Below the pieces are notes generated by a model. It was not told where the DNA came from and did not search any database. It worked only from the letters and a program-made list of their open reading frames with translations. DNA of 64,000 nucleotides from Hyalella azteca (taxonomy: Eukaryota > Arthropoda > Malacostraca > Amphipoda > Hyalellidae). Shown in pieces: positions 1 to 64,000 of this stretch. A program made the position numbers and the translations under genes. Location of the stretch: contig NW_025935962.1 in the NCBI RefSeq assembly GCF_000764305.2, positions 248,001 through 312,000 of the forward strand, in the 5' to 3' direction. Within the stretch, counting starts at the first letter, position 1. The number at the start of each line of letters is the position of its first letter.

Positions 1-3000
1 CACAATTTGTTTCTTCAATTTCAGCAAGAGCAATGCTCCACTCCAGCCCCATGATCTTGCTCTCGGCCATATAAATTGTGTGCATCAGACCAAGTATGAT
101 AGGAAAAAATGCAAACGAAAAAGTAGCCAGAATTATTGAAGTCACTGTTTTCCAATAACCTTTTGCTGGGCATTTTTCGCCTTCAAAGCCACATTCTGGT
201 TCGTCAAAAATCCCAGCGAGTTTAGTGTTGTTGATTTCTTCCTTCTGAAATAAACATCGATGAGCTATTAAGAAAACTCAAGCGCGAAGCAGATCTGTCA
301 AAAATTAAGTCAGGAAAGAATGTCATTTAAATTTTTCTATTCGGAAATGCACACATCTCACCTGAGAACTTGGTTAATATGTAAATGAAAGATAAGTACC
401 CATTCACCTGAAAATCAACAACAAGCACGAAACACGAATCGCTTTGATTGTCCAAGTCATCGGTTGACTCAATGAGGGGATTAGAGAAGTGGGCACTACA
501 AAATTGGTCGCTTGTGCTCCTCTTGTTCTTGTGAATGTTTTCGTGCTCGTCCTGTTCTTGTGCATATACGCCTTCGCTGTAATTGCTGCAGTTGAGCTTT
601 GATTGTTGTTCAGTCTGAGAAGGCCGTCGAAGTACTCGTACATGACGAGTAGAGTTAGTAGGAATGCTGTAGAACAAGTAACCACTAAAGTTACCATAAC
701 TTTCGCCATAATTGTCCAGAGTTACATTATATCCGTTGATACCTGCAAAAAATCGCATTAAAGCATGAGTATATATTCTTAAACATTCATACAATTTTGC
801 TTGAAAGGATGTTATTTTTCTTATATTTAAGGTACGAGAAACGTCAAACGCTTAAGTGGGTCTCTTTTTAATTTATTCACTAATTTTCAATGGTTTAGTC
901 TAATACCATTTTTAAAATTTTCATAATAATTATTAGTGAACGCACGACATTCCTTGCCGTACTCCTTAGCCACCGATCGAGCTGCACAGAAATCGTGCGG
1001 TTTAAATCTTAGATCACAATGATTGTATATTTTTCTTCACTTGAAGAACTTGCATCTACGGCTACTGCAATAATAGCCAAGATATTATTTTAACAGTTTA
1101 TAAATTTCTGAGTAAAAATAATCGATTAAATTAAGAATTTTCTAATAGATATGTTTATGAGGGGAATACATTACTTTTGTAGGTATAGTTGCGCAGGCGC
1201 TGCACGATGCGCCATCCATCTCTGGCCGCTTGAGCGACATTTATGTTGAAGTTCTCACGCCTCATGTCCGTGTACAGTGAACTCACAGCCTTGGCATACT
1301 CAATTACTGCATCGTACAGATACGCGGCTGTTTGATACGGTATGTCCTGGGTAAAACATTAATGGCTTAAACTTGTCCACGAGTGAGCAAATGTTCGCAT
1401 TTTTGCTTAAAAACTTCCTACATATAAATATGGCAGTAGCCAATATAAATGCAAACCACTTCATTAAACACCGATTGGTTCAACTTGGCATAGAGCATGA
1501 TAAATGAAGTAATCGCGTTCATCGCCTGCTGAAAAGTCTACGTACTATTAAAAAACATGATATTTATTAATCTATTGAATCCCAATAAATCGATTTAACG
1601 TATTGCTTAACAATGCTTATACCTGTTCTTATGCTCTACATGAAACTCACAAGTTTTTCAGGCAGTGCATACGAATGGCAGAAAGGTGGCTGCATATTCT
1701 TGCATATGATCTTTTTTCTCTGCTCGGAGAAGTCAGCGGTAGGGAAAGTGCCTCGAATGATAAGAAGGGATTTGCTGTATTGCTGCAGTAGCAGATGTTG
1801 TTTTTTTAAGCTGAAAAAAGTCATTGATGATCCTGAAAGGGGAACAGACGGGAGAATAAAGTAGATCATGAAGTATACAATTTGTGGACGTTTCCTTAGG
1901 GCTTTATGTCATTATACTAAATTGTTTGAATGCTGCTGACGAATGATTGAAAGCGCAGTGAACGCTTAACCTCAGCTTGAATGCCCCACCAGGCAAATGA
2001 CGTTGATGCAACCAAACATCGTTTATTTCAAAATTTATTCAACGTCAGATACAATATCTACATGACCATAGAGAGAGAAGGCGCAGCTCACGCTAAAACA
2101 ACACAAGAGATGCCACTTTCGCACTACGTTAATTAAGTCACATAGTGGTAATTTCACAGACGCTCTTACTAGGCAGGCAAAAACGCATCTGGCCAATCTT
2201 ACTCTCGTTACCCCGACTCTCACCTTCTTGCAGGCAATGTCCGCTTACCTCCTCACTTGCCCCGCCTCTCCACCTTCCAGCAGCCAGTGAGGTAAGATTA
2301 TGCCTAGTCAGGTTTGTTTTGGTGTTAGAATCGGGGTAACGAGAGCAGGTTAGTTCAGGTGTGAATTTCGCGCCGTTTTGGCATAAAAAACTTCTTGGGC
2401 AGGGTGGCCCAGTGGCTTGGGCAGGGTGGCCCAGTGGTTAAAGTTCAGAGTACCAAGATTGGAGCAGAGAGGCGCGGGTTCGATCCCAGCTCTATGCGCC
2501 AGTTTCAGGTCACAATTGGCAAAGAGGTCGGGTGGTTAACCAAAGTAAAATTGAAGCAGTGATTTGCGAGTTCAAGCCAGCAACAAGTTGTTGATGTTCT
2601 GCAATGTTAAGAATCGGCGAGAGGCCTCCGGCCTAATAAACGCTGAAACAGCTATATTATATGTTACTATGCGTCTATGCCCTCTGGCGTGCTTGCCCCG
2701 GCAAGGAATGTGAACTAGGGTGCTTGCCCGGGAAATGAAACACTGCCGAGCTGGCTGCCGGCATTTATTTCATGAGTAAAATCTTGCCGGCGGCTTCACA
2801 ATTATCAGATGTCGCGAAAACTATGTGCACTTTTCACTGAGGTGCGCAGATAGTTTTGTGTTTTCTCTCTAAGAAGTGCAGGATCTAGCAGTGATTTACC
2901 TACTTATTGCCGAGTTTTGTAATAACTTAGGGTTTTCAGTAATAAGATATGCGCCGACATGAAAAAATAGGTCCTCGTCTTCATTGTAATAATCTACTGT

Positions 3001-6000
3001 CATGAGCGAGCACCTTTATGAGTTCGATATAATTTGTGAAGATATATGGGCTGCAATGGTAATTATTACATTAAATTTGTAATTTATTTCTCATTATTCT
3101 GGAATTTATTCTCTACATATGTTTAATTGCCTCTTCAGTCTATACGTTGAATTATTATCATTGGTTCTGATGATATGCTTTATTGTGTTTTCAGCTGAGC
3201 GAAGAAGCCCAAACTATACACGAATTTCTTTTCTTAGCCCAATGCTGTCTACACAAACAGTGACGGCGAATCGGAACACACTGAAATGTGTATACATGAG
3301 TAACATGAGACAATACATGTAGTAAATTCTGTTTATCTAGTGATCCTACCCCAAACATATTTCGTCCAGTCTCTGTGATGATGGCCCTCCGTATCCAGGT
3401 AGATGAGTAGGTAATTTTGCTCACGGGTCTTCGTAAACATGCCTTGTAGAAACATTGCTTGCAGAAAAACGCTTACAACCACTCGGTGCGAGAGCAGCAC
3501 GTAAACTGGCGATAGAGTAAAATGTAAAAGATTTATAGGTACAGCAGTCAAACTCTGAACGTTGATATGCATTTGTCAGATATTAAGCAAGGATTGTTAG
3601 TCCATAACCGCTGTTTTAGTGAAGTCTAAAACTGTTATACTACAATTCATGCTCGATTGTTTGGTTCCAGGACTCGTGTATATATTTACTGTCTCTTGTC
3701 TCAACGATCCACGAGTTACTCACTGCGAGTCGAGTTTTTGGTGGTACGCAGCACTTCGTTGATCTCTTCTACGTTGCCAGCTTGCATCATTGGACGAGGA
3801 GCGAGTCCGTCCTTCGTTTGGTTGTTCACTTGCATCCTTGGGTGAGGATAAAGTACATCCTTCGCTCGGTTGTACAGTCGCTCGGCCTTGTCCTTCATTT
3901 CGCTGGTGTAAACTATACGAAAAATCCGCCATCGGTGCTCCTTCAACAGGTTCACGACATTTTTCAGTTCCTTCAAAAGTAATAACAAGGAGATAGTTAG
4001 AGAACTTTGCTGAACGAAATTTATAAGAATAGAATCATTTAATATGAATACCGCACTTGACGAACACGTAACGTAATTTTTAGCTGTTGGAATTAAACTA
4101 ATTTGTATAATTATTAATGAGCGTTGGTGATTTTTAAGTCCCACACAATGAGTTCTGTTTCTACAAAATGCACCTAAATATTCAAATATCTACTTATGTC
4201 GTTAATTAAACGCATATTTTGTTCGCATAAAAATTGAAGTGCCTAATGTCGATTAATCGTCACTCCTTACCGTTTTTTCCGTAGGGTTGAAGCGCACAAC
4301 AAAGTTTTCGTATCCAGTATACCTGGTCGGCTGGTCTGAGTCTTGACCACGTAATCCAGTATACCTGGTCGGCTGGTCCGAGTCTTGACCTCGTAATCCA
4401 GTATACCTGGTCGGCTGGTCCGAGTCTTGACCTCGTAATCCAGTATACCTGATCGGCTGGTCCGAGTCTTGACCTCGTAATCCAGTGTACCTGGTCGGCT
4501 GGTCTGAGTCTTGACCTCGTATAGCTTCTTCACAAGCCTTTAGAAGACGAAAGTTCTAAAATTGCTATGTAAATTTTTACCCTTCGTTGAGCTGATTAAT
4601 GTTTACATTGATATTTTGGTCAATAAATTTCAATGGAAATACTTCAACCCCGTAATTCTATATCATTATTTATTATTTTGAGTACAAACAAACAACTTTG
4701 AAGAATATCTACAGCGAGAAATACAAATTTAAATATGGGAAACCTGCGCTACATCATTTATTAATATAAAAACACTGCGAATAAAGTCGATTGCATTTCA
4801 TAATTCAAATAAGGGAAATCAGCACTCCATCATTTAAAAATATTATAACACTGCGAAACAAGTCTATTGTTGTTGCCAAGTTCCTTACGTAAGAGAGCAG
4901 CGGAATATTGAAGGAGGCTGCGATGGCAGCCTCTTTGTCGCAGGTATGCTCGGGTCCGATGAAGACGCTCACTCCAGCCAGCGAGTCTATACACACCTGC
5001 CTCACGCTCGGCAGCAGCAGATTATATGTGTTCTTTACCTTGAGGAAAAAAATGCGGATATCACGCTATTCAATGCGAATCAAAAGAGTTTTGACGACTG
5101 TTATTTATGTAACATTTTGAATTATCTGATTTAAAAGCTCAATTTAAAATGAGATTATTAAAATGAGAGGCAATGTGGCCCAGTGGTTACAGTTCATAGT
5201 ATAAGGATGGAGGGAGCAGAGAGACGCGGGTTCACCCCCGGGCTCTGTGCCGCGCGGTAAACGCTTAACAAATCGAAATTGCTGAGCAGCGATTTGCGAG
5301 TTCGAGACCGCAAAAAAACTGTGAATATTCTGCGATGTTGGGAATCGGCGAAATGCCTACGGCCTGATGAACGTTAAAACCGTTGCATTATTCAATTGAT
5401 TGTGGGGCATAGTTTTTCAAGACGTAAGCTCAGAGGAGAGGAAAGATATAGGTTTGAGTGAAATTATTTCTTAAATATAATTTCTTTTCATTGATTACTC
5501 TCTCTTCCCAGCTTGTTCAAATTAAAAATATGTGAATTATGTTTATTAAGTTCAACAAATTAATTTTAAAAGAATGCTTGCATACCATATCACTGATGTC
5601 CCCTTGTGACACCGAAAATTTAGATTCAGCATTAGGTAGATGGGGATCGAAAAACCCGGTAATCCAGTGGAAAAATTTATGTTGGTTGAAGAAGGTCATA
5701 GAACGATTTGAATTGTCACGGAACCTTTTTTTTCTACGAATTCTTTCAGCTTGCTTCATATCGGTGGTGTTAAAAATATGCTCGTTCGAGGCCATTTTTG
5801 ACATGACATAGAGAGGCCATTTTGGAGAATCTATAGCGGCCCACAACGGTCTAGCGACTGAACTAGAATTACTAATACTAATGCAGCGATATATAATTAT
5901 AAGTTCTAGGATTTCTAGGTTTACCTTGAACATAATCAAATATTTACATATTGGCAAGAAGACATCTTAAAGAGGTTTTGCTGGACTTTGAATAGTTAGC

Positions 6001-7571
6001 GCGAAAATAGGGACCTATATTTTTAATGTAGCCTTAGATATTGCGTTTGGGATTTACCTCGAACTTGAGCATGTAGTTGTCGGGCAGCAGTCGCCGCCGG
6101 TTTACATCATCCACGGCGAGCGACAGCGCACCTACGATTTTGTGGCCAAGGAATTTCTTGGTCCAGTCCGTCCCACACGCAGTCAGGAAAGATATGGTGA
6201 GCATTTTATCTGAAAATAGGCAATTTTTACGTGAGAATTGTGATTGGAATGTTTTGTGCGATCAGAGCTGTGGATGAAATGCTCCTACAAATTGGTGCAT
6301 GAAAATATGTTTGATTTAAAATTTGGTTGAAAATAACACGTGGACCATGTGATAAATAAATGGACCATACGTCGATCGATTATTAGTTTATAATCTTAGC
6401 AGGTATTTGATTAACATGAATATAAATTATAGTTGGAGCATACATCGGAAAACGATACAGTGCGTCCAACCTACACACTCGTATTTCTTGCTGATGGCGA
6501 CATTCAGTAAGATTCGTCTTACATTGAGAGCTAGTTCTTTCCATCGTTATGTCATCAGTGACAGGCTCGTCCAATAAATTAGGAAAAGTTCTCTCGGAGC
6601 TCGAACCTAATAATAAATCATTTTATACGACTCAAAATTCGAACCTTATGGACATCCTAACAAAACTCGCGCGCTTTACTTTATCGGCTATTGTACGTTA
6701 TATCCTTGAAGAGAAAGTTATCGTATTGTTCAGTTTAAAAACTAAGTTTGAGCGTGCATTGTTTACTGTATTGAAAAATGTGGATGAGTACATGAAAAAA
6801 ATCTCTTTTTAATTGGGAAATAACAGTATAATTTTGTTGTGAATCAGCGCTACATGTAGTAGTAGGCATTAACTTCTTGCATATGATTCATGTTACACTC
6901 ATTAAAATTAATGGGTCATAAGTAATAATGTCACTCGTTTGCTTGAATCGCAAATTCACTAAAAACTTATAAGCAAAGAAAACTCCACAAAAATTCATAG
7001 TATCTTTAAAGAAAACGTTTCGGAGTCCAGCTCCATCGTCAGTTCGAAAATTCTAGAACACAGTTCGTCAGTTCGAAAATTTTCGAACTGACGATGGAGC
7101 TGGACTCCGAAACGTTTTCTTGAAAGATACTATGAATTTTTTGGAGTTTTCTTTCCTTTTAAGTTTTTAATGGGTCATATTGTCTAAATAGCGACACACT
7201 AGCTGCATGTAGCACTGATGCGCTATTTTAGGGGATAAACTGGGTCAGGATGACCCACGTGAGGGAAAAAGTGCTTCGCTATTTGGACAAAGTGTCACCC
7301 AGAGTTCAGGCTTTGATATTTTACCTGAATAATTACGAGCTCCTCCCTGACCGGAGCAGCGAGCGATTGTGCACTGCAGAGGTCGGTCCCGTAGTCCCAA
7401 TGAGGTTCTGGGAGCCCGCGATGTTAAATTGTCATTTGTTCCTTCGGATGATCTCGTACCGGGAGCATCTGACACGTGTTCGAGTGTGGTAGTTGATACA
7501 GTTTCTTGGCCCTCAATGGTAAGCGTAATTGATAGTAAGAACGTAATTAATAATATTTTTCTCCGGCGCAT
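1..7571 (-). CDS. Receptor-type guanylate cyclase / natriuretic-peptide-receptor-like protein, 5' part (partial)
   Basis: Nine phase-compatible exons on the minus strand: 7571-7325, 6209-6058, 5038-4889, 4537-4271, 3970-3724, 1832-1651, 1346-1175, 742-408, 244-<1. The start at 7571 gives a signal peptide (MRRRKILLITFLLSITLTIEG) followed by a Ser/Thr-rich stretch. The ectodomain has ANF-receptor hallmarks: KIVGALSLAVDDVN, VFIGPEHTC, AAIAASFNIPLLSY and IPYQTAAYLYDAVIEYA. A juxtamembrane DEPECGFEGEKCP precedes one hydrophobic segment (roughly residues 617-637, TSIILATFSFAFFPIILGL); then a W-containing stretch resembles the start of the kinase-homology region. The kinase-like and cyclase domains would lie left of position 1 and are not seen, so an NPR-C-like receptor cannot be excluded. 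Members of this family bind peptides outside and make cGMP inside. Exon 4 carries a five-copy 14-residue repeat. Exon 6 (1832-1651) is the least certain: its acceptor was chosen because it alone closes the reading phase. Confidence 0.84.
2397..2660 (+). repeat. tRNA-derived SINE, copy 1
   Basis: An A-box-like TGGCCCAGTGG at 2427-2437 and a B-box GGTTCGATCCC at 2477-2487 give an RNA polymerase III internal promoter at tRNA-like spacing. A body follows that is shared with the copy at 5165-5395 (CAGTGATTTGCGAGTTC, then AATCGGCGA, then CGGCCTAATAAACG). The first 22 bases of the head are doubled in tandem. It lies in the intron between 3724 and 1832 of the receptor gene. Confidence 0.8.
4311..4525 (-). 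repeat. 42-bp coding minisatellite, about five copies, in exon 4 of the receptor cyclase-like gene
   Basis: Five near-identical 42-bp units lie inside exon 4. In the frame fixed by the flanking exons each unit encodes GQDSDQPTRYTGLR; the last unit runs into GYENFVVRFNPTEKT. 42 is a multiple of three, so copy number can change without frameshift. All three minus-strand frames are open through the array. Copies differ by only a few substitutions. Confidence 0.93.
5165..5395 (+). repeat. tRNA-derived SINE, copy 2
   Basis: Same family as 2397-2660: A-box at 5176-5186, B-box-like GGTTCACCCCC at 5229-5239, and the same non-tRNA body including CAGCGATTTGCGAGTTC and AATCGGCGAA. It lies in the intron between 6058 and 5038 of the receptor gene. 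The clover-leaf does not look intact, so it is not called as a tRNA gene. Confidence 0.8.
6961..7171. mobile_element. Foldback MITE (long hairpin)
   Basis: Two inverted arms of roughly 90 bp (6961-7057 and 7071-7171) flank a very short loop. Matching blocks include AAACGTTTCGGAGTCCAGCT on one arm and its reverse complement on the other. The ends read TA-AAAACTT and AAGTTTT-TA, which would suit a TA target-site duplication as in Tc1/mariner-derived MITEs. It sits in intron 1 of the receptor gene. Confidence 0.75.
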
Positions 7572-10500
7572 GATGCTGAAGATGGTATTTAAAAGTATGT
7601 CGACGTAGTTATGGAAATATACACCTTCGTGACGAAAAATTTTACGGCCTTAAAATTGTATGCGAAATTGACTGTTTTCAATTGAATACAAAATAAAGTG
7701 TATTTTTCACAGCTCTCACTGATGAAGCTATTCACAAACACTATTCACATTCTTCTTCATTATTGGTTTTAAACAGATACGTCTGCAAGCTATCAATGCT
7801 TTTACAAAAATATTTACCGGCGCATTGTGAAAGAATAATATGCGAGGATATTGAACGATGAACATCACTTGTCGAACTGACCTACAAGAAGACACTGCCT
7901 GCCTCTGATCACCATCGGTACCTTCGTCGAATTATGATAAGAAATGTCGTTAGTGATTGCAAGTGGCTCGTCCCGTAGTGCGTGGCGAGATAATTGCGGC
8001 TCAGGATCAAAGTTCGAGGTGAATTTTACAGCATTAAAATGTTATCCTATCCCAAAACACCGATTCAGTAAAATTTCTTTTATAAACAGCGGAATATAAT
8101 TGTAAAAACTGTTTATTGCATGGTTAGATAATCGATACAAATTGTGAGATGGTGAAGTCATAACAAAAAATTGGAAGGTATCAGTTTCATTTTCAAGTTA
8201 TAAGTTAATGAGCGGGATATACCGACTAACACTGCGTCTTAGCTCTACACAAATTCTTCACTAAAAGGAGAAACCCGCTATAGGTCTCGGCATTTCCCAA
8301 ATATAGAGCAAAGGTACTCATTATCTCCAGCTTGAGCTATTTTTAGACGAAAAATCCGACTTGTCCGGATGTCACTATCGCATTTCGCTCTCCCCAGACG
8401 GAAATGGTGAGCAGTGATCGTGAGCGAAGCATTCGATGTACTTATACAATTTAACGAATGTTTGCACATTTTTCGACATTTCTTTCTTATGACTGTAAAA
8501 TTAACATTCATGATTGTTGACGGGTACTTTGGGAGAGTTTTGCTTGTAAAATAAACATGTCCTTTGTGAAATACCTTTGTGAAATAAACATTTTGTTTGT
8601 GAAATAAATACATATTTTTAGACAATTTTTTCCTATGACTGTAAAATTGACATTCATAATTGTTGACTAGTCGGAGCGTTCTGTTTTACAAAGCTCGATA
8701 CCACGACCTTCGAACTCATAAATGGAATCTTAAACAAAAAGGGCTGATGCGACCTTTCGGAGCAAATTACGTGACCTTTTATACTATTTGTCTAATGTTT
8801 TCATTGTTAACTTTTTGTGTTTGTTCGCAAACTTTTGCTGAAATAAATATGATCGATGAGGTCTTGTTGTCAATTATCAATTGGTTTACTTCATGTATTC
8901 AAATGAAATGCGAACTTGCGATATACTCGTAGTAACACATTCATGGTTAGTCTATTAATAATCTTGTCATACACAGTAATTTGCAGTTACACTTATGTTA
9001 GTGGGGCTCTCCGACAATAAAGTTTTCAAAGTGGTACTCAGCCCAAAAGTTTACAAACCGTAGATCTAGTGTATTAGATTCCTTCCGAAACAGACAGTAG
9101 GTGTGAAACAGTAAAACATTTTCATTTTGCAGTTAGGGAGTAAGAGAATTTTCTTGCCCCATCTGTTATAGCGGCACTAACAATGATATTGACAAATGAC
9201 ATTTGTCAACGAACACATTATCAGGACATGGTAAATGTATTCAAAAATAATAACATTAAATAGCACCAACTCCGAAATGACTAAAACTGTGGTTGAGTTC
9301 TCTTCATTACAATAAAAAATATGATTATACAACACTTGACAAACGGTAATAATAAATCAGTTTTTGCTTCGTAATCTGGAAATGAACGGGTAAAAATCTG
9401 CGATTTACTTGCTTGCTGGCTTAATATTGCCACTAAATCATGCTAATGGTTTTATTGAGATCTGCATTTCAGATTTTAGACGCCGCAGCGAAGAACCGGG
9501 CAGATATTCGTTGAGGCATGAATCAGGGTGTAGACTGTAGAGCTCTCTGCCTCACGTGTCTATTCACTCAGTCCGATTCAATCCAAAATTCACGGAATGC
9601 ACGAACATTAAACGGCAACCTCACAGGCTGGAGCCGCATGTAATATCTGAAACTTAGCAATTGTAATAAAAAATATGATTACTTCAACTTTCATTCGAAA
9701 ATGAACGCATTATCCCGCTGCGTTTATCTGCAATGTAAAATTGCGATGGATGAAATAATTGTTTTAGTCTGTACTCAGTCAGAACCCAGGACTATCATGC
9801 ATGGCCGCCAGCACGTTGAAATGGAAAACCCTCGCGCCAATATCGTTCAAGTTATAGCATGCGCTCCTTACTGAAAATGACTACATTTTCATCCGATTTC
9901 AACTCGGGATTCAGCAATTCTTTTTTAGTGGAGAGAAGCCGATGATATCCAGGAGTAGCCGACCGAAGCCGATAATATTTCTAGAGATTTTTTATTTTCG
10001 ACTCTCCGCCCTACTCAGTGTTTCACCCACACTCTGCGTTGATCAACAATTTTTTCCTTTTCCTCAGCTAGAACTTCAACGATTCTATACTTTGTTTTAT
10101 TAACAGCCTCTCTAAACTCGCGTTCCATATTCATTCCCAAAGCGCAAATTTCACTCGACGGCTTCTAAGTTTCTAACATAATGCATGAACGCTTGGAAAT
10201 ACTGTTGAGCTATTATATCCTCGTGTATAAGCGCGCTCCGGTAAACGTAGAGATAAAAAGTATTTACCGGCTAAAACTTTGCCGGTGGACAAGCACCTTA
10301 ACCGGACCTAAAGAGACCTCATTATTAGCTGTATCGAGGTAGTGAGGCGGGAAGGTAGCGCCAGTCATTGGCTGCAACAAGTTGGAGATGTGAGGTAAAA
10401 AAGTGTGGCCGTTCTGAGGTTGCAAATACACAAGACTATTGTAGCTGCGTATATAGGGTGGGCTTGCGGGGTTCTAAAAAAAATAAGCGTGGGGGTGCAA

Positions 10501-10716
10501 CAGCGCATGCTGGAGGCTACCTTCACCCAACTTCACACTTCAGTCATATTCTTTTTCGTGGGCAAAAATTCAAGACGGAATAACAGCCTATGAAGCCTAG
10601 ATCTTAAAGATCTAGACTTCTAGATTTAGATCTTAAAGGCATATCGCCGCGTGGTCATACTTCATCTAGCCGAACCTCTTCCGGCCAAACCTATTCTATC
10701 TTAACCTACAGTCTAT

Positions 10717-10921
10717 TAAGGGTACGCACACAGTGAAAGCAGGTTTGCCCGCGCGGACAACCTGCTCCAACCTGCCACAAGAATGAACATAGGATAATAA
10801 TGTAAGTGTTCACAGCGAAAACCTGTACGAATAGGCTTCTGTATTCTATGGCTTCAGGCGCCAGCCTGAGCAGGTAACCAGCACGCTGGCAACCTGCTTT
10901 CACTGTGTGCGTATACCTTTA
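10717..10921. mobile_element. MITE with about 28-bp terminal inverted repeats and TA target site
   Basis: The left end AAGGGTACGCACACAGTGAA and the right end, whose reverse complement begins AAGGTATACGCACACAGTGA, are inverted repeats extending into AGCAGGTT. TA flanks both outer ends. Total length is about 205 bp with no coding capacity, as expected of a non-autonomous Tc1/mariner-type MITE. Confidence 0.8.
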
Positions 10922-10968
10922 CACACGTCGCAACATTTCTCTGCGGAAACAAACCTGAGCGGACTTAA

Positions 10969-11774
10969 GCCCCGTCCACAAGCTCAAACTTATCGTCAGT
11001 CTTGCATGTCATGCCAGGTTTGACCGATTTTGACGGAAGACTGAAGAGCGTCCACACGCTCAAACTTTCCTTCAGTTTTTTGTGCGTTCGCGACAATGGC
11101 TGCCGGCCGAAGGAAGTGCTGCTCGCTGCAGTGATCGCAGATTGTGCCACCAAAATTAGGTTAAAGCGATGCAAACGTACGCGGTGGTCCCGAAAATGGT
11201 TTAAAAAATACCACAATGAGGGTTGATAGGCAGCATTCCTACCAGCACCAGACAGCATTGACAACTTCACTGTGGCATATTCTTTTCGATAAAGAGTTTA
11301 TTTTCCTCGTTACAAAGTCTTTGTTGGCTGTATGATCAACTTCTTTGTGCTCTCTTGTTCTTGTGACTGTAGCTTTTTTATTTAATTTACCATAAACATG
11401 GGAAACTACGATGTTACTCGATAAACTCACCAAAAGAAATCAAGAAATCGTGAAACAAGTGTCGGATATCCTGGGATATGAAAAACTAGAGCTAGCGAGG
11501 AATAATGTCACAGCTCTCATCATCAATATAGACTGAGATAGAGTAAAAGTTTGACCAATTAGTCGGTTGCCCGTCCACACGCTCACACTTATCGTCAATC
11601 TTGCATGAACCCAAAGGTGTCGCCCGTCCGTCTTTTCCAGGTTTGTCAAACCTCAAACTCCGCCCACCCGTCATGCAAGACGTCAAACTTTGAGCGTCCA
11701 CACGCTCTGTCTTGTAGTCAAACCTGGCATGACATGCAAGACTGACGATAAGTTTGAGCGTGTGGACGGGGCTT
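10969..11774. mobile_element. Composite foldback element with terminal inverted repeats of about 55 bp
   Basis: The left end AGCCCCGTCCACAAGCTCAA and the right end are inverted copies extending through TTATCGTCAGTCTTGCATG and CATGCCAGGTTTGAC. Further partial copies of the same terminal motif occur inside, near 11050 and 11572-11720, so the element looks nested or repeatedly rearranged. No transposase is visible. Target-site duplication is unclear. Confidence 0.7.
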
Positions 11775-13696
11775 TCACCTAACATCATTGGCTGCACGCT
11801 GCAGGAAGTTAAGGAAGAGGGGCAAGTGGGCAGGGAAAGCCAACAGTCGGCTGCCAGATGGTTGGTGTATCGGAGGCGGAGCAGCGTGAATAGGTTAGGC
11901 AGGAGTAGAGTAGGTGAGGTCGGATCTCGTATGTTAAGCCTCCTGCTTATGAGCGAGCAAGCTGAAGACGTACGGCACTATTATATTTGAGCAGCTTTTC
12001 ACTGGTCTGGCTTTCGGTGTTCCAGCGAAGTCTGTAGCTGAGTAAAGTTTTTGCTGAGGCTGGGCTTGGCGCCAGGACTTACATGTATCTTAAAAACACT
12101 TACCTTCATAGACTACTATGCTCTCTAGACTAGCGTGCCTGCTAAGTGAGAAATATGAGGTGATGTGTGAAATTGGGCACAACTGACAAAAAAATGAACA
12201 AAACATTATCAAATCTGAGGCTGAGACCTCTTTTGGTTAGATTTTTATCTGCGAAAATATGTCAATCATTTGAGCTATTATGCTAGCGTATGAATAAACA
12301 ATTTTATAATAAAGTTTAGAGTGTATACATCTATTTTAAGCAATAGAAAGTAAATAAGTAAGCGGCAAAATTACTTAGAATTCAACGCTTAAACCAAAGT
12401 TTGCATTTATGCACATTTTACGAACAATAGCGGAAATAAGATCAATTATTTGTAATTGACGTAATCCAAATCCAAAACGCCTACAGAAAATGACAGAATC
12501 TGACGAAAACTTTTTCATTAATGTTTTCGTATCGACTATCGATAGTGATGTAGTGAATGACATACATGATGTGACAGTCGCTGTTACTTTCTGTTTCTGC
12601 AACTCAACGCCGAACCGTTAGTCCGTTTACACCTATACCGTGTGTCTGTCAGTGTCAGTCTGTGGTGAGAGCCTGAGAGGCGGAGAGCTATGTGTTATTG
12701 CCTAGGAGGCTAGGTCCTGAACCTGAAGTGAGTTCATCTTTGCACCTGTATCCAGTCACCCCCACCAATGTCCATCATGATTACCATCGACGATCCAATT
12801 GATGCAAGAGAGTGGCCTTCATTAACTCATGCTCGTAGTGACAAATAATTGATGCATTACCAAGAATGAGGCTTCAAGCTTTACTGTTTGCCATTTTTGT
12901 AGCAGAAAATGGCTTGAGAACCAATAACTTTCAACAAGCCCAAATGTACAATACACAGCTTTTGACTGTAATTTTAATAAAATGTCCATAGTAACATTTT
13001 TAACAAAAAGTTGATAATTTCTAAAAAATCCCTTTCCTGGCATGGCATCACCTGTCTTTCTCTGCAATAATTTTGCAAATGATTAGAACTTTGTCTTTAG
13101 TATATTTATATATATGTGGAATTAAGATTTTCCTACTTTTTACTGAAATACAGAGGCCCAATTGTCTTATATCAACAATTTGTTAGAAAGTAATTTATCT
13201 AGCAGGAATTACTGGCAGTTTTGTAATTGTAAATGACAGGAAATCTCTAGATGCAGTATATAGTATATACGGTAGATATTTTCCACACTAGTACTGTATA
13301 GGTAGCGCGCCGGTAGCCTATATCTATATGTAGGACATCATGACATGAGGTGTGCGTGTGTGATAAGTTTGCAGCTGATGCTGCAGTTTTGTGGTCTTGT
13401 CTTTTATTTGATTGTTTCCCCTTATCATTGATCATTGATGCTTTATTTCACAGTAAATTCACACAAGATTATATTTAGAACCTGCCTCTTTTGAATACCT
13501 ACTTAGGCCATTTTTTTTACACTTGATATGACTTCATTTTTGTTGTTTAACCAAATACATACCTGTACTGCCTGATGTTTTGCTATATTATAATCTTATT
13601 AATTGTTTTGATATTGATATGATAATTTATATTATTGTCTAATTTGATATGGAAATTGTTTTTAATGTATATACATGTTTTTCAGGAAACATAACA

Positions 13697-16600
13697 ATGG
13701 CTTCTGATAGTGAGGAAGACTTTCAGTCAGCTGATGAAGGTTCTGATTCTGATGGGTACTCTGAAAAAGTGCAAACTTGTGACAAGGGATTGCCACTCCC
13801 AATTTCATCTTGCAAAACATCAACCACATTGCCTAGGGAAACATCTCCAAATCAGAGCTCTTCTACCAGGAAGCAATCTGCAGTGACCACAAAGGATATT
13901 AACTCTCTCCTAGAAATTGATGTTAATGTCTCTAATGTTGCTCCTAATTCCCAAGTTGGTCCTGAAAAATGTCCTGACTCTCAAGATAAATCTGATAAAT
14001 TTATTGAATCTCTGGAGAATCTAAGTGTAAGGGGATCTATTTTGGATGAATATAATTCATTGACCACCAACAACAGACTTGCAATTAAGAAAGAATCAAC
14101 TAATGAGACAATTGATGATAAGAACTCTGAATTGATAGAATCTGTTAGTGAAATAGAATCAAATGTACTAAGTGACTTTGATCTTGCAAATGAATCTACA
14201 GAAATTGAACAAGGAAAAATTGATGACTATTCTTCGGTGACAAATATTCGGTGTAAAGAGATGTCAGAAACATCTGAATTGTTGCAATCAATTGATATTT
14301 GTAAGAAAAAAGAGATTCAATCTAAAAAATTAACAGAAAATTCTATCTATTTTGTGGCTGATAACAATACATTGGAAAATTTGGAAGCCCATAAAACAGA
14401 AACTGACCACAATTCTGTCTACTCTGAGATTGATTTATCAAAGGCCAAAAAGACTTCTAAAATTGGACTTAAAAAACCCAGAGAGAAGTTGGGAGAAAAG
14501 CTGGGGGCCAAGAAACTTGCCCAGAGGCTGAACAAACCTTTGGAAGGCATCAGCTGTGACGCGCTTGTTGATAGTGGGAATTCTGAACAGGCCTCTGGGT
14601 CACCAATTGATCAAAAGTCTGAACCTCCTAAAGAAGTAAGCAAAGCAGATGGTCTAGCATTCATACAGCTGATATAGGTATGTCTCCAAGTTTTATCTTC
14701 TTTATTTGACTAATTTCATGTTTTCTTGAAATATATTGGTGCATGACTAAGGGCTAATGCAATTTGTTGTTACTATAATTGCTGCTTTGAATATGCTGAA
14801 ATAGGTATACATATTTTTATTAAGCAAAAGAACAAACTATTAACCTTCTCAATTAATATAGTTAACTTTTTACTGTCTTAGTAATACACTGAAGCATCAA
14901 ACCTCATGGCAGTGTAGGTACTGAAGCTACAACTGTTTAGCTGTACACTGAGCCAATAACTCTACTAACTAATGCACTTGAACAACTAAATCAGAATTCC
15001 CAACCATTAACTATTTTAGCACTTCAGTAGTGAACTAATAACTCTCCTAACCTCAATACCTTAAGATCACTTAGGTAACACCTTCCCTTATGTACCTACC
15101 CAGCAATGCCGAGAAATGGACTGAGCTTTCCAATGCTCAAACTTATATTTAGCTCCTCTAATCTCAATGCTGTTGCCACTGCGCTGCGGTGGCTCAGCGT
15201 CAACTCTTGTAGCAGTACACTCAATCTAAACTTTTATACCAAAACACTGCATCATTGATTATTTTGTCTATACACTGAAACATTCATGCATAGTAATACA
15301 ATAAACCATGAACCTCAACCAGCAATGCACTGAACCATCAACTTTTCTAGTTGTGTAGCAAACGCATTAAGTGTCTATAAATTAACTGAACCATCAACTT
15401 GTGTACCATAGCACCAAGCAGACTTGATATGTACACTTACCATAGAGCAAACTGTTAAATCACCTAGCGCTAGCAATAGCAGTGACACATTAACCTACCT
15501 TTCAGTCTTCTGTGCCATTAAACTTTTTGACATTATCTGGAAATATTAACTTTCATTTCATTACATTGAGCCATAAACTCAGTTTGTCAGTTATCAGGTC
15601 ACCGAGCTATTGACTATCGTGATTCTTTTGTCATTTCAGATAAATCGAATGATAAGTTTTGAGTATAGTTTATTGTATACACAACTAATTTTGTATCAAC
15701 AGAGCACAAGTGGTGAGGCTAGTGCTGGCTGGGGAGGAGGATGGGGAAGCTGGGGCTCTACCCTGCTCTCAGCAGCCACCACCCTTACTCAGGTGATGAA
15801 TATCTTCTTATTTAACCTTACTTGCAAAAACTTTAGCTTGTAAATATGAAAACTGATGTCTTTATATTTATATGACTAATTTATAAGATATAGTTATTTG
15901 TTTATAATTTTCAAACACTGAAAATCAAATGCCTATGAGGAAAATTATGAATTTGGAAAGTGCAATTGCTATGATAAGTATGATTAAAATATGGTAAGGA
16001 GATAGGTTAAAATGCTGGCAATGTGGTAGGTTAGGACAGAAGCAAGGAGGTAGGTGAGGATGGAGGTAGGCGGGAAAATTGACTAGTATCATGCAAGCTA
16101 TCATTTACATTACTGCAATAAAGCATTTTCTGTCAAATAATCCATTGAATTGCAAAGAAGTCCAGATCGTTGTTCCAGAATTAATTCCATTTTCTGAAAA
16201 TATGTTATGTCCTTCAGGAGGTTGGCCGCGGAGTGGGCTCAGTTGTGGAGCTTGTAGAGGAGGGCATGGGAGTGCCCAGCCCAGAGGAGCTGGCAAGAGA
16301 GCAGCTGGAGCGCGAGAAGATGCTCCAGCTCTGGGATGACTGGGGTGATCAGCCTCCACAAGGTCTGTGTTCTCTGGGGTGATCAGCCTCTACAAGGTCT
16401 GTGTTCTCTGGGGTGGTCAGCCTCTGCAAGGTCTGTGTTCTATGGGGTTATCAGCCTCCTCAAGGTATGTGTTCTCTGGGGTGATCAGCCTACACAAGGT
16501 ATGTGATGTGTTCTCTGGGGTGATCAGCCTCCACAAGGTCTGTGTTCTCTGGGGTGATCAGCCTTCACAAGGTCTGTGTTCTCTGGGGTGATCAGCCTCC

Positions 16601-19600
16601 ACAAGGTATGTGTTCTCTGGGGTGATCAGCCTCCACAAGGTTTGTGTTCTCTGGGGTGATCAGCCTCCACAAGGTCTGTGTTCTCTGGGGTGATCAGCCT
16701 CCACAAGGATTGTGTTCTCTTCATGACTTGCACTCCGGTGCCCGCGGTCCGAATGAGTATAAAACAATTAAATGCGTCAAAATTATGTATGGATTACATA
16801 ACTTGGATTTACTGGTTATCTAACTAAGTGACTGTGATCAGTTGAGCATTTTTGTACCATAATTTTAGGAGTGGGTCAGATGGCAAGTGAACGAGTTAAT
16901 CGACAATATATGGCTGGTAAGATTGTAATGTATTTATCTTATTTCTAATTGTGCAGGTGTTGAGTTTAACAAAGAAATGGATCCCTCAAAAATGACACAA
17001 GACAATGATCCATCAGCTAATTCCGAAGATGTGGCTATAAAGGATATCACGAGCAACAGCAGAAGCTCGTTAGGAGGGCTCGGATTTGGTGGTTTAAGTT
17101 CCCTTGTTTCCGGCGTTTCGGGCGCTCTTGAAAGCGCCGGCAGTAAAGTGAGTGAACTGTTGTTTCTGATGTTCCATGTATGTTTCATTGTACACTCCTC
17201 GAATTTTTTTAAATGAATTGCAATCAAATTTGTCTTGTAATGATAAAGATAGGTTCCTTGAGGAACGTGGAACGTTTAAAGGCTCTAATTTAAATGCGGG
17301 TTTTTATTGTACTATAATTATTGTCAATTCGGTCGTTCGACCATGCAAACTAATGTGACGACTTTACGGACAGGTTGTGTATGGAGGTCTGGACACACTC
17401 GAGCTTATTGGCCGACGTACAATGGATGTGCTACAAGAGACTGACCCTGGCCTGAGAGCAAAGAAAGATCGCATTCTGCAGCGAGTAAAGAAACCTAATC
17501 TTTCCGCCGTAAGTTTTATTTCGCTGCATAATTTTTTATTATGAATGTCGTAAGATGATTTATATGTTCCAGTTATGTAAGAATTTTTGTATTGTAAGGT
17601 GAAATTGTTTGAATTAAAAATAACCGTTTTTCTAATTCATGTATTTTAGTAAGTCATGATCTTAGTCTTTAGTGGTTGATCTTTCACCATTATGATCATA
17701 TCGCATTATTTTCCAGAAGAACTTTGTGCCTTTGACATATGCAATCTTCTAACATACTTCAGGTGTTGAAAGAGGCAAGAGAGCAGGCCGTGGCCAATCC
17801 TCCTCCAGGCCTGGACAGCCCCACCAGCCCCGGACTTGGGTCTTCCACGCGAGTGTCGTTCTCGTGTCTGTGGAGCAACTGCACCGGTCCAGCGCACCTC
17901 GAAGCTCTCGCCCTCATCGCACGTCAGTGCACCGCCACTGCCAAGGAAGTCATGGCCAGCCTACCCGCTCTTGCTAGGGATGAAGTGCATCAAACTAATT
18001 CTCAAATTATGGTAAAATATTATCTTTTTATAAAATGCCCTCATTATATATAATTGTGCATTATTGTAATGCTTCTGGGCTGATGATTAAATTGTAGAAA
18101 AAATCGTTCAACAAAAAACCTCTGGCCTAAAAATTGGCGGAAAATTTAGTGGTGAATTTATGGCGCACTGGGTTACAGGCTCTATCTGAAATCGAGGAAG
18201 AAAACTTGACAGGGAGCAGCATCATCTTTGCAGAGCGAGTTGAGACCACCATCAGAGATCTGCAGTTGCCTCTCAACGCTGACAACATAGCCCAAGTGAG
18301 TTATTCTTATGAAGTATACTTCCCAACATGTTTGAAGGAAATTGTAAAAGTTGGTATTATTTGACGAAATCCTTTGATTTGGAAAAAATTGTACTTCTGA
18401 GTATAAGACCGTAGGGCGTAGAAGCTGAAATATCAGTTTGATTAAATAAAATAACTAGTTAACTTTCTTGTACCATGGAATCAAAATGAAAAATAGTTAT
18501 TTGTGAGATACAAGTATTCTTGACTACCCAGATTAAAATCATTCTGACCTAACATTGAATACCGGTCTATTTTGTATCTAAAAAGTTACCTATAATTGCT
18601 CCTGAATAGTAATTTCATTTTTTAAATGGTTTGAAATAAAAGAAATGAATTTCAAATGTTTTAGCGTTTTTTCTCATTTATGGAAAAAATGCACTATTGT
18701 GCTCGCCATGTCCGCCTGTCTGTCTGTCCGTCCGTCCGTGACCTTCAAGTTTTCGTCGACGAGAAAATGCGCTCTGTCACTCACTGCAGTGAGTACCGAG
18801 TTATATTTTTTAACTTCATTCACCAGCAAGGCGGTAACAGAAGTAAAAGTTCGATCGAATCCATTTCTTCCTTCCCCCAATGCATGTGCTTTTTTAATGA
18901 AAAAACGTACTGGGGTATAAGGTTGTTCATAGCCTACGTAACAATATCATAAACACTGAACGGTATGTAAAAACCCTACACTGAATTGTCAAAGAGCTTC
19001 CGTTCTTTTCAAATTATTGTAATCTGTGTGCAGTGTTGGTCGGACTTGTCAGCGATGAGCGCGCAGTACAGTGAAGGCAGCGTGTCGCTGCTGGAGGCCG
19101 TGGCGTCGGTTGAGGCGGGCGGCAGCACCATTGAAACAAACCTCATCGGTGGCTGCGTGGCGCTGGTTGAGCGGCTTGTGGCCATCGCCCACAAGGCTGC
19201 TGAGCTCAGCCTAATAAGTGGCGAGCAGCAGCAGGATCCGCTTAAGCTAGCAGCCAACTTCCGAGAGTAAGACATTCAATAATTTCTTTGGATACTTGAT
19301 CAATAATATGATTCCTTATAGCAACAATATAGTGATGCTAGGCAATGAAGAAAGCGCAACACAATTCTTTAAGCCAAGTATGGAAAAAGTCAGTTTCTCA
19401 TTGATACAGAATTTACAGATAAATTACATGGTTTCGCTTAGTGGTACAGGAAGATTGTGTAAATTCCATAAAAATATTTAAACAAAAACTCGTAACTAAG
19501 TAGTTTAGAATAAAGAATAACATTTAATTGCTTCAAGAAGTTTAGTGGTATAAAATATGTTAAAATGGACTCGTCTTTGGTCCATCATTAGCTAAACATT

Positions 19601-20199
19601 TCAAATTTTCACATTTTCTTGTTTAAGATTGGTGGTGCTGGGTGGCAGTCAGCTGGAGAGCTGCGCTGATGCTGTGTGCGCCGGTCTCTCCTCAACGCCC
19701 CAGCAGGAGCATCTCACGCCTGTCATAACTAACATCTACATGCAGGTAACGTTTTCTTCTGCAACGAATACTAGAGAAATAGTCTGTTCATTTGCAATCG
19801 TTTTATTCAATTAGAAAGTGTTGTATTTCAGCCTCTGTTATCCAACGCCATACGTGAAATAGAGGAAGCCAGCACAATAAAATATGTGAATGTGACAAGT
19901 AAATAATCGAAACAAACATAGAATGGGTTTAAATTGCAGATTTACTCGCTAATGACGCAGAAGTTTGTACAGAATTTCATGTGAATAACATGTTCAGTTA
20001 GGCATTTCTTAGCTCAAATAATACTTGTACTAGTGGAATACCCGAATACGCCGTACTCAAGTTACTAATCATATTTCCCTCAATGAAGTTGCTACCATTG
20101 CAGGTTTGTGAAGGCAACAGCTGCCTACAGCAGTCCTTAGTTCATCTGTGCACGACGTTGCAGCTCGTGGTAACCCAGCGCGCTGCTGCTCTCCTCTGA
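13697..20199 (+). CDS. FAM114A2: FAM114A2-like protein (FAM114/NOXP20 family), complete
   Basis: Exons: 13697-14635 (coding; exon opens at 13686), 15703-15792, 16218-16362, 16957-17147, 17374-17508, 17763-18011, 18179-18295, 19034-19266, 19628-19745, 20104-20199. All joins keep phase, giving about 754 residues, or 770 with a 48-nt cassette at 16869-16916. Family hallmarks: acidic N-terminus EEDFQSADEGSDSD, lysine-rich KKPREKLGEKLGAKKLAQRL (about residues 257-276), GWGGGWGSWGSTLLSAATTL (about 322-341), and the core VYGGLDTLELIGRRTMDVL followed by VLKEAREQ. The C-terminal half is helical with HLEAL and AHKAAELS blocks, as in vertebrate homologues. The first exon is long, Ser/Glu-rich and probably disordered. 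The family's biochemical role is not established; vertebrate members have been linked to neuronal development and Golgi-associated proteins. Exon 9 spans the edge of a segment duplicated at 51245-52882. Confidence 0.93.
16363..16737 (+). repeat. 34-bp minisatellite made of repeated exon-3 end plus 5' splice site
   Basis: Ten full units and one partial follow directly on the end of FAM114A2 exon 3 (16362). Each unit repeats the exon's last 22 bases (TGGGGTGATCAGCCTCCACAAG-like) and the following donor plus TTCTC. Donor variants read GTCTGT in most copies, GTATGT in three, GTTTGT in one, and are lost (GATTGT) in the last. The unit is not a multiple of three; reading past the first donor meets TGA at 16380-16382. 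Confidence 0.93.
16869..16916 (+). other. Candidate 48-nt cassette exon of FAM114A2
   Basis: ATTTTAG precedes it and GTAAGA follows it. The length is 48 nt, a multiple of three, with phase 1 on both sides, matching the phase of the surrounding intron. It would add 16 residues (GVGQMASERVNRQYMA) between QPPQ and GVEFNKEMD. No homology is recognised, so it may be chance. Confidence 0.4.
18660..18815 (+). repeat. Interspersed repeat of unknown class, copy 1
   Basis: A block running from TCTCATTTATGGAAAAAATG through a (TGTC/CGTC)n tract to TCACTCACTGCAGTGAGTAC recurs at 46026-46184 (inverted) and at 39203-39815 (split by a MITE). No coding capacity. It sits in an intron of FAM114A2. Confidence 0.75.
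19832..19906 (+). other. Candidate alternative terminal exon of FAM114A2
   Basis: GTATTTCAG is followed by a phase-0 open stretch of 24 codons beginning PLLSNAIREIEEAS and ending in TAA at 19904-19906. Joined to exon 9 (ends 19745) it would replace the C-terminus encoded at 20104-20199. The downstream exon fits the family better, so this is at most a minor isoform. Confidence 0.3.
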
Positions 20200-21011
20200 G
20201 CGCCACTTGCCCACTCGCCGTAATGATTGGTCACATTCGCAGCTCCTGATCTATTCTTTTACTCTTAAGATTTGAATGTAAGGTTTGAAGATTAGAAGGT
20301 AAATTATCTTCAGTTTGAAGTAGTATATTGTGTTCAGGCTTCGATATTTTGTACGAATTATGTAACGTATTATACGTTATTTAGTTACATAGTTATCTCT
20401 ACTCTATATAGATTTTATACGTTGGTTGCAACCTTTATCAATTGTTAAACCGAAGCAATGAAGCTATTATGCCTCTATTTTATTGAGATATGATCAGAAG
20501 TTACTCGTGTGGCAGTACAACGCACAGCCGAAATAATTTCGAAAACGATCGTTATCAGTCTTTAAAAGTTTCATGTATCTTGCATGAAATACGGCGAAAT
20601 CGTTTTGAAAAGCCACGAGAGAGCCACACAATTAGTTTTTGAATCTTCGAATGCATTAGGAGAGTTTATTCCAAATTTTATCTTTGCTGTTCTAATTACT
20701 CTTAAGTGGTTATTCCGAAGTATATTTCAATAATAAACATTTTGTTTGAATGTCTTGAAACTTTGTTCCGAGACTATCGAGAAGACAATACCAGTAAAAA
20801 TCGAAGACACTCAGTTTCACAATATTCACTTGTACGTATAACCGCTGTGGGTTTCCATGAAAGATTGAACGAGATTGTTTTTTTTTAACACGAACTTGAA
20901 CGATGTTACTGGGATGTGACACCTCAGCATCTGAGTGAGTGATAGGAACATTCCTACAATCAAAATAATCAAAAGTAGCAGGATTTAGGGCGTTAATCAT
21001 ACACGCGGTGA

Positions 21012-21134
21012 TTAATGTGGCATTTCATATCTCGGTTTTTTCTGTTTCTTCTAAGTCAGACTGGCATTGAAATGTTCAATATCATCGCGTTTTCTTTTGT
21101 GGAAGTGAAGATCTGGTCTTTCTTCTTCAGTTTC
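21012..21134 (-). pseudogene. Relic of NAT10 terminal exon
   Basis: The reverse complement resembles the last NAT10 exon at 51361-51486: it starts GAAACTGAAGAAGAAAGACC after a CTTTCAG acceptor and ends in CATTAATC. It carries an in-frame TAG (21051-21053 on the plus strand) and is 3 nt shorter. No other NAT10 exon is nearby, so it is non-functional as NAT10 coding sequence. It lies tail-to-tail behind FAM114A2. Confidence 0.9.
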
Positions 21135-21260
21135 CTGAAAGGTAGAACACGAGTAAAACATTATAGCTTTGGGTATGAAAATAGCCAAGCTCTTCTAAAT
21201 ATAATCCGACGTGAAGCAAAATTTCAATTCCGTTAGTATAATACTCCCGTACTGGAGACC

Positions 21261-21412
21261 ATGGCCTTTACTTTAAAAAAAAAAAAAGTTAAGAGATCTC
21301 AAGTTCATCAGCCAATAATTGACAGTCTATCGAGCAAAATCCACCAATCATAGACAAGAAAATAGGTCGTAAGTACTTACGTTTACTTAGCGAGTTTTGA
21401 AAGTATGGCCCC
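21261..21412. mobile_element. Short MITE, copy 1
   Basis: Ends ATGGCC..TACTTT and AAAGTATGGCC form an inverted repeat. The internal sequence, including the block around TCTTGTCTATGATTGGTGGA in reverse complement, matches 24517-24652 in opposite orientation. Confidence 0.65.
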
Positions 21413-21479
21413 ATGCAATGAATTTTACTTCACTGCTACTTCAGTAGGACTTGCGTATTGGTATATTTCGTATATATAT

Positions 21480-22075
21480 TATTTTGTATGTGTATTTATA
21501 CACCAGTGGAACAAGAATGACATAAAGTATTTTTTCCTTGTTCATAAATGTGCAATAGCCAATATGTCCCCCCTTGTGCTGCACGGCAAACAGGTAGCCA
21601 AACTCGTCCCACGCGCGAAAAAGCATGTCTTCTGTAACTGAGTGCACCGTATCAGTGATACGGTTCTTCAGATCAATCAGAGTTGCTGGCAGAGGCGGGA
21701 CGTAAACAGAGTTGCTGGTAGAGGCGGGACGTAAACAGAGTTGCGGGTAGAGGCGGGACGTAAACAGAGTTGCTGGTAGAGGCGGGACGTAAACAGAGTT
21801 GCTAGCAGAGGCGGGGCGTAAACAGAGTTGCTAGCAGAGGCGGGGCGTAAACAGAGTTACTGGTAGAGGCGGGACGTAAACAGAGTTGCTGGTAGAGGTG
21901 GGACGTAAACAGAGTTGCTGGTAGAGGTGGGACGTAAATAGAGTTGCACAGAGTTGCTGGTTGGTAGAGGCGGAACGTAAACGGCTTCCTTGACGTAACC
22001 CCATAAGAAATAGTCACATGGGGTGAGATCAGGTGATCTCGGTGGCCAGAAGTGTAGGGCCAGATCTTCACTGAA
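21480..22075 (-). pseudogene. Mariner/Tc-like DDE transposase, C-terminal fragment
   Basis: Minus-strand reading from about 22070 gives FWPPRSPDLTPCDYFLWGYV followed by KEAVYVPPLP, the characteristic third catalytic Asp region of mariner-type transposases (SPDLTPCDYFLW). A repeat array follows, then TLIDLKNRITDTVHSVTEDM and FRAWDEFGYL down to about 21545. The N-terminal half is missing and frame breaks occur near the array edge, so it is a dead fragment. Confidence 0.82.
21682..21990 (-). repeat. 30-bp minisatellite expanded from the transposase VYVPPLPA motif
   Basis: About ten copies of a 30-bp unit encode NSVYVPPLPA in the transposase frame. The left units are the most regular; the rightmost is disturbed by a small insertion around 21942-21965. 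The unit length equals ten codons. Confidence 0.93.
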
Positions 22076-22129
22076 TAAGCGTCATACCCAACGCTCAGGA
22101 CGTGACTGATTCAAAAAGTTTCAGACATC

Positions 22130-22900
22130 AAGATTACAAAGTTTTGAGAAAGTGGAGAAAATTTTTGAAAGTTGAGAAATTTAAAATTTTGGAATAGTTG
22201 AGAAAATTGTATTATCTTTCGCTTTCCATTGGCATATAAATAAGTCATGTTGAATTTGTCTAAATAAATACGAATTTATGAAATTGGGTTCATCATTTAG
22301 AATGACTATGTACGTGAGGTATGGGAAGCGATTTGGACCTTAGCTTCAGGACAAGATGTTTTCTTTAGTGGTAGGCTAAGATCGAGGACGATCGAAAGGC
22401 TTTGGCAATATTCTCGCTTCGAGTCACCGACATGTGGAACAGCCTCCCTGATAGCATCGTTGGCGCTCCCAGTATAAACGCCTTCAAAAACAGACTAGAC
22501 GAAGCTATGCAGGAGCGTATGTTCAGTCTAAAAATGCCTTGCAACTTACGGACCAGGCAATAAGTCCAGCAGCTATCTCAATCAATAGTCAGTTATGGAA
22601 AGATCGGGTTCCAAAGGCCGGATCCCTTGTGGAATCAAGTCGCGAAAAGTACAAGAATTGGCAACAGGCCATGGGCCTATTTCTTCAGTGCCTACACTTC
22701 TATTCTATTGTGAGCGAAACGGCTTTACGACGTTCGTTCGTGGCGGAAGCATCATGTCTATAAATGAACATGACACTTTAGTAGGAGACCCCCGTTTTGC
22801 CACTGGCATAATCGTAGTGATGTAATACTCACTGTAGTGGGATTAAGTCGGCCTCACGGTCGGAGGTGTTGGCCGTGTACATAAATCTCTGCTATAGCAT
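22130..22900 (+). mobile_element. Non-LTR retrotransposon 3' remnant (CR1/Jockey-like) with upstream repeat
   Basis: A translated stretch around 22425-22530 reads MWNSLPDSIVGAPSINAFKN then RLDEAM, typical of the C-terminus of CR1/Jockey-like reverse transcriptases. The preceding AT-rich block (TTTTTGAAAGTTGAGAAATT) recurs at 24115-24520 and 34430-34700, and the tail recurs at 34740-34900 and, inverted, at 63700-63960. Multiple frameshifts and stops. Confidence 0.72.
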
Positions 22901-23099
22901 AGCATAGTGATGTCGGCGCTGAAGAATATGCCTGTCGCCGAATGCCGATTGCTGTACTTTTCGTGACTTGTTCACAAGATATCTAAAAACAGATCATTCT
23001 ACTGGATCTTTTCCAAACTGTTGATAGTTTGAAATTGTTGAGTTTTCACTTTCTGACGGCATGATAGTCTTACGGTTGTGGGATTGATTGAAAGCTAAG

Positions 23100-23640
23100 T
23101 CTTCTGCTAAGGTTTACTTCCACACCGAAAGAGAGAGCAACCTGCTCGAGCCGAAGACCAGAAGCTAGAGAGCGATAGGAGAAGCGGGTGCTTCCTCTTA
23201 CAGGGAAATAAGGCAAGAGACATAAAAGTTACGCTAGAATCCGACAACTCGCAGTNGAGGTTAGGCTTCAGATAGCATAGTTCTGTTCCAAAATTTATCG
23301 TCCTTCGACGAGTGGCCGTTCGACCGAGGGCTTGTTCGACGCACGGCCTAGATATGATTGTCCAGAAGTGTTGAAGGCTACGTTCCGGAAGGCTACGTTC
23401 CATTACATCCAGGGCAGTGGTGGTCTTCGGCAAGCGACCCCAAACAAACAACTGCTTCGTCGCTTCTGCATCTAGGAACACGAAGGAGCGTCTGATCAGT
23501 CCAAGAAGTTTGTTGGATTTATTAGCTTGCGTTTCACTATGCTTAGAAAATTTCATCTCCTTGTCGACATAAACTCCCAAATCTTTTTCCACACTAGACT
23601 TTTCAATCATTACTCTCGCGTTGCAACCATGTCTACATTG
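23100..23640 (-). pseudogene. Non-LTR reverse transcriptase C-terminal fragment
   Basis: Minus-strand translation contains VEKDLGVYVDKEMKFSKH followed by NKSNKLLGLIRRSFVFLDA, a well-known block near the end of the reverse transcriptase of CR1/Jockey-like elements. Upstream and downstream parts are lost; an unresolved base lies at 23256. Confidence 0.78.
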
Positions 23641-23654
23641 TTACCAACCACGAC

Positions 23655-24110
23655 GTGTTGAGACGAGTCCTGAGAGTGGAGATGAATGCGTTCACTTATC
23701 CCAGGCATTAGTCTTTGAATCCTTGTCCTCAGGTGTATCTCGTACAAATATTTTACATGGGTGGCACCAAATATATGCCGTCTGACATTTATAAATTAGT
23801 TTTACTACCAACAACTGTGGTTATCATATAAGAAATTTCCACTTAACCCAAAGAATTTGTTCACTTTACACAGCACAAGGGCTGTATGATTTTCACTCGG
23901 TTCTATCGGTTCGAAATTCGACTTGCTTCCCGTGAGTGTGGTAATTCCTATCGATATTTTAACGAATTTATCACGGCAACCACGCTGAATGAATTCTACG
24001 ACTGTCAGTTCAGTCGTAATTTTTAGATTTAATACCAAAATAACTGGGATATCAACTTGGAATTCGCCTCTAACCCAAGGTATTACAATTGTACAAACGC
24101 TGTAATAATT
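23655..24110. repeat. Direct repeat, copy 1 (second copy at 25245-25690)
   Basis: About 450 bp from GAGTCCTGAGAGTGGAGATG to the ATTACAATTGTACAAACG block is repeated at 25245-25690 and, inverted, at 63230-63690. No gene is recognised in it. Confidence 0.85.
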
Positions 24111-24114
24111 TCAC

Positions 24115-24520
24115 CAGAAAATTTTTGAAAGTTGAGAAATTTAAAATTTTGGAATAGTTGAGAAAATTGTATTATCTTTCGCTTTCCATTGGCATATAAA
24201 TAAGTCATGTTAAATTTATGTCTAAATAAATACGAATTTATGAAATTGGGTTCATCATTTAGAATGACCCTGTACGTGAGGTATGGGAAGCGATTTGGAC
24301 CTGAGCTTCAGCACAAGATGTTTTATTTATTAGTAGGCTAAGATCGAGGACGATCGAAAGGCTTTGGCAATATTCTCGCTTCGAGTCACCCACACGTGGA
24401 ACAGCCTCCCTGATAGCATCGTTGGCGCTCCGAGTATGAACGCCTTCAAAAACAGACTAGACGAAGCTATGCAGGAGCATATATGTTCAGTCTAAAAATG
24501 CCTAGCAACTTACTGACCAT
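24115..24520 (+). repeat. Second copy of retroelement-tail repeat
   Basis: Near-copy of 22130-22530 including TATAAATAAGTCATGTT and the translated CLPDSIVGAPSMNAFKN-like tail. Followed directly by the MITE at 24517-24652. Confidence 0.8.
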
Positions 24521-24652
24521 ACTTTCAAAACTCGTTAAGTGAACTAAGTACTTACGCTCTATTTTCTTGTCTATGATTGGTGGATTTTGCTTGAAATGCC
24601 GTCAATGATTGGCTGACGAACTTACGATCTCTTAACTTTTTTGAAAGTATAG
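24517..24652. mobile_element. Short MITE, copy 2
   Basis: About 136 bp with inverted ends (CATACTTTCAAAA and TTTTTTGAAAGTATAGG). Inverted relative to 21261-21412. No coding potential. Confidence 0.65.
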
Positions 24653-24904
24653 GCCCAGTCTAGGTTCGGACGCACGACAGTAACAAACGGGAGCGCAGCC
24701 GTGCGCCACCAATTTTGTACGGGAGCGCAGCCTTGCACCACCAATTTTGTGCACCTATGAGCCCTGAATCGAACGCCTTGGATCTCTCCGGACATCACGC
24801 TCGTGTATTCGAATAACCCTACCGATGTCGATGATGCTTCACAAATTCCCAGATCAGCTTCTTTCAATCGGTTTCCATTGTTGTCAAATGTCGATTATAA
24901 CTAT

Positions 24905-25165
24905 TGTCACGGTTTAGAGACCCGTTCCCAGGCCAGTACCTAATCTTAACCCTTTTGTGTAGTTTCTCATTATCATGGTCTAGACCCGTTCTCAGGCCAG
25001 TACTTAATCTTAACCCTTCTGTGTAGTTTCTAATTATCATTGTCTAAAGACCCGTTCTCAAGCCAGTACCTAATCTTAACCCTTTTGTGTAGTTTCTTAT
25101 TAATATGGTCTAAAGACCCGTTCCCAGGCCAGTACCTAATCCTAACCCTTTTGTGCAGTATTCCA
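24905..25165. repeat. Tandem repeat, about 62-66 bp unit, four copies
   Basis: Four successive units contain AGACCCGTT, CAGGCCAGTAC, TAATCTTAACCC and TGTGTAGTTTCT, with small differences between copies. Non-coding. Confidence 0.85.
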
Positions 25166-25244
25166 CGTCACCCATATGAAATAAAGCGGAGAAAAATCTA
25201 CCGGACTTTTCTTTCACTCCTGTTGAGCCATACAGTTGTGCCAC

Positions 25245-26735
25245 GAGTCCTGAGAGTGGAGATGAATGCGTTCACTTATCCCAGGCATTAGTCTTTGAAT
25301 TCCTGTCCTCAGGTGGATCTCGTACAAATATTTTACATGGGTGGAACCAAATATATGCCATCTGACATTTATAAATTGGTTTTACTACCAACAACTGTCG
25401 TAATCATATAAGAAATTTCTACTCAACTCAAAGAATTTATTCACTTTACACAGCACAAGGGCTGTATGATTTTCACTCGGTTCGGAATTCGACTTGCTTG
25501 CAGTGAGTGTGGTAATTCCTATCGATATTTTAACGAATTTATCACGGCAACCACGCTGAATGAATTCTACGACTGTCAGTTCAGTCGTAAATTTTAGATT
25601 TAATACCAAAATAACTGGGATATCAACTTGGAATTCGCCTCTAACCCAAGGTATTACAATTGTACAAACGCTGTAATAATTTCACCTATCGGTAGGCGAA
25701 CTTCATTCCCTTAATGTTGATTCTGTGTTTGACTAGCACACCTTTGACGAGTATCACGGGTTATATGTAGTAGGTTCATATGAACACGAATAATCGTTTA
25801 ATCACAGGTCTTCGTTATTATCTATGTATGACATGTTATTTTGAAGGCTCAATTGCCCAAACAAATTGGCTCATAATTCCCATTTTCAACATTCATTTGG
25901 ACGAAGGACATCGTATGACTGCGTTGAAGGTATCAAATATCTACAGTAGGCTGGAGTAAAATAATGCTTAGAGCGGGTAGAATACACCTCTAAGCATTAT
26001 TTTACTCTATTGTGCACCTCAGGATCAAACTTCGAGGATCGCTGAACACGAGTTGGAACTGTCATATTCTGAGTTGAAAAATACTCGTGAGTTTAACGAC
26101 TTTTCTTTGAACAGTCGGGGCTGTATCCTGATAGGTAAATTCTGAATTTTATCGAGTGCAGAGTAGTAGCGTGATTCAGCCTCCCTATTTTTTTATATTT
26201 TTTAGTTATGTCATGCTAATTTATTACAATTAATATTATATTAAAAAAATGCCGGAAAATTCTACATTTTACCTGGATTTGCTTCAAATTATATAAGCAC
26301 AAAGTACTTCCTGCTTTCCTTTTTTATTGTACCGTAGTTGTTGGCTGCTTGTGAAATGAAAAATTCGCTCACAACTGTACGTCTTCTCGGGACTTCCTCT
26401 CCCTGCCCTCAAAACCTAGTGACGCCGCTGGTGCAGTGCGGTGATGATCATGTTACATTCACATTGACCCTTTTTTGATACCTAAATTGAATGAATGCGC
26501 CTACTATGAATATTTGCGCCCGTGTATCACTTATCAAAGAACCATGTTGGTAAGCAATCATTGTATTTTGCTTTAGTTTTTGCAGGTACCGTCGTGTTAT
26601 GTCGATTCCTGAAGCGATGCACGAAAAAGATTCTATCCACTTCAGATATAATAGATTCTATTCGCTATTTCTATCATTCTATTCGCTTCAAAAAAAAATA
26701 ATTTTAAAACTTCTTGAATAAATGTGAGTATAATA
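25245..26735. other. Left-arm flank downstream of the CBM14 gene, no gene seen
   Basis: 25245-25690 is the second copy of the 450-bp direct repeat. 25700-26110 matches 62820-63230 in reverse complement (for example ATCGTATGACTGCGTTGAAG), and 26340-26700 matches 62130-62480. No coding region is supported. It represents the duplicated 3' flank shared with the chitinase locus. Confidence 0.75.
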
Positions 26736-27007
26736 TTTGAATGCGTTCCTCGTGCTTTCGATGATCACCCATACGAACACCATTGCTCATATGACCATGA
26801 CTATCCATATGATCAATATCTATAAATCCATACGTGTGACTTATTCCATCTATATGGCCATCCGTATGATGAATATATCTCATTTAACCAATATAACCTA
26901 CATAACTACTATTGAAGGCTACGTTGAACCGTATGGCAAATTAACTATTTTTCATGTTTTTTTCGGTTTTACTGGGGGTCTTCATCTAACTTGCATAATT
27001 TTCAATC

Positions 27008-30000
27008 CTAGTCGTATTTTTCGTCCCAGAAGGCGGAGACGTTGCATGTGGTCGTGTCGACATGGGATGGGAAGTCACAAAAGCCGGTGTCTGCGTTGTA
27101 ATAGAGCCCGTCCGCACAAAACTTCTGTACCGGCTCTCCGTGCTCACATTCGTAGTACTGCAAATTGAATTGAAGACAATCTTAGCAACCAATATTCCCT
27201 TAAGCCCTAAATCAAACTTATCAGGTGATGAACACAGTGAGAATAAAGTAAAAATGTATATATTTAGGAGATTTGTTTTACCAATGACTATGAGTGATTT
27301 GGCTTACTCTGTGGAGACTCACACTGATATTCGCATCTATGCTACAGCGAAGCTTAATGCTAGTTATAGCTAAGTATTTATTTGACATACTAAGTTAGTG
27401 CTAGGAATACGTCATAGAAGTTCTTCATTCATTATTCAATATTACATCAGCTGATTATACCTTCTTAAAATTGTATTTATTTATTTCAAGCACCCTCGTG
27501 CACTGGGGTGCGCTGTTTAGAAATACTTAGGGATGGTTATCAAACCTCGTTGCATTCCGCGCCAGCGTAAGTTATGCCGTCCGCCTCGCACGTCCACACG
27601 CGGCAGTTGCTGGTGTCGACGTTCTCGGGGAAGTCGCAGCGGGACGTCTGGGGGTTGAAGTACGTCCCGGGGGCGCACAACATCAGCTGCGCCTCGCCGT
27701 TGATGCACCACCAATACTGTTTACCGGAAAAATTTGTAATCGAATAATTCGTTCAAATATTTTTTGATTTCCTACAATTGTGCCGATGTCGAATAGAAAT
27801 GGTGTATAATAACTCAGAAACTGATGGAAATGCTATCTACCGAATCTAATCACCTTGTTGCATTCGTCATTTGGGTAGAACTGACGACCAGGGTCAGCGT
27901 TGCAGTCGGGAGGTTTCGGCCACGTTGGTCCACTGATGGTAGTCGTGCGTGCGGTGGTAGTTGGCGAAGTGGTAGTGGTCGTAGGAGAGGTTGTCGTGGT
28001 TGTTGGTATTGTCGTGGTAGTTGGCGTCGTTGTGGTAGTAGATGTGGTAGTGGTTGGGCTGTTGCAGGTGCTCGTGTCGACATTGGCTGGGAAGTCACAC
28101 ATGCCGGTGTCTGCGTTGTAATAGAGTCCGTCTGTACAAAACTTCTGTACAGGCTGTCCATGCTCACATCTATAGTACTGTAAATTGAATTCAAAACAAT
28201 CTTAGCAACCAATATTCCCTTTAACCCTAAATCAAATTAATCAGATGATGAACTGTGCTGGAGTATCATGAACAGAGAGAATTGCACCAAAGAAAACTGT
28301 CGTTTCCACCACGTTAAATCAATAAAAAAAATAGCGGAGAAAATGTCAATAGAGCGAGTACCANGCAGGCCATACGATACGTCTAGCCGACGCAACAAGG
28401 TGGCGTGGTCGACCGTGTCAAATGCAGCGGAAAGATCGAGTAAAGCCAGCGCCGCAATGTTGCCACAGTCGACCGCCTGCAGAATATCCGAAAGAACCTT
28501 CAGCATGGCGGTCTCCGTCGAGTAAAAACGACGGTATGCAGACTGTAGGCGAGGCATGAGACCTGACCTATGAACTAAATGCATCAGTTGGAACTAAAGC
28601 AACTCCAGATGAGGGAGCTGCTGGGCCGGGGTAGCCTGGCAGATCGGTGTCGCTGCAGGTAAGAACATCAAGAAGGGAAGAGTCTGGCATTCTGCTGGTC
28701 AACATCGAAGGGCTCTTCCCACAAAGAGCGTCACAAGATTGGCGTGCTGAGAAAGATGGCCGGCGAGGGTGGGATCTTTATGATTGCGGACCTTCACGTA
28801 CAGGATCAGCAACATGAGGGAGCTGGACCTGAACTACTGGGAAGGCTGAAACACCTGGGACTGTACTCACTGGAGAGGAGAAGAGAGAGGCATATCATAC
28901 TGTACACTTGGAAGATGATAATTGGACTGGCTCCCAACTCTGAATGTGAGATCTCCAGAATAGTAAAATATTACAACGAAAGGAGGGAGAGACTGTGCAG
29001 GATTCCTCCATTCCACAACCGTGCCACGGCCACAGTACAGACTCTTCGTGAAGGATCACTGTCGTGGTAGGACCAAGTCAGTTTAACGCCTTATCAAAGG
29101 TGCAGAGAGGAGGTGCGTTTACCCTTGCGACTTCCAAAAGACAACTGAATAAGTTTCCGAAGAAGACCCCGGATTGTCCAGTAATGGGAAACTACCCTCA
29201 GCAAGTGACAAGAAACAGCATCTTGCATCAGCTGGCCCAAAGGAGGTCAAATAGACGGAACACGTCCAACGTTACATTTGGGACCCAAGGGTGATGTGAC
29301 TAGCCTATCGACGACTTGGAAACAGAGGACGACGAAGGCGGAGCATCAGCTTGACCATGGACTGAGAAGTCCTAAAATCATCATAAGAACACATTGAGAA
29401 TCAAGTTAAAAAATTAAATTTAAGAGATTTATTTTCCCAATGAGTGATTTGGCTTACTCTGTGGAGACTCACACTGGTATTCGCATCTGTGCTACAGTGA
29501 AAAGCTTAACGCCAATTATAGCTAAGTATTTTTATATTACATACATAGTTGTGCTACGAATACGTGATAGAAGTTCTTCATTCCTTATTGAATATTACAT
29601 CTGATGATCAAACCTTATTAAAATTTTATTTATTTGTTTCAAGCATCCGCGTGTCCTGCTAAGGAAGACTTTGGGATGGTTTTGCACACCTCGTTGCAAT
29701 CCGCGCCAGCGTAAGTTATGCCGTCCGCCTCGCACGTCCACACGCGGCAGTTGCTGGTGTCGACGTTCTCAGGGTAGTCACAGCGGGACGTCTGGGGGTT
29801 GAAGTACGTCCCGGGGCTGCACAGCATCAGAATCGCCTCGCCGTTGATGCACCACCAGTACTGTTAACCGGAAAAAGTTGAAATCGAAAAATTTTGTTCA
29901 GTTATTTTTCGATATACTAAAATTTTGCCGATTTCAAATGCAAATGGTGTATAATAACTGGTGTAATACAAAAATGGTGTAATGTAATGGTGTATAATTT

Positions 30001-32469
30001 CACGCAGAAACGGATAAAAAAGCCATCTTACGAATCTTCTCACCTTGATGCAGTCGTCATGTGGGTAGAACAGACGACCAGGGTCAGCGTCGCAGTCGGG
30101 AGGTTTCGACCACGTTGGTCCACTGGTGGTAGTCGTGCGTGCGGTGGTAGTGGTCGTTGGAGTGGTGGTCGTGGACGTGGTCGTAGTTGTTGGTGTTGTC
30201 GTGGTAGTTGGCGTCGTTGTGGTAGTAGATGTGGTGGTGGTTGGGCCGTTGCATGTGCTCGTGTCGACATTGGCTGGGAAGTCACAAAAGCCGGTATCTG
30301 CGTTGTAATAGAGCCCGTCCGCACAAAACTTCTGTACAGGCTCTCCGTGCTCACATTCGAAGTACTGCAAATTGAATTGAAGACAATCTTAGCCACCAAT
30401 AATCCGTATGGCCCCAAACCAAACTAATCAGGTGATGATCACAGCGAAAATGAAGTTAAAAAGTATATTTTTATGAGATTTATTTTTCCCAGGAGTGATT
30501 TGGCTTACTCTGTGTAGGCTCACACTGGTATTCGCATCTATGCTACACTGATAAGCTAAACGCTAATTATAGCTACGTGTTTATAATACATACTTAGTCT
30601 TGCTAAGAATACGTGATAGAAGATTTCATTCATTATTAAATATTAAATCAGCAGATTAAACCTTCTTAAAAATGTATTTATTTATTTCAAGCACCCTCGT
30701 GTACTGTTAAGGGGATGCGTCTTGGTAAAAAAAAAAACTTTTTTATGTACGGACGGATCACTTCGAAATTCATTACACGTATGTAAAATGGAATTCTAAG
30801 ACTTTTTTGTTCGTGAGAACTTTTCGGAAAAAATGAAAGAAAACGTGAAATTCTTAGAAAACTGCCAAAAAAGGGGGTACTGTAGAAATATCCGCGGGCC
30901 TAGGATTTCCAAGCTACATCGAGATACATCATTCGATGCGTAAAGACCATATCTACAAATTGATGCAGGCTTCTTTGAAATTCCCATTTTGATGGGTGTG
31001 GGAGCATTTTTCGTAAATTTTTTCATTTTACCCCTTTCCACTCCCCCTTTTTGCAAAATAAAATCCAAACTATAACGAAATTAGAAAATCGAATGGTATA
31101 TGTCGCATTGCTGTAGCTTTAAAACTGTAGGAGATAAATGGCTTGCAAGTTACAAAAATGTTATTTTTCAGTAGGGCCCGACAAAGTCCCGGGCGCCTCG
31201 AAATCGGCATTCAAGGTTGCAAGGATGCAAGACAAGACGATACTGGAGCTTAGTTTCTGTCAAGGACGGTGAGAACGACGGCGCGAACCATCCCACCCGA
31301 CTGCAGAAGGGTTACTGGAGCGGAAATAGTGAAGACTAGCTATTTAAGGTGCACTGAGGCATTTACTCCCTATGTTAAATGTTATATAACTCCACCAACT
31401 CTTGCCCTATCGCGATCTGTCGTGAACGCATAAATCAACGTACAGAGATGGTTTTGGTACCGTTGGATAGGGCAGAATATCAGCTTTAAGATGAGACTAA
31501 AAACCGGAAAAGCCAAACTTGTTGATTTTGGACCAAACGCTCCCCTTAAGAAAGACTTAGGGATGGTTATCAAACCTCGTTGCATTCCGTGCCAGCGTAA
31601 GTTATGCCGTCCGCCTCGCACGTCCACACGCGGCAGTTGCTGGTGTCGACGTTCTCGGGGAAGTCGCAGCGGGACGTCTGGGGGTTGAAGTACGTCCAGG
31701 GGCTGCACAGCATCAGCTGCGCCTCGCCGTTGATGCACCACCAATACTGTTTACCGGAAAAATTTGAAATCGAATAATTCGTTCAAATATTTTTTGATTT
31801 ACTACAATTGTCGAATGGAAATGGCGTATTATAACAGAAGATTCACGCAAAAACTGATGGAAAAGAAATCTACCGAATCTTCTCACCTTGACGCAGTCGT
31901 CATGTGGGTAGAACTGACGATCAGGGTCAGCATCGCAGTCGGGAGCATTCGACCAGCCTGGATAAAATTACATGAAATGGGGTTTGAATTGAGCCGTGAG
32001 TACTTCAAACTTGATTTTCGCTGACTCAACACCCAATAAGATTTCGAATGGGGTTTCGCAATGAGAATCAAATTGTTCATGATGTCCTGTTTAAGCAGAA
32101 ATTTCTTCACTCAAAAATTGTAAGATAAATGGAGGTCATGATAGACCCAGAAAACCTTTATTGAACCATATATTTCATTTCAAAAGTTTTCCGCTTATGC
32201 AAAAAACTTGAATGTTTTATTTGCATAAATTGTTCTTAATTTTCATTTTCCATTCCAATAAAAAGTTCTCTACTAAAAAATTGTCTAGTAGTATATAAAA
32301 ATGACGCTGCGATCAATTTTTTAAGCCACAAAAATTTCTGAACGCACATAAAAAGTTCATCCGAGTGGAACAAGTTATTATTATTCCAAATTTTAAATGC
32401 GTCTGCCTCACCTTGGGCAGCAACTGTGCTGCATAGCGCAAAGAGCGCTATCAATAAGAGAGATCGCAT
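27008..32469 (-). CDS. Secreted chitin-binding protein with six CBM14 domains, chitinase-derived, no catalytic domain
   Basis: Eight phase-compatible exons: 32469-32412, 31957-31887, 31746-31576, 30364-30044, 29860-29690, 28177-27854, 27716-27546, 27157-27008, giving about 478 residues. Exon 1 encodes the same signal peptide as the chitinase at 56543 ([19 protein letters not shown]). Exon 2 begins GW, like chitinase exon 2, then jumps into SNAPDCDADPDRQFYPHDDC. Six-cysteine CBM14 domains lie at about 26-81, 86-138, 190-245, 250-302, 355-410 and 415-467, as three pairs separated by two Thr-rich linkers (TTTTPTTTT), probably O-glycosylated. The product should be secreted and bind chitin, as peritrophins do, for example in gut lining or cuticle. 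No GH18 motif is present. Three donors after CNE read GTTTGA or GTGTGC; failure to splice the GTTTGA ones gives an immediate stop. The introns hold a TTAA-target element and retroelement debris. The gene could be an unexpressed copy, but all exons are open. Confidence 0.83.
28240..29385. mobile_element. Non-LTR retroelement fragments inside an intron of the CBM14 gene
   Basis: Minus strand about 28584-28370 encodes LQSAYRRFYSTETAMLKVLS followed by ALALLDLSAAFDTVDHATLL, a reverse transcriptase core block (DLSAAFDTVDH). Plus strand about 28744-29300 encodes LKHLGLYSLERRRERHIILY and a downstream C-terminal region of a reverse transcriptase. The two pieces face opposite ways, so at least two insertions or an internal rearrangement occurred. 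The equivalent chitinase intron (61297-61668) lacks this block. An N lies at 28364. Confidence 0.82.
30711..31545. mobile_element. piggyBac-like non-autonomous element with TTAA target duplication
   Basis: TTAA flanks both ends (30707-30710 and 31546-31549). Termini are imperfect inverted repeats: GGGGATGCGTCTTGGT and, in reverse complement of the other end, GGGGAGCGTTTGGTCC. The related chitinase intron shows the empty site with one TTAA (TTTCTTAACAGTACACGAGG near 61319-61336). About 835 bp; no transposase seen. Confidence 0.85.
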
Positions 32470-33035
32470 GTCACGTTAACTGAAGGTATTCTGATCAAAT
32501 AGTGTGATTGAAATAATTCTTCCTTATTATATGTGAAGCTGATGCAGATATTACCAGCTGAGAAATGTAGCCGAGGTCAGATGCGTGAGAATATCTTGAG
32601 TATTTGCAGCCTGACTGATAAAAGCAGATTCTGTTGAAGGTTGCAGGCACTGTATGCAGAGATGGTCAAAGAAATTTTATTTGAAGTAGTTATTTGTATA
32701 TGTATTTGCTTTCAGAAGCATGTTTGTATTGTATGTTACCAATTTATCTGAGAATTAAGTAGTTTTTAATTTTTCTGGAAAGTGTACATCTTTTAATCAA
32801 AGAAATTATTATATTTCTTTTTCGGCTTACAAGCTTCATACTACTAATAAGTAAACGGTATTGAATACATTTACGGACAATTATGATTAACAATATAATT
32901 AATATCTGTGACATTACTCGAAGCGAGAATAAATGTTGACGCATGAATGAGTTATAACGCAGTTTTTTAGTTTATGGCCGTTGCACCTGGTGTTGGTTCT
33001 TGTTTCAAATTCTAGTTATCCTTCTGTGACCTTCT

Positions 33036-33154
33036 ATAAGGGGAGAGTCTGGTCCCAAATCGACAATTTTGGCTTTTCAGTTTTTATGCTCATCTCAAAG
33101 CTGACTTTCTGACCTATCCAACGGTACCAAAACCATCTCTGAACGTTGATGTAA
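33036..33154. mobile_element. End fragment of the same TTAA-element family
   Basis: Begins GGGGAGAGTCTGGTCCCAAA after a TAA and matches, in reverse orientation, 31430-31545. It breaks off where the hAT-like element starts. Confidence 0.75.
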
Positions 33155-33843
33155 GCCAGTGGTTTCCAAACTTTTTCAGGCTGGCGCCCCTTTGGCTCCC
33201 TAGTGAATTTCTAGCGCCCCCCACAGACATACGCCTCTTTCTTGAAATTTAGTTCGCTGCAATTTTAAAAGATAAAGGATAAACAAAAATGTGTATTTCA
33301 CAAATAGAACCCCATTTAGTGAACCAATATCTTTTTCAGCTGTTTTAACTGTTTCAGCACTAGAAACCTAGGACGTCGCGGGCGAATTTACGGCCGGACT
33401 CGTGGTCGGTCTCACGACCAATCTCCAAATTCAGTTATCAAGTAATATCTCCCCAACTAATGAACGCAGCTCTATGAAACTTGAAACACGTATTCATCAG
33501 TACATAATGGTGATGTTTAGCTAATATTTTTTTTAATTTCACCTTCATTCGTGAGTTACGCGTATATTGCGAAACCGTCCGAAATTGGCAGTCATCAAAG
33601 AATTTCTTCCAAACTATTGATTCAGATTTTCATCACTCCACCCCCCCAAACAGATCTGGATGAAAAAACCATCGCTGGGAGTCATGTGCTGCACTAGTTG
33701 TGTACATATCGTCAAACAAACGTTAGAACTTCTGACATTGACTTCATGCTACCGCCCCCTACCGCCCTCTTCTTCCTTACCGCCCCCCAAAATCTTTCCA
33801 CCACCCCTAGGGGGGCGATATCGCCCACTTTGTGAACCACTGG
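33155..33843. mobile_element. hAT-like non-autonomous element
   Basis: The left end CCAGTGGTTTCCAAACTTT and the right end, reverse complement CCAGTGGTTCACAAAGTGG, match the CAGTGGTTC-type inverted repeats of hAT elements. About 690 bp, no transposase. Flanking 8-mers are only partly alike, so the target duplication is eroded. Inserted in the TTAA-family fragment. Confidence 0.65.
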
Positions 33844-33879
33844 TTTAAACTCTAATCAGACGCTGTTACGAGTTCCTAT

Positions 33880-34330
33880 ATAGATGCAGAAGCGATGAAG
33901 CAGTGGTTTGTTGCTGTCGTGCGCCCGAATCTAGAGTTTGTAAACGTTGTGTTGTCTCCGAGATTTGAAAATGACTAGGATTCAATAGAGAATATTCAAA
34001 GACGTGCTACGAGGATAATTCCAGGCTTGAATGGCAAGTCCTATGAAGAAAAATTAAAGACTATGAAGCTTCCAAGCCTCAGTTATCGACGTCTGCGTCA
34101 TTGAAGTAGACAAGTATACTCATGGTTTATACAAGGTCTCCGAAGGATTACTAGAATTTGGAACAAGAACCAACACCGACATGTGGAACAGCTTCGAATC
34201 ACCGACATGTGGAACAGCTTCCCTGATAGCATCGCTGACGCTCCGACTATGAACGCCTTCAAGAACAGACTAGAGTCACTAGACGAAGCTATGCAGGAGC
34301 ATATGTTCAGTCTTTAAATGCCTATAGCAA
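33880..34330 (+). pseudogene. Non-LTR reverse transcriptase C-terminal fragment
   Basis: Plus-strand translation gives QWFVAVVRPNLEFVNVV, then ENIQRRATRIIPGLNGKSY and LKTMKLPSLSYRRLR, the usual C-terminal signature of CR1/Jockey-like elements. In-frame stops are present and the MWNS..PDSI block is partly duplicated at 34170-34230. Confidence 0.82.
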
Positions 34331-34339
34331 CTTACGGAC

Positions 34340-35440
34340 CAATAGTGGTTTTGATAATACGGCCCCAGATCTTCACTGCCTAAGCGTCATACCAACGCTC
34401 AGGACGTGACCGATTCAAAAAGTTTCAGACATCAAGGTTACAAAGTTTTGAGAGAGGCGAGAAAATTTTTGAAAGTTGAGAAAATTTAAATTTTGGAAAA
34501 GTTGAGAAAATTCTATAATCATTCGCTTTCCATTGGTATATAAATTAGTGATGTTGAATTTATGCCTAAATAAATACGAATTTGTGAAATTGGGTTCATC
34601 ATTTAGAATGACCCTGTACGTGAGGTATGGGAAGCGATTTGGACCTGAGCTTCAGGACAAGATGTTTTCTTTAGTAGTAGGCTAAGATAATTTAAGATAA
34701 AGGCTAAGATAAAGTTTTGATAATACGGCCCCTGCAGGCAACAAGTCCAGCAGCTATCTCAATCAATCGTCAGTTATGGAAAGATTGGGTACCAAAGGCC
34801 GGATCCCTTGTGGACGCAAGTCACGAAAAGTACCAGAATCGGCAACAGGCCATGGTCCTATTTCTTCAGTGCCGACACTTATATTCTATTAAATAGTGAG
34901 ATTCAGAGCATTGACGACACGAATGGGAGTAGGACAAGCGAGTGCCGGAGCCGATCGACATGGTGGATGCGTCTATAGGCTGCGATGGGCCGCATGCAGA
35001 TAAGAGGAGTTGGTCTATTACTGACTTTTGGTAAGCTTGACGACCTAATACACTAAATATACAGCGACTTACTACAAAGAAGTCACGGAATGTGACGCGA
35101 GAGATATTACTGACAGCATGGGTAGTGACGTATGAATTAAGTCGCCTGACATAAAACGCAATATTAGTCAGGTAATTATTAGGTTCATGGCGCTCCAAGT
35201 ATGAACGCGTTCAAGAACAGACTAGATAAAGCTATGGAAAAATATATGTTCAGATTTGAAATGCCTAGCTCCTTATCGAACCCGGAGGAAGTCTAGTAGC
35301 TACTTCAAACTATCGCCAGTCATGAAAAGATCCGGTCAAATGACACGAGTTTAGATCTATGAACAAGGCACGAAAAGGAAAAGAATCGGCGACAGGCCAC
35401 ATCAGGCCTACACTTCAGCGCCGACATCACTATGTTATGT
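34340..35440 (+). mobile_element. Further retroelement-tail remnants
   Basis: 34430-34700 repeats the AT-rich block of 22130-22530. 34740-34900 matches the tail at 22555-22700. 35190-35300 is another diverged C-terminal piece (SMNAFKNRLDKAME). No intact frame; nothing else recognised. Confidence 0.7.
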
Positions 35441-35444
35441 TATG

Positions 35445-38150
35445 CTATGATGTATTCCAAATATAGGGAAATCGCTGTAGATTAATTGTTTGCTGGTTTT
35501 AATTTGAAATTTATGCCCGATTTCATGCTATTCATTATCGAATTCATTATCGCGGATGATCTTAGAACGGATTCAACGAGGACATTGAATTCGTTTAGTT
35601 TCCTGTTTTGGTCAGCAACTTGTGGAAGTCATGGGTTCTTTTATTTTATTTTTCTATTTTCCGACACTAAAACCACAAGTCACTCTACTTGACAGGTCAT
35701 AAGTCAGCGATGCGTGAGAAGTAAATATTTTTTATATTTTGCCAAGTTTGAGGGAACGTAAAAGTATTGTTCATTTCAAGCATGTTTTAACAGTTTTGTA
35801 TTTAAAAATCATTAAATGGTTCCCCACAGCATTTCTGTAGAACCGTTTTCATCTGAAAATCTACCTCATGCAGTATAAATGCAGCGTAAATTAATGTAGA
35901 ACAAACAAAAAGTTGTTGTGAACTGCCTTATCGTAGCTACATAATCCCAAAAGTGATAATAAATAGGGACAATTATGCATGTCAAATTGGTGAACATTCG
36001 TAACAGTCTAACAGATCGTAACAGTAACAGAAATACTCCTCTAGCTACTAGTAAGTCAACAGGCACTTAGTTGTATCAAAATAATTTGAATGCTAACATT
36101 TCAAATATCGGATTGTTTGACACGTACGTCGCTCAAAAACAAATGAGTATTTATGTACCCTGGCGATTCAAAAAAGTGACGTTTAAGAAGTTTACAAAAA
36201 TATATATTATACGAGGCGAATCAAATACGAAATTTTATGTAGGAAATGTGTTTGAAATTTTGACTCGACGAACGTTTTATTACAGGTTGATTAGTTTAAA
36301 GTTCGTTTGAATGTTCAATTCCCGCACCACTACCTGCATTTTCTAGACTACTAAAGATCAAGTTTTCGTTCCTGTGGGCGCTTCTATGCAACAGTCTTTG
36401 GAGTCGAGGGAGCGCAGTGCAGGAGCAGCGTCCGCCTCCACGCAAGTTAGGTTTGTTGGGCAACGTCCATTTGCATTACGTTCAGTATTGGCATGAAATT
36501 TATTAATTCACTTTAAATTTCATCAGGTAGTCTTCAAAATCACAAATGTCATATGTCATTTTTAATATTCGGCTTCCCCTAAAATAATTTTTAGGAGCCA
36601 TATGCCAAGCTGTATTTAAAGCTTTCGCTGTTGTTATGCATTTAGACTTTGGAAGTTTTGGAGAATCGTGGCTATCGTAGGAATTTATAGGTTCTACTGA
36701 GGCCGTGATCGGTTGGATAATAAAGCGTTGGACAAATATTCAGGCTAATTAATTCTGTTAGTTGGGCCAGAGGTTGACTCAGTTAGGAGATGTGAAAAGA
36801 TGGCCAGAATCGATCAGGTAGAATCATCGCATGTATAAGGAGATTTTGGGATACAATAGGTTCTGAGGAAACTAAAAAATATAGTGCGCGAAAGAGAACT
36901 GCGAACAAGGCCATAATTAGAACATGAAGTTCACATAGAAGTTAATATTCCATAATTACGCGAAACAGAAATTTAATATTCGAAACTTTCATATTCAGAA
37001 CCATTAACTATTACGGTTCACAAAGCAACATGGATGGTGCACTATGAATTAAGAATTCAATTCACACCTATTTCACTTATTAATTCAATTCCTCTCACAT
37101 AAAACATTACATAATAGTTTCACCAATAACTTCACTCTAGCCACTAAAAATATTAACTGAAATTAATTGCTTCAACTTCATTTGGTTTCACTGAACAGTA
37201 TCAGCATAATGAGGATCTCAGTCAACATAACTCGCCTCTACGGCGGGTCGTCATAAAATTCTTGAGTAATATAATATCTAATTATTAATGTACGAAATGA
37301 TCGTTTGATTTTTAAGTACAAAATTAATATACTTTTACAATACAAACGTGAACATTTATTAACTTTCAACACTCATCCAGTGGATAATACAATTTACCAG
37401 AACACAAGCAAAAGAACTTGCCACCCTTCGTGTTGAAATTAGCGCTACGTACCTGAATTATCGCGAATTGCATAATATTGTTACTACCAGAACCTAAAAC
37501 TATTACAAAATTATCAGATATTATAGATATTGAGTCTGACCAGGATTAACTGGCTTAAAATGTGGATTATATTTATTCTGTATTCACTCTATTTAACATT
37601 GACAAACAGATGGGGCTCACAGTTGAATTGTACACAATTAAAGCATTAGAATATATAAAAATACTGTTTTATTCTAATAATACTCTTGAATCACTACACG
37701 ACTGATTGCTTTAAATCTGTATTCAAAAACTTTGTACAATTAATTAACTTCGACTTTTCACAAAAAGCACACAAAAACATGTTTCTTATTCTATTTACAT
37801 CAAAATTATCATAGTTTTTTTGCTGTGGTCTGCATCAGCTTATATGCAGCTAAATAATCTCGCATGTATTTAATCTCTCTTTTCGTAAGAATAATTCACG
37901 CAGCGAAGAGAGCGGGATTTTGAATTTTTAAATAATTTCATTCACAACTTACGTCTTCTCTCTCAACAGCAAACGACGCTTTTATGTATTAATTAATTGT
38001 TTGAAAATGTTTAGATCGAATAATAAAGCATTTTTGCAGCCGTTTATATTTAAAATGAGAGTCGAAAACGTACGAAAATATTTTCTGACTGATTTAAATC
38101 CTTTTAACTTTCAACCTTTTGGCTATTTTAATATTATTACTTTAAAATCA
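35445..38150 (-). repeat. Duplicated segment C, left copy
   Basis: Matches 53080-55017 in reverse complement. Shared landmarks include TTTACAAAAATATATATTAT, GTCCATTTGCATTACGTTCA-like and the block near 37900-38050. An extra stretch of about 1 kb (roughly 36646-37692) is present only here. Short open frames in it are shared but show no recognisable protein, so no gene is called. Confidence 0.88.
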
Positions 38151-38911
38151 ATAGACATCATCAAATTTATTTTTGGGCAGTGTAAATTTTTCAATTTCGA
38201 AATTTTAGTAATAACATAAAACAATAATGTCTATAACTTTTTTTCGATTTGTCTTTGCCTGCATTCAAGTACTAGGTAATGAAAACGAACGCCATCTTGG
38301 ACCGAGAAAAGTTTTAATTTCGAGTTTTATTTATAAGATTAATGCTTACACTCAAAGGATGGAGCTTTAGTGTGATGGCAACTCATAATCATTTTCGGCG
38401 CAGCTCATCACACGACAAAAATAGAAACATATGAATAACTACATTCGTTGTTATATGATATCTAAATATACTCTAACTCGCGCACCTAATTTCTATGTAC
38501 ATATAATTTAGAAATAAATTATTCCGGCATATTGCATCCATTAACACAGACGACCGCTCGTACAAAAGATGTACGACTAATTTAGCGAGGTATTATTATC
38601 TCGTGTGTTTGGCCGGTGAACATTTGCTGAGATAAATTCATATAAATAGCCCAAATGGTATCAAAATTTGCAGATTGATATTTAGACATAGAAAATATGC
38701 GTTTATTTTTTTAAGGTAAAAATTTGATTGCTGCTATCTAATAACCTTCACGGAATGATGAATTTGTTATTTTTTTCTATAACCGCGGAAAACGGATTAG
38801 GTCCAAGAAGGCACGTGTGATGGTGTGACCAGGTTGCGGCATTAAGCCAAGTGAAGTACTTCTTGATGCGAATTCAACACAGACTGAAGCCTGCGCTCGT
38901 GATTAACAAAA

Positions 38912-41900
38912 ATGGCCAAAGTTAGCATTGATCTCTTGTATAACACTCTTTGCAGAAGGTCTGCTGCGCTGAATCATCGTGCATTATTCGTGTTAAAAGG
39001 AAAGGATGTGGAGCAACAGGTAAGCGGCTAAGCGCAAGTGCATCTAATAGAAATATAGATTCACTCTAATTACTCGTGAAACGAAAACTATTTGAAAAGC
39101 ACCAGCTTCAACAATGTATAGTCTCTCATTTAGTTTCAATATTTTTATTCATACATCACTTGTGTAAATTAGTTGTGACTTGTGAGTTGTCCCCTTTTTA
39201 GCACATTTTCTCATTTAATGATTTATGGAAAAACTGCACAGTAATACTTTAGATTAGCTAAGTGCATCCAAAAAAAGGGTGTTTTTAAAATTATTTGTTT
39301 TTTGGGATGTAGATTAATAATCTGAAATCCGTTTTTGGCGGTCGGCATCCGCCATCGGAAATATTTAATGGAACCTGTTCCTAACTCAGTAACTGGACCT
39401 AACCTGCGAGGTTTTCGTTGATTGGCTAGATTTTTCCGGCCATTGAACAGACTCCAAACATAGAAAAAAACCTATTGGCTAGGGTTTTCCGGCCGCCGGA
39501 CGGAGTCCAAACATAGAAAAAACCTAGCCGATCAACAAAAACCTTGCAGGTTAGGTCCAGTTAGAAACAGGTTCCATTAAAAATTTCTGATGGTGACCGC
39601 CAAAAACGGATTTCAGATTCTTAATCTACACCCCAAAAAACATATAATTAAAAAAATATCCTTTTTTTGGATGCACTTAATCTAAAGTAACACCAAATGC
39701 ACTATTGTGCTTGCCATGTCTGTCTGTCTGTCTGCCCATGACCTCAAGTTTTCGTCAATGAGAAAATGCGCTCTCTGTCACTCACTGCAGTGAGTACTGA
39801 GTTATATTTTTTTGGTTTACCTTTACCATGATACTGTACAGTCTGGTCTTTGTTTATTTATCTAACTAGTTTTATCTTTCATGAACAGTTTTGTCAATTT
39901 TTACAGGTTGCTGCTTTGTATCATCTATTACATAAAGCATCAGTGGATGGAGCATCTTCAGTCTTGTGGTGTCATAAACACAGTGCTGATCTACCCAAGT
40001 AAGACATGAATGTCATGACATGGGCATGCTGAATGCAGATGTCAGAACTGTGACTCTGGAACTGAGGTATGAAAGCTATCAACTTTGCAAGTTGAGCTTT
40101 TCTGCCAATTTTCAAACCATGAGTATACTGCTAAGTGCAAGATGAATAATCTAATATCTAATCAGCAACAACTTCATTCAAAATTGAGCTTTGAGATTCT
40201 AAATTAATTGAAAACATTTCACATTACAGTGACAATATTTTAGTAATTTGTAACAATTTTTCAAATTGTCAATGTCAACTGTGTTATGAGATATTTATTC
40301 TCAAGTCTCAACTGTGTCTAGATATGAAAAATTCAATTTGTTCTACATAGTGTCAAATCAGAGATTTTTTAGAAGAAGTTCATTTTTAGTTTCCTCATTT
40401 ACTCAAGATTTAAACCAAAATCTTATATATGATAATGTTGATATCCATGATGCTTTACTAGTCTATTTATAGGTCTCAAGAATGAACTTGAGAAAAAGTC
40501 TAAAAACTCTCTGCTTTGCCCCTATTAGAGATAGAGTATTTACTAAAATTTTGGAGTTTCAAAGTTGCATATTTGTGTTGATTCCAAGTCTTATGTCTTG
40601 ATTGTACTATTTTTATCTCAATTAGGTAAAAGATAACTGATGTAATTGAATGATAATAGCATGTTCTTTTCATTTTAGTCAAAGATTGGTTTTATTTTCA
40701 TTGGTGTCAGAGTGTCAGACACAACCAGAACTGCAAAAACCTCAACATGTGTGTTTTGGGTGGAGAAAATTTAGAGAGAGTTTGGTACTAAGAAGCAAAA
40801 TTACAAATTTTCTTGAAATAACATCTTTAAGTGGCTTATAACTCCATGGAAACCAACCAACTTTAGAGCCCAGAGATTTTGAATTTGCAGCAATCATTTG
40901 TATGATGTTTGACCAACAATATTTTAGCAGAAAAGTGAACCAGTATCTATGAGGTACCAAAAAGATATAATTTTCCATTACTAGAGCTAAACAAACTTGA
41001 AGCTGCTAAATTTAAACTGGATAAATTATCTTCCACCTAATGGTCACTAATTTCTTTTGAACAACACATTAAAATGTAGTGACATTTCTTTTTTTTTAAG
41101 TATTTGCTTCTTTATGTGTCATTTCAATGACCTGAATTTTCAAATTTTGCACAGCACAAACTGGCTCATATTTCTTTGATGGTCCATAGTCTTTCTTATT
41201 TTCAATACTGTGATCTGAAATTTTAACAAATTTGTCTTTTAATGTAAACAATCTTTCATGTAAATTTTTTTGCATATAGAGAGGTAAGGTAGGAGCCCTG
41301 GTAGACTTGACATTGGATAAACCAATACCAAGTTTACATCTATCAATATTTAAAAATATTTTTTAGATATAGTGCCATGCTTTTGATACTATAGTGATCA
41401 TTTGCTAAATTGCTAAGCCATAAAAATTTTGAGATTGATGTGGGTGGGAAGATATAGATATTATAAAATTCAACACACTATCTGCAATCTTACAACTTCA
41501 TTTGAGATTTCCAGTGCCACAAATTCTTAGCCATGAATTTGCCTGTTGACAATACCATGCTTAATTATACTCTGTTGTATATGTATTTTAGCTGACTTGC
41601 ATATTCATGTTTTACTGAGTTGCATATTTACTGATTCATGCATATTTACTGATTTTTTCTTTTACCAAAGATCCAGTCGGAAGGCTATGAAAGTAATGAG
41701 CAAAAAAATTAAATCTGGTGAAGTGGATCACTCCCAACTCAAGCTGCTTGATTTACTCCTGCATGCTGGTGTTGTAAAGTTCTGCAGTTATGGATCTACT
41801 CAGTCTGTGCTTGGCAACACATACAAGATGTGTGTCCTTCAGGTAAAAAAATTTGGTGTTGATATTCTTTAGCTGAAAATTCAATGTTTGGAGCTTATGC

Positions 41901-44900
41901 TAAAGCCATTTTTTGTGGTGTTTTATAAACATTCTCAATTTTTTTTATTATTTAGAATTATTTATAGGCCTTTAATGTTTATATTTCTCATTTCTATCAG
42001 GAATGAGGAATTAGTGTTTCAACTTGTGTATATTAATGTTACGTATGTATTCAAGTTATATATTCAGATGTATTAAACATGCTGGAAGGATTCTGATCTT
42101 TTTCACATTAAGGTTTTTCTTGTTTTCAATTGTATTTTAAGTTATTTGGGGTGAATATGAAAGCATATAATATCATTTTTTTTATTTGTTTTTGTTCAGT
42201 GCTACTGAAGTGATATTAACAGGCAAGCTCACAATCATGGTGGTGCTTGAGGCAAATGAAAAAAATGGCTACTTTATACAATTTATTTGCTATCTAATGT
42301 AAATTGATTGCACTCGACCATAATTATGTGCCCAAATTCAATCTGCCATCATGGTTAATAGAGGCTTAATTTTCCAGGATGTTGAGTGTCTGACCCCTAA
42401 CATAGTCTGCCGGGTGGTGGAGACTGTTCAAGGAGGTGGGGCTGTGGTGATCCTTTTGCCTGACATGAGTCACATCAAGCAACTGTGCAACATGGATATG
42501 GATGTTCATTACAAGCTCACAACTCATTCACATCCCACAGTGCAGAAACTCTTCAATAAACGGTAGGTTTGTGGGATAATTTATTGGAAAAATGTTAGTG
42601 GATGGCTCTAAATTAAATTTTTATAATTTAATAAATTGTGTGAAACAATTCCGACAATGAAACTTGTAGTTAGTTAGAGGAAGAAAGGGTTAATCTAACC
42701 TAACTTCTTTTGTTCCATAGCTTAGCGCTGTCATTCTCTTGGTGTCGAAGCTGTGTGATTGCTGAGAGTGACATGCGTGTTAACTCCAGTGACTTATTGG
42801 GCATAAATTACAAGAGCATCAACATACCTTCAGCTGATGAACTACAACAGCAAGAGGAAGCTGCTGAAGAACTTGCTAAAATTCAGTCTGACCTTGAAGA
42901 TGCCGTGCAGCCCTTGCCGGAGCTTGCAAGGCTATGCAAAACTGCTGATCAGGTGAACTCATGCCTACAGTATAATGCTTGCTGGTTGAATTAATTTTTA
43001 AGCATGTCTTTTTTTTCTCTGGTTAATGTTACATTTTGAAAGCATGAAGTTGTTGATGATCTATTTATTAATCATTGCTATAACCACAGGCTCGAACAGT
43101 GATGAAGCTTGTTGACGTAATCACTGAGAAGCGGCCTGGCAGTGTTGTCTCTGTGACGGCTGGGCGAGGACGTGGCAAGTCTGCAGCTCTCGGCCTGGGA
43201 GTAGCTGCGGCCATAGATCTTGGCCTTACTAACATCTTTGTCACCAGTCCATCGCCACACAATCTGACTGCTTTCTTCCAATTGCTTTTCAATGGTTTGA
43301 TATTTTGGATTATTTCTATTGCATTAACTTATACCGCTTCATTGTACAAAAATTTGTCTAGTTTTAATTTTAGTTCCTCAACACTAGTCTATCATTATGC
43401 TGAAAACGCTTCAATTACGTGATTGTTGAGGAATAATGATTTTTGACTATTTACGGCAATGGCTGACTTAATGTAATTTTTATAAATCCTGATGATTCGA
43501 GAGTATGAAATCGCCAAATGATACGTCAGTGTTTTGCTGTTCCAGGATTTGATGCCCTTGGTTACAAAGAAGGGGAGCATTATGAAGTTTTCCAGTCTAC
43601 CAACCCCGAATTTTCTGGTGCTATTGTACGTGTTGTGGTGTATAAAAAACAACGCCAAACCATACAGGTTTGTTTATGTGTTTGGTATACAAATGTATTG
43701 TTAAATTTATTGATATTGTAAAAAATATCACCTGAGAATGAATACCTGAAGGTGTAATTAATAAAATGAGCAACTATGAGAGTAGTACGGTAGGTAAGAG
43801 ATGCTTACATCCAACTACTAGATTAAAAGACGTAATCATATTCAATCATACTTAAAATAGAATTAAAATCGAGTTCATCGCCGCGTAATTCAGTCATGGC
43901 TGCGCTTAAAGTTTTGAGCTTGAACTTTTGAGCAATTCACTGTTGTTAGATACATTATTTTGCTATTGGATCAAATACCATACTTAAGTCAGCACAAATA
44001 TTTTAGTTAGGCTTGGTAAAAAATCAACATTCAATCTCTCTGTTCATTAGCTTGCGATTATTTATTTTATTTCTGTGTTAGTCACCGTATCGATCTTTGT
44101 CAGTACTATAGCTACAGATGTACACATTCCTTGCAGTACGTGCTGCCCTGTGACTACGGCAAGGTGCAACAGGCGGAGCTGGTGGTGGTGGATGAGGCGG
44201 CCGCCATACCACTACCGCAGGTGCGGGCTACGCTGGGGGAGCACATCACCCTGATGGCATCTACCATTTCAGGGTTTGTCTGAGCAAATGAAAGTGCACT
44301 AATAGTAATTTAAATTGACATAGTTTCTCAATTCTACCATGCGTAGCATTCTTTGCTATATTTATTCCATGACAAAGTTCCATTGTAGACCCATTACTTT
44401 TTGGTTTATAACCTTGGTGTCAACTTAAGTATTTGTTTAGGTAGACTTTCGTACGATTGACGTGATGATTTCTCACCGAATTGATTGGTTATCAAGTCTT
44501 ACCTGCTACAAATTTTAAATGTAATCATCTATCAAAAATAAATGTAAAATCTCTGCTGCTTCTGAGAGTACAAATAAATTTTGATTAAATTTTCTGATTA
44601 CAGGTACGAAGGCACTGGTCGGTCGCTTTCCCTAAAATTATTGAAGCAACTACGTCGTCAGAGCACCAAAACTGAGCAGCGTGTTGATGCCAAGGACATT
44701 GGTGAATATCTTCTTTTTGAACACTATTCTATTTTTATTTGTTATCGTAGTTTCTACGCCCACGTGAACACTCCTAATTCACTGTGAGAACTGAGATTTA
44801 ATATAAACAAGCAATTTTTTATTTATAGCCTCTGTCCTGTTATAAGCATCATAGGAGCAGAATTGAATTTTTTTTTAAATACTTGGAACTCATTAACGTG

Positions 44901-47900
44901 CGGAATATAATGAAATTAGTTAGTCTTGGTTTAGTGTTGGAGTTTCCAAAGAAAATATTCGACAGCATATAATCTCGTATTTATTACTAACGCCGGTATT
45001 TACCAAGCTTACTCAATTACTGTTCCTGCTGTGAAAACCGTGCTAAATTATAGGGATATATTATTTCACTAATAAAACACGTGCAGCGAGTTGGGATGTG
45101 CATGAGTTACACGAGGTGTCGCTGTGGCGGAGCATTCGCTATGGTCCTGGCGACCCTGTCGAAGACTGGCTTAACAAACTCTTTTGTCTGGACGCGACCA
45201 ACACCGTCAACCCAGCCACCTCTTGCCCAGCTCCCAGCACGTGCCAACTTTATGCTGTAAATAAGTAAGTTGTAATTGTTGCTCGCTCTTCTCGTACTGT
45301 TACTTTTGGTGTCCCAGATCTTTTAACTCATTGACTCCGCAGTGGTACATATACATACCACGAATTGTATTTCTCCAGGACGTAGTGGTACATACAAGTA
45401 ACAGGGTTACCAGATGGTCTAAAAAAACGGCCAAGTCCGCGCAAAAAAGGCCTCTAACTCAATATATACTAGTATATTTATGGGTTTTGGTGTAAAAATT
45501 TCATTTCTTTTTTCAGTTTTTTGCAACTTGATTAGGAAGTACCCCTATCATAAATTTTAGCCGGCCAACGCAATTGAAATTAACTAAATCGCGGAATTTG
45601 TCCGTCAAAAAGACCGTCTGGCAACCCTGGACTACATTTACTGTATGTCCCATTTCGATTATTTTAACTTCTTTAAATAGATTTCACTTTACTAGGTCGG
45701 ATTTATTAACACATTACATATATTATTCCGGTAGTAGAATGTCTAGGACCAATGAAAAATCAATATAAATCCTCAATTTGTGTACCTATTTCATATTATT
45801 ACAAAAAAATGAAATAGTACAAGATAAAGCAATTGGAGTCAATGTGTTAATGAGAAAACATTAAAAGATCTGTAATACCTAATTGCTAATTGACCACTAA
45901 ATTGCGGAATTAATTGCAAAGGTCAAATGGTCAAGAGCATAATTATTTTGCATGATCTCTTTGGTTGCCAATAGTGCGTTTGCATTCCGTTACCCGCAGT
46001 CACTGACTCTGCACTCTGCAGTATCAAAAAATATAACTCAGTACTCACTCCAGTGAGTGACAAAGAGCGCATTTTCTCGTCGACGAAAACTTGAGGTCAC
46101 GGACGGACGGACAGACAGACAGACAGACGGACATAGCGAGCACAATAGTGCATTTTTTCCATAAATGAGAAAATGCGCTAAAATAGCAACAAACCGAGCA
46201 TAACTTATTCTATCTCGCCAGGAAAGTGTTGCTGAGCGGCAACAAAGGGAGTGAGCAGTTCTTACTACAGGCGCAGAGTCTTCTTGTGGCCTCACACTAT
46301 CGCAACAGCCCCGACGACCTCCAGGTGTTTGCTGACGCTCCTGCTCATCACCTCTTCGTGCTTATGCCGCCAATGCAGAACTGCAACCTCAAGACCCTCC
46401 CGCCTGTGCTTTGTGTAGTCCAGGTACGAGCGCGATTCGAAAAAGTATTGTTACAAACTTCGAGTAGAACGTTTGAAACTGTAGTGAACACTTGTGGTTA
46501 TTTTTGTGCTAAGATGAAGTTCAAATATGGCAAGGAAGGTTAGTGATGAATGTACAAGGACAGAAGCTGTTGTTAATTTAAGAGTATCTCAAATGTTCCG
46601 AGACCGAGAACCCATCATCTAAAATAGGCACGAAGGAACTATTTCAAGGAAAATGGTTATGTTATTCTATGTAAAAATGCCTATTACTTAGGAGGTGGAT
46701 CTAACGTCGAGGCATGAGAACGATGATGAAATGCAGTCGGTGTCGGTCAGCTAGGATACAGCTGTAGCTCAAAAATTCTGAATTGAAATAGTTTTCTGAA
46801 TTTAGAAAATTATTTCAAAATCTGTGTGAAATTTGTCCGGCGAGAGGCTTAGGGACGAAGTCAATCTGATTTACTATGCTGAATAATTAGTCATAAATAT
46901 TAATTTTTCAATATAAGTGCACTGGAAAGTTGGAGAATAAAAATTACTCATCTATAGACCATTGTAACGTATGTTGCAATTCCAATCAAGATACAGCGTA
47001 CAGAACAGATACAAATGGGAAATATTTTTCAGAAAATTTTGTTGTAGATATTGAAATCCTGTCCAGCTTGACGACCAAGATTCTGAATTATATACGTTTA
47101 AAAATTACTTTTTAAAGACAACACTTCCAAAGAATCCAGTATCTCCATCTCCAATCTTACAGATGTACAATGAATTTCTCATTTAATTTTCGAATATTAA
47201 AAAAATTAATTTTCCAATTTTTTTAATATATAAACTTTTTTAATATATAATTTTTTTCCAAAATTATTTATTCTAATAATTGATTCATGCATTGCCTCTG
47301 ATTTCACACAAGTGTGCAAAATTTCAGATCAATTAGACAGGTAAAAGTGTGTCAAATATCAGTTATAAGATTTGTAGCTGACAAAATTATTTTTTTCAAT
47401 TTTTTTAATATTGAAAAAAAATATATTTTTTTTATTTTTAAAATCTTTTATTTTGACATTTGATTCATGCATTGTCTCCAACTCAACACAAGTGTGCAGA
47501 ATTTCAGATCGATAGGATAAGTAGAAGTGTATTAAACTTCAATTACAAGATTTGTAGCAGACAGACAGACAGACAGGCAGACAGACAGACAGACAGACAG
47601 GCAGACAGACAGACAGACAGACAGACAGGCAGACAGACAGACAAACAAGAAGTGAAGTTTAAGAGAAGTGTTGTAAGTACCATCGAAAGTGCATCAAACT
47701 TGTTTGTCAACAACGACTGACACCAACGGACATAGGTATTAGAATCTAAACAGTGAAATTAATTCATTTGGATCACACCAAAACATGAAAACGTTAATTC
47801 AACCTATTTACAACACTTCTCTTCAACTTCACTTCTTGTCTCTTTGTTTGTTTGTTTCTTTGTCTTTCTGCTACAAATCTTGTAATCGAAATTTAACACA

Positions 47901-50900
47901 CTTCTACTTATCCTATCGATCTGAAATTCTGCACACTTGCGTAAAGTTGGAGACAATGCATGAATCAAATGTCAAAATAAATAATTTTAAAAATTAAAAA
48001 AAGTTTTTTTTTTCAATATTAAAAAATTGAAAAAATAATTTTGTCAGCTACTAATCTTATAACTGATATTCGACACACTTTTACCTGTCTAATTGACCTG
48101 AAATTTTGCACACTTGTGTGAAATCAGAGGCAACGCATGAATCAATTAACAGAATAAATAATATTGAAAAAAATTTATATATTAAAAAATTTTTTATATA
48201 TTAAAAAATTGAAAAATTAATTTTTTAGTATTCAAAAATTAAATGAGAAATTCATTGTACATCCGTAAGATTGGAGACAATCTTTAAAAAGTAATTTTTA
48301 AACGTATATTATTTCAACCTCACTTCTCTTTAATTTCACTTCTTGTCTGTTTGTTTGTCTGTCTGCTATAAATCTTATAATCAATATTTAACACACTTCT
48401 ACCTGTCCAATTGATCTAAAATTTTGCACACTTGCGTAAAGTTTAAGACAATGCATGAATCAATTAACAGAATATATAATTTTAAAATTAAAAAAATTTA
48501 TTTTGTAATTTGAAAAATTTAAAAAAAAAAATTTTTCTTCTACAAATCTTATATTCGATATTCAACACACTTCTACCTGTTCAACCAATCTGAAATTTTG
48601 CATACTAGTGCAAAGTTAAAGACAAGGCATGAATCAATTGACAGAATAAATAATTTTAAAAATTTAATGTTTTTATATATTAATATTAAAAAAAATTATA
48701 AATTAATTTTTATTAATATATGGAAATAAAATAAGAATTCATTGTAGATGTGTAACATAGGAGACACTGTATTCTTTAGAAATGTTGTCTTTAAAAAGTA
48801 ATTTTTAAACGCATATTATTACTGTTACCACTTATCAAATTGGTTCACATTCTCGCGTCACTAACTGGACTTATGTTTTCAGGTATGCATAGAAGGCGGG
48901 GTGTCGTCGTCTGTAGCGCAGCGCGTCATGCGTCAGGGCGAGCGGCCGCCAGGTGACCTGGTCGCTTGGATGCTCGCGTCGCAGTTCCGCGACCCTGACT
49001 TGGCTTCCCTGGTCGGCGCCAGGGTGGTCCGCATTGCTACGCATCCCGATTTCCAGGTAACTAAGTTTTCCAAGGCCTAAATATTCTCTCAGTATTTGGT
49101 GCTTTGTTTATATACTCAAATGGGTCAGCAAGGTATTCATTTCAGTGCTTTGGTTAAATATGTTGTTGCATTTTCTTTGCTGAAGTAGAAATGATTATTT
49201 GTAACACTATTCACAGAAGATTTAAAAGAAAATTTTGTGGCAATTTAATGCTAATAGTTATCCGCCATAAAATGATGCAGTTAGAACATATATATAATAA
49301 AATATTTTATGTCTAGGGAATGGGTTACGGGTCACGAGCGCTGCTGCAGCTACAAGACTACTACAGAGGTCGCCTTGTTGACCTTACGGAGGTCCAGGAA
49401 CAGCCCTCGGAGACTGATGAAGAGGATTTGCTAGATTTATCTGAGCCTCTTGGTTTGTCTTACTGAGTCATAAAGTATTTTAAAATTTTTCTGTATTGAA
49501 ATGGTTGGCCCAGTTGGCTGGAATAATTTCCTATTATTATTATTATCGAGTTTGTAGCTTGGGTTACACATTTCTTGTTGTCTAGAACGTCAATTCAAAC
49601 CGTTTGCGTTGTACAAAGTTTAATAATTGATAAAAGATTTTCAGAGGCAAGCTTGGAATTATTTTGATAGCTAACAACGCTCGTTTATATCAGCTCCTGC
49701 ACACCAGAAGACACCTCTGCTGTGCCGTCTGAGCGATCGCTTGCCTGAACACATCGATTACCTGAGCGTCTCCTACGGCCTCACGCAGCAGCTCTTCACT
49801 TTCTGGGCTCGTGCCAAGTTTTTGCCGCTCTACGTTGGGTGAGATACGAGCAAAACTAACTCTAGATCGGGAGTATTTCTTCAATCAATTTGTCAACTCT
49901 ATGCTCAATAACTAAAAATGTGCACACTGACTGATCGAATCTATATTGACTCATTCCACTCCCGTTATTCAGGCAAACTGTGAACCAAGTGACAGGCGAG
50001 CACAACTGCATGATGGTGTATCCTGTGAGCCGCAGCGCCGATGACACGTCGTCAGCGCTGCCCAGTTGGCTGACAGAGCCGTGCGCTGAATTCGTGCATC
50101 GCTTCATGGGGCTTCTGTACGGGCCCCTCCAGTCTCTGAACCCCATGCTGGCGTCAGATCTCATCAAGGCACACAGTCAGCATATTCAGCCGTCACAAGG
50201 TCTGTGCAGTGTACAACCATTTTGAAGAGTTCTTCAGTAAACAATAGAAAACTCGCTTTGGTGATTGAGTCGTAATTCCTATTGAATATTTAGTTTCTAC
50301 GACAACATTTCTCTTGAATAGTTGCATGTTAAGTACAGTATATTTGAAATATGTGGCGAAATTCTACCTTAACAGAGCTGGTGTGGAGCGACGTTGAATG
50401 TCTTATCAGCGGACACGATCTGCGGAGACTGGAGAAGTACAGCAAGCACACAGCCAGTCGTCATGTTGTGACTGATCTCATTCACCCTCTTGCCAAACTC
50501 TACTGCCAGCAACGCTTACCAGAGCTGCAGCTCTCCAAATTGCAAGCGGTTAGTTAAGCGTACAAGTGCTTAGCTATTTAGAAAAAGTACTCTTATTTCC
50601 TTCCTGCCAAGTTTGTAGTTTAAATTTGCATTGCTTTTTACCGAAGAAAATTGTCAAAATGAAGGTTTTAAAAGTACACTTTATGATTATGATCAATTAA
50701 TGCATTGAAATATCCTAAATAGCTATTAATTGTTTGCATTGAAATCTCCTAAAGAGCTTATTAATTGTTCTTAAGGTTTAAGTTGAGTCTTCTTCTTTTT
50801 GTTAAGGTTTAAGAAATCTCCTAAAACCTTAACACCGTATCCGAATACAAACGAATAACAATCTTTTCGTTCCAGGCTCTGCTAGTGGGCAAAGGCCTCC

Positions 50901-51486
50901 AGAACAAAGAATGGTTAAGCGTGGGCAAAGAATTAGGACTGACAGCAGAGTCGGCGCTGGGAAACTTTTGCCGCGCTATCTGCCGCATTTACCGCAAGTT
51001 GGCATCCTTGCAAGAAGAAGTTTTTGCCAGTAAAGTGGCTACCGTCGTACCTGACCTCCTACAGCCTGTCAACATCAGCGTGGAACAGGACCTGCAACGA
51101 CTTGCCAAGGTAGTATATTAAACTGTGTAATATTTTTGTCTTCATTAAATACCTGTTTAATTTAAACCAATACGAACAGTGAAGTAAAATACATTGTATT
51201 AATTTATCCATGTATTGAATTTTATTAATGTATCGCATGAGAGTCTATTTCACTAACAGAATTGTAATATTGATCCACGTTTGGTTATAATAGTTGGAAG
51301 AGCTTGTTGGCTATTTCTCTACTCAAGGCTAAAATGTTCTACTCGTGTTATCCCTTTCAGGAAACTGAAGAAGAAAGACCAGATCTTCACTTCCAGAAAA
51401 GAAAACGCGATGATATTGATGATTTCAATGCCAGTCTGAGTAAAAAGAAGAAACAGAAGAAGCCGAAATATAAAATGCCACATTAA
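38912..51486 (+). CDS. NAT10: RNA cytidine acetyltransferase (NAT10 / Kre33 family), complete
   Basis: Eighteen exons, all phase-checked: 38912-39019, 39907-39998, 41671-41842, 42378-42562, 42721-42952, 43090-43294, 43546-43667, 44137-44273, 44604-44701, 45087-45264, 46222-46423, 48883-49056, 49317-49452, 49694-49838, 49973-50199, 50376-50548, 50876-51109, 51361-51486; about 981 residues against roughly 1,025 in human. Landmarks: ALFVLKGKD, SSVLWCHK, LGNTYKMCVLQDVECLTPN, VVETVQGGGAVVILL, Walker A AGRGRGKSAALGLG (about 287-300), NIFVTSPSPHNL, ELVVVDEAAAIPLP, YEGTGRSLSLKL, VASHYRNSPDDLQVFADAPA, acetyl-CoA-binding GMGYGSRAL (about 636-644) and a lysine-rich tail (SKKKKQKKPKYK) fitting a nucleolar protein. 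The family acetylates cytidine in 18S rRNA and tRNA using ATP and acetyl-CoA. All key motifs look intact. Introns 6, 8 and 13 start GTTTG. The last exon borders duplicated segment A'. Confidence 0.96.
39203..39815 (+). repeat. Interspersed repeat, copy 2, split by the MITE
   Basis: 39203-39244 and 39690-39815 together match the single block at 18660-18815 (CTCATTTA..TGGAAAAA, then ATGCACTATTGTGCTTGCCA and GCAGTGAGTACTGAGTTAT). The MITE at 39247-39687 sits exactly between them. Confidence 0.8.
39247..39687. mobile_element. MITE with very long terminal inverted repeats in NAT10 intron 1
   Basis: Arms of about 180 bp run from CTTTAGATTA inward (AAGTGCATCCAAAAAAAG, AAATCCGTTTTTGGCGGTC, GGTTAGGTCCAGTTA on the reverse arm). 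TA lies immediately outside both ends (39245-39246, 39688-39689), as for Tc1/mariner-type insertion. It interrupts an older interspersed repeat. Confidence 0.88.
46026..46184 (-). repeat. Interspersed repeat, copy 3
   Basis: Reverse complement of the 18660-18815 block, including the (ACAG/ACGG)n tract and TCCATAAATGAGAAAATGCG. Located in NAT10 intron 10, just upstream of the exon at 46222. Confidence 0.82.
47090..48815. repeat. Large AT-rich foldback and repeat cluster in NAT10 intron 11
   Basis: 47090-47560 and 47820-48310 are diverged inverted copies (for example TCTTACAGATGTACAATGAA against its complement near 48255), and a third partial copy extends to 48815. Repeated blocks include ATTGATTCATGCATTG and AAGTGTGCAAAATTTCAGATC-like words. 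Non-coding; it makes this the gene's largest intron (46424-48882). Confidence 0.78.
47556..47646. repeat. (CAGA)n microsatellite
   Basis: About 90 bp of CAGA repeats with regular CAGG interruptions, at the inner end of the foldback's left arm. Confidence 0.97.
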
Positions 51487-52882
51487 TCACCGCGTGCATG
51501 ATTAACGCCCTAAATCCTGCTACTTTTGATTATTATTTTGATTGTAGGAATGCTCCCTTCACACACCTGCTGAGGTGTCACATTACAGAAACATCATTCA
51601 AGTTCGTGTTAAAAAAAAAAACATCTCGTTGATTCCTTGATGAAACCCACAGCTGTTAAACCTACAAGATGGTTGTAATTGTGTAGGTTACACCTCAATT
51701 GTGAAACTGATTGTCTTCGTTTTTTACGTTTTTTCCTAGTATTGTCTTCTTGATAGAGTCATGGAACAAAGTTTCAAGACATTCAAACAAAATGTTTATT
51801 ATTGAAATATTCTTCGGAATAACACTAAAGAGTAATTAGAACAGCCAAGATAAAATTTTGAAAAAACTCCTAATACATTCGAAGATCCAAAAAATACTTG
51901 TATGGCTCTCCCGTGGGCTCTCCCGTGGCATTTCTAAACGATTTCGCCTTATTTTATGGGAGATGCACGAAACTTTTAAAGACTGATAACGATCGATTTC
52001 GAAATTATCTCGGCTGTGCGTACTACCACTCACTTCTGAACATATCTCAATAAAATGGAGGCATAAATAGCTCCATTGCATCGGTTTAACCATTAATAAA
52101 GGTTTCAACCAACGTCTAAAATCTATATAGAGTAGAGGTAACTATGAAACTAAATAACGTATAATACGTTACGTAATTCGAACAAAATATCGAAGTCTGA
52201 ACACGATATACTACTACAAACTGAAGATGCTTTACATTCTAATCTTCAAACCGTACATTCAAATCTTAAGAGTAAAAGAATAGATCAGGAGCTGCGAATG
52301 TGACCAATCATTACGGCGAGTGGGCAAGTGGCGCTCAGAGGAGAGCAGCAGCGCGCTGGGTTACCACGAGCTGCAACGTCGTGCACAGATGAACTAAGGA
52401 CTGCTGTAGGCAGCTGTTGCCTTCACAAACCTGCAATAGGAACTTCATTGAGGGAAATATGATTAGTGACTCGAGTACGGCGTATTCGGGTATTCCACTA
52501 GTACAAGTATTATTTGAGCTAAGAAATGCCTTACTGAACATGTTATTCACATGAAATTCTGTACAAACTTCTGCGTCATTAGCGAGTAAATATGCAATTT
52601 AAACCCATTCCATGTTTGTTTCCGATTATTTACTCGTCACATTCACATATTTTATTGTGCTGGCTCTATTTCACGTATGGCGTTGGATAACAGAGGTTGA
52701 AATACAGCACTTTCTAATTGAATAAAACGATTGCAAATGAGCAAAACATTTCTCTAGTATTCGTTGCAGAAGAAAACGTTACCTGCATGTAGATGTTAGT
52801 TATGACAGGCGTGAGATGCTCCTGCTGGGGCGTTGAGGAGAGACCGGCGCACACAGCATCAGCGCAGCTCTCCAGCTGACTG
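51245..52882 (-). repeat. Inverted segmental duplication A', right copy
   Basis: Reverse complement of 19646-21240. It includes the end of NAT10's last intron, its last exon and 3' flank, then relics of FAM114A2. The homology stops inside FAM114A2 exon 9, so this end is a rearrangement breakpoint. Confidence 0.93.
52335..52882 (-). pseudogene. Relic of the last two FAM114A2 exons
   Basis: 52430-52335 is a near-identical copy of the last FAM114A2 exon (VCEGNSCLQQSLVHLCTTLQ and stop) and 52882-52783 is exon 9 lacking its first 18 bases. No other FAM114A2 exons are nearby and the 5' breakpoint lies inside an exon, so it cannot make the protein. Tail-to-tail with NAT10. Confidence 0.92.
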
Positions 52883-53079
52883 TCATGAAATTGTTACGGA
52901 TGCCATGAACTAGCTTATACCATATAGTAAGTTTTTCTTCATTAAAACGGCACATGCATTGGGAGAAAGAAGAAATTGATTCAATTGGACTTTTACTTCT
53001 GTACTCGCCTTTGCTGATGAATGACGTTAAAAATTATGTACTCCTATGCCGATGAATGAAGTTGAATGCTGAATAATGT

Positions 53080-55017
53080 TATACATTTTTATTGTAATAT
53101 CACAAGTGAGAAATATATTGTAAAAACCAAAAGTTTGAGAGTCAAACGGTTTATTTCAACCAGAAATTGTTTTAATACATTTTCGACTCTCATTCTAAAC
53201 TTTAACGGCTGCAAAAATGCTTTATTATTCAATCTCAACATTTTCAAACAAATAATAAATATATATAAGTGTCGTTTGTTGTTGAGAGAGAAGACGTAAA
53301 TTTTGTATGCAGTTATTTAAAATTCCGCGTTCTTCGCTGCGTGAATTATTCCTGCGAAAACCTGAGAGATTGAATCTATTTGAGATAATTTATCAGAATA
53401 TAAACTGATGGAGACCACAGTGAGCAAAAATAATAGAATTTTTATGTGAACAGAATAAAGAACATGTTTTTTTATTTTTTATATAAATAGTCTCTTAATT
53501 GGACAAAGTTTTTGTATACACCAAGAAAGCCATCAGTCTAAATGCATAACAGCGAAAGCTTTAATACAGCCTGGCATTTGGCTCCTAAAAATTATTTTAG
53601 GGAAAGCCGAATATTAAAAATGACAAATGACATTTGTGACTTTGAAGACCACCTGATGAAATTTAAAGTGAATTAATAAATTTCATGACAATACTGAACG
53701 TAATGCAAATGGACGTTGCCCAACAAACCTAACCTGCGTGGAGGCGGACGCTGCTCCTACACTGCGCTCCCTCGACTCCAAAGACTTGCATATAAGCGCC
53801 CACAGGAACGAAAACTTGATCTTTAGTGGCCTAGAAAATGCGACTAGTGGTGCCATGGTTGAACTAGTATAAGGTTGACCCACGAGAAGGACATTTTTGC
53901 GGATGTGGTTTGTTGTTCGCATGTGACGTCACTGATCTCAGTGACGTCACGGGAAATAACCAATCACCGAAATCCGATCAAACCAGTCAACCAATCCGCC
54001 ATGAGAATGACGGGATTGTTTACGTTTCTCGATCTCAGTGACGCAACAAGAGAGCTGAACTGAATGACGGAAATCCTCGTGGGTTTCTTATAGACGGAAA
54101 TCATCGTGGGTTTCTTTAACCTTATATAGTTCAACCATGAGTGGTGCGGGAATTAAAGATTCAAACAAACTTTAAACTAATCAACCTGTAGTAAAACGTT
54201 CGTCGTGTCAAAATTTCAAACACATTTCCTACATAAAATTTCGTTTTTGATTCGCCTCGTATAATATATATTTTTGTAAACGCATTAAACGCCACTTCTA
54301 TGAACCGCCCCCAGGTACATAAATACTCATTTCTTTTTGAGCGACGTGTCAAACAATCCGATTTTTGAATTGTTAACGTTCAAATAATTTTGATACAACT
54401 AAGGGCCTGTTGACTTACTATATAGTAGTTAGAGGAGTATTTCTGTTACTTTTACGAATGTTCACCAATTTGACATGGGTAAATGTCCCTATTTAATATC
54501 CCTTTTGGGATTATGTAGCTATAATAATGCAGTTCACTACAACTTTTCGTTTGTTCTACATTAATTTATGCTGCATTTATACTACATGAAGTAGAGATCC
54601 CAAGATAAAAACGGTTCCGCAAAAATGCTATGGGGGAACCCTTTAGGGATATTTTTTAATAAAAAGTTTTTCAGAATATGATAAAAACGTAAAAATAATA
54701 ATACTTTGCCGTTCCCATAAACTTAGTAAATATAACAAATGTTCAACTTTCACGCATCGCGGACATATGACTAGACAAGTTGTGTGCCTTGTTACTCATG
54801 GTTTCAGTGTCGGTAATTGCAATATAAAAGGAAAAATATTGCATTACTTCTTCAAGAAAGTTGCAGAACAAAAACTGAACTGAAGGAAAGACAGTGTACT
54901 TGTTGGATCCTGTTCTAAGATTATTCGCGATAATGAATTCGATAATGAATAACATGCAATCGGGCATAAATTTCAAATTAAAATCAGCAAAAAATTAATG
55001 TTTGGAATACATCATGA
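53080..55017 (+). repeat. Duplicated segment C', right copy
   Basis: Reverse complement of 35445-38150, lacking the extra 1 kb seen there but carrying a P-like MITE at 53854-54139. No gene recognised. Confidence 0.88.
53854..54139. mobile_element. P-superfamily-like MITE with 8-bp target duplication
   Basis: A perfect 13-bp terminal inverted repeat CATGGTTGAACTA / TAGTTCAACCATG is flanked by the direct repeat AGTGGTGC (53846-53853 and 54140-54147). Inward, ATAAGGTT and CCCACGA recur at both ends. The left C copy (near 36330) shows the uninterrupted site with a single GTGGTGCGGG. 286 bp, no coding. Confidence 0.85.
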
Positions 55018-56106
55018 TACCTAATAATTAGGTGACAAATATTGCGTTTTATCTTGAAGCACTGACCTCGACATGACAGTAATACGAGTGATATATGCAG
55101 CCATTATCCCATGCACAGCACGTGTTATGAGTCGACAACTCAGATAACGTGTATAAGTCTATATATGCAGCGCAAAAAACTGACCGAAACAACGGGGCTG
55201 ATAGTGATCATTGTTTAATTGAGGAGAAAAACATTTATGTATTTAATATCGTATTGTTCTTGTGATGGAATTATCGTATTGAATTATCGTATTGGCAGAT
55301 GGAATTTTATCGAACAAAAAATTCTGTGTGACCCGGTAATTTTGAATTGTTCAGTGATAGGTTTCAGTGAAGGATTATGCAATCGGATAAAATGCAAATT
55401 TTTACGCATCTTCGAATATGATTTTATTTTAGGAGCTCGTACATCTATTGTTGGGCGAATTTCCACATATGTATTTAAAATGAGTCATCACACATACGGA
55501 CGATGGTAGAAAAATATAAATTCCTTAAATTCGGCTCTTGGACGTCACTGAATAAAACGAATGTGTAGTGAAAATACTGTCGTGCTATCACAAGAATGAT
55601 AAGAAATCGAATTCCTGGTATCATGCACCTGTTTTACTGAGAACAATGCACATCGTACGAAATGCCAGGACCACGAATATGGTCTCCCGAAAACCCGATC
55701 GCGAAGTTGTTTCATGGTTAGATTCTGTATTCAGCTATACGACCAGGAAAAGATGAATTAAGATTCCATTAGGCTGCTGTACCTGGAAGTCTTCTTTGAC
55801 TTGCATTTCATTGAGAATATTAGTTTCCATGTCGCAAACTATTATTCAAGCATCGACTATAACTGAAAATAAAATTAAAAATTCGAATGCTTAAAAATCT
55901 TTTAAAAGCAAAATTGTTTAACAAGCAACGATGTATGAGAATTCAATTATTTTTGTTGGACGATTAACAAAAAAGCTCTTACTCGTAGATTAAATTTCCC
56001 CTGAAGTAAACTTTCTGAATGCCGCAGTCAGGACCTGTTATTTCTAAGCAGTAGGACTTTCTGACGAACACAAGTTAGTTAATTAGAATTTCTTCTTCAT
56101 ATAGCC
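55018..56106. other. Region between segment C' and the chitinase flank, no gene seen
   Basis: An open frame at 55219-55509 encodes a hydrophobic, Cys- and Ile-rich 96-residue peptide with no recognised domain and no splice context; it is probably chance. No repeat shared with the left arm was noticed. Confidence 0.5.
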
Positions 56107-56542
56107 AGCGATATTAATTATATTATTAATTATAATTGTCCGTAAATGTATTCAATACCGTTTACTTATTAGTAGTATGAAGCTTGCGAGTAGAAAAAAA
56201 TCTTAGACAGAAAGATGGACACTCTCAAGGAAAATGAAACGCTACTTAACTCACAGATAATTTGGTAAGATACAGTACAAACATGCATATGAAAGTAAAT
56301 TACTTGCACAATTAACTACTTCAAATAAAATTTCTTTGACCATCTCAGCCTGCAGTGCCAGAACTCGTATTGTTATCTCTACCCGTACTGTTATCTGCAG
56401 GGCTGCACATACTCAAGATATTCTCACGCATCCGACCACAGCTACATTTCTCAGCCGTTGATATCTGCATCAGCTTCACATATAATAAGGAAGAATTATT
56501 TCGATCACACTATTTGACCAGAGTACCTTAAGTTAACGTGAC

Positions 56543-59500
56543 ATGCGATCTCTCTTATTGATAGCGCTCTTTGCGCTATGCAGCACAGTTGCTGCCCAAG
56601 GTGAGGCAGACGCATTTAAAATTTGGAATAATTAATAACTTGTTCCACTCGGATGAACTTTTTATGTGCGTTCAGAAATTTTTGCGGCTTAAAAAATTGA
56701 TCGCAGCGTCATTTTTATATAATACTAGACAATTTTTTAGTAAAGAACTTTTTATTGGAATGGAAAATGAAAATTAAGAACAATTTATGCAAATAAAACA
56801 TTCAAGTTTTTGCATAAACGGAAAACTTTCAAAAATTAAAAATTTAGTTTAATACAAGTTTTCCGCGTCCATCATGACCTCCATTTACCTCACAATTTTT
56901 GAGTTAAAAAATTTCTGTTGAAATCGGAAATAAGAAACAATATTTTTTGTAATTACGAAACACAATTCGAAATCTTATCGGGTGTTGGAGCCAGCAAAAA
57001 TAGAGATGGAAATACTCACGACTCAAATGAAGCCCCTCATTCCATGTCATTTTCCAGGCTGGAATATTTGCTACTTCAGTTCCTGGGCGGTCTACCGCCC
57101 CGGGCTCGGCGCCTTCGACGTCGATGACATCGATGTTTCTCTGTGCACCCACGCAGTGTTCGGCTTTGCTGGCCTCAGCAACCAAACTTGGAAAATCGAG
57201 GTTAGTCTCATACGCTGAGAACATATGTAAATTCTGAGTGTCAATTTTTTGTGCTCGAATTCACGGTCATTTAGTTGCGGAAAAACATGCTGAAAAATAG
57301 CGCTTATTTTTTCTTCATTGCTGATAACTACACTGAATGCTTCTTTCACGCGACATCGAATGTACAAATTTCCGGCTGCAAAATTGAATTAACGGTGGGC
57401 AATGGCGGTGTGGGCTATGTGGTGTGGGAATGTGGGTTAGGTCTCATACTTTAGGTCCTTGTGAAAATGGTTTCAAACAACTTTCTACATCCCTTAATGA
57501 TTAGAAGGAATGGATCGGATAGGAAATCGTGGGCAATCCACGTAACTTAATATGTCTCAAAGTGGGTTGAAGAAATTGGCGAAGACTGGCCAATGGTCAT
57601 TTTCCTGACGTGATCTTTTTAGAAATATATGCATTTTTCTCTACATAGCTTTGTTGCTCTTTGTACCCTTTCAATGAAGGTCGATATTATATATGCCACA
57701 CCTGGTATTTGGGCACGGTCCCAGATTAGAGGTCAAGTTACATTGAAAATAAAATTGCTGGCACTTCACTTCACTATCTTTTTTGTGCAAGTGAATGACG
57801 TCTCGTGAAAGCGACCTCTATTTATATAGTATTTATCTTTATTTTTTGTCTACATCTTTCTACTTCTTCGAACTTTTGAGACCTTTTGTCCATTTCGGGC
57901 GATGAGAGGGACTTTTACTTTGAGGTATAACTAGTGGTAATCGACTCATTTTTTTCGTTTTAGGTGCGAATTATTTTACTTTCTATGTAAAATAGCAAAG
58001 CAAAAGGCCTTGCAGCCGATAGACACCGGCAATCAAATATCGCAAACTTATCGGCCCATTTGACGTGCAAATATTCAGTATTGAGGTGAAAAGTTGCCGG
58101 AATGTCTGATCTTACTTTTTGTAATCAGGTTTTGGATCCGTGGAATGAGAACTGCCCTGATGACGACCCCCCCGGCGACCACTGCGCTTACAAGCGATTT
58201 GTTGCCCTCAAGCAACAAAAACCAGAACTGAAAGTGATCCTGGCGGTGGGCGGCTGGAATGAAGACTCCGAAGATTACTCAGCCGTGAGTATGGCGTCCA
58301 GATTGGAGTTCCTGGAGTAATAAAGAGGACGATGCTAGTGTCATTAACTTATTTCCCCACATTCACTTCGACTCTATGATATTCGTACAGGGTTAAGTAG
58401 TATTAAGATTAGCATTGATCCAAAGCACGAAATTCATTACAAATATTTGCCGATTATTTAATTCGATTATTGCCATAGAACAGAGAAATAGATCTATATG
58501 TAATTCGAATTTGATCAATATAATCCACAGATGGCTAGAGATCCTGCCAAGCGAGCGACATTCATCGAGAGCAGCGTACAACTTCTGCAGAAAGAAGGAT
58601 TCGACGGTCTGGATATGGACTGGGAGTACCCAGCTCGCCGGGGCGGCATGCCTGAAGATAAGGTGGGTGGGAGAAGTTGCTGCTATTTCTGAAGTTTCAC
58701 TCAATTCAGTTATTTTTGGATTTGGCTAAATTATTAGCAGTTAGAAATAATAAAATAAAAGCAAAATGTTTTTTTTTTGCCTTCATCTCAAATAATGCAC
58801 ATGATCGAACGTGCTGAAAATTTTCCAGGCAAATTTCATCACTTTGTTGGATGAAATGAGAGCGGAATTTGACAAACACGGCTACCTGCTGACGGCAGCC
58901 CTCGCAGCGGGCAAACCCACGGTCGATGAGGCTTACGACGTGCAAGGCCTGGTGAGGAACCTAGACGTGTTCAGCATCATGACTTACGACTACCACGGCG
59001 CCTTCGAGAACTTCACCCACCACAACGCCCCGCTGTGCGCCTACCCCTCCGACGAGGGCGACTTTATTTACTTTAACGTGGTTAGTGAATCAAATAAACT
59101 AATGCTAATACAATTCCGCTCGTCCCACTTATTAAATATGGTATCTGTGGTCGGTGTGGCTAAGGGATACATTTTTTCGGACGTAGGTTGCTTCTGTGAA
59201 GTACTGGTTGTCGCTGGGAATTCCCCGCGAGAAGACGGTAATGGGAGTCCCCCTGTACGGCCGCTGCTTTACGCTGGACAACATTGAGGATCACGGCATG
59301 CTGGCCGACGCATCCAGGCCCAGCAAACCTGGACCTTACACCAGCATGCCTGGATCTTTGGGCTATAATGAGGTAAGAACAGAGCAGTATCATTCCATGG
59401 TAAAAAATACTGTCTGAATTTTATGCTTGCGTGCAAAATTTCCTTCCACCCTTCTTTCCTTCTGCGCAGCTTACTTCGGGCGGAAATATACCATGATCGG

Positions 59501-61818
59501 ATTATGAAAGTTTTATTTAATAAGCATTTAAACTCGCTAATTGGGGATTTATTGAGAAAAATGCCTTAATGTTTATGCAAAAATCAAGTGTTATATTTAA
59601 TGTACCTCGAGCTGAAACAAAAATTTCCCGACTAACTACTTTTTAAAAATCGAGTTTTGATGAGCTACAAGTTTAAATTTGAATTTAAGCTTTTAAACTT
59701 CTCTTGTGTCTCAATTTAATTTGCAGTACTTGGAAATAAAAATTTCACAGTAACATTATCTCATGAACGCTTTCGCAGCTTTGCCCGCGTTTAAAAAACA
59801 CAGACGACTGCACCATAGTTCACGACCCTCTGCTCAACGAGCCTTACTTCTACTGCCTGAGTGACAGTATTTGGTGCGGCTATGACGACGTTGACTCCAT
59901 CTACCTTAAGGTAATAGATGTTCTTAGTCATTTATTGACTGTGTAACAAATCATTATTGATTGTGTAATAAATATTCGACGCAATTTTATTGAAGAGCAG
60001 AGAGTATTCCTTTTAAGCACATTTCTCACTGCGTCTCAACGAAACTTACATTAAAGAACAGCTTCCGTCAAACTATACTAAAAAATCTTAGACAAAAACA
60101 AATGTTTTGAAGTCTTTCTATTATAATAAATAGCGTTTTATATTAAAAAATCAATGTAGTGCACATGAATAATTATTGTCAGGCACGGTTCGCTAAGAAC
60201 CAGAACCTGGCCGGTACTGTGGTGTGGACCATCGACACCGACGACTTCCTGCCGACCTGCGGCAGTGACAAGAACCCCCTCATCCGCTCCGCCCTGAGAG
60301 CATTTGCCGAACCCGCGGATCCGACCGCCCCAGTAAATTTAATTTGACTTCAACCGTGTTCAGCAGTTAACCTTCATCAGCTTATCTAACCTAAAAATTT
60401 GACAAAATTATTGCCGCTCACTAACTTTAGCATTCATTCCTACATTGTTTGGACCTCAACATTTTAATTATTATTTTTTAATTACATATTTTATTTTAAA
60501 GCAATATTTTAGTTTTCAAGATTCAGTTTTAATGTAGCTTTCTTTCTGTGCGTAAATTAAAACTTTCTTCAGGACTGTCCAAACGCTCCCATCACCACTA
60601 CGACCACCTCTACCACGACCACACCTACGACGACCACTACACCTACCACAACCACTACACCTACCACGACCACTACACCTACAACGACCACTACGCCTAC
60701 CACGACCACTACGCCTACCACGACCACAACTCCGACAACTACCACACCTACGACCACAACAACTCCAACAACCACCACCACATCTTCTACCACAACGACG
60801 CCAACTACCACAACAACACCAACAACCACGTCCACGACCACCACTCCAACGACCACTACCACTTCGCCAACTACCACCACAAGTAAGACTACCACCAGTG
60901 GACCAACGTGGCCGAAACCTCCCGACTGCGACGCTGACCCTGGTCGTGAGTTCTACCCACATGACGACTGCAACAAGGTGAGAAGATTCGGTAGATGGCT
61001 TTTCCATCAGTTTCTGCGTGAATATTCAGTTATTACACACCATATCTATTCAACATCGGCACAATTGTGTTACATCAAAAAATATTGGAACGAATTCTTC
61101 AATTTCAACTTTTTCCGGTAAACAGTATTGGTGGTGCATCAACGGCGAGGCGCAGCTGATGCTGTGCAGCCCCGGGACATACTTCAACCCCCAGACGTCC
61201 CGCTGTGACTACCCCGAGAACGTCGACACCAGCAACTGCCGCGTGTGGACGTGCGAGGCGGACGGCGTAACTTACGCTGGCGTGGATTGCAACGAGGTTT
61301 GATAACCATCCTTAAGTGTTTCTTAACAGTACACGAGGGTGCTTGAAATAAATACAATTTTAAAAAGGTTTAATCAGCTGATTTAATAATGAATAATGAA
61401 TGAAGAACTTCTATCACGTATTCTTAGCACGACTAAGTATGTAATATAAATAATTAGCTAAAATTAGCATTAAGCTTATCGCTGTAGCACAGATGCGAGA
61501 ATATCAGTGCGAGTCTCCAGAGAGCAAGCCAAATCACTCATTGGAAAAAATAAATCTCCTAAAAATATACTTTTTAACTTAATTTTCGCTGTGATCATCA
61601 CCTGATAAGTTTGATTTAGGGTTTAAGGGAATATTGGTTGCTAAGATTGTCTTCAATTCAATTTGCAGTACTACGAATGTGAGCACGGAGAGCCGGAAAG
61701 GAAATTTTGTGCGGACGGGCTCTATTACAACGCAGACACCGGCTTTTGCGACTTCCCAGCCAATGTCGACACGAGCACATGCAACGTCTCCGCCTTCTGG
61801 GACGAAGAAGACGATTGA
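56543..61818 (+). CDS. Secreted GH18 chitinase with Thr-rich linker and two CBM14 domains
   Basis: Eleven phase-compatible exons: 56543-56600, 57058-57200, 58129-58284, 58531-58662, 58829-59080, 59187-59372, 59779-59910, 60183-60332, 60573-60977, 61126-61296, 61669-61818; about 644 residues. Signal peptide 1-19 ([19 protein letters not shown]); GH18 domain about 21-400 with [22 protein letters not shown], catalytic [11 protein letters not shown] (acid Glu about 151, in exon 4), [19 protein letters not shown] and [10 protein letters not shown], all in the expected order. Exon 9 encodes a linker of about 100 residues rich in Thr and Pro, then CBM14 domains at about 521-576 and 581-633. The enzyme should hydrolyse chitin outside the cell, in digestion or moulting. 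After CNE in exon 10 the donor is GTTTGA; if unspliced the protein stops at 61300-61302, and AATAAA follows at 61347. Exon 11 ends [11 protein letters not shown] and has AATAAA at 61882. Intact by all visible criteria. Confidence 0.94.
60594..60890 (+). repeat. Coding Thr/Pro repeat of the chitinase linker
   Basis: Irregular 12- to 18-bp repeats (ACGACCACTACACCTACC-like) encode TTTTPT units. Shorter versions occur in two linkers of the CBM14 gene. Probable mucin-like O-glycosylation region; prone to length change. Confidence 0.9.
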
Positions 61819-64000
61819 AAAATCCTGCAAATTAGAAGAATACCAGTAAAACAGAAAAAAACATGGGAAATGGACAAGAAAAATAAAAAGAAGAAAATGA
61901 TTCAATGGCCTTATGGTTAAACGTATTCATGACAGTTGTTATGTGGATTATATTGGTCATACGGATGGCCCTATTTAAAATATTCGTCATACGGATAACC
62001 ATATAGATAGAATAAGTCAAACGGATGGTTATCGAGGATGGTTATTGATCATATGGATAGTCATATGGGCAATTGTGGTCGTATGGGTAATCACCGAAAG
62101 CACGAGGAACGCATTCAAATATTCAAATATTACTCACATTTATTCAATACGTTTTAAAGTTTATTTTCCTTTATATAGCGAATAGAATCTATTATATTTG
62201 AAGTGGATAGAATCTTTTTTGCGCACCGCTTCAAGGATTGACGTAACACGACGGTAACTGCAAAAACTAAAGCGAAATACAATGATTGCTTACAACATGG
62301 TTCATTGATAAGTGATACATGGACGCAAATATTCATAGTAGGCGCATTCATTTAATTTAGGTATCAAAAAAGAATCAATGGGAATGTAACAAGATCATCG
62401 CTGCACTGCACAGCGGCGTCACTAGGTTTTGAGGACAGGGAGAGGGAGTCCCGAGAAGACGTATAGATGTGAGCAAACTTTTCATTTCACAAGCAGCCAA
62501 CAACTACGGTACAGTACAACAAAAATCGCAGGAAGTACTTGTGTTTACATAATTTGAAGCAAATCCAGGCAAAATGTAGAATTTTCTGGCATTTTTTCGT
62601 AATAATATAATAATAATTGTTATAAATCAACGTGAAATTACTAAAAATATGCAAAATATAGTTTAAAAATGTTAAGGAGGCTGAAGCCCTCAAAATAGGC
62701 CCAATCATGCCATTTCTCTGCAGTCGATAACAACAATTAATCAATCAAGATACTGCCACGACTGTAAAAAAAAGTCGTTTAACACGTATTTTTCAACTTT
62801 TTTTTCAACTTCAACACGTATTTTTTTCGTATTTTTCAACTTAGAATATGACAGTTCCAACTCGTGTTCAGCGATCCTCGAAGTTTGATCCTGTGGTGCA
62901 CAATAGTTCGTGTATTCTACCCGCTATAAGCATTATTTTACTCCAACCTACTATAGATACGGAGATATTTGATACCTTCAACGCAGTCATACGATGTCCT
63001 TCGTCCAAATGAGTGCTGAAAATGGGAATTATGAGCCAATTTGCTTAGGCAATTGAACGTTCGAGACAACATGTCACACATAGATTCCTATACGAAGAAT
63101 TCTGTGATTAAACGATTAGTCGTGTTCAAGTACTATAACACGTGATACTCATCAAAGGTGTGCTGATATGTCACACGTAGAATCAACATAAAGGGAATGA
63201 AGTCAGTCTCTCGATAGGTGAAATTAATACAGCGTTTGTACAATTTTAATAACACGGGCTAGAGGCAAATTCCACGTTAATTTACCAGTTTCTCGGCACT
63301 ACATTTAAAAAAATAGGACTGAACTGACAGTCGTAGAATTCATTCAGCGTTGGTGCCGCAGTAAAATGAATAAATTCGTGAAAATATTGATTTGAATTGC
63401 CACACTCATTGGAAGCGAGTCGAATTCCGAAACGACTGAACTGATGCTAGTGAAAATCATACAGCCTTTGAGCCGTTGCTCAGTGAAAAAATTCTTTGGG
63501 TTAAGTGGAAGTTTATCATATGATTACCACAGTTTTTGGTAGTAAAACTAATTTAAAAATGTCAGATGGCATATATTTGGTGCCACCCATGTTAAATATT
63601 CGTATGAGATCCACCTGAGGGCAGGGATTCAAAGACTAATGCTAGGGATAAGTGAACGCATTCTTCTCTACTCTCGTCTTAACACGTCGTGGTTTGTAAA
63701 ATGGAATAGAATAGAAGTGTCGGCATTGAAGAAATTGGCCCATAGCCTGTTGACGATGCTTGAACTTTTCGTGACTTGATTCACAGGGAATCCGGCCTTT
63801 GGAACCCGATCTTTCCATAACTGACGATTGATTGAGATAGCTGCTGGACTTACGGCCTGGGTCCGTAATTTGCTAGGCATTTTAAGACTGAACATATGAT
63901 CCTTCATAGCTTCGTCTAGTCTGTTCTTAAAGGCGTCCATACTCGGAGCGTCAACGATGTAACAATGTAATGGCAGAGATTTAGATACACAGCCAACACC
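61819..64000. other. Downstream flank of the chitinase gene, no gene seen
   Basis: 61900-62100 is a 3' flank with scattered CATACGGATGG-like words, also found in diverged form at 26750-26930. 62130-62480 and 62820-63230 match the left arm. 63230-63690 is an inverted copy of the 450-bp direct repeat, and 63700-63960 (minus) is a retroelement C-terminal tail (MDAFKNRLDEAMKD). The homology to the left arm continues to, and presumably past, the window end. Confidence 0.75.

Follow-up and report, generated by a model that had tools for sequence, protein, structure and literature searches.

Probable loss of the catalytic region in an inverted chitinase duplicate of Hyalella azteca, leaving an open gene for a predicted CBM14-only protein

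Can a gene for a chitin-binding protein arise from a chitinase gene that has lost its enzyme? The question is raised by a stretch of 64,000 nucleotides from the amphipod Hyalella azteca (contig NW_025935962.1; hereafter the window), in which a plus-strand chitinase and a minus-strand gene with CBM14 domains occupy the two diverged arms of an inverted repeat and are separated by NAT10-like ORFs (Table 1). The reading we favor, at a probability of roughly 0.8, is that an inverted duplicate of the chitinase lost its GH18 domain, gained CBM14 cassettes, and is now an open gene for a predicted secreted CBM14-only protein.

Table 1 Features of the two genes and their surroundings. Both gene models were built from sequence alone.
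Feature	Position	Strand	Description
CBM14-only gene	32469-27008	minus	8 exons, 7/7 introns GT-AG
Exon 1	32412-32469	minus	ATG and most of signal peptide; 58/58 nt identical to chitinase exon 1
Exon 2	31887-31957	minus	chitinase exon 2 GGC TGG joined to exon 9 CBM14 half; shared TGG 31955-31953
Exon 3	31576-31746	minus	middle CBM14 exon of cassette 1
Exon 4	30044-30364	minus	exon-11-like half CBM14, Thr/Pro linker, exon-9-like half CBM14
Exon 5	29690-29860	minus	middle CBM14 exon of cassette 2
Exon 6	27854-28177	minus	fused exon of exon 4 type, identical fusion junction
Exon 7	27546-27716	minus	middle CBM14 exon of cassette 3
Exon 8	27008-27157	minus	final half CBM14, C-terminal tail, stop
Intron 3 stretch	30712-31545	minus	834 bp, no counterpart in chitinase intron
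Intron 5 stretch	28254-29386	minus	1133 bp, no counterpart in chitinase intron
Upstream DNA	32470-32906	minus	homologous to chitinase promoter side; 361/425 ungapped columns identical (MAFFT)
Near-identical tract	32195-32481	minus	3 mismatches/286 aligned bases, 2 gaps; exon 1 and 5' half of intron 1
Parent-type chitinase	56543-61818	plus	11 exons, 644 aa; signal peptide, GH18, Thr/Pro linker, two CBM14
Chitinase stretch absent from minus gene	57063-60911	plus	3849 bp, 1485 coding nt (multiple of three)
Left arm of inverted duplication	25252-38130	none	has gaps
Right arm of inverted duplication	53121-63675	none	has gaps

The coordinates given for the minus-strand gene in the initial annotation held, with a modeled frame of 1437 nt (478 aa) and zero internal stops. 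Its product contained six CBM14 stretches (Pfam, E 3e-65), and its 36 cysteines formed six regular CBM14 spacings with six cysteines per domain. No other Pfam family was found in it at E up to 0.001, and PF00704 (GH18) was absent. The N-terminus resembled a signal peptide, as judged by eye. The predicted product is a putative secreted chitin-binding protein without an enzyme, matching the earlier description of a signal peptide followed by CBM14 domains only.

The plus-strand chitinase matched PF00704 (E 3.6e-85) and contained in its translation a 10-residue motif that we take to be the GH18 catalytic motif. It was placed in a 25-row clade with the named Chitinase 4 of Penaeus vannamei, Scylla, and Eriocheir (SH-aLRT 99) in a quick tree, without bootstrap, of 40 rows hand-picked among 145 proteins plus the window sequence. 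Group 4 chitinases are defined by two chitin-binding domains in the available part of PMC8002005, and the plus-strand gene had two CBM14 stretches; by its sequence it is a crustacean Group 4-type chitinase. Both window genes have the Thr/Pro linker and paired CBM14 domains of this group, together with a start that resembles its signal peptide. The minus-strand gene differs in having three CBM14 cassettes (six domains) where the chitinase has one (two domains), and it falls outside the GH18 enzymes of Group 4, having neither a PF00704 match at E up to 0.001 nor a catalytic remnant beyond short matches.

Two blastn matches joined the loci, bearing out the proposed common ancestry of their promoter sides, signal exons, first introns, and CBM14 exons. 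The first paired 32906-31953 of the minus-strand locus with 56110-57062 (86.3%, E 0) and the second 31955-31546 with 60909-61326 (89.7%, E 1e-151), so that they overlapped exactly at TGG. From its promoter side through exon 1 and intron 1, the minus-strand gene aligned to the chitinase as far as the GGC TGG of exon 2, where the alignment jumped to exon 9. The TGG junction and the size and kept phase of the corresponding deletion were thus as first described. A tblastn search of the window with the part of the translated chitinase that precedes exon 9 found only the shared signal exon outside the chitinase itself (E 2e-6), the rest having E of at least 1. A blastn search of the window with 57063-60765 gave matches in Thr-rich linkers as well as short matches, of which the strongest spanned 30 bp at a splice acceptor (30385-30356, E 0.001). 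Beyond such short, chance-level matches, there was no catalytic remnant in or near the minus-strand gene. These alignments support derivation of the minus-strand gene from a chitinase copy that would have lost its whole catalytic region at a shared Trp codon. Microhomology had been put forward as the cause of the deletion; we do not accept it as the proven mechanism because 5.2% of junctions had at least 3 bp when 20,000 were drawn at random to join chitinase exons 2 and 9. We also compared by eye a junction at NAP in exon 2, with TCG AAT GCT CCC coming from the start of exon 9 (CCA AAC GCT CCC). This was dropped, and the linker reading kept because the linker match continues downstream.

Catalytic loss can be explained in one step, as had been claimed for the gene as a whole. 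The six-CBM14 form would have needed more, namely tandem cassette duplications, with a fusion of the type in exons 4 and 6, where the exon-11-like end meets the exon-9-like linker at the same junction in both, and re-duplication. Whether the three minus-strand cassettes form a single clade was neither shown nor rejected (p-AU 0.22; site splits of 9, 6, and 7). In a tree of CBM14 pairs they were closest to the window chitinase's own cassette, and the four window cassettes grouped with support of 97/31, with long branches flagged.

The minus-strand locus may instead be a decaying pseudogene that is still open by chance, which we consider unlikely. An AATAAA lies 63 nt after the chitinase stop, and the first one in the minus-strand gene lies 679 nt downstream; loss of the nearby signal is a caution against function, and AGTAAA occurs near the stops of both genes. 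Decay would also fit the unmatched stretches of introns 3 and 5 and the pairwise cassette Ka/Ks of 0.34 to 1.03, which is not low (about 70 synonymous sites) and reaches about 1. At the intron 3 stretch, 31434-31552 had an inverted match at 33150-33032, and an ORF in the intron 5 stretch matched reverse transcriptase weakly (PF00078, E 0.0049), under the Pfam cut-off. Against decay, the 1437-nt frame and all splice sites are retained, and the cassette exons have changed less than the introns. Exons had 0 indels in 1071 aligned positions compared with 22/1529 in introns (p 1e-5, a rough value because a single chitinase row enters all three comparisons), and substitutions were 6.9% compared with 12.1%. 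At the intron rate, about 7.7 cassette-exon indels would be expected on one lineage, a rough figure from half the pairwise rate.

An assembly artefact, with misjoined haplotypes or loci or a false deletion, is very improbable. The window contained two ambiguous bases, one of them in intron 5 of the minus-strand gene (28364), but none was near 31955, the copies are inverted, about 10-20% different, and carry distinct intron stretches, and the NAT10-like ORFs separate them. Pfam searches of 10 ORFs hand-picked from the 34 listed gave a weak RVT_1 in one, parts of a NAT10-type gene in three, and no family in six; Rfam gave nothing at the gathering threshold within the window. Exon 1 and half of intron 1 were 99% identical between the copies compared with about 85% in the flanks, which suggests likely later gene conversion, or a conserved element (the bounds of this tract were set after viewing the alignment, while the shuffles scan all positions).

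Loss of the catalytic region in the minus-strand copy is the likely polarity, since the window chitinase lies in the clade with named crustacean Chitinase 4. All 21 outside rows of the CBM14-pair tree were listed as GH18 plus CBM14, a sample that favors chitinases because it was mostly drawn from a catalytic-region search. From the 25 proteins with our adjacent-pair pattern, four had been dropped by hand (P0017, P0018, P0020, and P0024), three of them CBM14-only. With this bias noted, the birth from a chitinase proposed earlier stands as likely. A protein search with the minus-strand product gave 31 matches among 7972 scored candidates, with GH18 listed in 11 and absent in 20. The best E-value belonged to a butterfly protein with CBM14 only (25% identical, covering 83% of the product), probably helped by Thr-rich linkers. 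Crustacean chitinases were 42-44% identical across 24-28% of the query, and two CBM14-only matches were higher, at 45% and 48%, over just 8% and 5%. Residues 1-140 matched one protein among 61 candidates, a chitinase, and neither of these low-sensitivity searches turned up a relative of the fused gene. That a CBM14-only gene is older and the chitinase acquired catalytic exons finds some favor in the 20/31 matches listed without GH18 but hardly deserves credence, given the chitinase's place among crustacean chitinases, the nearness of the minus-strand cassettes to its own, and a minus-strand exon 2 whose first bases are those of chitinase exon 2 and which follows a homologous intron 1. PDB searches with the chitinase catalytic part (142 chitinase-type sequences, 60 among the matches listed) and the first CBM14 pair (6 sequences) left our reading unchanged.

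Like peritrophins and CPAP-type CBM14 proteins, described in part in PMC8002005, the minus-strand product is predicted to be secreted and to carry CBM14 without an enzyme; unlike theirs, its gene is traceable to one adjoining chitinase in its promoter side, its signal exon, and its CBM14 exons. Catalytic-exon loss of the same kind is already known from a snake venom metalloproteinase gene, VaaMPIII-3 (P-IIIe), where in the accessible account an expanded enzyme family likewise includes a genomic loss of catalytic exons that left ancillary domains (PMC9028321). There, seven exons were lost, including part of the disintegrin-like domain, the product was seen in cDNA and venom, and the accessible account describes no cassette expansion (PMC9028321). 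Domain loss in GH18 chitinases also occurs in Varroa Vd-CHIsal (PMC7744053) and fungal SiCHIT2 (PMC13039781), which, as far as the available texts go, retain the enzyme without a binding domain, the reverse of the minus-strand gene. The literature searched, mostly outside subscription journals and available in part, contained no chitinase with gene-level loss of the catalytic domain.

The history we propose would begin with inverted duplication of a segment carrying a crustacean Group 4-type chitinase. In the minus-strand copy, an internal deletion would have cut out the whole GH18 domain by fusing the GGC TGG at the start of exon 2 to the linker and CBM14 sequence of exon 9, with the promoter side and signal exon spared and the splice acceptor and phase intact. 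Before or after this, the two-CBM14 cassette would have multiplied to three. The six CBM14 domains, in three pairs with Thr/Pro linkers between them, would bind and crosslink chitin. If the parent was digestive and its expression inherited, the gut lining would be the most likely site, an expectation weakened by the partly available report of MnCht4 expression in various tissues of Macrobrachium nipponense. More tentatively, one in-frame deletion may have made a structural chitin-binder, driven by the enzyme's promoter, out of a digestive chitinase, in which case an enzyme would share its regulation with a protector of its own substrate, and peritrophins may have arisen repeatedly from chitinases that carry CBM14 pairs.

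The window holds an enzyme gene and its apparent catalytically empty descendant with junction, frame, and parent all visible, and illustrates in concrete terms how chitin-binding proteins could arise from chitin-degrading ones. The origins of some peritrophin-like genes can be tested through remnants of chitinase exons 1 and 2 at their 5' ends, and the snake venom parallel, as far as it is described in PMC9028321, suggests that catalytic-exon loss may be a more general route to binding proteins.

The reading frame of the minus-strand gene runs without internal stop across 1437 nt, and its predicted product carries six CBM14 stretches (Pfam, E 3e-65); no other Pfam family matched at E ≤ 0.001. 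The window chitinase combines a GH18 domain (E 3.6e-85) with two CBM14 domains (Pfam).

Gene models and inverted-arm matches in the window.
Feature	Position	Strand/orientation	Details
Minus-strand CBM14 gene	32469-27008	minus	8 exons; 7 introns, all GT-AG; 1437 nt; 478 residues; model from sequence
Window chitinase	56543-61818	plus	11 exons; 644 residues; model from sequence
Arm match 1	25252-26876 vs 63675-61980	inverted	self-comparison
Arm match 2	26953-32906 vs 61865-56110	inverted	self-comparison
Arm match 3	35481-38130 vs 54999-53121	inverted	self-comparison

DNA homology between the minus copy (32906-31953) and the chitinase (56110-57062) is unbroken, then resumes from 60909 onward, the two flanking matches overlapping by TGG. 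At this junction minus exon 2 reads GGC TGG TCG AAT GCT CCC GAC, while the linker copies in minus exons 4 and 6 (E4, E6) and in the chitinase read ACG TGG (T/C)CG AAA CCT CCC GAC. The equivalent chitinase stretch, 57063-60911, missing from the minus copy, spans 3849 bp, of which 1485 nt are coding (a multiple of three), bearing out the initial annotation's in-phase deletion of ~3.85 kb at a shared Trp codon. Outside the chitinase, a search of the window for a catalytic remnant gave nothing beyond short matches. A 30-bp match (90%, E 0.001) links chitinase intron positions 59707-59735 to 30385-30356, the splice acceptor of the CBM14 exon E4, and is perhaps a CBM14-exon relic, or chance.

Both genes sit in inverted-repeat arms with 79-94% identity in gapped self-comparison; one piece (36324-36648 vs 53853-53535) reaches 93.5%, above its neighbours. 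Between them, plus-strand ORFs at 41546, 43099, and 46226 (within 41546-46540) each match a different part of the NAT10/TmcA family (N-terminal, helicase, and acetyltransferase), so the inter-arm segment probably contains an RNA cytidine acetyltransferase gene. Several features speak against a single gene assembled twice: the copies are in inverted order, have diverged, differ by stretches of 834 and 1133 bp in their introns, and are separated by an intervening gene. A stretch of minus intron 5 (28254-29386) contains an ORF that weakly matches reverse transcriptase, and self-comparison also found repeated stretches at 16340-16720, 21675-21953, and 47086-48820.

Among the best 120 of 308 matches to the chitinase catalytic region, top identities were 63-66% and included the jgi proteins P0054 (66%) and P0034 (65%), one merc protein (64%), and decapod and stomatopod proteins. 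In a quick tree of 40 hand-picked rows plus the window, the chitinase fell in a 25-row clade (SH-aLRT 99) of decapod, stomatopod, krill, and other proteins, including named Chitinase 4 of Penaeus vannamei, Scylla, and Eriocheir, with P0034 and P0054 closest. A CBM14-pair tree placed the three two-CBM14 exon sets (cassettes) of the minus gene together with the single chitinase cassette (97/31), adjoining P0034 (100/99) and separate from 20 other pairs, with long branches flagged. All 21 outside rows of that tree were listed with GH18, in a sample biased by coming mostly from the catalytic-region search and by the removal of four rows by hand. On the simplest reading, the ancestor was a chitinase and the catalytic loss occurred in the minus copy.

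E4 and E6 each fuse an exon-11-like start to an exon-9-like linker and end. They share a fusion junction (TGCAAC[G/A]GCCCAACCAC), so one tandem duplication followed by one re-duplication would suffice to produce them. The four cassettes differ pairwise by 9.7-16.6% in introns, and their site splits (9, 6, 7) are near a star. Thus, of the one-step origin first proposed, catalytic loss may have been a single step, but the present architecture, with its fused exons and duplicated cassettes, took more than one.

A tract from 32481 to 32195, covering exon 1 and the first half of intron 1, differs from its chitinase counterpart at only 3/286 aligned bases, versus 51/411 upstream and 46/235 in the remaining intron 1 (Fisher p 5e-13, bounds set post hoc); for all four window sizes scanned, 0/2000 shuffles gave an equally clean stretch. 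The tract is consistent with gene conversion between the arms, and a conserved regulatory stretch is possible; signal-exon identity is therefore no plain evidence of young duplication.

When the three minus cassettes were aligned to that of the chitinase, indels fell at 0/1071 exon and 22/1529 intron positions (p 1e-5, rough, as the chitinase row is common to all three comparisons) and substitutions at 6.9% and 12.1%, respectively. Taking half the intron rate, one would expect ~7.7 indels in the cassette exons along one lineage. Pairwise Ka/Ks was 0.34 to 1.03 on ~70 synonymous sites, so constraint is apparent from length and rate but not from Ka/Ks. Counting against function is the polyadenylation pattern: in a scan of four hexamers over ~800 nt, the minus copy had AGTAAA 34 nt after the stop and no AATAAA until 679 nt, versus AATAAA 63 nt past the chitinase stop.

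In viper VaaMPIII-3, a genomic deletion is likewise described as having removed seven exons with the catalytic domain, leaving a protein of ancillary domains (PMC9028321). Chitinases described from Varroa (PMC7744053) and a fungus (PMC13039781) lack the binding domain, whereas the minus gene lacks the catalytic one. The literature searched on chitinase-derived binding genes yielded no chitinase with gene-level catalytic-domain loss. CBM14 domains are described in chitinases, peritrophic-matrix proteins, and cuticle proteins (PMC8002005). Shrimp LvChi-4 is reported from hepatopancreas only and MnCht4 from various tissues; if the minus gene kept a digestive expression pattern, its product would act in the gut, binding and crosslinking chitin.
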